A DNA stretch of 64,000 nt from Bacteroidia bacterium (GTDB lineage: Bacteria; Bacteroidota; Bacteroidia; Bacteroidales; Paludibacteraceae). The DNA lies in contig SAAO01000025.1 in the NCBI GenBank assembly GCA_009929375.1, positions 1 to 64,000 of the forward strand. Direction: 5' to 3'. Position 1 is the stretch's first letter, and each line of letters begins with the position of its first letter. Below are positions 1-64,000 of the stretch, in pieces. The translations under genes and the position numbers were made by a program. The notes below the pieces were generated by a model, which was not told where the DNA came from, searched no databases, and saw only the letters and a program-made list of their open reading frames with translations.

Positions 1-123
1 TTCGTCAATTGATAAGCAAACGGGGGGTTTTTGTAGTTCGCCCAAAAGGTCTATTTCTGCACCTTTGAGTAAATCCGATAAACTTATTTCGGGTTTAATC
101 GGGGTTAAATCTTTATAGTCCAT
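1..123 (-). CDS. N-terminus of a mobile-element protein, cut by the window edge
   Basis: An open frame starts at the ATG at 123-121 and runs off the left end of the window without a stop. It begins MDYKDLTPIKPEISLSDLLK and later reads LQKPPVCLSID. The start overlaps the end of the upstream gene, as in a translationally coupled operon. In related Bacteroidota elements this position often holds a RepA-like/AAA ATPase or primase, and the KPPV stretch is reminiscent of those, but too little is visible to assign a function. Confidence 0.55.
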   Translation of the reverse strand, partial: MDYKDLTPIKPEISLSDLLKGAEIDLLGELQKPPVCLSIDE

Positions 124-463
124 CGTTTAACCCTTTCTCAAATAATGATAATTGAATGTTGCTTTCGGACTTCGGAAATAAAAACGGGTTTGTGGTTATC
201 CATTGTGCTTTGAATCCTGTAAGTGGGCACGGTTTGAAATCGACTACATAAAGCAATCCCATTTTTTCCAGTGTTCGTTTGTACCTGCAAATCGACTTTT
301 GCACTATTCCTGTTGCAGCGGTGGCCATTGTTGCGGTGCAAACATAGTTTTGTAAGTAATCAAACAAAATTTGTGTTTCTGTCTGATATTTAGTATCTTT
401 GTAGTGCGAGTTCAAAGATTTTGGAACGGCTGCTCTTTCGGGGGTGGCTGTTTCTTTTTTCAT
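113..463 (-). CDS. small helix-turn-helix-like mobile-element protein
   Basis: This 116-residue basic protein has no signal peptide. Residues about 30-80 look like a winged-helix fold, with a helix-rich stretch ending in KRTLEKMGLLYVV, which resembles the end of a recognition helix running into a wing. It lies 3 nt downstream of the DUF3853 gene and overlaps the next gene, so all three probably share one transcript. The likely role is DNA binding in replication or control of the element. No specific family was recognised; the DNA-binding role is inferred from fold and context. Confidence 0.6.
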   Translation of the reverse strand: MKKETATPERAAVPKSLNSHYKDTKYQTETQILFDYLQNYVCTATMATAATGIVQKSICRYKRTLEKMGLLYVVDFKPCPLTGFKAQWITTNPFLFPKSESNIQLSLFEKGLNDGL

Positions 464-466
464 TTT

Positions 467-760
467 TCAGTCCCTCCCATCTTTAGCGTTAAATAACTCC
501 AGTGCTTTGTCCACGTCAACTATAATTTTTCGGCCATTTTGAGAAACAGCATCTTTCAGTATTGTATCCTTATACCTTTGAGCCGTTGCATGACTGCAAT
601 TAAAAAGCCCACGAATCCCACGCAATCCGTAAACCAAACGTTTTGAATTATCTTGAATAGTAACCGCTTCGGGCTGCTTACCAGTATTCAATAATTCCAT
701 AAATTGTCCAACTGTCAAAAATGATAGTGGTGTTTCGTTGTTAATACTTAAAGTATTCAT
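467..760 (-). CDS. DUF3853-like small DNA-binding protein
   Basis: This 97-residue protein contains YGLRGIRGLFNCSHATAQRY and a later GRKIIVDVDKALELF. This is the pattern of the DUF3853 family, short helix-turn-helix (excisionase/MerR-like) proteins carried by Bacteroidota integrative elements and prophages. The segment after GLRGI forms the probable recognition helix. It is the first gene of a minus-strand group, with an exact TATCTTTG -7 element at 864-857. Its likely role is regulation, replication or excision of the element. Family assignment is from remembered motif similarity. Confidence 0.75.
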   Translation of the reverse strand: MNTLSINNETPLSFLTVGQFMELLNTGKQPEAVTIQDNSKRLVYGLRGIRGLFNCSHATAQRYKDTILKDAVSQNGRKIIVDVDKALELFNAKDGRD

Positions 761-856
761 GTTGTTTTGATATAAATTTGTTTATCAAAAGCGTTCAACC
801 GCTGCAAATCGGTTGACTGATAATTTTGCAGTATTATTCAGTTGCTTTTAACGATA

Positions 857-864
857 CAAAGATA
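857..864 (-). promoter_or_regulatory. -7 promoter element TATCTTTG before the DUF3853 gene
   Basis: The minus strand reads TATCTTTG, an exact match to the Bacteroidota -7 consensus TAnnTTTG, about 97 nt upstream of the ATG at 760. No convincing -33 TTTG is seen at the normal 19-21 nt distance. Confidence 0.45.
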
Positions 865-912
865 TAGCTTTAATTCATTATAATATAATACAAAACACTT
901 ATTTACAGATAG

Positions 913-1014
913 TTGGGTGGTTTAATAGGGTGGTATTATTTGAAGTATTTAAACATAAAAAAACCGCAATACAGTATAGTATCACGGTTTCTTTGGGTGG
1001 TGTAAATGGGTGGT
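913..1014. repeat. two 22-bp direct repeats, each with two GGGTGG boxes
   Basis: Copies at 913-934 and 993-1014 match at 19 of 22 positions. Each holds two GGGTGGT boxes about 14 bp apart (TTGGGTGGT, then GGGTGGT). Between the copies lies a terminator-like hairpin. Four GGGTGG boxes in 100 bp inside a mobile element suggest a bound site such as an iteron or excisionase site. Confidence 0.6.
957..990 (-). terminator. hairpin downstream of the 367-residue gene
   Basis: AAACCG at about 961-966 pairs with CGGTTT at about 985-990 around an AT-rich loop. On the minus strand it is followed by a T-run (the A-run at 957-963). It lies just past the stop of the 1022-2125 gene. The stem is short, so strength is uncertain. 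Confidence 0.4.
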
Positions 1015-1021
1015 GAAAAAA

Positions 1022-2125
1022 TCAATTATTTTTTTCGCATTCCTTTAATAATTCACTCAAATCATTGTTTAATTTAGCATTTTTATAGTCCGATTTTTTC
1101 ATTTCAATACCAAATACCTGCTTAAAATAAGCTTCTTTTGTATTTTCGGCATTGCCTGTAATGGTATTGATAAACATTTTTAGCTGTGCTTTGCATACAA
1201 TTCCTTTTTTTCTTTCATATTTCCAGTGTAATTTTGATGTATTAAATGGTTTACCGTTTACTAACAACGAATTAAAACATAGTTCAGAACCTGTAAATGC
1301 TATATTTACAAGTTTATCATACAACTTTTTAGTATCATACTTTGCAAGAATACGAGGTAAACCATGTTCGCTTAATACTGCCATTGGTTCAGGTTGTGGT
1401 TCGTGCTTTAAAATACCTGCTCTTTCGTGTAGCTGCTTTAAATAATCATTGTAATTTTTGGAATGTATTTGTTTTTTGTCGTTTAAGTATTTGATAAATT
1501 CTAAAAAAACATTCAAGTTCAAAAACTCATTGTATTTTTCCGTATCGTGTAAACCCTTATTTTCTTGTAGCCATGTATCAAAATCGAATCTAATCGCTTC
1601 CATATTTGCGCTCTTTGCAAACGTTGTTGTGCCTGTATTTTTGTGTCCATCAAACAACTTCCATCTATCTAAATAATCATAGGCTTCATCTAACGAATTA
1701 AATTTTCTGTTTATGTCCATTAAGGTTTTATACTCATTTATATTATCACAAATGTACTCCCATGATTGATAGCACTTACCAACGGAAAAACCAAAATCAT
1801 AACATTGTTGTTTTTCTGCAATCCCATCACTAACAAAATAAGTAGGCAAATCACATTTTGCAGCATTAAGCAAATGTTTTTCGTTTGTCAAAATCAATGG
1901 TCTGCTATATCCAACATCAAAACCTTTTGCATACGAGTTGAAATCAAATTGTTTTATCGGTCTATCTGTTTCGTGTGGTGCTAATTGCAATATCTTATCT
2001 TTGCCAAATTTCGGCATCGGATAAAATTCTGAATTTATTTTAATACCATCGGTAAACCTAAACTCTTTATCGAGGTTTGCCAGCGTTTCGCATTGTATAA
2101 AAGTAAAGTAATCAATCTTTTTCAT
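1022..2125 (-). CDS. mobile-element protein of unknown function
   Basis: This is a 367-residue soluble protein without signal peptide or membrane segments. The N-terminal half (about 1-190) is rich in aromatic and charged residues. The C-terminal about 110 residues read like a compact helical domain, with KLHWKYERKKG followed by KLNNDLSELLKECEKNN. It starts 13 nt after the integrase stop and is probably co-transcribed with it. No family was recognised. Its position next to the integrase suggests cargo or an accessory function of the element, which is inference only. Confidence 0.7.
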   Translation of the reverse strand: MKKIDYFTFIQCETLANLDKEFRFTDGIKINSEFYPMPKFGKDKILQLAPHETDRPIKQFDFNSYAKGFDVGYSRPLILTNEKHLLNAAKCDLPTYFVSDGIAEKQQCYDFGFSVGKCYQSWEYICDNINEYKTLMDINRKFNSLDEAYDYLDRWKLFDGHKNTGTTTFAKSANMEAIRFDFDTWLQENKGLHDTEKYNEFLNLNVFLEFIKYLNDKKQIHSKNYNDYLKQLHERAGILKHEPQPEPMAVLSEHGLPRILAKYDTKKLYDKLVNIAFTGSELCFNSLLVNGKPFNTSKLHWKYERKKGIVCKAQLKMFINTITGNAENTKEAYFKQVFGIEMKKSDYKNAKLNNDLSELLKECEKNN

Positions 2126-2138
2126 GTCATTATAATTT

Positions 2139-3518
2139 TTATCGGTTAAACAAACTCATAGCTTTTTTCTTTTCGGCATCAGCTACATCAATATAAGGTT
2201 GCATACTTTTGTAGTCACTGTGTCCAGTCCATTTCATTACTGTAGTGGGTGCAATACCCATCATTAAAGCATTACAGATAAATGTACGACGTCCGCAATG
2301 TGTACCGATTAATTCATACTTTGGGTAAACCTCATCAAATCGTTTTGCACCTTTGTAGTAAGTAATTGTAATCGGGGTGTTCAGTCCGCAAACTTCGCCC
2401 AGCTGTTTTAAATGGTCATTCATTCGTTGGTTGCTTATCACAGGTAATGCTTTGTTGTTCGGGTAAACCTCATCGGCATACTTCAACAATATAGCTTTTG
2501 AATAGTCGTTTAAATCAATTGTAAGGGTGTCATCTGTTTTGATAGTAGTAATGTGTATCTCATCGCCTTTAATGTCGGTACGTTTTAGATTTTCAACGTC
2601 TGAATAACGTAATGAAGTAAAGCAACAAAAGCAAAACACATCACGCACCCGCTCCAGTGCTTTTTTATTTTCGGGGGTTAAATCTTTAAGAGTGCCATCG
2701 GGCAAAGTTTCGGTTGCTTTTGAAAAATCAAAATTGTACACTATCATTAGTTCGCTCCAGTCTAAAAAAATAACTTTCTTTTCAGCTTTTGGCATTTTTG
2801 GGGCAAATGTCATAAAGGCATCGTTTGAATGAATACCCTCACTTTTTGCCCACTTTAAAAACCATTTTACAAAAGCTAATTGTTTTAATATTGTACTGTT
2901 TCGCATATCTTTAACGTCCCGTAAAAACGTTACATAAGCATTTAAACCCTCTTTTGTAAACGTGTCAAAACTAAAATCTGATAGGTTTGTACTAAAATCG
3001 GTTAAATGTGCTTTTACGGTTGCAAACTTTTGAAGTGTGGCATATTTCCAGCTGTTTTCAGTGCCTTGTTTATTTACAAACTCATCGTAGTAATCAAATA
3101 TAGTTTTTGCCTTTTCGGGTTCCGCATTTTCGTTGTTGTATCGTTTACGGTATTGTTCAATAGTAGGAATGATTTTTTGTTGCTCAAACTCATTAAAAAT
3201 ACTATCAATGTAATTCGATACTGTTTCGATTTTTGCGTTAATCTCTTTTGCAGCCCGTTTCTTTTTTCCGTGTGTAGTATTTGTGTTACATCTTTGCGCT
3301 TCGGTTGACCATTTGCCCAGCTCCACACGTTCGCCCAAATTGAAGTTTAACACTCCAGCACTCCAACGGATACGAACACGCAATTTTGCATCGTAATTGT
3401 AGTACTTATTTATACCTGCTTTGTCTGTTTCGATAAAAACATTTTCGGCTGTTGGTTCTGTTTTTTTTTCTTTGTCAGGAAAAAAAAGTACATTGTAGTT
3501 AAAATCTTTTGTTTTCAT
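2139..3518 (-). CDS. tyrosine-type site-specific integrase
   Basis: This 459-residue recombinase integrates and excises the element. An N-terminal arm-binding region (about 30-110, with VRIRWSAGVLNFNLGERVEL) is followed by a SAM-like core-binding domain (about 145-245) and a C-terminal catalytic domain. The full catalytic set is visible: Arg304 in TSLRYSDVENL, His407 and Arg410 in THCGRR, His433 in WTGHSDY, and the nucleophile Tyr442. The length is usual for Bacteroidota ICE or prophage integrases. The gene reads away from the probable attachment site at 3684-3692. Its -7 element (3553-3546) sits among GGGAC repeats, so it may repress itself. It appears intact. Confidence 0.95.
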   Translation of the reverse strand: MKTKDFNYNVLFFPDKEKKTEPTAENVFIETDKAGINKYYNYDAKLRVRIRWSAGVLNFNLGERVELGKWSTEAQRCNTNTTHGKKKRAAKEINAKIETVSNYIDSIFNEFEQQKIIPTIEQYRKRYNNENAEPEKAKTIFDYYDEFVNKQGTENSWKYATLQKFATVKAHLTDFSTNLSDFSFDTFTKEGLNAYVTFLRDVKDMRNSTILKQLAFVKWFLKWAKSEGIHSNDAFMTFAPKMPKAEKKVIFLDWSELMIVYNFDFSKATETLPDGTLKDLTPENKKALERVRDVFCFCCFTSLRYSDVENLKRTDIKGDEIHITTIKTDDTLTIDLNDYSKAILLKYADEVYPNNKALPVISNQRMNDHLKQLGEVCGLNTPITITYYKGAKRFDEVYPKYELIGTHCGRRTFICNALMMGIAPTTVMKWTGHSDYKSMQPYIDVADAEKKKAMSLFNR

Positions 3519-3524
3519 GCTTAG

Positions 3525-3560
3525 TCCCCTTTTTGATTATAGGGACAAAGATAGGGACTA
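3525..3560 (-). promoter_or_regulatory. integrase promoter overlapped by GGGAC repeats
   Basis: The minus strand carries TATCTTTG at 3553-3546, an exact -7 consensus about 28 nt from the integrase ATG. It is flanked by GGGAC at 3542-3546 and 3554-3558 and by an inverted GTCCC near 3525. Repeats spanning the promoter fit integrase arm-type sites or an operator; binding is inferred. Confidence 0.5.
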
Positions 3561-3579
3561 TTTTTGGGCTACTCTAATA

Positions 3580-3665
3580 AATTACAATATATTTTAATAG
3601 ATAATTAGTTTTTTATAGTACTGATATTCAAAGTACTTAAATATCTGTTTAAATTGCAATATATT
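3580..3665. repeat. 14-bp direct repeats near the element end
   Basis: AATTACAATATATT at 3580-3593 recurs as AATTGCAATATATT at 3652-3665, 72 bp apart, between the integrase gene and the presumed attachment core. This arrangement suits integrase arm-type sites. The spacer is otherwise AT-rich and has no open frame. Confidence 0.45.
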
Positions 3666-3683
3666 ATCTTTGTGGAACGGTAA

Positions 3684-3692
3684 TCTCCACCA
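3684..3692. other. probable attachment site (attR), tRNA/tmRNA 3'-end remnant
   Basis: TCTCCACCA, which looks like the acceptor end with encoded CCA of a tRNA or tmRNA (many tmRNAs end CTCCACCA), sits between the integrase side and a strong terminator only 7 nt later. No D-, anticodon- or T-arm precedes it. This is what remains at one end when an element inserts into the 3' end of an RNA gene; the intact gene would lie at the other end, left of the window. The core length is unknown. Confidence 0.4.
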
Positions 3693-3694
3693 AT

Positions 3695-3732
3695 AAAAAG
3701 AGAATCAGAAACTTATCTGATTCTCTTTTTTT
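3695..3732 (+). terminator. strong intrinsic terminator after the att site
   Basis: A perfect 10-bp stem, AGAGAATCAG at 3699-3708 and CTGATTCTCT at 3717-3726, has an 8-nt loop and a run of T. A-T pairs extend it, so it could also act on the minus strand for the DUF4469 gene. It is placed like the terminator of an RNA gene. Confidence 0.75.
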
Positions 3733-3884
3733 ATTTAAGGCAATCCTGTTACACATTATATCATGCTTTACAGCAAAATATCATTCAACACATTGCGAAG
3801 CATAAGCTCAAGAAGTCACAGCACTGCTATTGCTCTGCTGCAACTAACTCTAAGCAGACCAACACACTGCCTAAGATGAGTCAC

Positions 3885-3950
3885 TTTGATACGTACGTAT
3901 CAAACTCTTTGAAAGGTACGAATCAAGCACCTTGATACGTACGTATCAAA
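3885..3950. repeat. three 20-bp palindromes at 23-bp spacing
   Basis: TTTGATACGTACGTATCAAA at 3885-3904 is a perfect palindrome. CTTGATACGTACGTATCAAA at 3931-3950 is a second copy. A degenerate copy at 3908-3927 matches at 16 of 20 positions. Starts are exactly 23 bp apart (3885, 3908, 3931). The array lies just 3' of the DUF4469 gene. It looks like an array of dimer-binding operators or iterons; no ligand is known. Confidence 0.8.
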
Positions 3951-3964
3951 CCGTCTACATAACA

Positions 3965-4699
3965 CTAGTAAGCATATAACACTCGGGAGTATGCGAAGGT
4001 AGAAGGTTTGGTAAGAGCTGTAGTGCTTCCGGCATATTGCGTACAAACCTTTAATTCATAGGTTCCTGGCTGCAAATCGGGCACAAAAAACATTAGCGTG
4101 GCATTTGTATTTTCGCATAATTCTGAAGCTGTGAGATGTATTTCCTGACCACTTTCGGTGTGTACGAGATAAATCCCCACCGATGGGTCGTCGCCCACAA
4201 TCTTGAGCTTTTCGCCTTTAAGCACAAGCAGTCTGTTCGCAATCAACTTATCCACAGGTTCTTTTGTTTGCGCATCAAACACAGTTCTAATGCGAAACGT
4301 GAAATTATCCGCCCTGGAAACCTCAGCTTTCAAATCCTTAGCCCTGCGCCGGATAATGGCTCCTGTACTGAACGCCACTTCCACCTTATGCCTTTCTTCG
4401 TCAAACCTATCACGAGGCGAGTTAAATGCACCTTTTACATTGGCTTGTGCGCTGAAATAGCCTGTATTAATCTTTTCACCATTTTCTATCAGGTATGTCA
4501 TTTCTTCAAAAAACGTTTTTACAAAATATTCCATTGCATCGGGATTTGCTCCCCTTGACGCATTCCGACAAGCAGACTCGCAGACAGCCCTGATATTATA
4601 CACATTATTGACGGAGGTTCGTGCCAAATATTTGTCACCCGCATTTTTCATTGAATTGCGGTACAGAATGGCTTTGATAGTTCGAAGATTTGTTGACAT
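3965..4699 (-). CDS. HU-like DNA-binding domain protein (DUF4469 type)
   Basis: This is a 244-residue cytoplasmic protein. Residues about 1-125 look like an HU/IHF-related DNA-binding domain (RTIKAILYRN near the start, FFEEMTYLIENGEKINTG in the middle). Residues about 130-244 look like an Ig-like beta domain of the DUF4469 type (GTYELKVCTQY near the end). Such proteins are common in Bacteroidales, often near mobile DNA. The three palindromes at 3885-3950 lie 15 nt past its stop and could be its targets, but this is speculation. No exact TAnnTTTG promoter was seen. Confidence 0.75.
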   Translation of the reverse strand: MSTNLRTIKAILYRNSMKNAGDKYLARTSVNNVYNIRAVCESACRNASRGANPDAMEYFVKTFFEEMTYLIENGEKINTGYFSAQANVKGAFNSPRDRFDEERHKVEVAFSTGAIIRRRAKDLKAEVSRADNFTFRIRTVFDAQTKEPVDKLIANRLLVLKGEKLKIVGDDPSVGIYLVHTESGQEIHLTASELCENTNATLMFFVPDLQPGTYELKVCTQYAGSTTALTKPSTFAYSRVLYAY

Positions 4700-4848
4700 A
4701 AGTATTTTTTAAAGTTATGAATAGGTAGTAGGAATGACAAAAAATCGGTTCAGGAATATAAAAGCGTGCTTCTTAAATGCTTAACTATTTTGTAATTTCT
4801 CAGTTTTTACCAGCGGTCAGTTATATCCATTCCTTTGGGGATAAAATT

Positions 4849-5295
4849 TCACATCATATATTTCTCATCAAACTCAATATGATGTTCATTGAGCAATTCA
4901 ATTAGTTCTTCGTTAAACGTTTTAATATGATGATGCGCTTCCTGATTCTTTACATATTCAACAAGTTTATCTTTATCGCTGATTGAATATGTAAATGCTC
5001 CATATCCAACCTGCCATGCTTTAAAATCAGGAAACAATTTTTACTTTTTTATATAATCTGAACTTGCTAATTTCAGGTCTTTCACCAACATTGACACAGC
5101 AATGGAAGGATGAATATGCGTGATAATATGAATATGGTCTTCGACACCTCCGATGCGGTATAGATGACATTTTTGATTTTTTAAAATTCCCCATATATAT
5201 CTAAACAACTCTTCTCTGTTATCTTTTGTAAGGGTTCTGTCTCTGTTTTTAGTACTGAAAACTATTTGATAAAGTGATTGGGTATATGTGCTCAT
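4849..5295 (-). pseudogene. RAYT/IS200-like HUH transposase broken by one stop codon
   Basis: Two reading frames in the same phase (5295-5041 and 5040-4849) together give about 149 codons, the usual length of IS200/RAYT-type Y1 transposases. The first part ends SSDYIKK then TAA at 5043-5041, and the frame continues K-L-FPDFKAWQVGYGAFTYS. The HUH motif is present (EDHIHIITHIHP), and so is the region of the catalytic tyrosine (GYGAFTYSISDKD). One base change (for example GAA to TAA) would explain the break, so inactivation looks recent. It lies about 90 bp from a cluster of REP-like hairpins that are plausible substrates. Confidence 0.85.
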
Positions 5296-5380
5296 AGTAT
5301 GTTTTTTTGCAAATATAGATAATTGTTTTGCATTAACACATATAGATACTATCTTATTTCAGGCTAATTATCAACAGAAT

Positions 5381-5597
5381 GATTATAACTGCGAAGCAGT
5401 TGAATGTGATTAGCCATGTATGCAATACATGGAGAATATGTATGTGAATATAACAGAACCCTGAAGGGGTTCAATAACGGCATTATGTATTTAGGTGTAA
5501 TGATATTCAACCCCTTTCGGGGTTGTTATGTGTTGGTGTAGTATATTCCATGGGTTCCACCCATGGTTAATCACATTCAATCCCTTCGGGATTACCT
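5381..5597. repeat. mirror-symmetric cluster of six REP-like hairpins
   Basis: Six hairpins follow one another. They are AACTGC/GCAGTT (5387-5401, loop GAA), CCATGTAT/ATACATGG (5414-5432), GAACCC/GGGTTC (5456-5472), CAACCCC/GGGGTTG (5508-5525), CCATGGG/CCCATGG (5548-5566) and AATCCC/GGGATT (5579-5593, loop TTC). The order is mirrored about the centre. TTGAATGTGATTAGCCATG on the left recurs inverted, with one change, on the right. This is a BIME-like structure of the kind RAYT transposases mobilise, next to a RAYT-like pseudogene. Confidence 0.8.
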
Positions 5598-5630
5598 TAC
5601 TATTTCAATAGAATAATTTACAAGCAAATA

Positions 5631-5696
5631 AGGGCTTCACTCAAAGTGAAACCCTTTTCTAAAATTCGGAGTGCGACTCAAAGTCGCACCCCGAAT
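5631..5696 (-). terminator. two hairpins after clpB, one a probable terminator
   Basis: GTGCGACT/AGTCGCAC (5671-5689), extended by ATTCGG/CCGAAT (5664-5696), and a second hairpin at about 5632-5655 both carry ACTCAAAGT at the loop. On the minus strand the first is followed by TTTT. They lie 19 nt past the clpB stop. They may end clpB transcription, or belong to the same REP-like family as the cluster to the left. Confidence 0.5.
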
Positions 5697-5714
5697 AAAT
5701 AAAAATAAGCAAAA

Positions 5715-8303
5715 TCAATTACGATACACCAACTTTTCCCCGTCAAAATCCACTGTAATGGCCTCGTTATTCCGTACTGTTCCGGCAATAAGTTGTTTGC
5801 TCAGGTCGTTGAGTACGAATTTCTGAATGGCTCGTTTTACAGGTCGTGCACCAAATTGCGGATCGAAACCTTCGTCAGCAATAAAGTGAATGGCTGCTTC
5901 GGTCAGGTCCAGTTCAATGCCGTTTTCTTTCAGCGTTTTCTGAATCAGTGATATTTGTAAACGTACAATCTGTTCAATCTGCGATTCGTTGAGTGGTGCA
6001 AACATAATCAATTCGTCGATACGGTTCAGAAACTCCGGACGAATGGTCTGTTTCAGCAATTCGAACACCTGATTTTTAGTCTGTTCGATCAGTTCATCAT
6101 GATTACCGGCATTGATTCGTTCAAAATTCTCGCGTATCAGACCTGAACCGAGGTTAGAAGTCATAATGATAATCGTATTTTTGAAGTTTACCACACGCCC
6201 TTTGTTATCGGTCAGACGGCCATCGTCGAGTACTTGCAGCAACACATTGAACACATCCGGATGCGCTTTCTCAATTTCGTCGAACAACACCACCGAATAG
6301 GGTTTACGGCGAATGGCTTCTGTGAGCTGACCACCTTCATCGTAGCCCACATAGCCCGGAGGCGAACCAATAAGTCGTGTAACCGAGAATTTCTCCTGAT
6401 ATTCGCTCATATCGATACGTGTCATCATATTTTCGTCGTCGAACAGATATTCGGCAAGCGCTTTGGCGAGTTCGGTTTTACCCACACCGGTCGTTCCCAG
6501 GAAGATAAACGAACCAATCGGACGCTTTGGATCCTGCAAACCTGCACGACTACGACGCACCGCATCGGCCACCGCCTGAATGGCTTCCTCCTGCCCTACT
6601 ACACGTTTATGCAGTTCATCTTCGAGATGCAGCAGTTTTTCCTTTTCGCTTTGCAGCATTTTATTTACCGGAATGCCTGTCCAGCGGCTTACCACATCGG
6701 CAATATCTTCGCTGTCCACTTCTTCCTTAATCATGGCATGACTGCCCTGCATGGTTGCCAGTTCCGACTGATAATCGTCAATCTGAGCTTCGAGTGCTTT
6801 GATTCTTCCGTAACGAATTTCGGCCACACGACCGTAATCGCCTTCACGTTCGGCTTTGTCAGCCTGATATTTCAGGTCTTCAATTTCGATTTTAGCCTGC
6901 TGAATTTTGTCAATCAAAGACTTTTCGCTGCTCCATTTAGCACGAAGCACTTTGCTTTCTTCTTTCAGATTGGCAATTTCGGCATTTAGTTGCTCGAGTT
7001 TCTTCTGGTCGTTTTCACGCTTGATAGCTTCGCGTTCAATCTCCAACTGTTTGATATTCCGTTCAATCACATCGAGCTCTTCGGGAACAGAATCCACTTC
7101 CAGGCGAAGTTTAGCAGCCGCTTCATCCATTAAGTCAATGGCTTTGTCGGGCAAAAACCTATCGGTAATATAACGGCTCGAAAGTTCCACGGCAGCAATA
7201 ATCGCATCGTCTTTGATACGCACTTTGTGGTGATTTTCGTAGCGTTCCTTCAGTCCACGCAGAATGGAAATAGTGCTTGCCGTATCAGGCTCGTCTACCA
7301 TTACTATCTGGAAACGACGTTCAAGGGCTTTGTCTTTTTCGAAGTATTTCTGATATTCGTCCAAAGTGGTTGCACCAATCGAACGTAATTCACCACGCGC
7401 CAGAGCAGGTTTCAGAATATTGGCAGCATCCATAGCACCATCGCTTTTACCCGCTCCCACCAGGGTATGAATCTCGTCGATAAACAGAATGATTTCGCCA
7501 TCAGCTTTTACCACTTCGTTGACAACCGATTTCAGACGTTCTTCAAATTCGCCTTTGTATTTTGCACCCGCAATCAGAGCGCCCATATCGAGCGAGAAAA
7601 TCTGTTTCGATTTCAGGTTTTCGGGCACGTCACCACGCACAATACGATGCGCCAATCCTTCGGCAATAGCGGTTTTACCTGTTCCCGGCTCGCCAATCAG
7701 AATCGGATTGTTTTTGGTACGACGGCTCAGAATCTGTAACACACGACGGATTTCCTCGTCACGGCCAATCACAGGGTCGAGTTTACCTGAACGTGCTCTT
7801 TCATTCAGATTGATGGCATATTTATTCAGCGAATTATAAGTATCTTCGGCAGAGGCAGAATCAACCTTTGCTCCTTTTCGAAGTTCAGCTATGGCTTCAG
7901 CCAGCGCTTTTTCGTGCAATCCGGCATCATTCAGCACTTTGGTGAGCTGATTTTTTTCAGCCACAAGTGCCAGCAAAATATATTCGAGCGACACAAACTG
8001 ATCACCCGCCTTAGAAGATTTATCAATGGCTTTTTGCAGCACATTGTTCGTTTCGCGACTCAGATAAGGTTCACCACCCGATACTTTCGGGAATCCGGCT
8101 ATCATATTATCAATAACCGACGACAGCATAGCCACATTGACACCGGTTTTTCCAAACAGAAACTGCAGCACATCCTCACCTGTAAGCATAAGTCCTTTCA
8201 GCAAATGAGGCGTTTCCACCACCTGCTGACCGTTGCTTTGCACCAGTTCTACCGCCTTTTGTACAGCTTCCTGCGATTTAATTGTAAAATTGTTGAAATT
8301 CAT
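5715..8303 (-). CDS. clpB: ClpB disaggregase
   Basis: This 862-residue AAA+ chaperone, full length for the family, resolubilises aggregated proteins with DnaK/DnaJ/GrpE in the cytoplasm. An N-domain (about 1-150) precedes AAA module 1 (Walker [10 protein letters not shown], Walker [15 protein letters not shown]). A coiled-coil middle domain (about 405-525, with [20 protein letters not shown]) follows, as in ClpB rather than ClpA or ClpC. AAA module 2 comes last (Walker [10 protein letters not shown], then [18 protein letters not shown]). No ClpP-binding IGF loop was seen. The start [15 protein letters not shown] is canonical. It is monocistronic between two terminator regions. Confidence 0.98.
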
Positions 8304-8449
8304 TTTTATAATGTATTAAAAGTTCATAGTTGAACTGATGCCGGCAAAATGTTTACCATTGACATAAAACGGAAATAATGTCGGTACACTTTTTATATTT
8401 CACTGAATTTAAAGACAATAAGTCAGAGAAAGAACACATTTTGGCATAA

Positions 8450-8495
8450 AAAAAGAGTCGCTGATAAACTACAACCTATCAGCGACTCTTTATAA
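8450..8495 (-). terminator. terminator after glgB
   Basis: A perfect 13-bp stem, AGAGTCGCTGATA at 8454-8466 and TATCAGCGACTCT at 8477-8489, has a T-run on the minus strand (A-run at 8449-8454) and lies 20 nt past the glgB stop. It separates glgB from clpB. Confidence 0.85.
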
Positions 8496-8509
8496 TTTTC
8501 TCAATCAGA

Positions 8510-10510
8510 TCAGAGTTTCTGCAGAACCTGCGCCGATCGTGCCGGGATATAAAGTTTCAACCATTCTCTCCCTGCAGGTGCAAATTTATCGGAAATTGTA
8601 AGGTGTGAGATTGATTCATCAACAAGACCAAAACCACCGAAAGCAGGATTGTCAGTATTCAACACCACCTTGTATTCGCCCGGTTCAGTAAGAATACCAT
8701 AATCCACAAACGATTTTCGTCCATTGAAGTTAAATACGAAAAGCAAATCACCACGACGGTAAGCCACCAGCTGATCGCCCTCCATATCCCAAACTTTATC
8801 GATGCTCAGAGCATTGAACTCATTTTGGGCATTTATCAGACTTATCATTGCTCTGTCGAACTCTCCAAGCGAGTGATACAGATAATTTTCGTTATCCACC
8901 AATTCCCACTGACGACGCGCATACTTATGCGACCAACCATTTCCTTCGCGCGGGAAGTCAATCCATTCCGGATGTCCGAATTCATTTCCCATAAAGTTGA
9001 GATAACCACCATTGATGGTAGTTGCTGTAATCAGACGAATCATTTTATGCAATGCTATACCTCTGTCCACAGTCATCGTATTATCGCCACGCTGCATATG
9101 CCAGTACATTTCAGCATCAATCAGCCTGAATATTATGGTTTTATCGCCTACAAGAGCCTGATCGTGACTTTCAGCGTAGCTGATTGTTTTTTCGTCAGCA
9201 CGTCTGTTGGTCAATTCCCAGAATATATGCCCGGCTTTCCAGTCTTCGTCTTTTACTTCCTTGATATATTTAATCCAGAAATCAGGAATACCCATAGCCA
9301 TACGATAGTCGAAACCAATTCCACCATCTTCGTATTTCGCTGCAAGGCCGGGCATTCCGCTCACTTCCTCAGCTATAGACAGGGCATTGGGATTTACTTC
9401 GTGAATAAGTTTATTGGCCAGCGTAAGATAACAAATGGCATCACCATCCTGATTCAAATTAAAATACGAATCGTATCCGGAGAAATCTTCGCCCAGTCCA
9501 TGACTGCGATAAAGCATTGAAGTCACACCATCGAATCGAAAACCATCAAACTTATACTCCTCGAGCCAGAATTTGCAATTCGACAAAAGGAAATGAAGCA
9601 CCGAGGGCTTTCCATAGTCGAAACAAAGAGAATCCCATGCCGGATGTTCGCGTCGAGAACCACCGTGAAAATACTGATATGGCGTACCATCGAAACGTCC
9701 GAGGCCTTCCACTTCGTTTTTCACTGCATGTGAGTGTACAATGTCCATAATCACGGCAATGCCCATTTCGTGCGCATCGTCTATCAGATGTTTCAACTCT
9801 TCGGGCGTTCCAAAGCGCGACGAAGCAGCAAAAAAACTCGACACATGATATCCAAACGAGCCGTAATAAGGATGCTCCTGAATGGCCATTATCTGAATAC
9901 AGTTATATCCGGCCCGAGCCACACGTGGAAGTACATTCTGGCGGAACTCATCATAGCTTGCCACCTTTTCTTCCGACGACGACATACCGATATGACATTC
10001 ATAAATCAGTAGCGGATCGGTTTTAGGAACAAAGTTTTTATGCTTGAATTTATATTGCTGAATAGGATTCCATACCTGCGCACTGAAAATTTTCGTTTGT
10101 TCATCCTGAACAACCCGACGTGCCCATGCGGGAATACGCTCGCCTGTACCTCCTTCCCACTCCACCAGCAATTTATAAAGTTGCGAATGCGTCATTGCAA
10201 AATCGGGCAAGCGGATTTCCCAAATACCATTTTGCAATTTCTTCATCTGATAATCAGGATGTCGTTGCCAGTTATTAAAATCTCCAATCAGAAAAATAGC
10301 TGTCGCGTTAGGCGCCCATTCTCTGAACACCCAACCATCTGTGAGCCGGTGAAGCCCGAAATATAAATAACCCGTAGCGAAATCAGATAAGGTCTGATTA
10401 CCGCCCGTCAGCTTTTTCTCCACATTTACACAATACTCATAACGGCCATAAATAGCTGCTGCATAGGGCTCCAGATAAGGATCGGACTCAACAATTGGAA
10501 GTTTGACCAT
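8510..10510 (-). CDS. glgB: 1,4-alpha-glucan branching enzyme
   Basis: This 666-residue GH13 enzyme of the eukaryote-like type introduces alpha-1,6 branches into glycogen. A CBM48-like N-terminal domain (about 50-140, FREWAPNATAIFLIGDFNNW) precedes the (beta/alpha)8 barrel. The catalytic residues are visible: Asp in GFRFDGVTSML, Glu in LSIAEEVSGMP and Asp in YAESHDQALVGDK. The C-terminal beta domain ends with VFNFNGRKSF and later residues. It is the last gene of a probable four-gene minus-strand group (DUF2461, membrane protein, YhcH-like, glgB), 74 nt after the YhcH-like gene. Confidence 0.95.
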   Translation of the reverse strand: MVKLPIVESDPYLEPYAAAIYGRYEYCVNVEKKLTGGNQTLSDFATGYLYFGLHRLTDGWVFREWAPNATAIFLIGDFNNWQRHPDYQMKKLQNGIWEIRLPDFAMTHSQLYKLLVEWEGGTGERIPAWARRVVQDEQTKIFSAQVWNPIQQYKFKHKNFVPKTDPLLIYECHIGMSSSEEKVASYDEFRQNVLPRVARAGYNCIQIMAIQEHPYYGSFGYHVSSFFAASSRFGTPEELKHLIDDAHEMGIAVIMDIVHSHAVKNEVEGLGRFDGTPYQYFHGGSRREHPAWDSLCFDYGKPSVLHFLLSNCKFWLEEYKFDGFRFDGVTSMLYRSHGLGEDFSGYDSYFNLNQDGDAICYLTLANKLIHEVNPNALSIAEEVSGMPGLAAKYEDGGIGFDYRMAMGIPDFWIKYIKEVKDEDWKAGHIFWELTNRRADEKTISYAESHDQALVGDKTIIFRLIDAEMYWHMQRGDNTMTVDRGIALHKMIRLITATTINGGYLNFMGNEFGHPEWIDFPREGNGWSHKYARRQWELVDNENYLYHSLGEFDRAMISLINAQNEFNALSIDKVWDMEGDQLVAYRRGDLLFVFNFNGRKSFVDYGILTEPGEYKVVLNTDNPAFGGFGLVDESISHLTISDKFAPAGREWLKLYIPARSAQVLQKL

Positions 10511-10584
10511 AAAATTAGATTTTGTTTTTTTACAATTAATGTTACTATCGGAAATAAACTAACCTTAGTCAGAAGGACAGTTTT

Positions 10585-11031
10585 TTACACCCTGACTTTC
10601 ACAATAATTTTACGGTAAGTCCCGTTGCCAATGCCGGGCTGATGCGCATCTTCGGGAAAGAAGATAATAAATTCGTAAGGTTGCACATTCAAAAACGAAG
10701 TTGCTTTGTCGGCAAAAAACATGATATCTTTTTCAGCATCATATGGCAAAGTCACATCTTTACATGCATCAAGTGCTATCCACCCCATGGTTTCGGCATT
10801 ACCAACCGGCACCTGAATATCAATATATTCTTTATGCGACTCCATTTTGGCATCTGCTTCGGGCTTTGCAGTAATATCAACAACATTAATTACAAGATCA
10901 GCTCCCTCAAGTTCAATTTTACCGGCTGGTAATGCCACTAAATCAGTATTTTTGAGATAATCAAAAGCTTTTTTGAAGCGGGGATGCACCGAACAGTATT
11001 TGTCACTGTTTTTTAAAGTATCAAGTATCAT
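10585..11031 (-). CDS. YhcH/YjgK/YiaL family protein
   Basis: This 148-residue cytoplasmic cupin-like protein (DUF386) has the family hallmarks: an early ILDTLKN, ESHKEYIDIQVPVGNAE in the middle, and FIIFFPEDAHQPG near the end, whose Glu and His residues are expected to bind a metal. Members such as YiaL, NanQ and EbgC are linked to sugar metabolism and some act as anomerases. The substrate here is unknown; the neighbouring glgB suggests carbohydrate metabolism. It lies 26 nt downstream of the membrane protein gene. Confidence 0.9.
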   Translation of the reverse strand: MILDTLKNSDKYCSVHPRFKKAFDYLKNTDLVALPAGKIELEGADLVINVVDITAKPEADAKMESHKEYIDIQVPVGNAETMGWIALDACKDVTLPYDAEKDIMFFADKATSFLNVQPYEFIIFFPEDAHQPGIGNGTYRKIIVKVRV

Positions 11032-11057
11032 AATGAATTTATTTATTGTTTTTTATT

Positions 11058-11636
11058 TTAATCATCAAGTTTCCAGCGCCTTTCGTGACTAAGATAAGTA
11101 TATCTTACTCCGAGATAGCCCTTGTATTCTATATAAAATGCAGGTTTTACATTCTGCATTTTCTCCTCATCGTTTCGAATAGATACAGGTTTAATATACT
11201 CGTAATCGAACTTACGTGGCCAGATTCCAAGATATACCACAGGAACATCTTCAATATATTCCGGAACCAAATCCTCTAAACCAGCCGGATAATCGTTATT
11301 ATGCTTATGATAAGCATTTAGCGACTTAACAACACGGGAAGCACTTTTAAAATTTTCTTTTATTTGTACTCTGTAAATCAGATACGAAGGAATGACCACG
11401 GCAAGCCCCACAAACAATACTATTCTGCATTTACTTAAAAGTTCAGGGTTCAACCAGTCATGACCATGTAAAAGACCCGCAATCACACCGCACACAGCGG
11501 TAGCTAACAATACTATAACTGCCCCGAAAGGGAAAACATATATTGATCCCTCAAGCGTAAACACAATGAGCAGAAGTACTGAGATAACATAGACCGATGC
11601 TCTTTTAAAGAAATATATGAGTCGGTAATTCCACAT
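11058..11636 (-). CDS. inner-membrane protein with pseudopilin-like C-terminal part
   Basis: This 192-residue protein has three hydrophobic segments (about 14-34, 36-58 and 68-88), followed by a soluble tail. The tail contains LNAYHKHNNDYPAGLEDLVP, a pattern like the soluble part of type II secretion G-type pseudopilins, though no prepilin peptidase site is present. The start codon overlaps the stop of the DUF2461 gene by one base (TAATG), which suggests translational coupling. Function is unknown. Confidence 0.75.
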   Translation of the reverse strand: MWNYRLIYFFKRASVYVISVLLLIVFTLEGSIYVFPFGAVIVLLATAVCGVIAGLLHGHDWLNPELLSKCRIVLFVGLAVVIPSYLIYRVQIKENFKSASRVVKSLNAYHKHNNDYPAGLEDLVPEYIEDVPVVYLGIWPRKFDYEYIKPVSIRNDEEKMQNVKPAFYIEYKGYLGVRYTYLSHERRWKLDD

Positions 11637-12316
11637 TAAACTCTGCCTTTATATTCGTCCACAGCATAATTCAGGAACCGGTTGAGAGGATACGCCTGAT
11701 TAAAAATGCCGGCTACACTTTTCACAAGGTCTTTTTGTTTAAGAAAGTCATCATCCATCTTAAACTCTACCATATAATGCTTAAGTTTAAGCAGTTCTGC
11801 ATGCTCAAAATCCTTTGGAAAACCTGCAGGAACAGTCTTTAGCTTATCATCATCGTAAAATTCATTAAAGTATTTGCTGAATCCAGCATCCTGTCTGATT
11901 TCTGTAAGTTCTTCAATGTTATCGTACACACTTTTGCGCAGGACTTTCAACAATGGAGGTGGAGGACACCAAACTCCGGCAGCCAGGAAACTGGCTTCAG
12001 GCTCAATATGAAAATAGTAACCTGCCCGTTCACTTTTACGACCACCCTCAGCAGCAATAAAAACACCAAAATGATTTTTGTATGGTGTTTTATCTTTGGC
12101 AAACCGGGTGTCTCTGTAAATCCTGAAAACACAATCGCGGGGCTCTACAGTGCGTATTTCAGCATCAAATCCTGCGATTTCCATAATCAACAATCTGCTG
12201 ATTTCATCAAAATCAGCTTTGCATTTGTCGTACCACTCTTTATGAGCAGCAAACCACTCCCGATTATTATTCTGGCTTAATTCTTTCAGAAAATTCTGAA
12301 TATTCAGTACATCCAT
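11636..12316 (-). CDS. DUF2461 family protein
   Basis: This 226-residue cytoplasmic protein is of the DUF2461/TIGR02453 family. Visible hallmarks are LSQNNNREWFAAHKEWYD near the start, FRIYRDTRFAKDKTPYKNHF in the middle, then GYYFHIEP and a GVWCPPPPLLKVLR segment. The biochemical role of the family is not established. It heads the group that includes glgB. An exact TATATTTG -7 element at 12349-12342 lies about 26 nt upstream of the ATG. Confidence 0.92.
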   Translation of the reverse strand: MDVLNIQNFLKELSQNNNREWFAAHKEWYDKCKADFDEISRLLIMEIAGFDAEIRTVEPRDCVFRIYRDTRFAKDKTPYKNHFGVFIAAEGGRKSERAGYYFHIEPEASFLAAGVWCPPPPLLKVLRKSVYDNIEELTEIRQDAGFSKYFNEFYDDDKLKTVPAGFPKDFEHAELLKLKHYMVEFKMDDDFLKQKDLVKSVAGIFNQAYPLNRFLNYAVDEYKGRV

Positions 12317-12341
12317 AAGTCACTAAAGGTTTATTGATTCA

Positions 12342-12349
12342 CAAATATA
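12342..12349 (-). promoter_or_regulatory. -7 element TATATTTG before the DUF2461 gene
   Basis: The minus strand reads TATATTTG, an exact TAnnTTTG match 26 nt upstream of the ATG at 12316. It lies back to back with the pheS promoter. Confidence 0.5.
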
Positions 12350-12422
12350 GTCCAAAAATCACACATAAAATGTTTTAAAACCATATTTTTTTCAACTGCA
12401 CTGATTTTTGAAGAAATTTGAT

Positions 12423-12430
12423 TAATTTTG
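12423..12430 (+). promoter_or_regulatory. -7 element TAATTTTG before pheS
   Basis: TAATTTTG matches the TAnnTTTG consensus and would give a leader of about 80 nt before the ATG at 12520. No clear -33 TTTG is seen. Confidence 0.45.
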
Positions 12431-12519
12431 CAACTTATATCGAAAAAGGCAATTGCCTGAGAATAAATGTTTAAAGAAAAAAGTTTTACTCAGATAAAAC
12501 TACAAATCAGCTGTATAGA

Positions 12520-13539
12520 ATGAAAAACAGGATTAATGAACTACTTGATGAAGTAAGCCGTATGGCGGCAGCCAATGCCGAAGAACTGGAAGCACTCAGA
12601 ATTAAATACCTGAGTAAAAAGGGACTTATTTCTGAACTTTTCAATGATTTCAGAAACGTTGCCAATGAGGAAAAACGTGAAGTAGGACAATTACTTAATG
12701 AATTAAAAAACAGTGCTCAAAACAAAATAAATGACCTTAAAGAGGCATTCTCAGGATCAGCTCAAACTGACAATAAAGCGGATCTGACTCGTACTTCTGA
12801 TCCTATTAAGTTGGGTACCCGTCATCCACTATCACTTACAAAAAATGAGATTGTGGACATATTCTCTCGTATTGGTTTTACAATTGCCGAGGGGCCTGAG
12901 ATTGAAGATGACTGGCATGTTTTTGGAGCATTAAACTTTCCTCCTGAGCATCCTGCCCGCGACATGCAGGACACATTCTTTATCGAGCAAAATCCCGATG
13001 TGGTTTTACGTACGCACACATCTTCGGTTCAGTCGCGTATAATGGCAAATACTAAGCCACCTATTCGTATGATTTTCCCCGGACGTGTTTATCGCAACGA
13101 AGCCATTTCGTATCGTGCGCACTGTTTCTTCCATCAGGTAGAGGGTTTGTATATCGACAAAAACGTATCATTTGCCGACCTAAAACAAGCTCTTATGTAT
13201 TTTGCCAAGGAAATGTTTGGTGAAGAAACAGAAATACGTTTACGTCCTTCATACTTTCCGTTCACAGAGCCAAGTGCCGAAATGGATATCTCATGTCACA
13301 TTTGCGGAGGAAAAGGCTGTCCGTTCTGCAAACACACAGGTTGGGTAGAGATTCTGGGTTGTGGTATGGTTGATCCGAACGTACTCGAGAACTGCGGTAT
13401 CGATTCAAAAGTTTATTCGGGCTATGCGTTTGGCATGGGCGTGGAGCGCATCACCAACCTGAAATATCAGGTAAAAGACCTGCGCATGTTCTCTGAAAAC
13501 GACGTACGTTTCCTTGGACAGTTCGAAGCAGCACATTAA
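12520..13539 (+). CDS. pheS: phenylalanine-tRNA ligase alpha subunit
   Basis: This 339-residue class II aminoacyl-tRNA synthetase subunit charges tRNA-Phe as an alpha2beta2 enzyme with PheT, which is not in the window. An N-terminal coiled-coil arm (about 1-90) precedes the catalytic core. Motif 2 is around RVYRNEAISYRAHCFFHQVE and motif 3 is in GMGVERITNLKYQVKDLRMF. A Cys cluster (CHICGGKGCPFC) resembles the one seen in many PheS proteins. It stands alone and ends in a strong terminator. Confidence 0.97.
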   Translation: MKNRINELLDEVSRMAAANAEELEALRIKYLSKKGLISELFNDFRNVANEEKREVGQLLNELKNSAQNKINDLKEAFSGSAQTDNKADLTRTSDPIKLGTRHPLSLTKNEIVDIFSRIGFTIAEGPEIEDDWHVFGALNFPPEHPARDMQDTFFIEQNPDVVLRTHTSSVQSRIMANTKPPIRMIFPGRVYRNEAISYRAHCFFHQVEGLYIDKNVSFADLKQALMYFAKEMFGEETEIRLRPSYFPFTEPSAEMDISCHICGGKGCPFCKHTGWVEILGCGMVDPNVLENCGIDSKVYSGYAFGMGVERITNLKYQVKDLRMFSENDVRFLGQFEAAH

Positions 13540-13552
13540 TTTCATTACTATA

Positions 13553-13597
13553 AAAAAGCAGAACCTGCCAACACAATGTTAGCAGGTTCTTTTTTTA
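13553..13597 (+). terminator. pheS terminator
   Basis: AGAACCTGC at 13560-13568 pairs with GCAGGTTCT at 13582-13590, followed by seven or more T, 20 nt past the pheS stop. The A-run on the other side makes it potentially bidirectional. Confidence 0.85.
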
Positions 13598-13795
13598 TAA
13601 TTCCAAGAAGTAATTCCTTCTCTTCGTATCATCACACAATATTCAATGACAAATCTCTTGCATTAAAATGCAGCAAAAGGGTCTTTTGGCACTCAAAAGC
13701 ATCATTTATTTATTTCACAAACAAAAATACAAAAGCAACCACAAGAATTTTATTATCTTATGGCTGCATATTTGTATTATCTTTTCAGCAAGCTC

Positions 13796-14056
13796 TTAGT
13801 CCTTTTTCTTTGTGCTCTTGCGCAATAATCCGGCTGCTATTCCACCGCCCGCAAGCATAGCCATCAGCAAGCCACCATCCAAAGGAACCGATGTTCCTTC
13901 TGGAGGACCACTTGGATCAGGCGCAGGCCCGGGCTCACCAGCTTCAACCTTTTGCTCCTCTTTAATCTCTTCTGAGGGAGGTGGGGCTTGTGAGTACAAA
14001 GCTGCAGTACTAAAAAACATCAGCAGTACAATTGTCAACACTTTCAATAATCTCAT
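13796..14056 (-). CDS. short exported protein with exosortase-type C-terminal sorting signal
   Basis: This 86-residue protein has three parts: an N-terminal signal peptide (1-22, ending LYSQA), a Pro/Glu-rich linker (24-57), and a C-terminal module made of a PLDGG motif (58-62), a hydrophobic glycine-rich helix (63-78) and a basic tail RKSTKKKD (79-86). Motif, helix and basic tail form the tripartite layout of PEP-CTERM-like signals; NCBI's PID-CTERM class in Bacteroidota looks like this. It begins 3 nt after the 920-residue secreted protein ends. An exosortase-like gene lies 8 kb away (22392). Processing by that enzyme is an inference. Confidence 0.7.
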   Translation of the reverse strand: MRLLKVLTIVLLMFFSTAALYSQAPPPSEEIKEEQKVEAGEPGPAPDPSGPPEGTSVPLDGGLLMAMLAGGGIAAGLLRKSTKKKD

Positions 14057-14059
14057 CTC

Positions 14060-16822
14060 TTATTTGTTGGTTATCTTAATTTTAATGTTTTGATCATTAG
14101 TAATAATTTGTAGCACACTCAACGATTTGGATCTAAGTGCAATATACTCACCATTATTAATATTTGTATATGAATTCAGTTTTCGACCTGATAAGTCGAA
14201 CTCATTAATTTCCGCTAAAGAATTCAATCCCTCAAAGGCTACCTTTCCATTATCTCTTAAAACACGAATTCCTGTTTTATCAACATACAATGCGGTTGAT
14301 ATATCAGGAGCTTTTTGACTTAATATCACTTTAAATCTATCGAAAGTTCCCTTAGCATAGCTTGTAAATTGATATTCATTCTGAGTAAGCATATCCACTT
14401 TATCGCCTGTAACTTTATCAACAAGCGTAACCTGAGTATTATTCAAAGCAGCAATATCCGAAAGCTTAACAGTATATTCACCAGGCACACCAATTTTGAC
14501 AAACAATTCTACTTCTTTTGTATCATATGGCAGTGTATTCACAGCATACGAGATATTGTTTGTTCTTGAAAAAAGTTGAGGAACATTAGCAAACGAAGAT
14601 AGCATTTTAACTGCATCCGAACCAATCACATAAGCATTACTTGCTCCATCTTTCAGTCTGATGCGAGTTAAATCCTCGTATTCTGAATTTTCTATAGTCA
14701 AACTTATTTCATCAAACTCTGGTGCGCTATTATCAACACTGGCAGGCATCAATTTACGTCCCGAATCTGAGAATGAAAGTGTAGCATCGGTTCGTTGAAC
14801 GAAAAATGGTCTGTATGGCACCAAATCCACATTTGCGCCCGACATAGCTACATCATAACCTCCGGTTGTACTATTATATAAATAATACGGACCCTGTGAC
14901 GATTGCTTTAAATTAAATGTCGAAGCAAAAGGATTAGAAACTAAATTCCAATTAGCATTGACAGGAGATGCCGCTGAAAATGCAGACAAACCATAAGATG
15001 CTGTTGAGTTAAAGAAAGCACCTCTTTCGGAAGCTGTAATTACAAAATCATATGTGGCGTTGTTGTAAGTCCAAAGTATATAGCCTCTGTTAGCAGTAAA
15101 TGAGAATGGTGTAAAATATTCAAATTCTCCTGCAGTCTGCCCATTCACAGCACGAAAAGCACCATTATATCTCTTCACATAAATGTCTGCTGTAGCATAA
15201 TTATCCAGCCCCCAACTCACAGGATTTGTAGTACCGGCATCATACACATTCGACACATTGAACGGAAAACCAACAAAATTCCACTTACCGGTTACAAAAG
15301 CTTTGCGAATCACTATCTGAGCAGCACTATTTATGTTTACCGTACCTGTATTCAGAATCTTACCACTATTATTGTTTGCATCTGAGTTTATAATTAATCT
15401 ATTATTGATCTTCAGAGTTTTTCCTGTAACAACATTAAGCGAACCGTTACTGTTAATCACAAGTTCATCAATATCAGGATCAGTATCAACTACTACCGGA
15501 GCAGCAATAGTTATTTTGTTGGCAATCGTGTTATTTCCAATCAACTCACTCCAATTTCCGGGAGAAGAAATTACAACATCGTTACCAATCAACACACTTT
15601 GTGAATTACTATAATCTTCACTGTAAAGCGAACCGGATTTTGCAACCACTCTGAAATTATAAACAACACCCGGAGACAGACCTGTTACATTGTGTGACTT
15701 TCCTGAAGACGAATAAGTGACCGGAGATGAGAATGAAGCGTTATCATCCACATAAAGTAAATAATTCACATTAGCATCAGTAGCTCCGTTGCCTATAGTC
15801 CATGTAGCAACAAAAGAACTTGCAGTCACAGAAGTTGCAGCTCCCATCACCGGAATCCGAGGATATACATTCAGAGTTCGCTGGACTGAAGTGGCTGGCA
15901 AATAACCACTTCCACCCGCTTGACTTGCAGTAATAACAGTCGAGCCTACACCATTAATTACCAGATTTGAGCCGGAAACACTTGCTACAGATGTATTTGA
16001 ACTTGAATATGTTACCGGCAAACCACTACTTGCAGTCGCCCCGGGAGAAAACGAAACATTGTCATATTCAACATCTTCGAATTCAGGAAATGTAATTGCC
16101 TGCGGCTGCTGAGTAGAAGAAGTAACAGTAACATTATCAATCGCAAACAAATGATCAAATGAAAATGCGTTACGCGTATCAAACCAAATAAACATTATCT
16201 CGGATCCATTTGCCAATGACACAGAAATCGTTGCAGTTAAAGTACCTCTGTTAGCTGCGTCATTTCCATTCAGCGCCACTGCAGGCTGACCATCTGACAG
16301 ATTTTCTGGGCTATCAAACTGATTCACAAAAGTTAAACCAGTGGTAGATATCGGAAGAACAGTAATATCCGAAGTGCTTGTTTTATAATAAAGTTTGATA
16401 TATTGAGATAAAATAGAACCATTTCGCCACTGCTCACCATCCCAGGATATTGTAAAAGAGGTAAGCGTGGAGCCGGAATTATTTTCCATTCTCAAACCGA
16501 TACTCTGAAGATCGTTATTAGAGCCCACTGGAACAAATCCCAGAGCCCTGTCGTTATCGGAAACTGTACCAAAAGATGCTAAAGGAGGACTTGTAGTTGT
16601 TAAACTACCATCATTCAAATAAAAAGCAGGAGGAACACTTACTGCAGATTTGGCATACCAACCTGGAAGTGTAGATCCGTTAGTCCAGTTTCCGGCAGTG
16701 GTAAGTGTATTGAAATTTTGAGAATAAGTGAAATTTGAGGTATTGATAGACACAGGATTCTGCGCAAACGAAATCACTCCCCCCGTCAGAACAAACAATA
16801 ATATGAATAAAATCTTTTTCAT
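14060..16822 (-). CDS. large secreted adhesin-like protein (Ig-like and Fn3 domains)
   Basis: This 920-residue protein carries a signal peptide (about 1-20, ending VISFAQ). An N-terminal jelly-roll-like region (about 25-240) includes FAIDNVTVTSS, typical of choice-of-anchor/T9SS substrate modules. A bacterial Ig-like domain (about 245-320, VASVSGSNLVINGVGSTVIT) and an Fn3 domain (about 325-410, GLSPGVVYNFRVVAKSG) follow, then a long beta-rich part. The last about 75 residues (ALYVDKTGIRVLRDNGKVAF to the end) resemble a divergent T9SS sorting domain. No catalytic motif was found. It forms a two-gene unit with the 86-residue protein downstream. Confidence 0.8.
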   Translation of the reverse strand: MKKILFILLFVLTGGVISFAQNPVSINTSNFTYSQNFNTLTTAGNWTNGSTLPGWYAKSAVSVPPAFYLNDGSLTTTSPPLASFGTVSDNDRALGFVPVGSNNDLQSIGLRMENNSGSTLTSFTISWDGEQWRNGSILSQYIKLYYKTSTSDITVLPISTTGLTFVNQFDSPENLSDGQPAVALNGNDAANRGTLTATISVSLANGSEIMFIWFDTRNAFSFDHLFAIDNVTVTSSTQQPQAITFPEFEDVEYDNVSFSPGATASSGLPVTYSSSNTSVASVSGSNLVINGVGSTVITASQAGGSGYLPATSVQRTLNVYPRIPVMGAATSVTASSFVATWTIGNGATDANVNYLLYVDDNASFSSPVTYSSSGKSHNVTGLSPGVVYNFRVVAKSGSLYSEDYSNSQSVLIGNDVVISSPGNWSELIGNNTIANKITIAAPVVVDTDPDIDELVINSNGSLNVVTGKTLKINNRLIINSDANNNSGKILNTGTVNINSAAQIVIRKAFVTGKWNFVGFPFNVSNVYDAGTTNPVSWGLDNYATADIYVKRYNGAFRAVNGQTAGEFEYFTPFSFTANRGYILWTYNNATYDFVITASERGAFFNSTASYGLSAFSAASPVNANWNLVSNPFASTFNLKQSSQGPYYLYNSTTGGYDVAMSGANVDLVPYRPFFVQRTDATLSFSDSGRKLMPASVDNSAPEFDEISLTIENSEYEDLTRIRLKDGASNAYVIGSDAVKMLSSFANVPQLFSRTNNISYAVNTLPYDTKEVELFVKIGVPGEYTVKLSDIAALNNTQVTLVDKVTGDKVDMLTQNEYQFTSYAKGTFDRFKVILSQKAPDISTALYVDKTGIRVLRDNGKVAFEGLNSLAEINEFDLSGRKLNSYTNINNGEYIALRSKSLSVLQIITNDQNIKIKITNK

Positions 16823-17344
16823 AACTTTTTCATCAAAATAAACTTCATTTCAGGTTTCAAGTAAATGTAAAACAAAATAGACAGGAGATATAATTCAACA
16901 AAAATCAGAAAAAGAATCAATCTCAACGCTCCTAACTTAATTTCGCTACTAAATTACTATGAAATTTATGAAATGGCAACTGTTTTTTATTAAAATATGC
17001 TAACAAGACTAAATAAACAAAACAACTGATAATCAAAACAATAAAGCTTATTTTTTTACAATCAAAATGCAAAAATGAATAATAGAGAAATTTAATTTAA
17101 ATTTATATCGCTATTTCCGACAATCACATTACAATAAAAATTATAAAGTATTGCATACTTGTAAGATTATTTTCTAAAATTACAACAAAATCTACTCTGT
17201 ATTGTTTACAAATCGATAGCAATAATTATACAAAAAATTTACTTCAAAACAAATAAGCAGCCTAAACTTTCAACAGCCTAAAAATAACAGTAAAAAGATT
17301 ACAATAACAAATCAGTTCAAAATTTCTTGTGCACAGGAAAATTT
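16823..17344. other. AT-rich intergenic stretch
   Basis: About 520 bp lie between the start of the adhesin-like gene and the pgk terminator. The stretch is strongly AT-rich, with no supported open frame, RNA gene or clear repeat. It must hold the minus-strand promoter of the adhesin-like gene, but no exact TAnnTTTG element was found near that start. Confidence 0.6.
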
Positions 17345-17390
17345 ATTTAAAACAAAAAAAGGAGCTCTCGCTCCTTTTTTTGTTTTAAAT
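17345..17390 (-). terminator. pgk terminator, long perfect hairpin
   Basis: A 21-bp perfect stem spans 17345-17365 and 17370-17390. Its GC core is GGAGC/GCTCC with a TCTC loop, flanked by A-run and T-run on both sides, so it can work in either direction. It lies 14 nt past the pgk stop. Confidence 0.85.
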
Positions 17391-17403
17391 ATCAGTTGAT
17401 ATA

Positions 17404-18663
17404 TTAATATCCGCGTATAGCTTCAATACCAGGAAGAACACGTCCTTCAATAGCTTCAAGCAAAGCACCTCCACCGGTTGAAACATATGAAACGCCATTA
17501 GCCAAACCAAACTTGTTTACACAAGCTACAGAATCGCCACCTCCTACAAGTGAGAAAGCTCCGTTTTTAGTAGCTTCAACAATTGCCTCACCTACTGAAA
17601 GTGAACCATGCGTGAAGTTATCGAACTCAAAAACACCTGTCGGACCATTCCACAAAATAGTTTTCGAAGATTTAATCACATCTGCAAAAATTTTCTCAGT
17701 TTCCGGACCAATATCAAGACCTTCCCAACCTTCAGGAATTTCACCTACCGGCACAAACTGAGTATTAGCATCATTGCTAAAGCTATCGGCGATTTTAGCA
17801 TCCACAGCCAAAACAATTTTAACATTATTCTTTTTAGCTTTTTCGAGCAGATCAAGAGCCAAATCAAGTTTATCAGTTTCACAAATTGAATTTCCAACAT
17901 TTCCACCCAATGCTTTTGTGAAAGTATATGTCATTCCACCAGCAATAATCAGATTGTCAACCTTGGTGAGCAAATTCTCGATAATTTCAATTTTTGAAGA
18001 AACTTTTGAACCTCCCATAATAGCAGTAAACGGACGGGCAGTATCGGTCATAACTTTCTGAACAGCAACAACTTCTTTTTCCATCAAATAGCCAAACATT
18101 TTATTACTTTCGTCAAAATACTTAGCAATAAGAGCAGTTGAAGCATGCGCACGGTGAGCAGTTCCGAATGCATCGTTCACATAACAATCGGCATACGATG
18201 CCAGTTTTGCAGTAAATGCTTTCTGACTTTCTTTCACAACTTTTTTAGCAGCTGCCTTTTCGTCGTCATCTGCAAATTCGCCGCGTGGTTTTCCTTCTTC
18301 CTCAGCATAAAAACGAAGATTTTCGAGCAACAAGGCTTCACCCGGTTTCAGAGCAGCAGCCATTTCAGCAGCCTCATCACTGGCACAATCAGGTGCAAAT
18401 TTCACCTCCACACCCAAAAGCGAAGATACATGAGCCAGAATAGCTTTCAGAGAGTATTTAGGATCCGGATTTTTCTTTGGACGGCCCATGTGTGAAGCAA
18501 TCACAAGACTACCACCATCAGCAAGAATTTTTTTCAAAGTAGGCAATGCCGCACGAATACGATTATCGTCGGTTATTTCAAAATTTTCGTTCAGGGGCAC
18601 ATTGAAGTCAACCCTTACGAAGGCTTTTTTACCTGCAAAATTAAAATTGTCAATAGTTTGCAT
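17404..18663 (-). CDS. pgk: phosphoglycerate kinase
   Basis: This 419-residue glycolytic enzyme interconverts 1,3-bisphosphoglycerate and 3-phosphoglycerate. Visible signatures are [15 protein letters not shown] at residues 12-26, the ASHMGRPK loop, and the C-terminal nucleotide-binding motifs [15 protein letters not shown] and [13 protein letters not shown]. It is full length; a lysine-rich stretch around [19 protein letters not shown] resembles other Bacteroidota Pgk proteins. It is monocistronic, between its own promoter (embedded in the purE terminator region) and a strong terminator. Confidence 0.97.
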
Positions 18664-18830
18664 AATACTTATATTTATTTTGAAAGTTTTTTATGTAATA
18701 ACCATATTAAATGCACATTACGGAAATAAAGTTCCTCACAAAACTGCCGGATAACCATACTGTACACAAAGCCTTAAAAGCACTAATAACAGAAAAATCA
18801 ATCTGTAAACTCAGAAGCTCTAAGGGCGCA

Positions 18831-18880
18831 CAAAGATAATAAAAAAGGATGAAAAACTTTCAATTTGTTTTCATCCTTTC
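18831..18880 (-). terminator. purE terminator with embedded pgk -7 element
   Basis: AAAGGATGAAAA at 18844-18855 pairs with TTTTCATCCTTT at 18868-18879, with a minus-strand T-run, 21 nt past the purE stop. Directly downstream on the same strand is TATCTTTG (18838-18831), an exact -7 element that would start the pgk transcript with a leader of about 160 nt. Terminator and next promoter therefore abut. Confidence 0.65.
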
Positions 18881-18900
18881 TCAAAAATATGGATATGCTA

Positions 18901-19407
18901 TCAGTTTGTTTTGAAATCGTATTTTACTTTCGATAATTCATCGTTAGCCTCTACAATTTTCTTTTTAAGTCCTTCTTTATAATCTGCAAGCACTTGTTTC
19001 AGTCTGTCGTCGCCATTAGCCATAATCTGCGTTGCCAGAATAGCTGCATTCAATGCACCATTGATACCAACTGTAGCCACAGGTATTCCCGGAGGCATTT
19101 GTACAATAGCCAACAAAGCATCCATTCCATCAAGACTTGCTTTAATGGGTACTCCAATGACAGGCAGAGTTGTCATTGAAGCAATTACGCCGGGTAAATG
19201 AGCCGCCATACCTGCAGCAGCGATAATTACTTCAATACCATTTTTAGCTGCATTTTTAGCAAAAACCTCAACTTCAGCAGGAGTGCGGTGCGCTGACAAT
19301 GCATTGATTTCAAACGGAATTTCAAACTCATTTAACAGTGCAGCAGCCTTTTCCATTACAGGTAAGTCCGAAGTGCTGCCCATGATAATACTAACTCTGG
19401 GTTTCAT
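18901..19407 (-). CDS. purE: N5-carboxyaminoimidazole ribonucleotide mutase
   Basis: This 168-residue enzyme of purine synthesis converts N5-CAIR to CAIR. The family motifs are clear: IIMGSTSDLPVMEKA at the start, LSAHRTP around residues 37-43 with the catalytic His, IIAAAGMAAHLPGVIAS, and VPIKASLDGMDALLAIVQMP, followed by GIPVATVGINGALNAA. Length is normal for class I PurE. No purK is adjacent. The leader appears long (about 275 nt) if the -7 element at 19697-19690 is used. Confidence 0.97.
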   Translation of the reverse strand: MKPRVSIIMGSTSDLPVMEKAAALLNEFEIPFEINALSAHRTPAEVEVFAKNAAKNGIEVIIAAAGMAAHLPGVIASMTTLPVIGVPIKASLDGMDALLAIVQMPPGIPVATVGINGALNAAILATQIMANGDDRLKQVLADYKEGLKKKIVEANDELSKVKYDFKTN

Positions 19408-19689
19408 GTTATGAATTTATTTGGATGATTTTAAAAACAGATTTTTGTTGCCGAATTTTATATTCAGCATTTTTTTGTCAGCTGAATTTACTAACTTTGC
19501 GGGACTAAGCAAAGTATAAAGACAACTGGCATTGTAAAAAATTCAGTCGGCAAACCTGGATTTAATTAAATCTATTTTATCAATACCAGCGTCTTTGTAC
19601 TCTGCAAAGTAAAACACATACCTGTTACAGCATTTAAAGCTGCCCACAATAAATATATCGTACTTTTTACTTCCCTTAAAAAAACACTG

Positions 19690-19697
19690 CAAAGATA
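19690..19697 (-). promoter_or_regulatory. -7 element TATCTTTG upstream of purE
   Basis: The minus strand reads TATCTTTG, with a TTTA box 19 nt further upstream where -33 TTTG is expected. It would give purE a leader of about 275 nt (19683-19408). The 388-bp spacer it lies in has no supported gene; the 60-codon frame there starts upstream of this promoter. Confidence 0.45.
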
Positions 19698-19795
19698 ATA
19701 CTTTTGAATTAAAAAATAAAGTCACGCTTAATAAATTAATTCATAATAAACTTTAATGCAGATTTTATGTAGACTTTATAAGAACAAAATCCCAA

Positions 19796-20608
19796 TTATC
19801 TGATACGTTTAGCTTTCAGAATACGCACATCTGTTGCAGGACGATCAAACTTACCGGTTTTTGCTCTCGATATATTGCTTACAATCTCAAGACCTTTGAT
19901 TACCTCGCCAAACACTGTATATTCTCCATCGAGATGCGGTGTTCCTCCGATTGTCTTATAATCGTTTCGTTGTTGCTCGGTAAATTTATATACCGGATTG
20001 ATGTTTAATTTTTGATGGACAACTGTCACAACCGAATCGAGCAACTGAGGTGCCAGCACCGGCTTAGATAGTCTTCGGGCTTTAACGATTGAATCGCTCA
20101 ACTGACGCACCAAAGCAGTTTCAGCTTTCTGACGATTACGCGCTTCAATTTTATTCAAACCTGCATCATCGAATACTTTTCCCTGCACAATATAAAACTG
20201 AGCACCGGAAGAGGCTCTCTGAGGGTTAGTATCGTCGCCCTGACGTGCTGCTGCTAACGCTCCTTTTTTATGATAATACTCAGGATAAACAAACTCCGCA
20301 GGAATGGTATATTTCACATCCCCGGAACCTAATTCTGCTTTACGACCTGCATTTTTCGAATCAGGATCACCGGCCTGAATCATAAAATCGCGAATAACGC
20401 GGTGAAAAAGCACACCATCGTAATAACCCGACTCCACAAGTTTCACAAAATTATCGCGATGCTTTTCAGTTTTCGGATACAGTTTTACAACGATTGTTCC
20501 TTCAGTGGTTTTAAATTTTATAACAGGCTCCTTGTCGTTTTTACGGGCACACGAAGTGGTTGAAAAACAAACAATCAGCAGAAGTGATAATAAAAATCTG
20601 AATTTCAT
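19796..20608 (-). CDS. lipoprotein peptidylprolyl isomerase, cyclophilin type
   Basis: This 270-residue protein has a lipoprotein signal ending FSTTSC (Cys20), so it is membrane-anchored outside the cytoplasm. The cyclophilin fold follows (about 30-265) with LFHRVIRDFMIQAGDP, ASSGAQFYIVQG and TPHLDGEYTVFGEVIKGLE, the usual active-site blocks. An insert of about 60 residues (after VFDDAGLNKIEARN) separates the last two blocks, as in other Bacteroidetes lipoprotein cyclophilins. It probably assists folding of exported proteins. It is 21 nt downstream of the GHL10 gene and is likely co-transcribed with it. Confidence 0.92.
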   Translation of the reverse strand: MKFRFLLSLLLIVCFSTTSCARKNDKEPVIKFKTTEGTIVVKLYPKTEKHRDNFVKLVESGYYDGVLFHRVIRDFMIQAGDPDSKNAGRKAELGSGDVKYTIPAEFVYPEYYHKKGALAAARQGDDTNPQRASSGAQFYIVQGKVFDDAGLNKIEARNRQKAETALVRQLSDSIVKARRLSKPVLAPQLLDSVVTVVHQKLNINPVYKFTEQQRNDYKTIGGTPHLDGEYTVFGEVIKGLEIVSNISRAKTGKFDRPATDVRILKAKRIR

Positions 20609-20629
20609 GGCATTACTATTAAAATTGAA

Positions 20630-22153
20630 TTATAACTTTCGGGTAACTCCGTGTGTGGGCTGACTTTCATGCTTGAACTTGTTTACAGCTGTCACTACAA
20701 ATGTGTAATATCCTTTGAAACGGGTTTCAAGTTCGCGCAAATCGAGACAATTTTCGGTAGTCAGTTTAATTATATTTTCAGCATTATTCAAATCACCCAC
20801 CTTTTTGCCTTTAAATGCATAAACCACATAATAAGCAACTTTACAGCCTCCCTCCTCGTCTACCTCATCCCAAAGCAGATATGCTTCTTCGCTATCGCGT
20901 ACCACACGAATATTTTGAGGCTGCGCCGACGGTTCTCCGTTTATATTGCGGTTCACAGGTATCAACGCAGGATATTTGTACAAATTTTTGCTCAGACTGT
21001 CGGCAATTCCCTGATAATTACCCATAATGGCTTTGGCACTAAAAAACATAGCACCATCAACCTGCGGATATTTTTTATTCAGTTGCATCTGGCGGACAAG
21101 CTCATTGCCTTTTCGCCATTCAGCAGATGCTGACTTTTGTCCGAGCTGCGACGCATAAAGTCCGATATACAGGTTTTTACCATAAGAATTTTCGCTCCAC
21201 CACTTAACAAGCACGCTGTAATCAGCCACTTTTTTACCAATTTCCCAGTATAACTGAGGAGTCACATAATCGATGGTTCCTTCGCGAAGCCATTTCAGAA
21301 TATCGGCATAAAGGTCGTCGTAATTCTGAACGCCGGCCCGTGTAGCCGAACCACGAGGATCGACATTATCGTTGCGCCAAACGCCAAAAGGAGAAATTCC
21401 GAATTCCACCCACGGTTTTGTCGATTTTATCGTTTGCTGCAACTCTGCAATAACCATATCCACATTGTTACGACGCCAATCGGCTTTTTGATGCGGAGCG
21501 AAACCTCGCGGATTATTTTTGAACGACTCGTTATCGGGGAACTCTTCACCATTCACCTTGTAAGGATAAAAATAATCGTCGAAATGAATGGCATCCACAT
21601 CATAACGCTCTACCACATCACGAACCACACGATTAAGAAAATTTCTTGTTTCATCGAGTCCGGGATCAAAATAATACTTTCCGCCATACTTCAGGAATAA
21701 TTCCGGACGCTTATGATAAAGGTGATCGTTGCTGAGCACTTTCAGGTCGTCGCTGTTTGTAACACGATAAGGATTGAGCCACACATGCACTTCGATGCAA
21801 CGCTTGTGAGCTTCTTCAATTATAAACTGAAGAGGATCGTAAAAATCATTCGGACGAACACCCTGTTTTCCGGTAAGCCAATGCGACCAGGGCTCAAGCG
21901 CTGAGGGATAAAAAGCATCAGCTGTGGGGCGAATCTGCATTACAATTGCGTTTATTTTGTTACGCTGGAACTCGTCAAGCATTTTCCTGAGTTCCTGACG
22001 TTGCGCTTGAGAAGCGAGATTTCGCTGACTTGGCCAGTCGATATTGGCCACAGTAGCTATCCATACAGCACGCATCTCACGCTTGGGTGAATTTGCGAAA
22101 GAAATCTGATATATAAATGTCAGACATAAAAACAATAACGAAAATTTTCTCAT
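20630..22153 (-). CDS. secreted GHL10-family glycoside hydrolase-like protein
   Basis: This 507-residue protein has a signal peptide (about 1-20, ISFANS). A TIM-barrel domain of the GHL10/DUF187 type (YngK-like, about 24-390) shows EMRAVWIATVANIDWPS, VMQIRPTADAFYPSALEPWS, EVHVWLNPYRV, DAIHFDDYFYPY and a later YVTPQLYWEIGK. An Fn3-like domain occupies about 405-507. Acidic residues in HFDDY are probable catalytic candidates. Family members are thought to act on glycans, possibly peptidoglycan-related, but activity is not established. A TATTTTTG -7 element lies at 22186-22179. Confidence 0.9.
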   Translation of the reverse strand: MRKFSLLFLCLTFIYQISFANSPKREMRAVWIATVANIDWPSQRNLASQAQRQELRKMLDEFQRNKINAIVMQIRPTADAFYPSALEPWSHWLTGKQGVRPNDFYDPLQFIIEEAHKRCIEVHVWLNPYRVTNSDDLKVLSNDHLYHKRPELFLKYGGKYYFDPGLDETRNFLNRVVRDVVERYDVDAIHFDDYFYPYKVNGEEFPDNESFKNNPRGFAPHQKADWRRNNVDMVIAELQQTIKSTKPWVEFGISPFGVWRNDNVDPRGSATRAGVQNYDDLYADILKWLREGTIDYVTPQLYWEIGKKVADYSVLVKWWSENSYGKNLYIGLYASQLGQKSASAEWRKGNELVRQMQLNKKYPQVDGAMFFSAKAIMGNYQGIADSLSKNLYKYPALIPVNRNINGEPSAQPQNIRVVRDSEEAYLLWDEVDEEGGCKVAYYVVYAFKGKKVGDLNNAENIIKLTTENCLDLRELETRFKGYYTFVVTAVNKFKHESQPTHGVTRKL

Positions 22154-22178
22154 TGAAAATAATTATAAATTCATTTCG

Positions 22179-22186
22179 CAAAAATA
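22179..22186 (-). promoter_or_regulatory. -7 element TATTTTTG before the GHL10 gene
   Basis: The minus strand reads TATTTTTG, an exact TAnnTTTG match 25 nt upstream of the ATG at 22153. No clear -33 was found. Confidence 0.45.
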
Positions 22187-22293
22187 GTAAAAAAATTGCT
22201 GTTATTTAGTCTGTCAGCTAACTGATAGCTTTTTTATATTGACAGAAAAAGCAGATTTATAAAGGCAAAATTCTAAGTAATAAAATAATTCTG

Positions 22294-22301
22294 TATTTTT
22301 G
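22294..22301 (+). promoter_or_regulatory. -7 element TATTTTTG before the exosortase-like gene
   Basis: TATTTTTG matches the -7 consensus and would give a leader of about 85 nt before the ATG at 22392. Whether this transcript also covers the lipoprotein/rSAM genes 97 nt further on is open, since no terminator is seen between them. Confidence 0.45.
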
Positions 22302-22391
22302 TTTCAGTTACTGCATTTTGCGTTAATTAATTTAGCCATAGACTTCACAAATTAATCACAAATATTTTAACACTAAATAAAGAATTCTGTT

Positions 22392-23459
22392 TTGAAAAAT
22401 TCTGTTTTAACCAGCAATAAAAATCTTACTATTCTGCTGAGCGGGATAGTGTTGATTGTGCTTTATTTTCTTTTGAAATCGGTTGCTCCTGCATTCGATT
22501 TGTATGGAAATTTAACAAAGTTTTACGCGCTGACGGTTGGAAAAAGTTTCGAATGGCTGGCTAATCTGATTGGTTATCACGTTAGTTACGATTATTTAAG
22601 CGGTGAGATAATTTCCTCAGGTGGCACATTCAGTATAATGAATAAACTGGCAGTGAAATTTTATCTTCTAGCCTTTGTCATGGTTTTTATATTTCCTCGA
22701 AAATGGCTTAAATCCATGGGAGTTTTCGCGCTTGCATTTGCAGCATTATATATATTGTCTGTTTTACGTTTTTTTGTAGACCTTGCTCATCGCGAACAGG
22801 CAAACTATCTGTACCTTCCGTTGATTTATACCGGCAGATATCTTGTTCTCTTTTTTATTCTGAAATACAAAATCAGCATACATCCGCGCCTTCAGAACTA
22901 TCTCTTTAAAATCAATGAATCAATCCGCAACAAATTTCAGTTCAAACTAATGACGCTGATTTTATTATTCATCTTTGCTTTTGGATTTATGGGTTTTGTG
23001 GACTGGTTTCTGGTGGTTCAAAGCCAGTTATTTGTCGATTTTCTTTCGCAATGGATTCTGGGATATTCTGAATTTCTACTTAAAATAATGGGCTACCAAC
23101 CGGTTGTGGAAGGTTATCAGATTAATCTGGAACGAAACTGGGTATATCTTGGCACACCCTGCCTCGGAGCCGGTGTAATGACATTGTTTGCCATGCTTGT
23201 CAGCATTATAAAAAGCGACTGGCTCAACAAATTCATTTACATTATAATCGGCATTAACGTACTGATTTTTGCAAATGCTGTGCGTATTGTAGCTATTTTG
23301 CTGCATATTTATCTGTATAAAATTCAGGGAGATCTGATTCAGGATTATCACGGCATTTCGAATAACTTTTTCTACATTCTGGTATTTATCATGCTGGTGA
23401 TTTACGCCCGCTGGTTTGCCGATATCAAGTTCAGAAAAAAGCGTCTGCCCACGAATTGA
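22392..23459 (+). CDS. exosortase-family transpeptidase with a duplicated, degenerate N-terminal half
   Basis: This 355-residue polytopic membrane protein carries the exosortase/archaeosortase catalytic triad in its C-terminal half: Cys257 in GTPCLGAGVM, Arg298 in FANAVRIVAILLH and His320 in DYHGISNNFFY. The N-terminal half (about 12-165) repeats the same hydrophobic layout. It keeps the arginine (Arg126 in YILSVLRFFVDLAH), but has no Cys near residue 85 and no His near 145. Exosortases cut and transfer proteins bearing tripartite C-terminal signals. The subfamily is unassigned. Possible substrate: the PLDGG-tail protein at 13796. It lies just upstream of the rSAM/lipoprotein operon. Confidence 0.8.
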   Translation: MKNSVLTSNKNLTILLSGIVLIVLYFLLKSVAPAFDLYGNLTKFYALTVGKSFEWLANLIGYHVSYDYLSGEIISSGGTFSIMNKLAVKFYLLAFVMVFIFPRKWLKSMGVFALAFAALYILSVLRFFVDLAHREQANYLYLPLIYTGRYLVLFFILKYKISIHPRLQNYLFKINESIRNKFQFKLMTLILLFIFAFGFMGFVDWFLVVQSQLFVDFLSQWILGYSEFLLKIMGYQPVVEGYQINLERNWVYLGTPCLGAGVMTLFAMLVSIIKSDWLNKFIYIIIGINVLIFANAVRIVAILLHIYLYKIQGDLIQDYHGISNNFFYILVFIMLVIYARWFADIKFRKKRLPTN

Positions 23460-23586
23460 TAAAGTTGTGCTAAGATTAATCCGGAAAGAAGAAGCAGTTT
23501 TTTCACAATAAAGTACACATTGGGTGCAACACTTTTTGTAAAAATTTCATCTGTATTTGAGTAACAACTCATTAAAACCTTTCATT

Positions 23587-24087
23587 ATGAACCTGAAAAA
23601 TCACATTATCAGACTTACGAATATTTGCCTGGCCACACTGCTCGCAATATTTGGTTTCAGCAATTGCGAAGATCCCAGAGAGGAATACGGTGTACCCCAT
23701 GCCGACTACAATCTGAAAGGAAAAGTAATCGATAAATCCGATTCAAAACCATTAAAGGGAATCAGAATTGGTTTTAAACCATACTATCCCGAAGCAGTTC
23801 TCATGTATGGTGTTCCACCAACAGCCTACAGAACATACGATGCAGATACCACCGATGTGGAAGGCAATTACAATCTGACCGATCATTTTTCCATCGAAGA
23901 GATTCAGGGTGACACAGTCACAGTGTACGTACAGGATATTGATGGTGCGGAAAATGGTCTGTATCAGGATACCATAATGAAAGTTGATTTCAGCAACGCA
24001 AAAAAAAGCGGAAAGAGTACAGATTGGTACGATGGCATACTCACAGTTGAAAAGGACATTGAACTGAAACAAAAAACAGATGAATAA
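23587..24087 (+). CDS. radical SAM-associated putative lipoprotein (copy 1)
   Basis: The chosen start (11 codons into a longer open frame from 23557) gives a 166-residue protein with a lipoprotein signal ending GFSNC (Cys27). After it come YGVPHADYNLKGKVID, a carboxypeptidase-regulatory-like beta domain (about 40-130, LKGIRIGFKPYYP and TTDVEGNYNLTDHF), and DTVTVYVQDIDGAENG. This matches the rSAM/lipoprotein-system lipoprotein family (TIGR04134-like) of Bacteroidales. Its last 8 nt overlap the rSAM start (ATGAATAA). The role is unknown; it may be the substrate modified by the radical SAM partner. Confidence 0.85.
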   Translation: MNLKNHIIRLTNICLATLLAIFGFSNCEDPREEYGVPHADYNLKGKVIDKSDSKPLKGIRIGFKPYYPEAVLMYGVPPTAYRTYDADTTDVEGNYNLTDHFSIEEIQGDTVTVYVQDIDGAENGLYQDTIMKVDFSNAKKSGKSTDWYDGILTVEKDIELKQKTDE

Positions 24088-25150
24088 AACGCCAACTTTC
24101 CGCAAACGCATCGGACTTGAAATTTACCGCAAAATCAGGCACAATAATGTAAAGTTACACGAACTTAACACTCTTTTCTGGGAATGTACGTTGCGATGCA
24201 ATCTATCATGCAGACATTGTGGTAGTGATTGTCGCGTACAGTCGGACAAAAAAGATATGCCTGTTGCCGACTTTATGCGGGTGATTGATGAAATAACCCC
24301 GCATGTAAATCCGAACAAAACAATGATAATTTTCACAGGTGGAGAGGCTTTACTCCGTAAAGACCTTGAAATTTGTGGTAAGGAATTATACGACAGAGGA
24401 TTTCCCTGGGGACTCGTAAGCAACGGTATGGCTCTGACACCGCAACGATTTCAATCGCTGCTTGCTTCGGGATTGCATTCCATCACAATTAGCTTTGATG
24501 GATTTGAGGAAGCGCATAACTGGCTGCGCGGAAATCATAAAAGTTATGCAAATGCACTCAATGCCATTAAAATGCTCACAAAGGTAAAAAACATTGTATG
24601 GGATGTGGTTACCTGCGTGAATAAAAAGAATATCAGCGATTTAAATGCGTTCAAAGAATTTTTAATTGAAACAGGTGTAAAAGACTGGCGGATATTCACC
24701 ATTTTTCCGGTTGGGCGTGCAGCCGAATCGCCTGAACTTCAGCTTTCGAATGCAGAATTCACTTCGGTACTCGATTTTATTCGCGAAACCCGAAAAGAAA
24801 ACCGCATTCATTTAAGCTACGGCTGCGAAGGTTTTCTGGGAAACTATGAACAAGAAGTACGCGATCATTTTTATACCTGTCATGCAGGAATTAATGTAGC
24901 TTCCGTTTTGGCAGATGGATCAATTTCTGCCTGTCCGAGTATTCGTTCCAACTTTAATCAGGGAAATATATATACCGATAATTTTTGGCAAGTGTGGAAT
25001 GACAGATTCAAACCTTTCCGCGACCGTAACTGGGCGCACACAGGCGCTTGCGCCGATTGCGAAATGTGGCGTTACTGCGAAGGAAACGGAATGCACCTGC
25101 ATGATGATGAAGGTAAATTGATGGTATGCCATTATCAGCGTATAAACTAA
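24080..25150 (+). CDS. radical SAM/SPASM enzyme of the rSAM/lipoprotein system (copy 1)
   Basis: This 356-residue enzyme has the radical SAM CX3CX2C motif at Cys40, Cys44 and Cys47 (CNLSCRHC), followed by IIFTGGEALLRKDLE. A C-terminal SPASM domain (about 265-350) shows CHAGINVASVLADGSISACP and CADCEMWRYCEGNG, which should hold auxiliary Fe-S clusters. SPASM enzymes usually modify peptides or proteins. It is translationally coupled to lipoprotein 1 and paralogous to the enzyme at 25572. It fits the TIGR04133-like family. The target and chemistry are not known. Confidence 0.93.
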   Translation: MNKTPTFRKRIGLEIYRKIRHNNVKLHELNTLFWECTLRCNLSCRHCGSDCRVQSDKKDMPVADFMRVIDEITPHVNPNKTMIIFTGGEALLRKDLEICGKELYDRGFPWGLVSNGMALTPQRFQSLLASGLHSITISFDGFEEAHNWLRGNHKSYANALNAIKMLTKVKNIVWDVVTCVNKKNISDLNAFKEFLIETGVKDWRIFTIFPVGRAAESPELQLSNAEFTSVLDFIRETRKENRIHLSYGCEGFLGNYEQEVRDHFYTCHAGINVASVLADGSISACPSIRSNFNQGNIYTDNFWQVWNDRFKPFRDRNWAHTGACADCEMWRYCEGNGMHLHDDEGKLMVCHYQRIN

Positions 25151-25202
25151 ATTGTGAGTTATTCTGATTTTAGAAAAATTAATCTGATAAAACGACAAGA
25201 TC

Positions 25203-25571
25203 ATGAAAGTAAACTGGAAAAAGAACTTATTCAAAGGTTTGTGTTTAACCTCAGTAGCATTTGTATTTCAGGCATGTTATGGCACTCCACAGGATTTCGG
25301 GCAGGATGTATTAATCGAGGGAAGAGTCGTCTCAAAAAACAGCAATTTACCTGCTAAAGGGATAAAAATTACAATTGAAGACGGCCCACAGTATGTCTAT
25401 ACTGACAACGAAGGCAATTTTGGCTTTTACACAATGCAACGCGACAACCTTAAATTAACTTTCGAAGATATTGACAGTACAGAAAACAGACAATTTATCA
25501 AAAAAGACACTTTACTGAGAATTACTGACGAAAAGGTAATGGTGAACATAATGCTTGACGAAAAAGAATAA
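25203..25571 (+). CDS. radical SAM-associated putative lipoprotein (copy 2)
   Basis: This 122-residue lipoprotein has a signal ending FVFQAC (Cys25), directly followed by YGTPQDFG, which echoes the YGVPHADY of copy 1. A regulatory-like beta domain follows, with VLIEGRVVSKNSNLPAKGIK and TDNEGNFGFYTM. It is 44 residues shorter than copy 1, lacking the PYYP insert and the C-terminal extension, so the copies have diverged. It lies 52 nt after rSAM copy 1, and its stop codon touches the start codon of rSAM copy 2. Confidence 0.85.
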   Translation: MKVNWKKNLFKGLCLTSVAFVFQACYGTPQDFGQDVLIEGRVVSKNSNLPAKGIKITIEDGPQYVYTDNEGNFGFYTMQRDNLKLTFEDIDSTENRQFIKKDTLLRITDEKVMVNIMLDEKE

Positions 25572-26630
25572 ATGGGAAATGCAATAAAAAATTACATTTT
25601 CAGGCAATTCAAAAAGACGGAAACCCGAAAACACGAGTTGAATTATCTGTTTTGGGAATGTACCACAAGCTGTAATCTAAATTGCATACATTGCGGAAGC
25701 GATTGTTCAAAAGACAGCCGGCAGAAAGACATGCCCTTTACGGATTTTCTGAAAGCCATTGTAACAATAGAAAATCCGGCTAAGAATTTCACAGTTGTGT
25801 TTACGGGTGGCGAACCACTACTTCGCAAAGATATAGAGTCCTGTGGAAAAGAACTTCGAAAAAGAGGCTTTCGCTGGAGTATGGTGACAAACGGTTTTTT
25901 GTACAACGAAGAAAGACATATTTCGTTGATGAATGCAGGTTTGGGGGCACTCACCATGAGCCTTGATGGTTTGAAAGATTCGCACAACTGGCTCAGAAAT
26001 AATCCCAAAAGTTTTGAAAAGGTGGACAGAGCCATTGGATTGGCTGCAAGTTCTTCGCGTCTTAATTTCGATGTGGTGACCTGTGTAAATCAACGAAACA
26101 TCAACGAATTGGAAAATATCCGGCAATATCTTATCGGAAAAGGAGTTAAATCATGGCGACTTTTCACAATAATTCCCATTGGCAGGGCAGCCGATAACCC
26201 GGAGCTACTTTTAACAGACAGTCAGTTTAAAAAACTGTTGAATTTTATCGAATTATCAAGAGAAAAAGACGAACTCGATGTAAAGTTCAGTTGCGAAGGT
26301 TATGTTGGTTGCTACGAATGGAGAGTACGAGATTCAGGATTCTTTTGTCGTGCAGGTATCAATATAGGCTCTGTTTTAATAGACGGATCAATATCAGCCT
26401 GTCCGAACATCGACAGATCATTCGCACAGGGAAATATTTATAATGACAATTTCTACGAAGTATGGCAAACGAAATTTCAGCCCTTCAGAAACAGAACCTG
26501 GACAAAAACCGGGAAATGTGCCAACTGCAAAGAATATAAAAATTGTATGGGAAACGGATTTCATAACTGGCATGGCGACATGAAAAATGTGCTTGTATGC
26601 CACAATGACCTTATTAAAGAAAGCCCCTGA
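25572..26630 (+). CDS. radical SAM/SPASM enzyme of the rSAM/lipoprotein system (copy 2)
   Basis: This 352-residue paralogue of the enzyme at 24080 has CX3CX2C at Cys34, Cys38 and Cys41 (CNLNCIHC), VVFTGGEPLLRKDIE, and the SPASM region CRAGINIGSVLIDGSISACP with CANCKEYKNCMGNG. Motif order and spacing match copy 1 throughout, so the pair arose by duplication of a lipoprotein-rSAM unit. The ATG follows the stop of lipoprotein 2 with no gap. The gene ends 16 nt before the convergent PL9-like gene. Its probable terminator lies inside that gene (26659-26688). Confidence 0.93.
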   Translation: MGNAIKNYIFRQFKKTETRKHELNYLFWECTTSCNLNCIHCGSDCSKDSRQKDMPFTDFLKAIVTIENPAKNFTVVFTGGEPLLRKDIESCGKELRKRGFRWSMVTNGFLYNEERHISLMNAGLGALTMSLDGLKDSHNWLRNNPKSFEKVDRAIGLAASSSRLNFDVVTCVNQRNINELENIRQYLIGKGVKSWRLFTIIPIGRAADNPELLLTDSQFKKLLNFIELSREKDELDVKFSCEGYVGCYEWRVRDSGFFCRAGINIGSVLIDGSISACPNIDRSFAQGNIYNDNFYEVWQTKFQPFRNRTWTKTGKCANCKEYKNCMGNGFHNWHGDMKNVLVCHNDLIKESP

Positions 26631-26646
26631 AACCCACGATTTAATT

Positions 26647-27966
26647 TTACTTCTCCTCAAAAGCACCTAAGTCAGGTGCTTTTCCTTTATAGGGAAATCC
26701 GGCGTCGGTACCTTTATTGATAAGCTTACTCCTTTTAGTCAAACGGAGAAAATCGTTTTGCGGAAGGCTTCCATCAAGCTCACGGGCTGCCATAAGCAAA
26801 GATTCGTCAAGACTTTTGAAATCCTTTTCGTTCACCTTCATATTATCGGCAAAACTATTTGTAATCAGCTCATTTTGTTTTGGATCGATATATTGCGTAT
26901 CGTATGTACGGGCTTTTAGCGATAAATTATTTATTAATTTATGTCCGAAGCCTGAAACCGAAGCTGTAAAATCAGCATTGCGATTCAGCATATTGAAATT
27001 TGTACCATTGCGATAAGCCGTATTATTTATCCATACGTTTCCCGCTGGATGATGATTTGAATAAAATCCGTTGGCTTTATTACCCACAGCCACACAAAAG
27101 CGAATGACATGACCCTTGATTGAGTCCGGAACCCGCTGATCTTTTTTCAGGCCCCAACCTCCGGCTTTAAAACCATTTCCATCGCCAAGACTCTCAAAAT
27201 CGGTGGAATATCCATTATAAAATGCCCAGCAGTTTTCAATAACAACTGTTTCGGCCGAACGAATAAGGTCGTAACCGTCGTCGCTGTTGAACCATGCGCG
27301 ACAACCACGAATCACATTTCCCACATCACCCGGTCCGCCATGAAAACCAAACCCATCGACGTTGCCACCCCGACCACCTTCGGAAGTGTAATCGGCATTG
27401 TTCCATGCATCACAATTGAATACCAGATTATGCGAACCTTTGTTCAGATAGAAACCAATGGCCTGACCATCGAACATCGAAAGCTGTTCGTAAATATTAT
27501 GACTTCCTTCATTGTGGAAACATTCCGACTGTGTATGCGTGAGAATAGTCACCTGCACACCTGTCACACTGAGGCCTCTGAAATGAATCCATGAACCCGT
27601 CACATTAAAAGCCATAATGCGCTTGTTTACAGGTTTTACATTCGAGAAATCAAACACAGGCTTTTCGCCCGGATATGCAAAATAGTGAATGCGTTTATCA
27701 GGTTCTCCGCTTTTGCGTAAATCATGTACAAAAGCCCATATTCTCTGCACACGGGCGATCTGATTCTCATTCATTACATACTTTCCTCCTCTTACAAATA
27801 CCGTATCGCCGGGCAAAACAGCTTCCTGAGCACGCATAATGCCTGCAAAAGGCTGTTCTTTTGTACCCGGATTTTCGTCGTTACCATCCACAGCCACATA
27901 AAAAGTTCGTGCCGCAACAGTGAAAGTGAGGGTCAGCAATATTATAATGTATAAAAATCGTTTCAT
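26647..27966 (-). CDS. PL9-like secreted pectate/rhamnogalacturonan lyase, no T9SS tail
   Basis: This 439-residue protein has a signal peptide (about 1-19, TVAART) and a right-handed parallel beta-helix (about 20-430). It shows the PL9-type segments GRGGNVDGFGFHGG, CRAWFNSDDGYDLI and GDGNGFKAGG, whose Asp residues fit the Ca2+ site, and ANGFYSNHHPAGN. PL9 enzymes cut polygalacturonate or the rhamnogalacturonan backbone by beta-elimination. It ends right after LGAFEEK, so unlike its neighbour it has no T9SS domain and probably stays periplasmic or leaves by another route. The exact substrate is inferred from the locus. Confidence 0.87.
   Translation of the reverse strand: MKRFLYIIILLTLTFTVAARTFYVAVDGNDENPGTKEQPFAGIMRAQEAVLPGDTVFVRGGKYVMNENQIARVQRIWAFVHDLRKSGEPDKRIHYFAYPGEKPVFDFSNVKPVNKRIMAFNVTGSWIHFRGLSVTGVQVTILTHTQSECFHNEGSHNIYEQLSMFDGQAIGFYLNKGSHNLVFNCDAWNNADYTSEGGRGGNVDGFGFHGGPGDVGNVIRGCRAWFNSDDGYDLIRSAETVVIENCWAFYNGYSTDFESLGDGNGFKAGGWGLKKDQRVPDSIKGHVIRFCVAVGNKANGFYSNHHPAGNVWINNTAYRNGTNFNMLNRNADFTASVSGFGHKLINNLSLKARTYDTQYIDPKQNELITNSFADNMKVNEKDFKSLDESLLMAARELDGSLPQNDFLRLTKRSKLINKGTDAGFPYKGKAPDLGAFEEK
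26659..26688 (+). terminator. rSAM operon terminator inside the convergent PL9-like gene
   Basis: AAAAGCACCT at 26659-26668 pairs perfectly with AGGTGCTTTT at 26674-26683 (loop AAGTC), followed by a T-rich run. On the minus strand the same bases encode part of the C-terminal KAPDLGAFEEK of the lyase, so coding and terminator overlap. Confidence 0.6.
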
Positions 27967-27977
27967 TGGGCTTTGCT

Positions 27978-29591
27978 TTAAAGTTTTACAATTTTATACA
28001 CAAAAAACTCATTGTCAGCATTTTTTATTCTGAGAAAATAGATTCCCTGATTCAAAAATGCGAGATTGATTTTATTCTGTGCATTGAAAACAGCCATAAT
28101 ATTTCCTTTTATATCAAATACTTCTGCAGTCACAATATTATTCATAGAAATATAAATATTATCGTTGAACGGATTGGGATAAACTTTTAAATCGTTCCGG
28201 TTTACAGAACCAAGTGCAGTACTCTCTTCAGATTCGAAAGCCCCCAAATCGGGTGCAGCACCGGAATACGGGAACCCCAAATCGACACCTTTATTGATCA
28301 GATCGCTACCCTGTTTTAAGCGGAGAAAGTTCACTCTGGGCAAACTTCCATCAGCCTGTCGGGGCCCCAAGAGCAAAGCTTCGTCGAGACTCATAAAATC
28401 GTCGGTGCTTACAACCACAGCTATACCCGGCATAAACGAATTAAACTGATTTGTACTTGTTCCCAGATTCAGAGTATCCCGCTGCGACGAATATTTAAGC
28501 GAAAGATTATTCTTCAGAATATGACGAATACCTGCACAGTCGATAGTGGTATCGTTGCCTGTTTTGGCACTTTTGCTAATCATTTGGCTCAGCATATTGA
28601 AATTGGTAGAATTCCGGTAAGCTGAATTATTGTACCATATATGTCCGGTCTCCACATGATGATTGGCGTAAAAACCATTTGCCTTGTTTCTGTAAGCCAG
28701 GCAAAAACGAACCACATTTGACGGAACCGGAGTCGGGAGTGAAGAGACCTTGGGTGCCTGACCATAGCCTCCGATTTTAAAACCGTTGCCATCGCCACAA
28801 CTTACGAAACCTGTGGAATAGCCATTGTAAAAAGCCCAGCAATTATCAAAAACCACACTTTCCGAATTGCTGATACAATCGTAACCATCGTCGCTGTTGA
28901 GCCACGCCCGGCAACCACGAATGACATTGCCCTTGCTATCCTTATTGCCATGAAATCCAAAGCCATCCACATTTCCACCTCTTCCAGAGTCCGAAACAGG
29001 ATCCCAGTTATTGTATGCATCGCAATTCAGCACGAGATTATTAGCACCTTTGGTCAGATAAAAGCCGATAGCCATACCATCTCGCATCACACATTGTTCG
29101 TAAATATTATTGCTGCCACCTTCGTTGCGAAAACATTCGCTTTGCGTATGGGTTGTGATGGTCACCTGAGTTCCAATAATTTCCAAACCTTTGAAATGCA
29201 GCCACGAACCTTTTACATAAAACACAATATTTCTGAAACCCGCAGGTTTTACAGCCGACATGTCGATAATCGGTTTTTCGTCCCTGAAAGCGTGATAACA
29301 GATGCGTTTTGCAGCCGATATACCACTTTTATCGAGGTAATTCATGTAGGCCCAAATGCTGTAATAACGATCGACATCCGCTTCCCTCATTTTATAAGTA
29401 CCACCACGCAAAAACACAGTATCGCCGGCAACCACAAAGCTTTGCGCTTTCATAATGGTGCGGAAAGGATTCTCAACAGAGCCCGTACCTGTCGTGTCGT
29501 TTCCCGCTGGAGCAACGAAATAGTTTGCGGCCTGTGCCAACATTGAAAGCACAAGCAAAACAAGCAACAGAAAACAAGGCAAATACTTCAT
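27978..29591 (-). CDS. PL9-like lyase with T9SS sorting domain
   Basis: This 537-residue paralogue of the gene 12 nt downstream has a signal peptide (about 1-21), then a beta-helix with the same landmarks: GRGGNVDGFGFHGNKDS, CRAWLNSDDGYDCI, GDGNGFKIGG and ANGFYANHHVETG. After DLGAFESEE comes a linker and a type A T9SS domain (about 465-537, VYPNPFNDNIYISM, then GIYFLRIKNADNEFFVYKI). This copy should reach the cell surface or medium while its twin does not. It was probably formed by tandem duplication. Confidence 0.9.
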   Translation of the reverse strand: MKYLPCFLLLVLLVLSMLAQAANYFVAPAGNDTTGTGSVENPFRTIMKAQSFVVAGDTVFLRGGTYKMREADVDRYYSIWAYMNYLDKSGISAAKRICYHAFRDEKPIIDMSAVKPAGFRNIVFYVKGSWLHFKGLEIIGTQVTITTHTQSECFRNEGGSNNIYEQCVMRDGMAIGFYLTKGANNLVLNCDAYNNWDPVSDSGRGGNVDGFGFHGNKDSKGNVIRGCRAWLNSDDGYDCISNSESVVFDNCWAFYNGYSTGFVSCGDGNGFKIGGYGQAPKVSSLPTPVPSNVVRFCLAYRNKANGFYANHHVETGHIWYNNSAYRNSTNFNMLSQMISKSAKTGNDTTIDCAGIRHILKNNLSLKYSSQRDTLNLGTSTNQFNSFMPGIAVVVSTDDFMSLDEALLLGPRQADGSLPRVNFLRLKQGSDLINKGVDLGFPYSGAAPDLGAFESEESTALGSVNRNDLKVYPNPFNDNIYISMNNIVTAEVFDIKGNIMAVFNAQNKINLAFLNQGIYFLRIKNADNEFFVYKIVKL

Positions 29592-29635
29592 TTTAATACA
29601 TTTGCAAAAAGAATAATTTCAGGAATCATTACTTT

Positions 29636-29733
29636 AACTACGAATTACACAAATTACACGAAAAAGAAATTCGGTGAATATATGTCTGGCAATTCTCATC
29701 CAAATGCTACGCAAAACTATGAAACATGAAACT
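29636..29733 (+). repeat. 98-bp dispersed repeat, copy 1
   Basis: The stretch beginning AACTACGAATTACACAAATT and containing ATATATGTCTGGCAATTCTC recurs at 35435-35531 in the same orientation at nearly 90 percent identity by eye. Both copies lie in spacers of the pectin locus. Simple TTCAAATC repeats follow at about 29767-29800. Confidence 0.8.
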
Positions 29734-29802
29734 CGAAACCATGAAACTTTTAAACCGCGGAACTCAATCTTCAAATCTTCAAATCTTCAAATCTTCAAAC
29801 AA

Positions 29803-32220
29803 TTACCTGGTTGATTCAATCACTATCTTTCCGGATTTCAATCCTTTTCCCGAAACTGAAAGTTCGATATTTCCGGCATTATTCGAGGATTGAAGCGTTA
29901 CCACTAACTTTCCGCTAAATGTTTTCATTGTCGGCAAATGAAACTGTTCGAGCGAAGTTGCATCGCCATTGCAAACTGCACGGAATTTTCCGGCTCCTTT
30001 TGTCGAAAACTTCAACTGATTTGTGGCTGTGGGACAAAGATTTCCTTTTTTATCGACCACCGAGACAGTGACGTAGCTCAGGTCTTCGCCATCGGCTTTT
30101 ATAAGGCTGCGATCAGCTTCGAGTTTCAGCGCATAGGGTTTTCCGGCTGTGGAGACCGATTTTTCGGCTACTGCTTTTCCTTTATCATCGTAAGCTACTA
30201 CTTTAATCGTTCCGGGTTCATATTTCGCATTCATCCACATCAGGCGGTAACGCTCAAGCTTCGAATTTTTATTTTTGTGCTGAATGCCCTGACTTTTTCC
30301 GTTGATAAAAAGTTCGGCGCTGTTGTAATTTGTATATACAAAAACTGGCGTTACTTCGCCTTCGCGACCGGGCCATGTCCAATGAGGTAAAATGTGAAGC
30401 GTTTCGTCCTCTGTATTCCAGCGGCTTCTGTAAAGATAATAGCGATCCTTAGGCAAGCCGGCCAAATCGCAAATACCAAAGTACGAACTGCGCGAAGGCC
30501 AGTAGTTATCGTAAGGTGTTGGTTCACCCAGATAATCGAAGCCAGTCCACACAAATTCGCCAATCACCCAGGGTTTATCGTCCTGCATTTCGAAATCCAC
30601 TTCGGGAATATTCGACCAGTTACAGGCTTCCAAATCGTAGGACGAAGACTGCAAATCATCATAAGTTTTATCCTTATATTCCTTTACCGGAAATTTATAA
30701 ATGCCGCGTGAACTTACTGTCGATGCAGTTTCGGAACCGAGCAAAATACCCTGAGGGAATCGTTTGTAAGCATCTTCGTACAAATTTACCCTGTAGTTCA
30801 GACCCGGAATATCCATAATGGCACCGAAACCATTCTCCATAGTTGTTTTCACCTGATCCATTCCCACTGTGACAGGACGTGTCGGGTCTTCGCGATGAAA
30901 GATATCCTGCAGCCATTTGGCACGTTTCACTCCTGCTTCTCCCCATTGATCGGGAACTTCATTTCCTGAACTCCACATTACAATACATGGATGATTGCGG
31001 GTTGCGTGCACAAGATTCACCACATCCTTTTCGGCCCATTCGTCGAAATAAAGGTTGTAGCCATTTTTTACTTTTGGTTTTTTCCATTCGTCGAAGCTTT
31101 CAGCCAGAAAAAGGAAACCCATTTCGTCGCAAAGTTCAAGTTGCTCGATGGAAGGCATGTTGTGCGACGAGCGAATGGCATTACAGCCCATATCCTTTAA
31201 AATTGTGAGCTGACGACGCAGAGCGGCTTTGTTGATGGCAGCACCCAGCGGACCAAGATCGTGATGCAAACAAACGCCTTTGAATTTGGTCGTTTTTCCG
31301 TTGAGTTCGAAGCCTTTTTCGGCACTGTATTTAATTATTCGAACTCCGAAGCGGATAGTTTCGGAATCTTTCAGCGTATTTTCCTGAAAAAGTTGCATTT
31401 CAGCCGTATAAAGATAAGGAGTTTCAGGGCTCCAGCGTTTCGGGTTTCTTAAACCGATGTTTTGTTCTATTTCGTCGCCAAAGCGCTGATTGGTTTTATT
31501 TTCGACTACCACATTTCCTTCAGCATCACGAATAATAGTTCTGACCTGAAGGTTTTCGCCCTGCACCTGCGAACGGATATTTACTTTGGCAAGACCATCA
31601 GTGACAAAAGGAGTAGTAATAAAATGTGCCCATTGTTTGAAGCTTTCGTTGTTTTTGACAATCAACTGCACTTTTCGGTAAAGTCCCGCGCCGGGATACC
31701 AACGTGAAGAAAACGGGTGATTTTCGAGGCGCACTGCAATTGTATTAACCCCCTGAATTTTCAAATATGCGGTAATATCAAAATAGAAATAGCTGTAACC
31801 ATAAGGCCATATTCCTACCCGCTGACCGTTTACAAATACCTGAGCATTGCTCATGGCACCGTCGAAAGCGAGAATGGCTTTTTTACCTTCCGAAAACTCA
31901 GAAACTGACAAACGGGTACGATACCAGCCCACGCCAATAAACGGCAACGAACCAGTGCGACCGGTTTTTTCACTGGCCACTTTTTCGTTGTTTTGCACAA
32001 TCTGCACAATCTGTTTATCAATTTCCTTGTCGAATGGCCCGTAAATAGCCCAATCGTGCGGAACTTTTACAGTCTCCCATTCTTCATCATTGAAATTGAC
32101 TGTAGGAGCCGACTGATTATCGCCTTTTGAAAACTTCCATGAATCGAGATTTCTTATCGACGTTTGTGCAAATAAACCAGCACTTAAAAGCATACAAAGC
32201 AATAGAGTTGTCTTTTTCAT
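29803..32220 (-). CDS. GH2 beta-galactosidase-like enzyme
   Basis: The start chosen is the tenth codon of a longer frame, giving signal peptide MKKTTLLLCMLLSAGLFAQ and 805 residues. The GH2 order is sugar-binding jelly roll (about 25-190), Ig-like domain, TIM barrel (about 290-590), then extra beta domains (DUF4982-like, with VFVYTNYNSAELFINGKSQG, and an invasin-like Ig domain). The probable acid/base Glu is in MWSSGNEVPDQWG and the nucleophile Glu is in ILLGSETASTVSSRG. In this locus it probably removes beta-galactose from RG-I side chains after export. It could also act on other beta-glycosides. Confidence 0.92.
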   Translation of the reverse strand: MKKTTLLLCMLLSAGLFAQTSIRNLDSWKFSKGDNQSAPTVNFNDEEWETVKVPHDWAIYGPFDKEIDKQIVQIVQNNEKVASEKTGRTGSLPFIGVGWYRTRLSVSEFSEGKKAILAFDGAMSNAQVFVNGQRVGIWPYGYSYFYFDITAYLKIQGVNTIAVRLENHPFSSRWYPGAGLYRKVQLIVKNNESFKQWAHFITTPFVTDGLAKVNIRSQVQGENLQVRTIIRDAEGNVVVENKTNQRFGDEIEQNIGLRNPKRWSPETPYLYTAEMQLFQENTLKDSETIRFGVRIIKYSAEKGFELNGKTTKFKGVCLHHDLGPLGAAINKAALRRQLTILKDMGCNAIRSSHNMPSIEQLELCDEMGFLFLAESFDEWKKPKVKNGYNLYFDEWAEKDVVNLVHATRNHPCIVMWSSGNEVPDQWGEAGVKRAKWLQDIFHREDPTRPVTVGMDQVKTTMENGFGAIMDIPGLNYRVNLYEDAYKRFPQGILLGSETASTVSSRGIYKFPVKEYKDKTYDDLQSSSYDLEACNWSNIPEVDFEMQDDKPWVIGEFVWTGFDYLGEPTPYDNYWPSRSSYFGICDLAGLPKDRYYLYRSRWNTEDETLHILPHWTWPGREGEVTPVFVYTNYNSAELFINGKSQGIQHKNKNSKLERYRLMWMNAKYEPGTIKVVAYDDKGKAVAEKSVSTAGKPYALKLEADRSLIKADGEDLSYVTVSVVDKKGNLCPTATNQLKFSTKGAGKFRAVCNGDATSLEQFHLPTMKTFSGKLVVTLQSSNNAGNIELSVSGKGLKSGKIVIESTR

Positions 32221-32248
32221 TTTTTTAAGAGTATATAGCAAAGACATG

Positions 32249-33640
32249 TCAATACTTCAGGGTATACACATCTTTTATGATTACAAAATTGTTTGTACTT
32301 CCAAAAATTGTTTTCGATTTATCAGTCCACACAGGATGTTCAGCAAGCACCTGAATCTGAACAACATATTCTCCATGCTTCAGAGCCGGACTCACAAACA
32401 CCTGCGAAACAGTTTCTTTTTTAGAGTAACAATCGACAATAGTTTTCAGAATTTCGTTATTGTTTTTATCAGAGATTGTGATTTCCGCATATCCGCTTAT
32501 GTTGTTTGTCAGGGCTCTTACTCCAACTCTTGTTCCTGTGAAACGAAGGCGAAGATACGCATTTTTTTCGTCCGACATGAGCTGCAGAGGCTTTGTCTGC
32601 CAGTTACCGTACTTTTCGAATGGTTTGCCGAGAAGGGATTTTTCTCTTTGTTTCAGTTCGCGAAAACCTGATTTATCAGTTGTGGGTTTCCAACTTTCGA
32701 TATATTCAGGCAAAAAGGTTTCTCCACGGAATCTGACCGGTTGCCACACATAAGTAGCAGCCGAGCCCTGTTTCGGGAACGACCAGCGATCGCCCATGAA
32801 CATCCACATGGTATCTTTTTTATGAATTATAGGCAATACAAATGAGGTTTGTGAGTTCCATGTCAATGAACCTTCGGGCGCAAAAAGACCGCGATAAGTC
32901 CATGGGCCTTCCAGTGAAGTGGCCGTAAAATACATATTATCGTTCTTTTCCCAGCTGGTCAGGTTCGAGCTCAGCCAGTAATAAACGCCTCTGTGTTTAA
33001 AAATTGCCGGAGATTCACCACCTTTCTTCTGATTGACAACCAACCGCTTTATCGATTTATAATCGTCGGACAATTCGTAGATATATCCATGATGAATAAG
33101 CAGGTAGCCTTTTCCATCGGCATCCTGAAATGTGCCCATATCCCAGCGTCGTACAGCTTTAGCTTCAAACAGCAAAGGGCCTTTAAATTCGTAGATTCCA
33201 TCAATGGTTTTACTTGTGGCATAAGCAATTACAGGATCTTTATAAAAACGGTTATCGGAATGCATATACATCACAAACTCACCGGTGAAAGGACATTTCA
33301 TCACTTTCACACGTTCGCCCACACGGTTGGGACCCATCAGGCCACTGTCCTGAACAGGCAAAACCATTTTTTCGAATTTCCAGTTTATCAGGTCTTTCGA
33401 CGAATAACAACTAAAACCAGTGAAAACATTGGCTGTGTCCGATTTGTATTCACCAAAAAGATAATACAGGTCACCTTCCTTTACGATGCAGGCTCCGTGA
33501 GCATTTACTGTTCGCTTGTTCTGATCGAACCAAACTGTACCACTGTGAATAGCATTGTAAGCATTTTTCCGGAGCGTTTGAGCCGGAGAAAAACTGACAA
33601 CACCAAACCACAGCAGCAGTAAAAATATTCGGATTTGCAT
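32249..33640 (-). CDS. GH43-like secreted glycosidase (five-bladed propeller)
   Basis: This 463-residue protein has a signal peptide (about 1-20, SFSPAQ), a beta-propeller (about 30-320) and a C-terminal beta-sandwich (about 340-460). The early NAHGACIVKEGDLYYLFGEY and FQDADGKGYLLIHHG resemble the GH43 branch of exo-beta-1,3-galactanases, in which the usual catalytic base Asp is not conserved. Removal of galactan or arabinogalactan side chains would suit the locus, but substrate and subfamily are inferred. It is 25 nt downstream of the RhaM gene. Confidence 0.8.
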   Translation of the reverse strand: MQIRIFLLLLWFGVVSFSPAQTLRKNAYNAIHSGTVWFDQNKRTVNAHGACIVKEGDLYYLFGEYKSDTANVFTGFSCYSSKDLINWKFEKMVLPVQDSGLMGPNRVGERVKVMKCPFTGEFVMYMHSDNRFYKDPVIAYATSKTIDGIYEFKGPLLFEAKAVRRWDMGTFQDADGKGYLLIHHGYIYELSDDYKSIKRLVVNQKKGGESPAIFKHRGVYYWLSSNLTSWEKNDNMYFTATSLEGPWTYRGLFAPEGSLTWNSQTSFVLPIIHKKDTMWMFMGDRWSFPKQGSAATYVWQPVRFRGETFLPEYIESWKPTTDKSGFRELKQREKSLLGKPFEKYGNWQTKPLQLMSDEKNAYLRLRFTGTRVGVRALTNNISGYAEITISDKNNNEILKTIVDCYSKKETVSQVFVSPALKHGEYVVQIQVLAEHPVWTDKSKTIFGSTNNFVIIKDVYTLKY

Positions 33641-33664
33641 AAAAAGAGGTACTGTAAAACAGAA

Positions 33665-33979
33665 TTATTCCATGTAAAACACTTCGGGCAATGGAATTGA
33701 TACAGGCGAATTATCGGGATTTGTTTCCATAATATCAGCCATGTACGCCCACCAGCGCTGTACTATTTCGGTAGAGCCAAGGTCCTGAGAACCACCTTCA
33801 CCACTGTTTTTCTGTACAGCAAAAAGAATGTTCGTTTCCCTGTCCCAGAAAATAGAATAGTCGTACACACCTGCTTCTTTGAGCAGTTTTTTCAATTCCG
33901 GCCATATTTCATTATGGCGTTTTTCGTACTCAGCCTCAAAGCCGGGTTTCAGAAACATTTTAAAAGCCTGACGATTCAT
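33665..33979 (-). CDS. rhaM: L-rhamnose mutarotase
   Basis: This 104-residue cytoplasmic enzyme interconverts the alpha and beta anomers of L-rhamnose. Family hallmarks are FKMFLKPGFEAEYEKRHNEI, with the catalytic His17-like residue in KRHNEIWPEL, then YDYSIFWDRETNILFA and the C-terminal QRWWAYMADIME. Its presence shows that rhamnose released from the RG backbone is meant to be used. No rhaB, rhaI or rhaD homologue lies in this window. Confidence 0.93.
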   Translation of the reverse strand: MNRQAFKMFLKPGFEAEYEKRHNEIWPELKKLLKEAGVYDYSIFWDRETNILFAVQKNSGEGGSQDLGSTEIVQRWWAYMADIMETNPDNSPVSIPLPEVFYME

Positions 33980-34074
33980 AAGTATTTACTATTTAATGAT
34001 TTACAATTTACTATTTAAAGATTCATTGATCAATTCAGCAGCCGAAATAAAATATTCTCATAAAAACAAACAGC

Positions 34075-35253
34075 TTATTTTTCAAAAATACTGGTAGCTC
34101 CTTTCACTTTGAGAACCACCACACCATGAGCAGGAATTGTGAAGCCCATTTCAGCCCCCATTTTTCCCAAGTTTTTGTGTGCCCATAAATCTCTGACTTT
34201 GTACTTATTCGAAAGTCCCACCATTTCGGGTGTTAGTTTGTAAAGCACAACATTGTTCGAACGATTCATCAGCGCAATGGCTGTTTGTTTTCCTTTTTTG
34301 CCCAGTGGTTTAATCCATACCTCCACTGTTTTTTCTTTTTGTAAACGGCGCGCCTGACGGAAACCATCATCCTGATTCAGTGCAATAATTTCTTTGTTCG
34401 TCAGAATTCCGAGTGTTTCGGCCGACATGTTTCGCAAATCGTTGCCTGCCAGCAAAGGCGAATTCATCATACACCACATCGAAAAATGCGTTTTATCCTC
34501 CTCGTAACTCATTCCACGACCGACCTGAAGCATATCCATATCGTTGTAATGCCCCGGCGAAACATATTTGTACAAATCGGCATTCAGATCGATAATATGC
34601 AAAATAGACGAAAAGCGGTCAGTAATATCACCCGAAATCCGCCACGAGTCAGCTTTTGTTACCGCCCATTCGCCCGGAAACTGCCAGCGACAGATATTAA
34701 ATACTATATCCGGATTGGTGGCTTTTACAGCTGACAGAATTTTGAGATATTCAGTCTGTTCATCGAGTTTCTGACGTTCACCACCACACCAGTCCACTTT
34801 CAGAAAATCGTAGCCCCAATCGTTGAAAAAAGTCTCACAATCCTTCTCAACATGTCCGTAAATGCCTACTCCAAAGCCATTTTTATCATTGTCGTAAATG
34901 GACCCGCAGGTATTTGAACCCGCATCGGTATAAATTCCGGCTTTCAGACCTTTGCTGTGAATATAACCGGCCAGCGCTTTCATTCCCGAAGGAAATTTCA
35001 CTGAATCACAAAACAGTTTTCCATCTTTGTCGCGACCGCCAAAATAACCATCGTCGATGTTTACAAACCGGTATCCGGCCTTGTACATTCCCGACAAAAT
35101 CATGGCATCAGCCTGTCCACGAATCATTTCCTCATTAATATTGATTCTGAAATGATTCCAGCTACTCCAGCCCATTATCGGTTTTTTCTGCGCCGGTAAC
35201 AGAAATACCAATCCAAACAACAGCCCTGCAATACAAAATAATTTTACTCTCAT
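34075..35253 (-). CDS. GH27 alpha-galactosidase
   Basis: Starting at codon 30 of a longer frame gives signal peptide MRVKLFCIAGLLFGLVFLLPAQ, and the mature enzyme begins PIMGWSSWNHF as in GH27. The 392 residues comprise a TIM barrel (about 25-300) and a C-terminal antiparallel beta domain. The nucleophile Asp is in FLKVDWCGG and the acid/base Asp in SWRISGDITDRF. NIDDGYFGGRDKDG and YTDAGSNTCGS are also typical. It likely removes terminal alpha-galactose from plant glycans. The long frame upstream has no signal sequence and was not used. Confidence 0.92.
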   Translation of the reverse strand: MRVKLFCIAGLLFGLVFLLPAQKKPIMGWSSWNHFRININEEMIRGQADAMILSGMYKAGYRFVNIDDGYFGGRDKDGKLFCDSVKFPSGMKALAGYIHSKGLKAGIYTDAGSNTCGSIYDNDKNGFGVGIYGHVEKDCETFFNDWGYDFLKVDWCGGERQKLDEQTEYLKILSAVKATNPDIVFNICRWQFPGEWAVTKADSWRISGDITDRFSSILHIIDLNADLYKYVSPGHYNDMDMLQVGRGMSYEEDKTHFSMWCMMNSPLLAGNDLRNMSAETLGILTNKEIIALNQDDGFRQARRLQKEKTVEVWIKPLGKKGKQTAIALMNRSNNVVLYKLTPEMVGLSNKYKVRDLWAHKNLGKMGAEMGFTIPAHGVVVLKVKGATSIFEK

Positions 35254-35434
35254 GGTATTATTTTTAAAATATATTGCAAATATAGACCTTTTGACGGCAT
35301 TAACAAAGCCTAAAGAAAGCATGACCAATTTACAATTCAACCATTAACAATTTACTGCATTGGGCATTCCATACGATTTACCCGCATTACACTCAACAAC
35401 TAACCAACTCGAAACCATGAAACTTAATATTTCA

Positions 35435-35531
35435 AACTACGAATTATACAAATTACACGAAAAGAAAATCAGTGAATATATGTCTGGCAATTCTCATCCG
35501 GGTACTACACAAAACTTTGAAACATAAAACT
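35435..35531 (+). repeat. 98-bp dispersed repeat, copy 2
   Basis: This is the partner of 29636-29733, same orientation, between the GH27 and GH105 genes. Short GAAACATGAAACTT tracts surround both copies. Confidence 0.8.
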
Positions 35532-35562
35532 TTGAAACATGAAACTTAGAACACGAAACAAC

Positions 35563-36972
35563 TCACTTCACCAAAAAAATAGGCTCTTCGGTTTTCTGCT
35601 CCTGATCGTAGAACTGTACCGCGCTGTCGTTCATTTTCGGGAAATTATTTTTTTGCAAAGCCAATATTTCAGCTCCGGCAAGCAACACAGGACCATAGCC
35701 GTGCGCAGCATATTTATGAACAGGACGATAATAATAAAACGCAGGATCGAAGCCCATGCCTGTACCCACGCAGGTTCCTTCCACTTCACCCGCATCGTTT
35801 ATTTTGGTGGAAACAGCATGCCACCCCAAAGTAGCCACAGGTCCGTAAGCCAGTGCATCGAGCCAGCCATTATTCACTCCACGGGCAATACAATAGGTAA
35901 AAATTGCTGTAGCCGAAGTTTCAAGGTATGAATCGTTGCGATCCAGAAGCTGATGCCAGAAACCTTCGCCCGACTGCAATGCTGCAATTCCGGCCACATG
36001 CTCACGGTAAAGTTGTAAAACCTCATCGCGACCGGCATAATTCTCGGGCAACACATCCAGCACTTCGGTAAGTGTGAGAATGGCCCAACCATTGGCACGA
36101 GCCCAGTGAAAAGCAGGATGCGGATCCATACTTTCGACCCAACCGTGGCGGAACAACTGTTTTTCGGGCACCCACATACGACTTTTGAACAATGATATTT
36201 GTTTTAAAACCTCATCGAAATACAGATTTTCGCCACTGAATTTTCCCATCCAGGCAATGGCAGGAATGGCCATATACATATCGTCGAGCCAAACGGTGTT
36301 GTGCTGCGGACGATTACGGGCAAAAGTGCCATCAGCCAGGCGATATTCTTTGTGCATGATGTAATCAATATATCGCTCAATAAGCGGACGGCTGTTGAAC
36401 TTTATACCCATTAACTGACCACGAAGCATCGAAGCGCACACAGCCCCGGCATCGTCAAGGGCTTCGGGATGCACCACCTTCACCATTTGATATTCGGAAA
36501 TTCCTTCGTTTTGTAATTTTTCGAAATAAGGAGCCACATCAGCCAGAAACTTAAATCTGTCGGCAGCATAAGCCTTGTATCGTTTATCGCCGGTTACTTC
36601 GGCCACATGTAGCACAGCCGAGTAAGTTACACCCCACTCATAGCTTGTAAGGCGGAACTGACCACGCTCAAGTTCCGAATTTTTATCAATTTTACTGTAA
36701 TCGGTAATTTCGTTTTTGGTTTCCTTGTCGATCACTTTTGTGGGAGTAGCATTTTCGAGAAAAGCCAGCACACGATCGATAGAAGCTTTTACCGATGCGC
36801 TGTCCACCATTCCGTAGGGTGTTTTGTATTCGGGTTGCATAAGGTGCAGCGGCGTATTGGAGTCATTGACTTTGTGATTCGAATTATCAGTTTTTACACA
36901 GGAAGTCATATTCGTCATCATAAGCGCACACAACAAAGCGCAAAATCCGGTTTTCAGTCTGATTGTATTCAT
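35563..36972 (-). CDS. GH105 unsaturated rhamnogalacturonyl hydrolase, lipoprotein
   Basis: Starting at codon 12 of a longer frame gives 469 residues with lipoprotein signal MNTIRLKTGFCALLCALMM and lipobox TNMTSC. It also avoids overlap with the GH28 gene, whose stop is at 36977. The (alpha/alpha)6 barrel shows TVWLDDMYMAIPAIAWMG, HWARANGWAILTLTEVLDVLP, and a region around YLETSATAIFTYCIARGVNNG. GH105 removes the unsaturated uronic acid left by PL9/PL11 lyases. Lipid anchoring places it in the periplasm or on the outer membrane. Confidence 0.92.
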   Translation of the reverse strand: MNTIRLKTGFCALLCALMMTNMTSCVKTDNSNHKVNDSNTPLHLMQPEYKTPYGMVDSASVKASIDRVLAFLENATPTKVIDKETKNEITDYSKIDKNSELERGQFRLTSYEWGVTYSAVLHVAEVTGDKRYKAYAADRFKFLADVAPYFEKLQNEGISEYQMVKVVHPEALDDAGAVCASMLRGQLMGIKFNSRPLIERYIDYIMHKEYRLADGTFARNRPQHNTVWLDDMYMAIPAIAWMGKFSGENLYFDEVLKQISLFKSRMWVPEKQLFRHGWVESMDPHPAFHWARANGWAILTLTEVLDVLPENYAGRDEVLQLYREHVAGIAALQSGEGFWHQLLDRNDSYLETSATAIFTYCIARGVNNGWLDALAYGPVATLGWHAVSTKINDAGEVEGTCVGTGMGFDPAFYYYRPVHKYAAHGYGPVLLAGAEILALQKNNFPKMNDSAVQFYDQEQKTEEPIFLVK

Positions 36973-36976
36973 GGTA

Positions 36977-38377
36977 TTAATATGTGGGTTCAGTGGGTTT
37001 TTCAATATTTTCAGAACTTATCTTTTCTTTTGGAAAAAACTTTTCTACATTTTGGTGGATGTGTTTTCTGTCTGTTACTTCAGCAGCACGCACCTTTTTC
37101 AAACGCACATCGCTGACGGGCAATTCCTTTTCGCCCAGAATGCGGGAAACGAATTTTACTTTTCCTGCATTAATATTTTGTAAACGGACTTTGCTAACGG
37201 GTGTCAAAACCCTGTCGTAAGTAGGCATAAGCGTACGCCACTGATAAAGCACATCGGTTTCGATACCCAGAATCCCCTCACTCATATTTCCCGCGTTTAC
37301 ATTTTCAACTATTATATTCCTGACAAAGCCACCACGTCTTTCGTTCGTTTTGATAAAAACCAAATGAAACATTTTGGCATTCGGAGCCACATTGCAGTTC
37401 GTCATATACACATTTTTGATGCCACCCGAGAGTTCACTTCCAATGGCCAGCAGTTGATGTCCGTTTTTCACTTCGCAATTGCGGATCACCACATTACGCG
37501 TGGGTGTGGCCAGTCGCCATGCTTCGTGGTCGCGACCGGATTTCACGGCAATGGCATCGTCGCCCTGATCGAACACGCAATGCTCTACCAACACATTCTG
37601 AGTCATTTCCGGATCGTAACCATCATTATTATGTCCGTGTGCATATACATTCAGTTTTCGCAACAATACGTTTTTACACAGGTAAGTATGAATGGTCCAG
37701 AAAGGCGAATTTTCAATACTGAAACCTTCTAAGCGGATATTTTCGCAACGGTTGAAATGAATCAGATGCGGACGCAGGTTGGCAGTATCGTTCACCATAT
37801 CGCGTTCGGCAGTCGGCACATTCTGGTGCGCCAGATTGTAAAGCCGTATCAAACTGTTCATGTGTCCCTGTGGACGACCAAACCATTTGCGCCAGTGCTC
37901 CATTCGGGCTTTGATTTTTCCCTCACCCGTGATGGCAATATTTTTACATTCGTAAGCATAAAGCAGAGGCGAATAGTTCATGCACTCCAGACCCTCCCAA
38001 CTTACGGGCACTGCAGGCAGATAGTCCTGTGGATTATCGCTGAAAAGCAACACAGCTCCTTTGCTTAAATGCAGATTTACATTACTTTTGAAATGCAGTT
38101 TTCCTGTAAGCCACTCTCCTTCAGGAATCACAACACGTCCCCCACCCGCCTTGTAAGCCGCATTTATCGCCTCGGCAATTGCTTTCGAGTTTGCCGACTG
38201 ATTATTCTGAGCAGCTCCGAAGTCGGTAATTACAAAAACGGGACAGTCAGAAAAATCGGGCACATTCAGTACAGGCATCCTGAATGGAGCCGACACACGG
38301 ATTTTTTCAGTTTTTACCGAAGCAAAAACAGAAAATGACAAAACGAGTAACAGTATTGAAAGAAGTTTGCGAAACAT
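36977..38377 (-). CDS. GH28 polygalacturonase / rhamnogalacturonan hydrolase
   Basis: This 466-residue secreted beta-helix enzyme has a signal peptide (about 1-19, SVFAS). GH28 catalytic blocks are visible: NNDGYDPEM, FDQGDDAIAVKSG (paired Asp) and GHQLLAIGSE (His). The early DCPVFVITDFGAAQ and GGRVVIPEGEWLTGKL are typical of bacterial family members. It hydrolyses galacturonosyl links in homogalacturonan or the RG backbone. The spacer to the CE12 gene (38378-38646) has AATTTACAATT tracts and a CGCAGAGCCGCTAAGACGC fragment. Confidence 0.93.
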   Translation of the reverse strand: MFRKLLSILLLVLSFSVFASVKTEKIRVSAPFRMPVLNVPDFSDCPVFVITDFGAAQNNQSANSKAIAEAINAAYKAGGGRVVIPEGEWLTGKLHFKSNVNLHLSKGAVLLFSDNPQDYLPAVPVSWEGLECMNYSPLLYAYECKNIAITGEGKIKARMEHWRKWFGRPQGHMNSLIRLYNLAHQNVPTAERDMVNDTANLRPHLIHFNRCENIRLEGFSIENSPFWTIHTYLCKNVLLRKLNVYAHGHNNDGYDPEMTQNVLVEHCVFDQGDDAIAVKSGRDHEAWRLATPTRNVVIRNCEVKNGHQLLAIGSELSGGIKNVYMTNCNVAPNAKMFHLVFIKTNERRGGFVRNIIVENVNAGNMSEGILGIETDVLYQWRTLMPTYDRVLTPVSKVRLQNINAGKVKFVSRILGEKELPVSDVRLKKVRAAEVTDRKHIHQNVEKFFPKEKISSENIEKPTEPTY

Positions 38378-38646
38378 CTTTTTAATTTACAATTTAGCAA
38401 TATATAATTTACAATTGGGTAGTTCTGTCAATCAAAAAATCAACAGTTCAACCAAACAAAATGAAAGTTTGAAAACGTTTTTATCACGCAGAGCCGCTAA
38501 GACGCAAAAGATAAAAATCATAGATTTTTATGAGTTCATATATCTTTAAGCGTTTTTAAATCTTCAAATTCCAAAACTTGTCCTCCGCGGGCGGATCTTC
38601 AAATTCCCAATTTTCAAATTTTCAAATCCCCAACCCTGAAACGTCC

Positions 38647-39537
38647 CTACTTCTTCAACGCCTTCTTCAGCTTCTTCAGTTTTTTATGCGGACAGGCTTT
38701 CACACCTTCGGCTACTGTTTTGGCATTGAGTTCGGCACCCAAACGCGAAGTATGAGTATGGTCGCCAAAAAACATCAGCTGCACCGAATCTTTTCCCATT
38801 CTTTCATATTTATCGGCTACCAGGGCATTTAAATCGATATAAGGTACTTTTTCTCTCACAGCAGCTTCGCGGCACCAGGCTCCGTAACCCTTGTCGTTGC
38901 GGACAATTTGCAGACTGTCCTTTGTCACAAAATTATTGCGCGGAATATGCGAAAGAATAATGGGCGTAGCACCTTTGGCTTTTACATCGCGGGCATATTT
39001 ACGCATGTACCAACCAAAAGTATGCACTACTTCGGGCTTTCCGGTAGCTTCCATAACTACTGTGGTATCGTTGTCACCACTACCTTTGAGCGAAGCGCGC
39101 GGACGTGTGCCTGTATTGAGTGAGCCGGAATCGTTGTGTCCAAACTGAATAAATACATAATCGCCTTTTTGAACAGCCGAAAGCACTTTATCCCAGAGAC
39201 CTTCGGTAATGTATGTGCGGCTGCTGCGACCACCCAGCGCATGATTTTCGACCGACACTTTGGTGGTATCGAACCATTGCCAGAGCAAACTGCCCCAGCC
39301 ATACTGATTATTACTACCGTCATCGCGACCGTTTTTCACCGTAGAGTCACCAATGGTAAAAACCACAGGACGACCTTTCTGACGCGTGCTTCCGGGCGCT
39401 TTTCCACGTAAAGCCGACTTCACAGGATCGGCACCGGACTTCAGACCCAGGTTTTCGTCAACCTTTGTATTTTGAGCCACTACCACCAGGCCTGAAAACA
39501 AGGCCATTGTAAGAATAAAAATTGTGAGACGTTTCAT
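38647..39537 (-). CDS. CE12 rhamnogalacturonan acetylesterase
   Basis: Starting at codon 23 of a longer frame gives signal peptide MKRLTIFILTMALFSGLVVV and 296 residues. The SGNH-hydrolase blocks are complete: nucleophile Ser in FTIGDSTVKNG, ALGGRSSRTY, Asn in FIQFGHNDSG, and the Asp/His pair in FFGDHTHTSRLG. CE12 enzymes remove acetyl groups from galacturonate of RG-I so that lyases can act. The C-terminus ends in an unusual lysine-leucine tail, HKKLKKLKKALKK. It is the first gene of the minus-strand pectin cluster, divergent from PL11. Confidence 0.93.
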   Translation of the reverse strand: MKRLTIFILTMALFSGLVVVAQNTKVDENLGLKSGADPVKSALRGKAPGSTRQKGRPVVFTIGDSTVKNGRDDGSNNQYGWGSLLWQWFDTTKVSVENHALGGRSSRTYITEGLWDKVLSAVQKGDYVFIQFGHNDSGSLNTGTRPRASLKGSGDNDTTVVMEATGKPEVVHTFGWYMRKYARDVKAKGATPIILSHIPRNNFVTKDSLQIVRNDKGYGAWCREAAVREKVPYIDLNALVADKYERMGKDSVQLMFFGDHTHTSRLGAELNAKTVAEGVKACPHKKLKKLKKALKK

Positions 39538-39796
39538 ATAATAGATATTTAAACCCCTAACCCCTAAAGGGGAATAAGAGTGTGATATTTTGTGCTTTTT
39601 CAAACAACACCTTAAAAGAGCGAAGGAAACAGAATTTCATTCACAAAGTTCTGAAAATATATCGGGCTGCTCCATAGAGAAAAGTACATATCACTGAAAA
39701 TACATGCATTTGACTTTATTTTCATCCTATATTGATTCAGAAGGCCGTATTTTTGATTTGTGTTGTTCGGCAAAAATTTTCAAAACAACTAAAATG

Positions 39797-39938
39797 AGAT
39801 CTCTCACTCCGTTCGAGATGACAATCAGTTAGTTATATATTTGGGAGGGGGGTAGGTTGGCGGCTTCGCCGCCAACCTACCCCCCTCCCAACCAAATCCA
39901 ACAAAAAACACTGTCATTCAGAGCGAAGCGAAGAATCT
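39797..39938. mobile_element. 142-bp MITE-like element around a 24-bp perfect hairpin
   Basis: The ends are imperfect 27-bp inverted repeats (39797-39823 and 39912-39938, 18 of 27 matching) carrying the AGATnnnTC...ATGACA pattern. AATG flanks both sides directly (39793-39796, 39939-39942), a possible 4-bp target duplication. The centre is a 24-bp perfect inverted repeat (39841-39864 and 39868-39891, loop TTC) with G-rich and C-rich arms. There is no coding capacity. It sits in the divergent CE12/PL11 spacer. Confidence 0.6.
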
Positions 39939-40105
39939 AATGATTTTTACCGAACAAGAATAATTTTTGATTTGTTGAATTGATTTCTATTTTTCCGTAC
40001 ATATATCTATTCAGGCAAAGATGAAAAACATATTACTTTGCGTTGAATAATCACTTTTTTATTTTTCAGTTGTTTTAATCACTGAAAGACATATTTAAAT
40101 TTATT

Positions 40106-43100
40106 ATGAAGAAACATTTACTCTATTTTGCGGCTCTGTTTTTTGTCTGCAATATCCTTTTTGTAACAGAGCTGAAGGCACAACGTACAATGGAAAAACT
40201 CAGCCGGAGTGTGGTGGCGCAAAAAGTGCCTACAGGCATGTTTGTGAACTGGCGCATCACTTCGGACGAATGGTACAACACTTCCTACAAACTTTATCGC
40301 GATGGCAATCTGATTCACGAAACAGGAACCTCAGGTGCGTCGAACTACCTCGACACAAGTGGGACACAGACTTCGGTGTACACTGTGGTGGCAGTAAAAA
40401 GCGGTGTGCAATCGGCTCCTTCGGCTCCGGCCACTGTACTTTCAGGCAACTTTCTTGAAATACCTTTGCGTGATCTGAAAAAACTTGGCAAAAACGGATA
40501 TCTTCCCAACGATGCTACTGCTGCCGATCTTGATGGCGATGGTGAAATGGAAGTCATTCTGAAACGCCTGAAAAAAGACTGGAGTTCCGAATGCAATGAT
40601 TTTACATATTTCGAAGCGTACAAACTCGATGGTACTTTTCTGTGGGCAATCGATGTGGGACCCAATATTACCATGGATGTGGAAATCAATATCGCTGCTT
40701 TCGACTTCGATGGCGATGGCAAGGCTGAGGTATTTATGCGTAGTTCGGACAATACTGTTTTCGGACTCGACATCAACAACGAGAACGGAGTATCGGTAGG
40801 CGACCGCGATGGCGACGGCTACACCAACTACCGCAAAGCGCCTTTCAATGGCATTGGCGGCGATGGATTTATGAATGCCGGTCCCGAATATCTGTCGCTT
40901 ATCGATGGAATGACCGGACGCGAACTCGACTGGGTACATTTTATTGCACGTGGCAGCTCAAGCGACTGGGGTGACAATTACGGTCACCGTGCCAATAAAT
41001 TTTTCTTCGGTGCTCCTTATCTCGATGGCGAAAAACCAAGTCTTTTTATCGGACGTGGTATTTACACACAAACAAAAATGCGCACTTATGACATTGTGAA
41101 CAAGAAACTTGTTTCACGCTGGTCGTGGGAAAGCGGTAACGGAGGTGCATATTTCGGACAGGGAAATCACAATTACACAGTGGCCGATACCGATGGCGAT
41201 GGCAAAGACGAAATTGTATGGGGTTCGATGTGTGTCGATCATGACGGAAAAGGTCTTTACTCCACAGGAATGGGACACGGAGATGCCATTCATGTCAGCG
41301 ATTTCGATCCGTATCGAAAAGGAACCGAAGTATTTACATGCCTCGAAAACTCACCGGTTTACGGCACACTTTTCCGCGATGGAAAAACAGGTCAGGTACT
41401 TTATCACCACATTCTTGGTCGCGACTGCGGACGTGCCTGTGCTGCTAATATTACCGACACATACAAAGGCGCTGAACTCTGGGGAGGTGGCATAGGACTT
41501 GCAGCTTCGAAACTCGTTCCCCAGCAGATTTTTGGTGTTTCCGAAAACTTCTCTATTTACTGGGATGGCGACCTTACCAAGGAATTACTCGACCATTCTG
41601 GATTTTCGACAGGCACAGGAGTCGGATATGGACAAATTACAAAATTCAACAGTTATGGCAATGTGAGCACTTTGCTTAATGCCAATGCATATTCAAACAA
41701 TTACTCGAAAGGCACACCTTCGTTACAAGCCGACCTGATGGGCGACTGGCGCGAAGAGGCCATGTGGTGGCGTCCCGACAGTATGGCTCTGCGTATTTAC
41801 AGTACCAACTATCCCACCACGCATCGCATTTATACACTTTTGCACGATCATCAGTATCGTCAGGCTATTTGCTGGCAGATGTGCGGTTACAACCAGCCCC
41901 CGCACAGCAGTTTCTACCTCGGAAGCGACTTCCCCACTCCTATTCCGGCCAAATCGGCCAACGGTAAATTTGTATGGAAAGGTACTACTGCCGATTTCGG
42001 AGCTGCCAACTGGCTGGACGGTGATGATCAGGCTGCACTCATTGCGGGAACAGCCACTTCACAAAATTACGCTGATGGCAAGCAACTTTTGCTCGACAAC
42101 AGAGGCGTAAACCGAAACATCACGCTTAACTCAAATGCTGCTCCTGAATTGCTTATGGCATCGGGCACTGCCGATTACACGATTAGTGGCAACGGATCAT
42201 TTACAGGCAATATGCGTCTTGACAAATTAGGTGAAGGAAGCCTTACCCTGAATGGCACACACACTTTCAGCGGACAAACCGAGGTATGGGAAGGATTACT
42301 TTCTGTAAATGGCGCTCTTGCCAACAGCAATGTAATGATTCGCCGCCATGCAGCTATGGGCGCCAACGGAACACTCGGCCAGAATGTACAAACTGAATAC
42401 AATGCGTCCTTGTATGCAGGCGGAAAAGACACAGCCGACACACTCACCATTGCCGGAAATCTGAATCTGGTAGAAGGTAGCAAACTGATACTCGAACTTT
42501 CGAGTATGCCTGCATTACCTGATTATTCAACTTCAGGCTCAGGCAGAAACGACTTGCTTATAGTAAACGGCACACTCACAGTAGCTGCGGGCGCTAATAT
42601 CGACCTTATACTTACTGCCGATTCACTTGGCACAGGAAAATATCTGCTAGCAACAGTAAATCAACTCACAGGCGACCTTAGCAAAGTAAATGTACAGGGA
42701 AGCAAAGGCCGTTCGGTGGAATTGAGTTACTCCGAAACCGACAAAGCCATTTATTTAGTGGTAAAAGGTACACGTGCAGCTTCCAAAGTGGAATGGAGCG
42801 GTGCAGCAAGTTCGGTATGGGATATTTCGAAAACAATGAACTGGAGAAACAATGTATCGGAAGATTTCTTTGTCACCGGCGACAGCGTTATTTTCAACAA
42901 TAACACCAGCCGGCGAACCATTACCATCAGCGAAAATATTGAACCTGCATATGTAGAATTCAACCATACAGGCGATTACGTACTCGATGGCACTGCAAGC
43001 ATTACGGGTGCCACTGAACTTTACAAACGTAACAGCGGACGCCTTACCATCAACAACCGCAACAGCTACAGTGGTAAGACTGTGGTCGAAGCAGGTACAC

Positions 43101-44812
43101 TCGTTGTAAAATATGCACCAACCTCAGCCAATAACGGAGGCATAGGTGCAAACGGTCTGGGAGCAGGATTACTGGTGGTGCGCGATAGTGCAACCATTCA
43201 ATTCAGCACTGCCAACGAAATAAGCACACGCGGACTGACTGTAGCCGGCGAAAGTGGCGGTGTTTTCAACACTCCTGTCAACATTACATGGAATGGACCC
43301 ATTACAGGAACCAAACTGACCAAAACAGGTACAGCAGCTCTTATGATTGGCGCATCCAACACAACGCTGAACGAAACTGTTCTGCGTGCAGGGACGATGA
43401 AGCTCAACACTACAAGCTCTGTGGAATACGGTCCGGGTAAAAAAATCACCCTGCTTGGTGGTACGCTCGAAACCATGAATTCTTCAGGAGCTTACCTTGC
43501 CAGCCGTCACAATATCGATGTGCCCGAAGGCGCCACAGCCACTCTTATTGCCGGAGCACGCTGCGATTACAACGGAACGCTTACCGGATCAGGCACACTT
43601 AACTGGGTAACTGATTTTATACGTGCTTACATTAACGGAAACTGGTCGGCATTCAGCGGTCGTATCAATATCACTGCCAACGGAGCAAATTCCACTTATG
43701 ACGATAAGTTTATTGTAAATACTCCGAACGGATTCCCTAATGCCACTCTGAATCTCGGTGCAAATGTCATTATGTGTTACAAAAACGGCACAGCCGACAA
43801 TGGTACCACCACTATTAAAACAGGAATGCTGACAGGTGTCGCAGGCGCTGAATTTTACAATGCCGGCCTCGAAACCGGAAGTAACAACAGCAGCGGTACA
43901 TTTGCCGGAATTATTACCGGAAGCAGCAATGTAAAAAAAGTGGGTACAGGCACATGGTTGCTTTCCGGAGCAAACACTTACACCGGAAGTACCACAGTAA
44001 GCGAAGGTACACTCAACATTACAGGTAGCGTTGGCAGTGGTACAATTACTGTCCAGAATTCGGGGACGCTCAATTTGCTGGGTAAAGCGAGCGGTTCGGC
44101 CATTATTTCTTCAGGCGGAACAGCTGTTATTTCGGGCACATTACAGGGTAATATCTCCAATCTGGGAACACTGAAAGGCAACGGAACCATTAATGGCACT
44201 GTCAGTTTGGGCACAAACTCAAGCACCGAACCCGGAAACAACAGTACCGGCACACTGACCATCGGCGGAAGCGTAAATATGCAAAGCACCGCCGCACTTC
44301 AAATGCAGGTTTCGTCGGGCACCAACAGTGCCGACAAACTGAAGATAACAGGCACACTTGCAGCAAACGGTATTTTAAATGTAACTCCGCTCTCGGGAAC
44401 TCCGGTTATCGGTCGCGAATATCAGCTATTCGAAGCAGGCTCTATCACAGGCACTTTCAGCGCTGTCAATCTGCCTGAGCTGGCCGCAGGAAGCGAATGG
44501 AACATTTCCGAACTTTACACTACCGGAAAAATCAGTGTAGTGGAAAGCACCGGATTACATGCTCCTACTTTCAATGCCCTTATCTCCGAAAATCCGACCA
44601 GAGGACTTTTCCATATCAGCACCGACAAAGTCATAAACGGATTGCATGTAGAAGTGTATAACGTGCAGGGAAAAGTTCTTTATCAACAAATTGAAAATAA
44701 CATTTTGCATAATTTCGAAATCGACCTTACAGCACAACCCGACGGTATTTATTTACTTCGTCTTTCAGCTGCCGGTGAAAAAGCCGCCCTGTTGAAACTG
44801 ATAAAGAAATAA
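40106..44812 (+). CDS. PL11 rhamnogalacturonan lyase fused to beta-strand repeats and a T9SS domain
   Basis: This 1568-residue protein has a signal peptide (about 1-25, ELKAQ). The PL11 module (about 26-620) opens with an Fn3-like domain and continues as an eight-bladed propeller with Ca2+-binding DxDGDG motifs (DLDGDGEMEV, DFDGDGKAEV, DRDGDGYTNY, DTDGDGKDEI). A long region (about 635-1480) follows, with autotransporter-type beta-strand repeats such as LDKLGEGSLTLNGTHTFSGQ and VKKVGTGTWLLSGANTYTGS. A type A T9SS domain ends the protein (about 1490-1568). It should cleave the RG-I backbone at the cell surface. PL11 enzymes are usually about 600-800 residues, so the extension is notable. Confidence 0.95.
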   Translation: MKKHLLYFAALFFVCNILFVTELKAQRTMEKLSRSVVAQKVPTGMFVNWRITSDEWYNTSYKLYRDGNLIHETGTSGASNYLDTSGTQTSVYTVVAVKSGVQSAPSAPATVLSGNFLEIPLRDLKKLGKNGYLPNDATAADLDGDGEMEVILKRLKKDWSSECNDFTYFEAYKLDGTFLWAIDVGPNITMDVEINIAAFDFDGDGKAEVFMRSSDNTVFGLDINNENGVSVGDRDGDGYTNYRKAPFNGIGGDGFMNAGPEYLSLIDGMTGRELDWVHFIARGSSSDWGDNYGHRANKFFFGAPYLDGEKPSLFIGRGIYTQTKMRTYDIVNKKLVSRWSWESGNGGAYFGQGNHNYTVADTDGDGKDEIVWGSMCVDHDGKGLYSTGMGHGDAIHVSDFDPYRKGTEVFTCLENSPVYGTLFRDGKTGQVLYHHILGRDCGRACAANITDTYKGAELWGGGIGLAASKLVPQQIFGVSENFSIYWDGDLTKELLDHSGFSTGTGVGYGQITKFNSYGNVSTLLNANAYSNNYSKGTPSLQADLMGDWREEAMWWRPDSMALRIYSTNYPTTHRIYTLLHDHQYRQAICWQMCGYNQPPHSSFYLGSDFPTPIPAKSANGKFVWKGTTADFGAANWLDGDDQAALIAGTATSQNYADGKQLLLDNRGVNRNITLNSNAAPELLMASGTADYTISGNGSFTGNMRLDKLGEGSLTLNGTHTFSGQTEVWEGLLSVNGALANSNVMIRRHAAMGANGTLGQNVQTEYNASLYAGGKDTADTLTIAGNLNLVEGSKLILELSSMPALPDYSTSGSGRNDLLIVNGTLTVAAGANIDLILTADSLGTGKYLLATVNQLTGDLSKVNVQGSKGRSVELSYSETDKAIYLVVKGTRAASKVEWSGAASSVWDISKTMNWRNNVSEDFFVTGDSVIFNNNTSRRTITISENIEPAYVEFNHTGDYVLDGTASITGATELYKRNSGRLTINNRNSYSGKTVVEAGTLVVKYAPTSANNGGIGANGLGAGLLVVRDSATIQFSTANEISTRGLTVAGESGGVFNTPVNITWNGPITGTKLTKTGTAALMIGASNTTLNETVLRAGTMKLNTTSSVEYGPGKKITLLGGTLETMNSSGAYLASRHNIDVPEGATATLIAGARCDYNGTLTGSGTLNWVTDFIRAYINGNWSAFSGRINITANGANSTYDDKFIVNTPNGFPNATLNLGANVIMCYKNGTADNGTTTIKTGMLTGVAGAEFYNAGLETGSNNSSGTFAGIITGSSNVKKVGTGTWLLSGANTYTGSTTVSEGTLNITGSVGSGTITVQNSGTLNLLGKASGSAIISSGGTAVISGTLQGNISNLGTLKGNGTINGTVSLGTNSSTEPGNNSTGTLTIGGSVNMQSTAALQMQVSSGTNSADKLKITGTLAANGILNVTPLSGTPVIGREYQLFEAGSITGTFSAVNLPELAAGSEWNISELYTTGKISVVESTGLHAPTFNALISENPTRGLFHISTDKVINGLHVEVYNVQGKVLYQQIENNILHNFEIDLTAQPDGIYLLRLSAAGEKAALLKLIKK

Positions 44813-44845
44813 GTTTTATCGTCATAAAGCTGTAATCTTTTAATG

Positions 44846-44878
44846 AAACTCCCGCATCAGTCGATACGGGAGTTTTTG
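44846..44878 (+). terminator. PL11 gene terminator
   Basis: AAACTCCCG at 44846-44854 pairs with CGGGAGTTT at 44867-44875, followed by T, 34 nt past the stop. Confidence 0.8.
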
Positions 44879-44951
44879 CATCAGGACATCGGCTGACCCC
44901 GTTCGACAGCGCGTGAGTTAGGGGGCCTACTTTACTTTTCAATAGGTATTA

Positions 44952-46175
44952 TTACCTTAACAACCAATCAATTGCATTTATCTGCTTCACTCCATTATGG
45001 TTTCCCGTTTCGTAATCCATTGTAATAAGTAATCGTTCGTTGAAGTCCGGTATTTTATTAAACGGAGCGAGTTCACGTTCAAGTGTTGTTTTCTCTTTAA
45101 CTGTAAAAGCTACTTGAATATACTGCGTATAACCATCTTTATCACGAACAACAAAATCGACTTCAAGGTTATCTGTCTTTCCTATCCAGATTTGGTAATT
45201 CCGACGAAGTAATTCAAGATAAATAACATTTTCTAATAGATGTCCGGCATCTGCCGTAAGTTCTTTTCCGAGCAATGCATATCTTAAACCTAAATCTACA
45301 AGATAGTATTTTTCCTGAGTTGCCAAATGCTGTTTCCCTTTTATGTCGTAACGGTTTACTTTATATAACAGATACGATTCAACGAGTGTGTCAATATACC
45401 TTGAAACTGTTTTATTGTCAATTTTTTTTCCATTTGCAGTAAGTACCTTTGCAATATTTCTTGCCGAAACACATGAACCTATACTGTCAATCAGGAAATG
45501 AACAACCTCGTTGTAGGAAGTTTCGTAATATATTGTGTGTCTTCTTTGTATGTCATTTTCGTAAATATTTCGAAAAACTGTTTTCAGATATTCGTATGCA
45601 TAACTTTCACCTGATTCAATAAACCCAACTGCTTCGGGAAAACCACCTGTTCGCATATAATCAGCAAAAGCACGTTCAGAATTAGCAGTTTTTCCGGTAT
45701 ATTCTAAATATTCGGCAAACGAGAATGGTAGAACATTGATTTCATACGCCCTGCCTGTAAGTAAAGTTGCTAATTCACTGGATAAAAGATAAGCGTTAGA
45801 ACCTGTAACATACAAATCTATGTTAGGTGTAACATATAATCCTTCAAGCAGTTTCTCAAACCCTGGAATATTCTGAACTTCGTCAATGAAAACATAATTC
45901 GTTACATCATTTTGCAACAAAGTTTTAATATAGTCGTAAATTTCTTTCCAGTGCTTTTCAGCAAGAAAACGAAATTCGGGTAAATCCATATTTATGGAAA
46001 TAATCGACACATTCGGATCTTTAACCTTTAGAAGTTCTTGAAATTGTTGAAGTAATGTCGATTTACCAGCACGGCGAACACCTGTTACCACTTTTATAAA
46101 ATTTTTGTCTTTAAGTACAAGAAGTTTGTCAAGTTCTTTTTTTCTTAAAATTTTTAGCATAAGATTCTTCTTCAT
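44952..46175 (-). CDS. AAA ATPase with DUF4143 domain
   Basis: The start was set at 46175 because an exact TATCTTTG -7 element (46193-46186) lies between it and the earlier ATG at 46199, so that earlier ATG would be upstream of transcription. The 407-residue protein has an AAA_14-type ATPase (Walker A GVRRAGKSTLLQQF, Walker B NYVFIDEVQNIPGFE, then LYVTGSNAYLLSSELAT) and a C-terminal DUF4143 nuclease-like domain (NLEVDFVVRDKDGYTQYIQV). The role of this widespread family is not established. It is a single gene beside a repeat-rich spacer. Confidence 0.92.
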   Translation of the reverse strand: MKKNLMLKILRKKELDKLLVLKDKNFIKVVTGVRRAGKSTLLQQFQELLKVKDPNVSIISINMDLPEFRFLAEKHWKEIYDYIKTLLQNDVTNYVFIDEVQNIPGFEKLLEGLYVTPNIDLYVTGSNAYLLSSELATLLTGRAYEINVLPFSFAEYLEYTGKTANSERAFADYMRTGGFPEAVGFIESGESYAYEYLKTVFRNIYENDIQRRHTIYYETSYNEVVHFLIDSIGSCVSARNIAKVLTANGKKIDNKTVSRYIDTLVESYLLYKVNRYDIKGKQHLATQEKYYLVDLGLRYALLGKELTADAGHLLENVIYLELLRRNYQIWIGKTDNLEVDFVVRDKDGYTQYIQVAFTVKEKTTLERELAPFNKIPDFNERLLITMDYETGNHNGVKQINAIDWLLR

Positions 46176-46185
46176 TTTTATAGTA

Positions 46186-46193
46186 CAAAGATA
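46186..46193 (-). promoter_or_regulatory. -7 element TATCTTTG of the AAA ATPase gene
   Basis: The minus strand reads TATCTTTG, with TTG 17 nt further upstream. Transcription would begin only a few bases before the ATG at 46175. Confidence 0.5.
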
Positions 46194-46306
46194 ACACAAT
46201 TCCTCAAAAGCAACTCAATCGAAGAGTTTGAGGAATTTACTCTCTGTGAAATTGTCGTTTTTTTATGGTGCTACTATCATCCCGTTATGTCGCGTTAAAA
46301 GCATCG

Positions 46307-46381
46307 CATTGCCTTGCAGAAATAAATATGAAAAGTAAAACTTTCCTTTCTGCTTCGATATAGCGTTCTGCTATACCGAAT
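46307..46381 (+). repeat. 75-bp repeat with hairpin, copy A (inverted partner at 51521)
   Basis: Starting near TTGCCTTGCAG and ending in the hairpin TTCGATATAGC/GCTATACCGAA, this copy matches the reverse complement of 51521-51595 at about four in five positions. The two copies face each other 5.1 kb apart. Confidence 0.75.
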
Positions 46382-46476
46382 TTAAGGTTTAGGTTTATTT
46401 GCTGCTTATTCGCTTAACATCCGATATATGTATATTAATGATTATATAAGTTAGAATAATAATTTTAAAAATACAA

Positions 46477-46632
46477 TTAAACGCTAAGAACGCTGAGTAA
46501 TAAACACCAATAAATATCTCATCAAAAATACGCCGCTCGGCTTTGCCGCTTGGCTTGCCAAGAAATTACGCAAAGACAAAAACTTAAAAGTTTTTCTTTG
46601 CGTCTTAAAAACTTTGCGTTCTTCGCGTTTAA
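46477..46632. mobile_element. 156-bp MITE-like element
   Basis: The terminal inverted repeats at 46478-46498 and 46611-46631 (TAAACGC-n-AAGAACGC core) match at 18 of 21 positions. Inside is a hairpin built on ACGCAAAGA and TCTTTGCGT (about 46568-46603). No target duplication is obvious. The open frame at 46550-46756 runs through it and is not considered a gene. Confidence 0.6.
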
Positions 46633-46740
46633 GAAAAATATATCTCGTAATTATCTAACTTATTTAAGCTCTATTGATAAAACAGGTATTTTATTTTTTC
46701 ATTACAACCTTATCATAAGGATAACTCATAGCATATATAA

Positions 46741-46777
46741 TATGAGATATCTATGATACATATATGAGATATCTATG
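46741..46777. repeat. two 15-bp direct repeats, ATGAGATATCTATGA
   Basis: ATGAGATATCTATGA occurs at 46741-46755 and 46763-46777 (22-bp period) in an AT-rich stretch. Each copy holds the palindrome AGATATCT. Function is unknown. Confidence 0.55.
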
Positions 46778-46854
46778 AGATATAGGTATAATATCTATTT
46801 ATATAAAACGAATATAAAGCGAATAAACATAGAATATAATTTACAAAAAAACCG

Positions 46855-46880
46855 GTTCGGCATAGCCCGCTATGCCGAAC
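46855..46880. repeat. perfect REP-like hairpin GTTCGGCATAGC
   Basis: GTTCGGCATAGC pairs perfectly with GCTATGCCGAAC across two bases. Variants occur at 46354-46380, 49260-49286 and 51522-51549, giving a four-member family. Confidence 0.7.
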
Positions 46881-47112
46881 TTAGGACAAGCCGGCTATCA
46901 CTTCAGCCTCATTTTATAGTTTAAAAACACCAAACACAAACAATAAGAACAGATAAAATGTTATTGCTGCATGCAAATACATACAATTATTATGCATAGG
47001 GGCTGAATAATTATTTGCTTTTCAAAAATATATTTTCTAACTTTGGAGGCTCTGAACTATTTTCAGCAATGGCTTTCACACCAAAATGTAACTGTTTCTT
47101 TATATCGGAAAC

Positions 47113-47143
47113 TTGGGTTATAATACAGTAAGGCCTATTTTTG
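47113..47143 (+). promoter_or_regulatory. promoter of the first T9SS paralogue (-33 TTG, -7 TATTTTTG)
   Basis: TTG at 47113-47115 is 20 nt before TATTTTTG at 47136-47143, fitting the Bacteroidota -33/-7 pattern. Start site to ATG at 47196 would be about 45 nt. The paralogue at 49663 has a similar arrangement with TGTTTTTG. A further TAACTTTG lies at 47038-47045. Confidence 0.55.
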
Positions 47144-47195
47144 TATTATTCTTTTGAAACTATTCACTATCATATATTCACTAAAATTCAAAATC

Positions 47196-49241
47196 ATGAG
47201 AAAATTTACTTTTATTAAATCTTTATTCCTCGCAGTAGCGCTGCTGGCTGGTAATGCAGTTTGGGGCACTACTGTGAATTACGCTATGTCAAGCTTAGGT
47301 TTGGCCAATAGTACATTAACTGGCACAGGTTCGTACACCGTTGATGCTGTTATTAGCGTTTCCTTTGAAAAAAACAGTAGTGGTACGGCACCAACCTATT
47401 ATTCTGCAGATGGTGTGCGTTTGTATCAGCATGCAACAAAAGGTGGTTCAATGAAAATCAGTGTAGCTAATGGCTATAAAATTACAGATGTTGTTGTAAC
47501 ACGAGCTTCTGGCGATGGCGATGGTCCCGCTGGTTACAGTATAGATAATACAATAGAAGTTGGTTCGTTTGTAGATGGCACTATAACTAATTCAATAAAC
47601 AATATAAGTGCTACGAATTACATTGAATACTACAGCAAGGGAACTTCCTCTAAAACAAGATCATATATAGTTGGTATTGCCGTTACTTATATCCCCACTG
47701 GTTCTCCATGCACCTCTCCCGATTTTCTTTTCGATGAAACGAGTGTAACAAAATTAATTACCGACGGAAAATTTACCAATGATTTTATAAGCGATAACAC
47801 TTCTGAGATGGTTTGGTCAAGCTCCGACACCAATGTCGCTACCGTAAACCCTTCAACAGGCGAAGTAACCATCGTAGGTGCAGGAACAACCAATATAAAA
47901 GTAACGCAAATACCTGATGGAACGTATTGTGCTATAGATGAAAGCTATACACTTACAGTCACTCCTACGACTCCAACGCTTACGGTAACCGAACTTACAG
48001 TACCTGAAATGACTGTTGTTACCGGACTTACCGATACAGAAACTGTAAATGTAAGTGGCGCTGCACTGACAGCTGATATTTTAGTGACTATTGATGGTGC
48101 TGATGCTGCTATGTTCTCTGTATTGCCAGCTTCTATCGCACAATCAGCAGGCGAAGCTTCGGGCGCAGTTACCGTTACTTACAGTCCTACTGCACCGGGC
48201 ACACATACCGCGACACTGAAATTCAACAGTACAGGTGCTACCGAAGTGACTCGCACCCTTACCGGAACTTCAACAATGGCTACTCCTGTGGCTATCGATG
48301 GTTCAGGCGTTTCGCAAACAGGCTTTACTGCCAACTGGAATGCAGTGGCCGGAGCTACTGAGTATGAGTTAAGTGTATATACAAAAACTACAGGAAGTGC
48401 TACAACTATTTTAAGTGAGAACTTTGATGGTTTTTCTGCAGGATCTGCTAACGCAAATGCAAATAGCACTGATGTTTCCGGCAGTTTAAACACTTACACT
48501 CAAACAAGCGGCTGGACAGGAAATAAGGTTTATCAGGCAGGAGGCACTGCAAAAATGGGCGGTGGATCAGCACTTGGTTATATAACTACACCTGCTATTG
48601 ACTTGTCAGGCGCTGACATTACACTCGATTTTAAAGCAATGGCCTGGTCAGGAGATGCTACTGAACTAAAAGTATTTTTAGATAACAATCTTATCTACAC
48701 AGTAACAGGGCTTAATAATACTGATTACACTCTTAGTCCATACTCTACAACTATTACAGGAGGAACTGCTAATTCAAAAATCAGATTTGAAGCTAAACAA
48801 ACCAGTAGTGCTCGATTCTTTATAGATGATGTAGTTATTGCAGGCAAGCCATCTACCTCCACTCCAATTGCAGGTTCACCATTTACAGTCACAGGCGAAA
48901 CAAGCAAAGCGATTGCCGATCTTACTGCCGGTACTACCTACTATTATACAGTAGTAGCTAAAAACGGCTCAGTAGCCACAGCTGTTTCGAACGAAGTTGC
49001 TGTAACCACCTCTACAGGTACAGGCTTGAGCAATACCGTTAAAAACATGAATCTTCGTGCTGTAAACGGCAATATCGTATTGAATGCCGAAGCCGGACAA
49101 TTGGTGGAAGTGTACAACAGCATTGGTCAGAAAGTGGGTAGCCGCCTTACAAGCGAAGGTGTAAATACTATTCCTGCCCGCGTAAAAGGTGTGGTGTTTG
49201 TAAAAATCGGTAGCGAAGTTTCGAAACTGATAATGGAATAA
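47196..49241 (+). CDS. secreted T9SS protein with Ig-like, jelly-roll and Fn3 domains (paralogue 1)
   Basis: The start at codon 15 of a longer frame gives signal peptide MRKFTFIKSLFLAVALLAG and 681 residues. The order is a beta domain (about 25-165), a bacterial Ig-like domain (about 170-255, VWSSSDTNVATVNPSTGEVT), a second Ig-like module (about 270-355), Fn3 halves interrupted by a choice-of-anchor jelly roll (about 390-560), and a C-terminal T9SS domain (about 610-681, AGQLVEVYNSIGQKVGSRLT). No catalytic motif was seen; it is probably a surface adhesin or scaffold. The C-terminus is almost identical to that of the next gene. Confidence 0.85.
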   Translation: MRKFTFIKSLFLAVALLAGNAVWGTTVNYAMSSLGLANSTLTGTGSYTVDAVISVSFEKNSSGTAPTYYSADGVRLYQHATKGGSMKISVANGYKITDVVVTRASGDGDGPAGYSIDNTIEVGSFVDGTITNSINNISATNYIEYYSKGTSSKTRSYIVGIAVTYIPTGSPCTSPDFLFDETSVTKLITDGKFTNDFISDNTSEMVWSSSDTNVATVNPSTGEVTIVGAGTTNIKVTQIPDGTYCAIDESYTLTVTPTTPTLTVTELTVPEMTVVTGLTDTETVNVSGAALTADILVTIDGADAAMFSVLPASIAQSAGEASGAVTVTYSPTAPGTHTATLKFNSTGATEVTRTLTGTSTMATPVAIDGSGVSQTGFTANWNAVAGATEYELSVYTKTTGSATTILSENFDGFSAGSANANANSTDVSGSLNTYTQTSGWTGNKVYQAGGTAKMGGGSALGYITTPAIDLSGADITLDFKAMAWSGDATELKVFLDNNLIYTVTGLNNTDYTLSPYSTTITGGTANSKIRFEAKQTSSARFFIDDVVIAGKPSTSTPIAGSPFTVTGETSKAIADLTAGTTYYYTVVAKNGSVATAVSNEVAVTTSTGTGLSNTVKNMNLRAVNGNIVLNAEAGQLVEVYNSIGQKVGSRLTSEGVNTIPARVKGVVFVKIGSEVSKLIME

Positions 49242-49303
49242 CAACCCCAAAAACCTTAGTTCGGCATAGCGGAACGTTATGTCGAAGCTGAGAATTAAAT
49301 CAT

Positions 49304-49338
49304 AAAAAGTCATCCTGAGAAATCGGGGTGACTTTTTT
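49304..49338 (+). terminator. terminator of T9SS paralogue 1
   Basis: AAAAAGTCATCC at 49304-49315 pairs with GGGTGACTTTTT at about 49327-49338 (one G-T pair), ending in T. A REP-like hairpin (49260-49286) lies between it and the stop. The rest of the spacer to 49662 is AT-rich with no gene seen. Confidence 0.7.
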
Positions 49339-49662
49339 ATATCGTCAGACCGGGAATACCGGTCAGCCGATTGTAATTTTGTGTTGGGATACTACACAAA
49401 AGCAGCCTGAAGGCTATCAGACTTAGCATGCTCAAATTTAATGTGATATCAGTACAATATTTATGTTTAATTATTTGGTATTCAAAATTATATTATTTAT
49501 TTTTGAGCGCTCAGTATTTTATAAAACTGTGGAGTTAGCCGGTAGATGTACTGCTTACTTTATACCGGAAACATTGTGAGAAAGACCTGAAAACCTGTTT
49601 TTGTAGGAATACTGAAATTAATTTCCAACATATATATATATTCACTAATAAAAATTACCGTC

Positions 49663-51504
49663 ATGAGAAAATTTACTTTTGTTAAGTCATTATTTATCGC
49701 CCTTTCACTTTTGGGAGGAAATGTAGTTTGGGGACAAGTAGAACAGCTGATTTACAGCACCGGATTCGAAAGTTCAGAAGATTTTGCTGCTACACAAAGT
49801 TACAGCAACACAACAGTAAAATATCAGGGCCCCGAAAGTCAACCGTGGGGCGTAATTCTGGGCAGCGCTTCGTTTGCCGACAAAATAACCGATTCGCAAA
49901 GCATGCAAATGCGCTCCTTTGCCAACGTCACTACTCCCGGAGCCGTTTACACCAACTTCGATTTGACCGAAGTAACAAAAGTTACTTTTAAAGCAAAAGC
50001 AAGCTACAGTACATCCGCAAGTGTAAATGCGTACTATTCAACCGATGGTGGCGTAAGCTGGAGTACTCCTACCAATATCAGCGTAACTACCTCAGCACAG
50101 GACTATACTTATACCATCAGCGCTACAGGCGAGTACGACAATGTCAGAATTAAAATTGAACATCCTACCGTGAACGTTGCTGGCCGATTAACCATCGACG
50201 ATGTAAAAATTTACGGCATGCTTTACCTCACCGCCCCCACCCTTACTTTAAACAAAGCCACTATACCTGCAATGACAGCTGTAAACGGAACGACGGATAC
50301 AGAAACGGTAAATGTAAGTGGGGCACTTCTTACGAATGACGTCATTGTGAGCATTGATGGTGCCGGTGCAGCCATGTTCTCGGTTTCGCCGGGTACTATT
50401 GCGCAATCCGATGGTAGCGCCTCGGGTGCAGTAACCATTACCTACAATCCTTCAGCCCCGGGAAACCACAGTGCCACGCTCAGATTGAACAGTACCGGCG
50501 CTACCGAAGTGACACGGACACTCACAGGTACTGCCACCATGAGCATACCTGTGGCAATCGATGCTTCGGGCATATCGAATGCAGGCTTTACGGCCAACTG
50601 GAATACAGTGCCCGGTGCAGCCGAATATCTGCTAAATGTATATTCAAAATCCGGTCCGGCACAAGCAACAAACACTGAAGACTTTAGTGGCATTATTCCC
50701 AATGGAGATAAAATTGGGTCAGCCACCTATCAGGCCGACTGGACGGTTCTTTCGCAAAGTGGCAGCCGACAAATATATTCAACTGAAGGAAACTATGGCG
50801 CAGCTTCACCCTCACTGGCATTTACCACATCGGGGGACTTTGTTGAAACTGCCACTTATCCCGGGTCTGTAAAATCCATCAGTTTTTGGGCAAAAGCGCA
50901 ATCGGGCGCAACTTCAACTACACTGGTTGAAGGTTATAATGGAAGCACATGGGTTACAATCGGCACCTTATCGAATGCAGACATTGCCACAGCAATAACC
51001 AAAACTTACGATCTTGTGGCATTGAACTTCCCCGACATTGTAAAAGTCAGATTTGTGTTCACAAAAGCTTCGGGAAATACTTCAATAGATGACATTGTAA
51101 TCACATATTCGGGTGGCACAAATACCCAAATCGAAGGATCACCATTTACAGTCACAGGCGAAACAAGCAAAGCCATCGGCGGACTCAGTAGCAATACTCA
51201 GTATTATTATACAGTAATAGCTAAAAACGGGGCGATAAGCACCAGTAAATCGAACGAAATAGCCGTCACCACTTCGATTGGCACCGCCCTTCACAACACT
51301 ATCCGCAGTATGCAGATACGTGCTGTTAATGGCAATATCGTATTGAATACGGAAGCCGGACAATTGGTGGAAGTGTACAACAGCATAGGCCAAAAAGTGG
51401 GTAGCCGCCTTACAAACGAAGGTATAAACACAATTCCTGTCCGCATAAAAGGAGTCGTTTTTGTAAGAATCGGTACGGAAATATCGAAACTGATAATGGA
51501 ATAA
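49663..51504 (+). CDS. secreted T9SS protein (paralogue 2)
   Basis: This 613-residue protein has signal peptide MRKFTFVKSLFIALSLLGG, nearly the same as paralogue 1. A jelly-roll region (about 25-185, LTIDDVKIYGM) replaces the first part of paralogue 1. The Ig-like module, the split Fn3 with inserted jelly roll (about 330-490) and the T9SS domain follow in the same order. Many stretches are alike at DNA level, including about 175 bp at the 3' end (GGACAATTGGTGGAAGTGTA). Its role is unknown, probably a surface structure. Confidence 0.85.
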   Translation: MRKFTFVKSLFIALSLLGGNVVWGQVEQLIYSTGFESSEDFAATQSYSNTTVKYQGPESQPWGVILGSASFADKITDSQSMQMRSFANVTTPGAVYTNFDLTEVTKVTFKAKASYSTSASVNAYYSTDGGVSWSTPTNISVTTSAQDYTYTISATGEYDNVRIKIEHPTVNVAGRLTIDDVKIYGMLYLTAPTLTLNKATIPAMTAVNGTTDTETVNVSGALLTNDVIVSIDGAGAAMFSVSPGTIAQSDGSASGAVTITYNPSAPGNHSATLRLNSTGATEVTRTLTGTATMSIPVAIDASGISNAGFTANWNTVPGAAEYLLNVYSKSGPAQATNTEDFSGIIPNGDKIGSATYQADWTVLSQSGSRQIYSTEGNYGAASPSLAFTTSGDFVETATYPGSVKSISFWAKAQSGATSTTLVEGYNGSTWVTIGTLSNADIATAITKTYDLVALNFPDIVKVRFVFTKASGNTSIDDIVITYSGGTNTQIEGSPFTVTGETSKAIGGLSSNTQYYYTVIAKNGAISTSKSNEIAVTTSIGTALHNTIRSMQIRAVNGNIVLNTEAGQLVEVYNSIGQKVGSRLTNEGINTIPVRIKGVVFVRIGTEISKLIME

Positions 51505-51520
51505 TAAGACCCCCAACCCC

Positions 51521-51595
51521 GGTTCGACATAGCGTCCCGCTATGACGAAGCTGAAAGGAAAGTTTTACTTTCCACATTTATTACTGCAAGGCAAA
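51521..51595 (-). repeat. 75-bp repeat with hairpin, copy B
   Basis: This is the inverted partner of 46307-46381. The hairpin TTCGACATAGC/GCTATGACGAA begins it on the plus strand, then GCTGAAAGGAAAGTTTTACT leads toward TGCAAGGCAAA. With copy A it brackets the tandem T9SS genes. Confidence 0.75.
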
Positions 51596-51600
51596 TCCAA

Positions 51601-51646
51601 AATCAAAAAAAAGTCATTCGAATAATCGAATGACTTTTTTTTGATT
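51601..51646. terminator. bidirectional terminator between T9SS paralogue 2 and the M60 gene
   Basis: A perfect 20-bp stem (51601-51620 and 51627-51646) with core GTCATTCG/CGAATGAC has T-runs on both strands. It serves two convergent genes. Confidence 0.85.
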
Positions 51647-51660
51647 GTAAGAAACAGTAT

Positions 51661-54312
51661 TTATAAATTTGGTTTGTTGTATACAGTCATGCGCGTACCA
51701 TTCCAACCCACTGCATCCACACGTACCGAACCTTTGGGGTAAAGTACTTTTGTACTGAGATTGCTTGTGTATCCAAAACCACGCATTGTAATCCGCAACA
51801 GATTTCCGCTGGCGTCGTAAGTTTCGAAAGCTACAGCATTTTTAGCTGCATTTATGCCTGACGGGTTGTGATAAATAAGTACTGAATTATTGCTGTAAAT
51901 AGCAGCTTTTACCAGTCCTTCCGAAACATAATCAGGTTCGAGAGGTAATTTATCGCGATATATCTCCCAGTTAGTAGCACAAATGTAGTACAATACAGGT
52001 GTTTCCAAAGCCGGATACTGAGCAGAATGATTTCTGAGCTCTACACATTCAGCAGCAGTAATTTGTAGTTGTCCGGGTGAGTAATCTTCAATATAATCAT
52101 TATAAGGTTTCAGCATTCCCACTTTTTCGAAGAATGGAGCCAGATTCAAACGGGTTGAGTCGATGGCAGTGCGCATAAAGTTAAGCTGCAGGGCTCCATT
52201 GCTCATACCGGTGGTATTCAGTTTGCGGGCCATTTCGAAAATTTGCGGATAGAAATCGGGACGCACGCCACATTCATGGAAATAAAGCAAAAGCTGCCAG
52301 AGTGGTCCGAGTTTTACAAAATGGTCGTAATTACGACGAAGTGGTGTTCCGAAAGGTGTCTGATTAAAATAATCGGGTCCCTCGGTCATCAGCCATTTTC
52401 CACCATCTTTTATACCATAATTCAGATAAGCATTAAAACGTCCTCCGGCACCATTGCGAATATCGTCGCCACCATGCACCTCATGTTCAAGTCGATAGTA
52501 AGTTTTCCCGCCAAGTGATTTAACCCATGCACCATTTCCGATTTTATGCTGCACATAAGCCGAATAAATATTGTTTGTCACTTCCGAAGTGCCTACCCAT
52601 TTCATTGAGGGACGAACCTGATTGACATGACCGAGCTCATGACCAAGTCCCCACCAATCGAGATCCGACACTTTGATATATCCGTAACCTGTTGCATTCG
52701 GGATACCGGCACCCAGACCGTCGGCAAACATTCCGCCTGTGGTGGAGCGTGTGTACATACGGTTTTTGGGCACTTTATTGTATTTTATCAGACCCATTAT
52801 TTCGTGCTGACGATATACCACCGAGTCGTAGGCCAGTGCAAAGTCCACTCCATCGTTCAGATAATGACGGCGGAAACCTTCGGTAGGATAACAGGTATGA
52901 TGCAAACGGCTTACCACATCGAACATAGGGGAAACAGCTCCGGCCAGAATACGTTTCCATGCAGCTGCTGCAGCGACACGATCGTAACCGGTTTCGGTGC
53001 GGTATTTATCAAGATCGAAATATCCGGTCACACGGGCCAGCGCAAAATGCACTTTTACTTTTGGGGCTGTTTCCCAGTTGGACGTGTAATAATTAAGATA
53101 AGCCTGCCCCTTGTTCGCAGTTACCACTTTATTGATACCATTGCTCAGTGGTACTGTTGAACTTCCGCTTTCGCCGGGAACCTGATTCTGTATTTTGAGC
53201 GAAACAGCCTCTGAACCTGTATTTTCGACAAATACAATCACTTCATCGCCTGCTTCGAAATAGATACCTGTAGGATTTTCGAAGGAGTTATAACCCGAAG
53301 CGCGCATCCACGACGAAGTTTCGTTTACCGGTGGAAATGCTTCAAACTCATTCACTCTGAATTCTTTGTTGTAAGTACCCGAAAATAATGCACGGGCCAG
53401 TTTTCGGGTAAAGGGATTCACGAGCGCATTGATTTCAGATTCTGTGACACCGGGCTTCAACGTAGTGCAAAGCGGATCGGAAAACAGAGAGAACATTGCC
53501 TCATTATTAGTATTTTTTGAATAAAACTCCATTTCGGAACAACTGGCAAAATTTCCTGCTCCGGAATTTACCTTAATACGAATGCTCACCGGATTGACAA
53601 GGCCATTGCCAAAACTGATTTTGAAAGCTGACGAGGCGCCATTGAGGGTATAGTTGTCATGAACTACATAACCGGCTGCACCTGACAATTTGTAGGAGAC
53701 TTCGATGGCATTGAAATTTCCGTTTGAGTTGCCATCAGTGCGTGGATGATAAATCAAATAGTCGATTCTCGGCACATTGCTAAAATTGTATGTAAGCGTT
53801 ACCGGAAGAGTACCTCCACTCCACGAAGAATGATACAAAGTACTGTAATTGCCATCGTAGGACTTCGCAATTTCATTACCCGATTGTGCATCGGTAGCTG
53901 TTGCCGAGCTAACTTTCACGCGCATGTCACCTTTTATAAAGGATGCCGGATTGCTCTTAGCCTGCACAATACGGATGATTTGTGAAAGCGCCGAACCTTC
54001 AGCCTTTAATTCCACCTGTCCCGTACGTTCGGTATCGAGTTCGTTTTCGGAAATACGGAGTGACAGATTTCCCTTTTTCACTCCGGCCACAGTGATCCAG
54101 TCGACATTCGGGGTTACTGTAAATTGTACATTTGTGCGCACTCCGATCGTCAACAACGAATCAAGATATCCAGCCTGAATATCAGTTTTAGCAACTATCA
54201 GCGATGGTGCTTTGGTGCTGCTGAAAGTAGCATTGAACACATCGCCCGCCGTAAGACTAAGAGTGACAAACGTTGCTATTGCAAAAATTATATATTTATA
54301 AGTGGTTTTCAT
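51661..54312 (-). CDS. M60-family (enhancin-like) metallopeptidase with BACON and F5/8-type domains
   Basis: This 883-residue secreted protein has a signal peptide (about 1-22), a BACON-like Ig domain (about 30-115, VTPNVDWITVAGVKKGNLSL), a discoidin/F5-8-type carbohydrate-binding domain (about 125-270) and the M60 peptidase (about 300-770). The zinc motif is HELGH in WGLGHELGHVNQVRP, with a downstream Glu in WVGTSEVTNN, the gluzincin pattern. M60 peptidases cleave O-glycosylated proteins such as mucins. The carbohydrate-binding module suggests a glycoprotein substrate. It lies 83 nt downstream of the LRR gene. Confidence 0.92.
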   Translation of the reverse strand: MKTTYKYIIFAIATFVTLSLTAGDVFNATFSSTKAPSLIVAKTDIQAGYLDSLLTIGVRTNVQFTVTPNVDWITVAGVKKGNLSLRISENELDTERTGQVELKAEGSALSQIIRIVQAKSNPASFIKGDMRVKVSSATATDAQSGNEIAKSYDGNYSTLYHSSWSGGTLPVTLTYNFSNVPRIDYLIYHPRTDGNSNGNFNAIEVSYKLSGAAGYVVHDNYTLNGASSAFKISFGNGLVNPVSIRIKVNSGAGNFASCSEMEFYSKNTNNEAMFSLFSDPLCTTLKPGVTESEINALVNPFTRKLARALFSGTYNKEFRVNEFEAFPPVNETSSWMRASGYNSFENPTGIYFEAGDEVIVFVENTGSEAVSLKIQNQVPGESGSSTVPLSNGINKVVTANKGQAYLNYYTSNWETAPKVKVHFALARVTGYFDLDKYRTETGYDRVAAAAAWKRILAGAVSPMFDVVSRLHHTCYPTEGFRRHYLNDGVDFALAYDSVVYRQHEIMGLIKYNKVPKNRMYTRSTTGGMFADGLGAGIPNATGYGYIKVSDLDWWGLGHELGHVNQVRPSMKWVGTSEVTNNIYSAYVQHKIGNGAWVKSLGGKTYYRLEHEVHGGDDIRNGAGGRFNAYLNYGIKDGGKWLMTEGPDYFNQTPFGTPLRRNYDHFVKLGPLWQLLLYFHECGVRPDFYPQIFEMARKLNTTGMSNGALQLNFMRTAIDSTRLNLAPFFEKVGMLKPYNDYIEDYSPGQLQITAAECVELRNHSAQYPALETPVLYYICATNWEIYRDKLPLEPDYVSEGLVKAAIYSNNSVLIYHNPSGINAAKNAVAFETYDASGNLLRITMRGFGYTSNLSTKVLYPKGSVRVDAVGWNGTRMTVYNKPNL

Positions 54313-54395
54313 TTGTTTAAAAGATTAAATTGTAAGAACTTTTTTCAGCCCCCAACCCCCTGAAGGGGGCTTTGATATAGTCTCATTGAAAATAA

Positions 54396-55769
54396 TTAAA
54401 TAACTACTTTACGCTGATTAATCAGGTAAACTCCCTGTGGCAATTGCAGCGTCAGACGACCCTGGAAATTATGTATTTGTTTCAACACACTACCGGTCAC
54501 ACTACGAATCACCAGTGTTTGCGGAGTAAGCGCATTTATATTTAATAATCCATGCTGTGAACTTACAATAAGATTTTCGGTATCGTGATTCAGATCAACT
54601 GCCGATGGACCGGCCACCTGTGCATTGTCGGACACAATACGAGATAATTCAGAAAAAAGTGAAGAGCTGATTTCACAACGAACAGGATTCTGTGTTTTCA
54701 GAAAAGTAAATACGGCATTCTGAACCGTATAATCGACACCTTCGGTGAGTTTGGTATCTCTGCTGAACCATTCAAACTGAGCGTTGGTGTTCACAGCATT
54801 GGCGGTAGTGAGAAATGCCGACAAATCAACAGCTTTTCCCACTTCCATATTAGCCGGAAGGACAAAATTCTGTTGAGGTGCATACTGATAAGCAGCAGAC
54901 AATCCCGGTGACAAAAGCGACTGATATCCAAGTTTGTTATCGTGCAGATAAAGTGCATTGTAGGTTGTACGCGAAGGAAGTTTCAGATCAGTAATCACAT
55001 TTTTATTGGCTGAAATATACGAGAGTTGCGTACCCGAAGATAAATCCATTGTACTCAGCAGATTATTATCGCACCACACATCGGTAAGCGCTGTCAGACC
55101 ATCCATTTTGAGTGTTACCAGCGAGTTTCCCGACACTACAAGACTGTTGAGAGCCGTACATTTCGACACATCGAGCGACAGCAGCGCATTTCCACCACAC
55201 CACAAATGACGGAGTTTTGTATTCAATGATAATGAAAGAGTACTAATCTGATTGTTGCTGCAATCGAGATATTGTAACTGACGGGCAGCACTAAGCGTGA
55301 GCGATTTCAGGCTGTTATCATTTACAATCAAGTCTTCGAGCAGGGTAAGACCGGTGAGGTTTAGCGCCGCAAGCTGATTATGTCCGCAATTCAGCGTTCG
55401 CAACTTTTTGTTTTTGGTCACATCGAGGGCTACAAGAGCGTTGCTGTGACAATTGAGGGAAGTAAGTTCGGTAAGTTCGGTTACATTCAGTGCGGTAAGT
55501 CCCGCATCAGCACAGTCGAGCATTGTAAGGTCGTAAGCATTCACCACCACAGTACCACCTTTGAGCGTTCCCTGCAGTGGGTCTGAAGTCACAGTAATTT
55601 GCTGAAACACACCATCGCCCCAGTCCACTTCCACCACAGCCCCATAGTTCAGTGCAAACTGAAAAACATATCCTGTTGGCAGGTTTGTAGTCATTGTAAA
55701 AGTTTGCTGCTGTGCTGTCAGTGATATCGCCACAAAACACATCAGAAACAGTGTCATTTTTTTCATCAT
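54396..55769 (-). CDS. secreted leucine-rich repeat protein
   Basis: This 457-residue protein has a signal peptide (about 1-19, ISLTAQ), a short PKD-like start (VVEVDWGDGVFQQIT), about nine LRR units of 21-22 residues (about 80-285; LTSLNCHSNALVALDVTKNK and LQYLDCSNNQISTL are typical), an Ig-like region, and a C-terminal about 70 residues (LLNINALTPQTLVIRSVTGS, then GVYLINQRK) like a T9SS domain. LRRs serve protein binding. It probably forms an operon with the M60 gene downstream. Confidence 0.88.
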   Translation of the reverse strand: MMKKMTLFLMCFVAISLTAQQQTFTMTTNLPTGYVFQFALNYGAVVEVDWGDGVFQQITVTSDPLQGTLKGGTVVVNAYDLTMLDCADAGLTALNVTELTELTSLNCHSNALVALDVTKNKKLRTLNCGHNQLAALNLTGLTLLEDLIVNDNSLKSLTLSAARQLQYLDCSNNQISTLSLSLNTKLRHLWCGGNALLSLDVSKCTALNSLVVSGNSLVTLKMDGLTALTDVWCDNNLLSTMDLSSGTQLSYISANKNVITDLKLPSRTTYNALYLHDNKLGYQSLLSPGLSAAYQYAPQQNFVLPANMEVGKAVDLSAFLTTANAVNTNAQFEWFSRDTKLTEGVDYTVQNAVFTFLKTQNPVRCEISSSLFSELSRIVSDNAQVAGPSAVDLNHDTENLIVSSQHGLLNINALTPQTLVIRSVTGSVLKQIHNFQGRLTLQLPQGVYLINQRKVVI

Positions 55770-56127
55770 AATATAGTATTGGATATAAGGATAATTAAAG
55801 CAGACAAATATAATATTATTTGATTAAAGCTACAAATTAATAAATTTATTTTATTATCAATGGGGAAATTAAACAAACATATTTAATTACATTATTTAGC
55901 ATCTCAATATAGACTATCGAGAAACTCACCAGAGGACAAAACACTGATTATTAAATCAATAAACATTCATTTTCAAGCTAAATATTTTGCAAAAAAAAAT
56001 GTCGCTTAAATTTGAAAGCACTTAAACGCAAAAAATCTTACAGCTCATATCATATATTTTTTTTCATTAGCTGTCATTACAATCATATTTTATTAAATTA
56101 TTTTACTATCAAATACAACATTATTTA
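55770..56127. other. AT-rich divergent spacer
   Basis: About 360 bp lie between the divergent LRR and second M60 genes. The stretch is AT-rich, without an open frame, hairpin or repeat that stands out, and ends in the promoter of the M60 gene. Confidence 0.6.
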
Positions 56128-56135
56128 TATCTTTG
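56128..56135 (+). promoter_or_regulatory. -7 element TATCTTTG of the second M60 gene
   Basis: An exact TAnnTTTG match, 43 nt before the ATG at 56179. No clear -33 TTTG is visible. Confidence 0.55.
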
Positions 56136-56178
56136 CAAAAACACAAATCAATCAAAGCACCAGCTATTAACAACTGAC

Positions 56179-57738
56179 ATGAACACCGGAAAACACATTT
56201 TACAAATTCTGGCAGTCATTTTACTGCTCTCCTATCCTGCGTATGGCAACAAATCGACTTCTACAATCAACAAAGACCTGAAAGTTTTCGAAACAACTCT
56301 AGCCACTTCGCTCAAAAAAAACGTTAGCAACGCAACCATCAAAAAGATGAAAGATGAGCGTCTGCGTACACTGGCAACTGCTCTCAAAGCCGGAACCTAC
56401 CAAACTGATTATCGCGTGGCAGAATACAGCGCTTTTCTGAGCCCCGACGTGCTGGGCAAACAGCTCCGAATTGGCAATGGCTACAGTAATTACGAAAACA
56501 TTACCGGCATCTATCTGCCAAAAGGTAAGCATTTGGTAATGGTGGAAAATATCGCCGAAGGCAAAAAAGTGGAACTTCTGCTTCCTAACTGGAACCGTCG
56601 TGCACCGGAAGGCATCGAAACCACCAAAGACCCTAATGGTTGGGGTATTATCAAAAAAACTTTTCCTCTCAAAAACGGTCTCAACGAAATTGAAGTAACC
56701 GACTGGGATGGACTTGTGTATATAAATTATTACTCCGATCAGCCTGAAAAGGAAAAAACTCTGAAAGTTCACTTTGTAAACGGTCAGGTAAACGGATATT
56801 TCGACATTCGCAAAAACAGCAACGAAGACTGGAAAAAACTGATTGACAACGCGGTTTATCCGGTACTCGATGCACGTGGCCGTCATATTCAGATTGCGTA
56901 TCCGGTGGAAGCACTCAAAAAGTATGCTTACGACCGTGGCACCGACCTGATCAGCAATTACGACTCGCTGGTTTACCGTCAACATCGATTTATCGGTCTT
57001 GAAAAATACAAACGAGTTCCCGAGAACCGCATTCTGGCACGCGTAAACTACAATTACTATATGTTCCGCGATGGCGATGGTGTGGCTTACATGGGCACTC
57101 AGCCGGGCTATGCCATGGGAATGGTGGCAAATCCTGACAAAGTAATCAGTGGTGACCCCTGCTGGGGATTCAGTCACGAGGTGGGACATGTGCATCAGTT
57201 AAGACCTTACCTGAACTGGGGCGGTCTGGGCGAAGTGAGCAATAATATTGTGACGCTGTATGTCACCACCTCGTTTGGTAACAAAAGCCGCATCAGTGAA
57301 CAGAAAAATTACGAAAAAGCCCGCAAATCCATTATCGAAAACAAAATTTCGTATCTGCAGGACAACGATGTATTCAACCGCCTCGTTCCTTTCTGGCAAT
57401 TACAGCTTTATTTTGCAGGTGCAGGCAAACAGCCCGATTTCTATGCCGACTTACACGAAGCATTTCGTCAACAGGCAGACGAGGGCGGTCGCGGTCACAA
57501 TCAGAAAGTAGCCGAATATCAGCTTAACTTCGTAAAACAGGCCTGCAAAGTAAGTAAAACCGATCTTACTGAGTTTTTCGACAAATGGGGTTTCTTTTAT
57601 GTCGGAAAATTTGAAATGAATGACTACGGCAAATACAGCTATAATATGACTGCTGAAATGGTGGAAACTTGTAAAAATGAAATCAAAAGCATGAACCTGC
57701 CCAAACCGGTAGTGGACATGACTATGATGGAAGATTAA
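56179..57738 (+). CDS. M60-family metallopeptidase, compact form
   Basis: This 519-residue secreted protein has a signal peptide (about 1-23, YPAYG). An M60-like N-terminal domain (about 60-200, GNGYSNYENITGIYLPKGKH) precedes the peptidase, with zinc motif HEVGH in WGFSHEVGHVHQLRP and the downstream Glu in GGLGEVSNN. Motifs match those of the 883-residue enzyme at 51661, including YRQH and VPENR/VPKNR segments, so they are paralogues. This one lacks the BACON and F5/8-type domains and any T9SS tail. Confidence 0.92.
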   Translation: MNTGKHILQILAVILLLSYPAYGNKSTSTINKDLKVFETTLATSLKKNVSNATIKKMKDERLRTLATALKAGTYQTDYRVAEYSAFLSPDVLGKQLRIGNGYSNYENITGIYLPKGKHLVMVENIAEGKKVELLLPNWNRRAPEGIETTKDPNGWGIIKKTFPLKNGLNEIEVTDWDGLVYINYYSDQPEKEKTLKVHFVNGQVNGYFDIRKNSNEDWKKLIDNAVYPVLDARGRHIQIAYPVEALKKYAYDRGTDLISNYDSLVYRQHRFIGLEKYKRVPENRILARVNYNYYMFRDGDGVAYMGTQPGYAMGMVANPDKVISGDPCWGFSHEVGHVHQLRPYLNWGGLGEVSNNIVTLYVTTSFGNKSRISEQKNYEKARKSIIENKISYLQDNDVFNRLVPFWQLQLYFAGAGKQPDFYADLHEAFRQQADEGGRGHNQKVAEYQLNFVKQACKVSKTDLTEFFDKWGFFYVGKFEMNDYGKYSYNMTAEMVETCKNEIKSMNLPKPVVDMTMMED

Positions 57739-57762
57739 TCGAGAGGAATATCGTATTAAATA

Positions 57763-57804
57763 AAAGCGGCTGTTTCAAAAGAGTTTTTTGATACAGCCGC
57801 CTTT
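57763..57804. terminator. bidirectional terminator between M60 and lipoate ligase genes
   Basis: The stem GCGGCTGT/ACAGCCGC, with further pairing of TTCAAAA and TTTTGA, has T-rich sequence on both sides and sits between two convergent genes. Confidence 0.75.
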
Positions 57805-57842
57805 GTTTCCGGCATGTTCGGTTTGCATACTTTCCTGATTAC

Positions 57843-58571
57843 TTATTTCTTCAAATTCCATTCATCCGAACTGTATTTACTTATCATAAGACTCTCTGTT
57901 TCGGGATTCGAAGTAAGTATTTGAACTGTAGCGTTTAGGAGGTCGGCAAGTGCAGCAGAAAAAGCGTTGAGAAATCCGGTGCTATTCATATCCGGCATAC
58001 CATTCAGGCGCATATATTCACGGATATTGATCACAGGACTTGGAACAGAAGCCGTTCCACGCAGGTTGAGATCAGGCTTATCGGCTGTCAGGGCTTTATG
58101 CAGTTTTTCAAGATCAGCATCGAACAGCAAAGTACCGTGATGCAATTCACGTCCGCGACTGATATGCGAAGCTGTTCCGCTTATTTTATACTTTTGGGCT
58201 ATCCATAAATCTTTGCGCTGCCCCACTTCCGCATCGATACCCAATGCAGAAAGTGCTGCTACCACAGGCTGTAAAAATGCTCCGTTCATATCGGCAGGAT
58301 GTCCGTTGCCCTGTGTGATAAACGAATAATTCAGATTTCCGGCATCGTGATAAACAGTTCCTCCACCAGACATACGCCGCAAAACAGGAATGTTTTCAAT
58401 CCGGCAAAACTCCTGATTCAGTTCATTTCGCAACACCTGATTCGACCCCAGCACCACACAACTATCATTGACATACAAAAATGCCACATCAGCCGAACTA
58501 TGCAAAAACAGGTATTCCTCAGCAGCCAGATTGAAAGCAGGATTAAGTGAAGGTGAAATAAGAATTTGCAT
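57843..58571 (-). CDS. lplA: lipoate-protein ligase A family protein
   Basis: This 242-residue cytoplasmic enzyme of the biotin/lipoate ligase fold attaches lipoate to 2-oxoacid dehydrogenase and glycine-cleavage proteins. Signatures are NLAAEEYLF, VVLGSNQV, the lipoyl-AMP loop VLRRMSGGGTVYHDAGNLNY, and KYKISGTASHISRGRELHHG with the conserved lysine. It lacks the separate C-terminal accessory domain of E. coli LplA (337 residues), which is common in Bacteroidales; the accessory function may be elsewhere or absent. It is monocistronic and convergent with the M60 gene. Confidence 0.9.
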   Translation of the reverse strand: MQILISPSLNPAFNLAAEEYLFLHSSADVAFLYVNDSCVVLGSNQVLRNELNQEFCRIENIPVLRRMSGGGTVYHDAGNLNYSFITQGNGHPADMNGAFLQPVVAALSALGIDAEVGQRKDLWIAQKYKISGTASHISRGRELHHGTLLFDADLEKLHKALTADKPDLNLRGTASVPSPVINIREYMRLNGMPDMNSTGFLNAFSAALADLLNATVQILTSNPETESLMISKYSSDEWNLKK

Positions 58572-58847
58572 TTACAATTTACGATTTAAAAAGTTACAAT
58601 TGGGTTGAAAATAACTTATGATGAATTTCTGATTATAATTCAAAAACATCGAAAATGTTCGGAAAATGGATTACAAACAAAAGTACAAAGTTATTTTTGA
58701 TTTGTGAGTCAGAATTCTTAAAATTGCAATTCTCATTGCATTCAAGAGTAACTGTAACGACGATATTATACACAAAATGACTTTATTTTACCCATTATAA
58801 TAAAAGCATAGCCTTATCTTTGCTCCCTGAAAAACGAAAAAATACAA
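58572..58847. other. AT-rich divergent spacer with promoter
   Basis: This spacer lies between the lipoate ligase and BNR-4 genes. It has an AATTTACAATT-like tract near 58570-58605 and the -7 element at 58815-58822. No gene is seen. Confidence 0.55.
58815..58822 (+). promoter_or_regulatory. -7 element TATCTTTG of the BNR-4 gene
   Basis: Exact TAnnTTTG consensus. The start site would fall near 58830, upstream of both candidate ATGs (58848 and 58878). Confidence 0.5.
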
Positions 58848-58877
58848 TTGCTTAATTGCACATTAAATTTAAATCAC

Positions 58878-61800
58878 ATGAGAAGATTATCAGGCCTGTT
58901 ATTTTTGATTTTCGTGCTTACGACCGTGAGTGCCAACACAAAAAACACATTCAGTGGCTATGAAGTGACACCCGAAGGCGCATGGTGCTGGTTTGCCGAT
59001 CCTCGCGCACTCCATCACGAAAATGCTACAGGAACCATAAACAATTCTTACATAGGCTATATCGATGTGCATGGCAATATCAAGGCCACTCAACAAAATT
59101 TCATTACCGGAAAATCGACAGAAGTGTTGATTCGTTCGTATTTTCAGCCCGACGACCACGACAATCCCACTTTTCTGATTCTACCCGACGACAGAGTGAT
59201 GATTTTTTACTCGCGACATACCGACGAAGCCTGTTTCTATTACCGCATTTCGAAAAAGCCCGGAGATATCACTTCGCTTGGCAAAGAAATGAAAATAGAG
59301 ACATCGCACAATACCACTTATCCTTCACCCTTTATTCTTTCCGACGATCCTGACAATATTTATCTTGCATGGCGCGGAATAAACTGGCATCCGACCATTG
59401 CACGACTTAGCATGCCCGACAGTAACGATGAAGTGAAATTCAATCGCGGACCTTTTCAGATTGTACAATCGACAGGTGCACGTCCGTATGCCAAATATGC
59501 ATCGAATGGAAAAGACAAAATCTATCTGACCTACACCACTGGTCACCCCGACAACGAATCGCCGAATTACATTTATTTCAACTATATTGACATCAAAAGT
59601 TTTCAGCTAAAAGATATCAAAGGAAATGCACTTGGCACCATTGGTAATGGCGTACACAATGTAAACAAAAGCACTTACCCAACATCTTATCCTTTTGCAA
59701 TGGTGGATATGCCGTCAAACGAACGCGACTGGGTTTGGCAAACTGCAATTGGCTCAGATGGGTTACCTGTCATTGCCATGGTTCGTATCAGCAGCGATAA
59801 AAACACTCACAATTATTACTATGCCAAATGGACAGGCACCGAATGGAAAAAAACATTTCTGGCCAATGGCGGTGGAAAATTTCATCAAACTGCCGGGCTC
59901 GAACTCTGCTACAGCGGTGGCATGACGCTCGACGACAATGATCCACGCTTTGTATATTGTTCGGTACCCGTGAGTGGCACCTATGGCACTAAGTACGAAA
60001 TTTTCAAATATACAATGTCGCCGGAAGGAAATTTGCTGAGTTCCGAAGCCATCACCACCAACTCGAAACTCAACAACAGCCGGCCTTATGTCATTCAGAA
60101 TTCAGGCAATTCTCCACTGAAACTGGCCTGGATGTACGGAAATTATTACGACTGGATTGTCAGTTCATCACGTCCGTTGGGTTACCCTACAGCCATTCAC
60201 TGTAACTACGAACTGAATGCAGGTACCGTAAATCTGACTGAAGGATTGCTGACAAACGAAGACTTTTCGGGCACAATAAGCGGAAATGCCACTACCAGCA
60301 ATGGCGTTCTGGTGACAAGCACCGACACTTATGCCACTTTCAATGTATCGGCAAATGCTGATTTTTCTGTATCGTTGACTCCATATTTATACGAAGGAAC
60401 ATACAGCGGAGTAATTTTCAGTACGGATAAATTCAGCTACGGATTAAACGCTACGACACAAAAACCTTATATAAAAGTGGGCAACAACACTTTCGAAAGT
60501 CAGAATATACTCGGCACTTCGGATGTATGGCAAACTCAATCGAGAGGAACAGGAGGCGTTTGGTACACACCCACAAAACACAAATACTTCAATTTGACGG
60601 TAACCTACGAAAACGGCATTTTACGTACTTATCGCAATGGTCTGATTGACCAAACCATCGAAATGGCCGGTCTGACACCCAATACTATGAACATAGGCGG
60701 ATTTACCGGCTGGACTGAAGATTGCCGTATTTACAACCGTGCACTGAATCAGGCTGAAGTCAGAAAACTTACTGGAACCTCGCTGGCTTACACTTTCAAT
60801 CAGGCTTTACTGGCCGATATCGAACTTCTGGCACTTACAGTACCTGCGCAGATTTATACAGATGTGGTTTTACCAGCCAAAACATCGTCGGGCGTAACCA
60901 TAAGCTGGAGCAGCAACAATACGAATGTTTTATTAAGCAACGGATTGGTCAACTTTCCCGAAAGTGCCACGCGGGTAACCCTCACAGCTACCATTGCGTC
61001 AAAAACAAAACAATTTACATGCACCGTTTTTCCTCGTGACATTAATCAAAACAAAGTTCTGGTCTATCGTTTTGCAAACAGCGATCTGTTTACAGCCGAT
61101 AATCAAAAATATGTGACCGACCATTCAGGCAATGAAAATCATGCCCGTATCATGGGAAATGCACAAGTGAATGGCACGCTCGACCTGACTGCAAACGCAG
61201 CCACAACCTTTTCTACAAACGGCTATACCATTGCTCCTGCCGGAGTTTTACAAAACCTGCGCAGTTATACTTTTTTGCTGAAAATAAAACCATCGGCACT
61301 CACGTCGCAACCACGTGTTTACGATTTTGGTTCAGGAAGCGGAAACAGTATTTTGCTCAGAGCATCAGCTTTTTCGGCAGGTTTTAAATATAACGGAGGA
61401 ACAACAGCACTTCTGAATGCCTCGGGCACTATTCCTGTAAATGCAGAAACGCTGCTGGCAGTAAGTTTCGACGCCACTACCAAAACCACCAGAATATACT
61501 CAAACGGTTCGCAAGTGGGCACTGGCACAAATATCATTTACGAACCCTGGCAACTTTATGCCATTGCTCCCGACAACCGCAACTACATAGGCCGCACACA
61601 GTGGTGGGATAGCTCGGTGGCTGCCGACAACATCGACTTCAAAGGTACTATCGACGACTTTATGCTTTACAATATTGCTCTGACACCTGAAGAAATTGTA
61701 CAATTACAACAGGGAAATACTTCTGTTGGAAAAATTGAGAAAAAGACATTCAACATTAGTCCGAATCCTGCAAACAGAAATTCTGATATTTGCATTCGTC

Positions 61801-61979
61801 CGGCCGATAATGCAAAAAGTCAGCTCGACATTTTCAATTTACAGGGAAAATTGCTGGCCTCTCATTCCATCGAAGGAGAGAAAAACCTTTCGGCCAAAGC
61901 ATTCAGCCCCGGGCTTTATCTTCTACGACTATCCGAGCCCAATGGCAATACAAGTTTTGCCCGGCTTATTCTGCAATAA
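58878..61979 (+). CDS. secreted BNR-4 protein with two LamG-like domains and T9SS tail, putative polysaccharide lyase
   Basis: The start at codon 11 of a longer frame gives signal peptide MRRLSGLLFLIFVLTTVSA and 1033 residues. A BNR-4-type propeller (about 25-440) shows GAWCWFADPRALHHENATG, YIDVHGNI, PDDHDNPTFLILPDDRVMIF and YPSPFILSDD. Two LamG-like jelly rolls (about 465-640 and 730-950) flank an atrophied Ig-like domain, and a type A T9SS domain (about 960-1033, NISPNPANRNS) ends the protein. BNR-4 proteins include polysaccharide lyases of ulvan-type families, so a uronate-containing glycan is a plausible target. The activity is unproven. Confidence 0.85.
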   Translation: MRRLSGLLFLIFVLTTVSANTKNTFSGYEVTPEGAWCWFADPRALHHENATGTINNSYIGYIDVHGNIKATQQNFITGKSTEVLIRSYFQPDDHDNPTFLILPDDRVMIFYSRHTDEACFYYRISKKPGDITSLGKEMKIETSHNTTYPSPFILSDDPDNIYLAWRGINWHPTIARLSMPDSNDEVKFNRGPFQIVQSTGARPYAKYASNGKDKIYLTYTTGHPDNESPNYIYFNYIDIKSFQLKDIKGNALGTIGNGVHNVNKSTYPTSYPFAMVDMPSNERDWVWQTAIGSDGLPVIAMVRISSDKNTHNYYYAKWTGTEWKKTFLANGGGKFHQTAGLELCYSGGMTLDDNDPRFVYCSVPVSGTYGTKYEIFKYTMSPEGNLLSSEAITTNSKLNNSRPYVIQNSGNSPLKLAWMYGNYYDWIVSSSRPLGYPTAIHCNYELNAGTVNLTEGLLTNEDFSGTISGNATTSNGVLVTSTDTYATFNVSANADFSVSLTPYLYEGTYSGVIFSTDKFSYGLNATTQKPYIKVGNNTFESQNILGTSDVWQTQSRGTGGVWYTPTKHKYFNLTVTYENGILRTYRNGLIDQTIEMAGLTPNTMNIGGFTGWTEDCRIYNRALNQAEVRKLTGTSLAYTFNQALLADIELLALTVPAQIYTDVVLPAKTSSGVTISWSSNNTNVLLSNGLVNFPESATRVTLTATIASKTKQFTCTVFPRDINQNKVLVYRFANSDLFTADNQKYVTDHSGNENHARIMGNAQVNGTLDLTANAATTFSTNGYTIAPAGVLQNLRSYTFLLKIKPSALTSQPRVYDFGSGSGNSILLRASAFSAGFKYNGGTTALLNASGTIPVNAETLLAVSFDATTKTTRIYSNGSQVGTGTNIIYEPWQLYAIAPDNRNYIGRTQWWDSSVAADNIDFKGTIDDFMLYNIALTPEEIVQLQQGNTSVGKIEKKTFNISPNPANRNSDICIRPADNAKSQLDIFNLQGKLLASHSIEGEKNLSAKAFSPGLYLLRLSEPNGNTSFARLILQ

Positions 61980-61983
61980 AAAA

Positions 61984-62018
61984 CACAAAGGCTGCCCCGA
62001 TAAGAGCAGCCTTTTTTC
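61984..62018 (+). terminator. BNR-4 gene terminator
   Basis: AAAGGCTGC at 61987-61995 pairs with GCAGCCTTT at 62006-62014, then T-run, starting 8 nt past the stop. Confidence 0.85.
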
Positions 62019-62392
62019 TTCTAAACCTGAAAAAGTAACACCTTTGAAACCTACACATCCACACTCTTTTCACAAATTGCAGGGACATTGCTGTATTCAA
62101 CACATAAACACCTTTACTTAAAATAATTTGAATCGTTTCAGGTACCTACACCTGATTTAATTCACTAAAAAAAATCATTAGTAATCACCAATAACACATT
62201 TATTAAAAAACTATCACAAAAATAAGTTCACTCTGCAAAGATTCAAAATTCCAGTGTAACACAAAGTACTGTCATCGTTACAAAACAGGGTTCAAATGTT
62301 ACCTGATTTAAATAAAACCTGTAAAAACGTCCATTTATTGTGTAGAAAAGCGTTCAGCACTATGAAACCTTAATAAATCTGTAAAAAAAGAT
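62019..62392. other. non-coding stretch
   Basis: About 370 bp of AT-rich sequence lie between two convergent genes. No open frame is supported. A weak AAATCT/AGATTT hairpin near 62376-62394 could end uxuA transcription. Confidence 0.55.
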
Positions 62393-63565
62393 TTATCCGT
62401 TTTCAAACTCCTTCACAGCCGCCATTATGCCCGAAATCTGAGCAAGCGCATACATTCGACCCAGAAATGAATAGCCCGGATTATCGTTCTGATTCACATC
62501 GTCGAGCATCAGTTTCCCATGATCGACCCGCATAGGCAATCCCGGATGTTCACTTTCGAAAATGCGTACGAGTTCCACCAAATGTCCACGCCCTTCGAGA
62601 TGCGAAGACTCCATAAAATTACCATCTTGTGCAACTTCAGTACTTCGCAAATGCACAAAATATGTTCGTTTGGCAAACTCGCGCGCCATAGCAGGTACAT
62701 CATTATGCAGCCCTGAACTCAGCGAACCTGCACAAAATGTAAAGCCATTCGAGGGTGAATCGACAGCATTCAGAATCCATGAAATATCGTCAGCATTTCC
62801 CACAATACGAGGCAATCCGAGTACAGGAAACGGAGGATCGTCGGGGTGCACAGCCAAATGCATATTGTACTTTTCGGCTATAGGAATCACTTTTTCGAGA
62901 AAATAGCGCAGGTTTTCACGCAATTGCACTTTATCCACTCCGCGATACAATGCCAGTAAATCCTTAAACAGTTCTACCGGTTTCGACACATCGCCCTTGA
63001 AGTTTTCGTTTACAAAACCCTGCGTTTTCACAATAATCGTGTTTACAAGTTCCTGTTTCTCGGCATCGGTGATTGTCGTTTTCAGCAATTCGAGTTTTTG
63101 CAATTCATCGGCACTGTAATCTTTTTCAGCACCTTCACGGTTCAGAATGCAACAATCGAAATACGCAAAACGTATTTTATCGAAATAAAGCGTTTGAGTG
63201 CCATCGGGTAGCCTGTAACTCAAATCAGTTCGTATCCAGTCGATTACGGGCATAAAATTGTACACCACAGTACGAATTCCGGCTTTAGCAAGATTTTCGA
63301 GACTGATTTTGTAGTTTTCAATCATTTGGTCGCGTTCGACTCCGGCATATTTAATGCTTTCGTTCACGGGCAGACTTTCCACCACCGACCAGCGCAAACC
63401 GCGCGATTCAATAAGCGATTTGCGTTCCAAAATGGCTTCGTAAGTCCATACTTCGCCGTTTGGCACTTCGTGCAATGCTGTCACAATGCCTTCCACACCA
63501 ATTTGTCGCAACATATCGAGCGTAATACGATCTTTGGGTCCGAACCATCGCCAGTTTTTTTCCAT
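62393..63565 (-). CDS. uxuA: D-mannonate dehydratase
   Basis: This 390-residue cytoplasmic enzyme converts D-mannonate to 2-keto-3-deoxygluconate in glucuronate catabolism. The family start MEKNWRWFGPKDRITLDMLR and GVEGIVTALHEVPNGEVW are clear. Metal and active-site segments AVHPDDPPFPVLGLPRI, CAGSLSSG, VHLRST and MRVDHGKLM are intact. Length is normal. It is downstream of a consensus promoter and next to the uronate-glycan genes, consistent with use of glucuronate released from plant or algal glycans. Confidence 0.96.
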   Translation of the reverse strand: MEKNWRWFGPKDRITLDMLRQIGVEGIVTALHEVPNGEVWTYEAILERKSLIESRGLRWSVVESLPVNESIKYAGVERDQMIENYKISLENLAKAGIRTVVYNFMPVIDWIRTDLSYRLPDGTQTLYFDKIRFAYFDCCILNREGAEKDYSADELQKLELLKTTITDAEKQELVNTIIVKTQGFVNENFKGDVSKPVELFKDLLALYRGVDKVQLRENLRYFLEKVIPIAEKYNMHLAVHPDDPPFPVLGLPRIVGNADDISWILNAVDSPSNGFTFCAGSLSSGLHNDVPAMAREFAKRTYFVHLRSTEVAQDGNFMESSHLEGRGHLVELVRIFESEHPGLPMRVDHGKLMLDDVNQNDNPGYSFLGRMYALAQISGIMAAVKEFENG

Positions 63566-63599
63566 ATAATTGTGTTTGTCTTTTGAATTGAATTCAGCA

Positions 63600-63630
63600 C
63601 AAAGCTAAAGTATTGGTTTTATGTATCAAA
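63600..63630 (-). promoter_or_regulatory. uxuA promoter with full -33/-7 consensus
   Basis: On the minus strand TTTG (63630-63627) is followed after 19 nt by TAGCTTTG (63607-63600). This is the Bacteroidota TTTG-N19-TAnnTTTG pattern, 35 nt before the ATG. It is the best match in the window. Confidence 0.75.
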
Positions 63631-63693
63631 AAGCATGTCATTTAAAAACTGATATTTTCTTATCGAAAACTGATAAATATCTGTATATACATA

Positions 63694-63961
63694 ATGCGAA
63701 TTAAGGGTTGAATCAACAATTTTATGGAGGTTTTGTATGAGTGGTATTGTGTGTTAACAGTATTCAGATATCAGAGCTACGCCCCTCTGATATAACATGA
63801 ATTATTCGTCTATTAAGATTTCACAGCTACGCTGCTACAAATTTATATATAGGGGCGTAGCCCTGATAGCTTAGTAGACAGAATGTAAAATGAATGATTT
63901 TTAGGGGCGTAGCCTTGACGTCATAGATTTAAATGAAACAATTTCAACCCTAAATTCGCAT
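63694..63961. mobile_element. 268-bp MITE-like element with 5-bp target duplication
   Basis: Terminal inverted repeats ATGCGAATTAAGGGTTGAA (63694-63712) and its inverted copy (63943-63961) match at 18 of 19 positions. ACATA directly flanks both ends (63689-63693 and 63962-63966). Inside are three GGGGCGTAG boxes (63777-63785 inverted, and about 63852 and 63904) and a TATCAGAG/CTCTGATA hairpin (63769-63792). There is no coding capacity, so a transposase elsewhere would be needed to move it. Confidence 0.85.
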
Positions 63962-64000
63962 ACATATTTGAAAAGTATAATAAACACAGCCAGCATTACA

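Follow-up and report, generated by a model that had tools for sequence, protein, structure and literature searches.

The closest described relatives of the locus analysed here are the Bacteroidales systems in which a lipoprotein of family TIGR04134 (lipo_with_rSAM) is encoded beside a radical SAM (rSAM) enzyme of family TIGR04133 (rSAM_w_lipo), and a full-text literature search for these family names, with subscription journals mostly uncovered, found no paper. Chemistry has been described for other enzymes with a SPASM domain: in the accessible part of one report, some of them form a bond between C3 of a Tyr and the beta carbon of residue i+2, with YxdB and YhhB using Tyr and ScaB doing so in a mutated substrate (PMC11002830), while the accessible part of another gives the full Cys motif of the heme-pathway enzyme AhbD as CX20-33CX17CX36-37CX2CX5CX2CX17-35C (PMC10452713). 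Here we show that the window (the whole stretch of 64,000 nucleotides that was analysed) holds two old paralogous enzyme-lipoprotein pairs of this known but uncharacterised kind, side by side in a genome that probably belongs to the Paludibacter group. From sequence comparisons we propose, with a probability of roughly 0.6, that these are two paralogous TIGR04133/TIGR04134 pairs in which the cognate lipoprotein would be modified at a YGxP block before export, and that the exosortase-like gene next to them is independent; the short Tyr-Gly-x-Pro tag of the lipoproteins is the enzyme's likely target.

Results

The locus comprises five genes on one strand, with the following features:

22392..23459, + strand: exosortase-like membrane protein, 355 aa, putative TTG start; TIGR04178, PF09721
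23160..23162, + strand: codon of the putative nucleophile Cys257 of the exosortase-like protein, invariant in an alignment of relatives
23587..24087, + strand: lipoprotein A, 166 aa; TIGR04134; lipobox-like GFSNC, Cys27
23686..23697, + strand: lipoprotein A residues 34-37, the YGVP block on which rSAM A is proposed to act; conservation taken from 111 aligned lipoproteins
23806..23817, + strand: lipoprotein A residues 74-77, a further YGVP; repeated YGxP exceeds shuffle expectation
24080..25150, + strand: rSAM A, radical SAM/SPASM enzyme, 356 aa; TIGR04133, PF04055, PF13186
25203..25571, + strand: lipoprotein B, 122 aa; below the TIGR04134 cut-off, related to B-type lipoproteins
25278..25289, + strand: lipoprotein B residues 26-29, a YGTP block immediately following lipobox Cys25
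25572..26630, + strand: rSAM B, radical SAM/SPASM enzyme of a second paralogous group, 352 aa; TIGR04133

All five ORFs that the earlier note had described are present where it placed them, as are the ATGAATAA overlap of lipoprotein A and rSAM A at 24080, the lipoprotein B stop that abuts the rSAM B start at 25571/25572 and lipoprotein lengths of 166 and 122 residues; rSAM A and lipoprotein B are 52 nt apart. The exosortase-like gene does precede lipoprotein A on the same strand, but the spacing of 97 nt claimed for it is the distance from its stop to an in-frame TTG at 23557, upstream of the lipoprotein A ATG, and the gap to this ATG at 23587 is 127 nt. We take the ATG as the start because it agrees with a protein of 166 aa and with the start of the homologue at locus L069.

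Gene order and coupling are those of TIGR04133/TIGR04134 systems in other Bacteroidales. Among 80 named rSAM loci, which include Bacteroides fragilis and Dysgonomonas, 68 have an upstream lipoprotein that passed our filter and at 12 none passed; in these 68 the lipoprotein gene overlaps the rSAM gene (29 loci) or lies 0-30 nt (27), 31-400 nt (10) or further (2) from it, and overlap or a spacing of at most 30 nt (56/68) thus recurs across the named loci, which argues that the coupling is not due to chance. The window differs in carrying two paralogous pairs in tandem, which none of the 80 named loci do.

The earlier assignment of the pairs to the TIGR04133/TIGR04134 type is borne out by the family scores. 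Both enzymes exceed the curated TIGR04133 cut-off of 425 bits in NCBIfam (629.5 for rSAM A, 476.1 for rSAM B), and lipoprotein A exceeds that of TIGR04134 (99.2 versus 39.8 bits), whereas lipoprotein B is a relative below it (33.3 bits; also 31.7 for PF13715, under the cut-off of 32.2) that is 40-54% identical by blastp to the B-type lipoproteins of five other genomes (G283, G291, G169, G196 and G247). PF04055 and PF13186 score above their cut-offs in rSAM A, and the latter, the Pfam SPASM model, gives no match at E 0.1 in rSAM B. In an alignment of 17 enzymes including A and B, the CX3CX2C cysteines C40, C44 and C47 are invariant, as are the SPASM cysteines C249, C267, C285, C324, C327, C333 and C350. 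The spacing of the latter (C249-X17-C267-X17-C285-X38-C324-X2-C327-X5-C333-X16-C350) resembles the AhbD SPASM motif, except that the Cys shortly after C333, which by comparison with AhbD would be an AuxI ligand, is absent from all 17 enzymes. An invariant His339 lies near the position of this missing Cys.

rSAM B groups among 12 enzymes that hold all 10 CYG-type ones (support 96/99), enzyme classes track lipoprotein classes, and in a genome of the same genus the A and B pairs are encoded ~20 kb apart. A and B are distinct paralogous subfamilies and not products of a recent duplication. The match of classes fits the earlier suggestion that each rSAM acts on its own lipoprotein, but a strict one-to-one relation does not hold in view of unlinked YGxP lipoproteins (see below) and of multi-lipoprotein loci: at least two lipoproteins are found at 20 of the 69 named loci having a filter-passing lipoprotein, with four different lipoproteins upstream of a single rSAM and five in L145.

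The YG[TV]P block to which the earlier note had drawn attention was the right feature to notice; it is conserved across paired lipoproteins. In lipoprotein A it lies seven residues past lipobox Cys27 and recurs as an extra YGVP, whereas lipoprotein B has no linker between the Cys and YG. Conservation reaches 99% for Tyr, 98% for Gly and 93% for Pro in an alignment of 111 lipoproteins, 99% of which have a lipobox-like Cys (lipidation being predicted from sequence); this alignment omits L071, L072, L092, L099 and L153:9261-9989, of which L099, lacking YGxP, is counted in the survey of paired lipoproteins. Of 100 paired lipoproteins, 94 carry YGxP, and at 68 of 69 loci at least one lipoprotein does. 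The six that lack it, four of which retain YG, belong to L099 (where it is the sole lipoprotein of the locus), L108, L129, L145 and L163 (two); further rSAM-adjacent lipoproteins without YGxP are one each of G252, L264 and L281 and the one of L292. The lipobox Cys was considered as the common modified residue and rejected, because two YGxP proteins (L279 and L283) have no lipobox Cys and carry YGAP directly after an apparent plain signal peptide.

Presence of the block also varies with presence of the enzyme. At a single locus conserved in the genus, YGxP is missing from the lipoprotein in all three genomes in which the rSAM is absent there (G291, G287 and the window's genome), and a YGTP lipoprotein is found in both in which it is present (G241 and, as one of two lipoproteins, G252); G291 carries a B-type enzyme elsewhere in its genome. 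Orphan lipoproteins, which are unlinked to an rSAM, have YGxP in 21 of 26 cases when TIGR04133 is encoded in the genome versus 1 of 5 when it is not (Fisher p 0.017, uncorrected for kinship; G213:C50:12203, with an rSAM in two pieces a few kb off, is omitted). The five exceptions among the 26 include the window genome's own orphan and that of G291; the order sample adds three unlinked YGxP-less lipoproteins in enzyme-bearing genomes (one in G129, two in G147), and a YGCP protein is encoded in G253 (76% complete), a genome with no TIGR04133. Orphans without YGxP may be older divergent relatives and not cases of loss. At the order level, TIGR04133 is detected at E 1e-60 in 36 of 149 genomes, and all 18 genomes with an above-cut-off TIGR04134 protein are among them.

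YGxP could instead be a recognition or lipoprotein-export motif, the rSAM modifying another part of the protein, such as W147/Y148-G150 or D117-D119 of type A. These residues are indeed conserved among the 111 lipoproteins (W147 69%, Y148 56%, G150 73%, D117 83%), but lipoprotein B has a gap in place of the W147-G150 stretch, the D and G positions seem in our reading to belong to a beta-sandwich fold, and YGxP is the strongest block common to A and B once signal peptide and fold are set aside; we consider this alternative possible but doubtful. That the enzyme produces a small molecule or has a different protein as its target, with the lipoprotein binding or carrying the product at the surface, seems improbable. 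The best-scoring models after TIGR04133 do include heme-pathway SPASM enzymes (AhbD, NirJ2), alongside peptide maturases, TIGR04053 and nif11-class maturase models, yet a substrate role of the lipoproteins better suits the four (in L145 five) lipoproteins that a single rSAM may have, the lack of the motif in lipoproteins that have no enzyme and the repetition of the block, a second YGxP occurring in 14 of 151 YGxP proteins where 500 shuffles gave 2.5 on average and 10 at most.

The exosortase-like protein exceeds the cut-offs of TIGR04178 (32.2 versus 23 bits) and PF09721 (28.2 versus 25.7), and falls below those of XrtX (45.4 versus 170 bits), XrtY (40.9 versus 160) and XrtF (20 versus 90). 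It shares with these the core domain and the Cys, Arg and His: C257, R298 and H320 are the same in all of six relatives, one of which is truncated N-terminally; Cys257 is the putative catalytic nucleophile, by the Cys/Arg/His triad of the family. It differs from them in its length, 355 aa versus models of 168-174 positions, and is a long form with an additional N-terminal membrane half of ~180 aa. By eye, this half resembles a decayed second copy (profile-profile P 0.062 with five N-terminal rows).

The earlier note had suggested that the exosortase may act on the same export pathway as the pairs, which would then form a single export and processing system with it. Their shared strand and 127 nt gap would suit such a system, and in this gap no + strand terminator-like site was called, by a weak scan (8 sites in the region versus a shuffle mean of 3.4), nor any promoter with at most one mismatch to the Bacteroidetes-type consensus TTTG-N17-23-TANNTTTG; sigma-70 type sites are not enriched in the region (14 versus 13.5 in shuffles). 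However, the flanks of the 80 named rSAM loci (up to 10 kb, less on short contigs) contain no exosortase, and no TIGR04133 gene lies beside five relatives of this exosortase (of which L065, L066 and L068 are near contig ends, one being cut off), so that the survey found no conserved neighbourhood in the sampled genomes. Nor is co-occurrence significant: TIGR04133 is present in 7 of 19 genomes with a relative of this exosortase versus 29 of 130 others in the order (p 0.25) and in 2 of 10 versus 64 of 140 in the family (p 0.19), and among genomes with both only the window's has them on one contig. The usual exosortase tag consists of a C-terminal membrane helix followed by a basic tail, which by eye neither lipoprotein has, and no protein tagged in this way was seen by eye next to the exosortase gene. 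On the evidence of flanks, relatives' neighbours, co-occurrence and missing tags, we rejected the exosortase as part of the system; a common system is highly improbable, and the gene looks like an unrelated, independent neighbour.

Discussion

Modification at YGxP before export, the reading that we prefer, would proceed as follows: the rSAM/SPASM enzyme would bind the precursor of its cognate lipoprotein while this is still cytoplasmic, ahead of Sec export, and modify YGxP, the block ending up near the mature lipid-anchored N-terminus, and the modified lipoprotein would then be exported and lipidated. The rSAM may act partly in trans, on unlinked lipoproteins. We infer this trans action, the order of modification and export, and the role of YGxP as chemical target and not mere docking site.

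As to the chemistry, we weakly favour a crosslink from Tyr(i) to the side chain of residue i+2, by analogy with the SPASM enzymes that form such links and because of the composition at i+2: of 151 proteins, 148 have T, C, V, S, M, A or Q at this position and one has Gly. The triceptide (three-residue cyclophane) enzymes YxdB, YhhB and also ScaB are likewise SPASM rSAMs, whose crosslinks, as far as the accessible part of their description goes, run from an aromatic residue at i to the beta carbon of the residue at i+2, but the substrate proposed here is an exported protein of ~120-170 aa and not a short peptide. A bolder version, speculative and rather unlikely as a whole, is that TIGR04133 enzymes of Bacteroidales place a Tyr-to-i+2 ring in the Y-G-[TCVSMA]-P of entire exported lipoproteins, close to their mature N-terminus, as a crosslinked tag that is perhaps protease-resistant or serves surface sorting, with a single enzyme acting in cis and in trans on several lipoproteins, and the two old classes A and B reading different spacings of anchor and tag.

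Genome comparison removes the exosortase as a misleading lead and turns the question of product and chemistry into a concrete, cheap test on one tetrapeptide, for which the enzyme-less lipoproteins are natural controls. If the crosslink is true, Bacteroidales cells would gain a crosslinked tag on whole exported lipoproteins.

YGxP lipoproteins accompany TIGR04133 enzymes

Reading of the open frames confirmed the five genes and the overlaps described in the earlier note; the 97-nt gap it placed between the exosortase-like gene and the lipoprotein A gene holds for an upstream in-frame TTG start and becomes 127 nt when measured to the ATG. Against TIGR04133 (the rSAM family; cut-off 425), rSAM A and rSAM B scored 629.5 and 476.1 bits, and against TIGR04134 (the partner lipoprotein family; cut-off 39.8) lipoprotein A scored 99.2 bits and lipoprotein B 33.3 bits, below cut-off. 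The exosortase-like protein exceeded the cut-offs of TIGR04178 and PF09721, and none of the named exosortase types passed. The window is part of contig C61; the whole assembly (G000) totals 3.87 Mb. By eye only, its beta-helix, glycoside hydrolase and esterase-like genes at 26647-39603 resemble a pectin-use cluster, and a tyrosine recombinase-like gene with its neighbour at 1022-3518 resembles a mobile-element end.

Aligning 111 lipoproteins (114 collected plus two from the window, less five dropped) revealed conservation of the lipobox Cys (99%) and of the Tyr (99%), Gly (98%) and Pro (93%) of the YGxP block. From the best 80 of 589 named rSAM loci (three of the 80 repeat genomes that also appear under G handles), 69 loci yielded 100 lipoproteins over a filter of 30 bits and 110 aa; YGxP occurs in 94 of these 100, and 68 of the 69 loci encode at least one lipoprotein carrying it. 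Counting in orphans (lipoproteins without a TIGR04133 gene nearby), the block is present in 151 of 175 different proteins. The nearest upstream Cys, which need not be the lipobox Cys in each case, lies 1 to 21 residues before it in 144 of the 151, and seven lack a Cys within the preceding 32 residues. Two relatives (L279:1066-1839 and L283:1054-1836), each about 260 aa long, lack the lipobox Cys and carry YGAP directly after an apparent plain signal peptide. At L282 (contig C80 of G022), a B-type lipoprotein (YG directly after the lipobox Cys) with YGTP adjoins an rSAM fragment; TIGR04133 had no match in G022 at E 1e-60, perhaps because the enzyme gene is truncated or disrupted in that genome.

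One locus offers a natural experiment: the same four flanking genes (by eye TrmH-like, S41 peptidase-like and two unnamed) are common to G000 and three genomes of its genus, G241, G252 and G291; in G287 the contig ends beside the lipoprotein, and the other side matches G252 and G291 by RdgB-like and roughly 780 aa neighbours. With an rSAM gene at the locus, G241 encodes one lipoprotein, carrying YGTP, and G252 encodes two, of which just one has YGTP. The loci without rSAM (G291, G287 and G000) have YGxP in 0 of 3 lipoproteins. No TIGR04133 match over cut-off was found anywhere in G287; G291 carries a B-type pair elsewhere, and G000 carries both pairs. The orphan of G000 is:

G000 contig C63, 8933-9373 (L202:7934-8374): orphan TIGR04134 lipoprotein, 76 bits, no adjoining rSAM, no YGxP

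Among the matches listed, we picked by hand 31 orphans, two of which (L262, L263) fall under the TIGR04134 cut-off. YGxP was present in 21 of 26 from genomes with TIGR04133 over cut-off versus 1 of 5 from genomes without (among the matches listed; Fisher p 0.017, no kinship correction), the sole exception coming from a genome that is 76% complete (G253). In the order sample, where readable unlinked lipoproteins stem from enzyme-bearing genomes only, YGxP is present in those of G136, G033 and G027 (the last below cut-off); G129 contributes two with the block and one lacking it, G147 one with and two lacking it. TIGR04133 was present in all 18 order-level genomes with TIGR04134 over cut-off.

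Probably two old pairs side by side

A blastp comparison with 16 retrieved rSAM genes gave 79% identity between rSAM A and the A enzyme of G283 and 70% between rSAM B and the B enzyme of that genome. In G283, a same-genus genome with a type A gene, the two pairs are separated by about 20 kb; rSAM A and rSAM B of the window share about 50% identity. In an enzyme tree of 75 rows out of 112 collected (including one outgroup row; rooted for drawing only), all 10 enzymes adjoining a Cys-Tyr-Gly lipoprotein fall in one group of 12 (support 96/99), the B group, whose long branches leave its inner order unsure. Its other two members are from G066 (L279), adjoining the protein with YGAP after an apparent plain signal peptide, and from G055 (L292), where the lipoprotein lies 3' of the rSAM gene. 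Each of the best 80 of 589 named loci contains one rSAM gene (own model, E 1e-60). Taken together, these identities, the spacing in G283, the tree grouping and the single rSAM per named locus make it the preferred reading of the tandem that two old pairs came to lie together, not that one pair was recently copied. Two tandem rSAM genes outside the B group adjoin one 260-262 aa protein in G201 and G290. Arrays of four lipoproteins lie 5' of one rSAM at L129, L131, L133 and L163, and of five at L145, the fifth scoring about 30 bits.

The exosortase gene is probably a chance neighbour

An exosortase model built from six proteins (the window exosortase plus five relatives, four of them long and the fifth truncated at a contig end) found no exosortase at the best 80 of 589 named rSAM loci (flanks of at most 10 kb, shorter on short contigs), and no TIGR04133-type gene was seen around five relatives of the window exosortase, three of which (L065, L066, L068) lie near contig ends. 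With the window exosortase as sole query, a search that missed ordinary short exosortases, relatives were detected in 19 of 149 order and 10 of 150 family genomes. TIGR04133 occurred in 7 of 19 order genomes with a relative versus 29 of 130 others (E 1e-60; p 0.25), and over cut-off in 2 of 10 family genomes versus 64 of 140 others (p 0.19). Across both samples, G000 is the only shared genome with the two on one contig. The neighbourhood conservation that the earlier note's proposed link would predict was seen neither in these named loci nor around the five relatives, genome co-occurrence is not significant, and we drop this link. Cys257, Arg298 and His320 are invariant in all six aligned exosortases, and, given the missing link as well, the gene probably encodes a working exosortase that happens to lie upstream of the pairs; it may still be co-transcribed with the downstream genes.

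Positions 22392-22930 of the window encode an additional membrane half, some 180 aa long, at the N-terminus of the exosortase, and among the exosortase matches listed an open frame of at least 300 aa occurs only in G000, G408 and G385. This half might stem from an internal duplication that has since decayed (hhalign comparison of the halves, P 0.062). The ordinary exosortase missed in G000 (198 aa; contig C46, L203:8839-9435) emerged from a profile search, flanked by tsaD-like and glycosylase-like genes (named by eye). Two genes 5' of the long exosortase of G123, L067:6456-6767 encodes a 103 aa Pro/Gly-rich protein with a C-terminal membrane helix and basic tail, by eye a likely exosortase target; it had no match in NCBIfam.

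A candidate modification of the YGxP block

The enzyme has a CX3CX2C site, seven SPASM-region cysteines and an invariant His339. The SPASM-region Cys spacing resembles that of AhbD (PMC10452713); the Cys that AhbD has shortly after the C333 equivalent is missing. Across the first YGxP motifs of the 151 proteins, Tyr is preceded by E in 88 cases and by M in 27; position i+2 is occupied by T, C, V, S, M, A or Q in 148 and by Gly in one. With certain SPASM enzymes, C3 of Tyr becomes bonded to the beta carbon of residue i+2 (PMC11002830). This precedent and the i+2 make-up render a ring, formed by the rSAM inside Y-G-x of the lipoprotein, a sensible first guess by analogy.

Radical SAM chemistry occurs in the cytoplasm, so modification should precede export of the lipoprotein. 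That the rSAM modifies YGxP of the lipoprotein precursor before export is the best explanation, to which we give a probability of roughly 0.6; the motif-free lipoproteins adjoining rSAM genes weigh against it. Pairs of this kind are already known and uncharacterised; the YGxP block is put forward here as their testable target.
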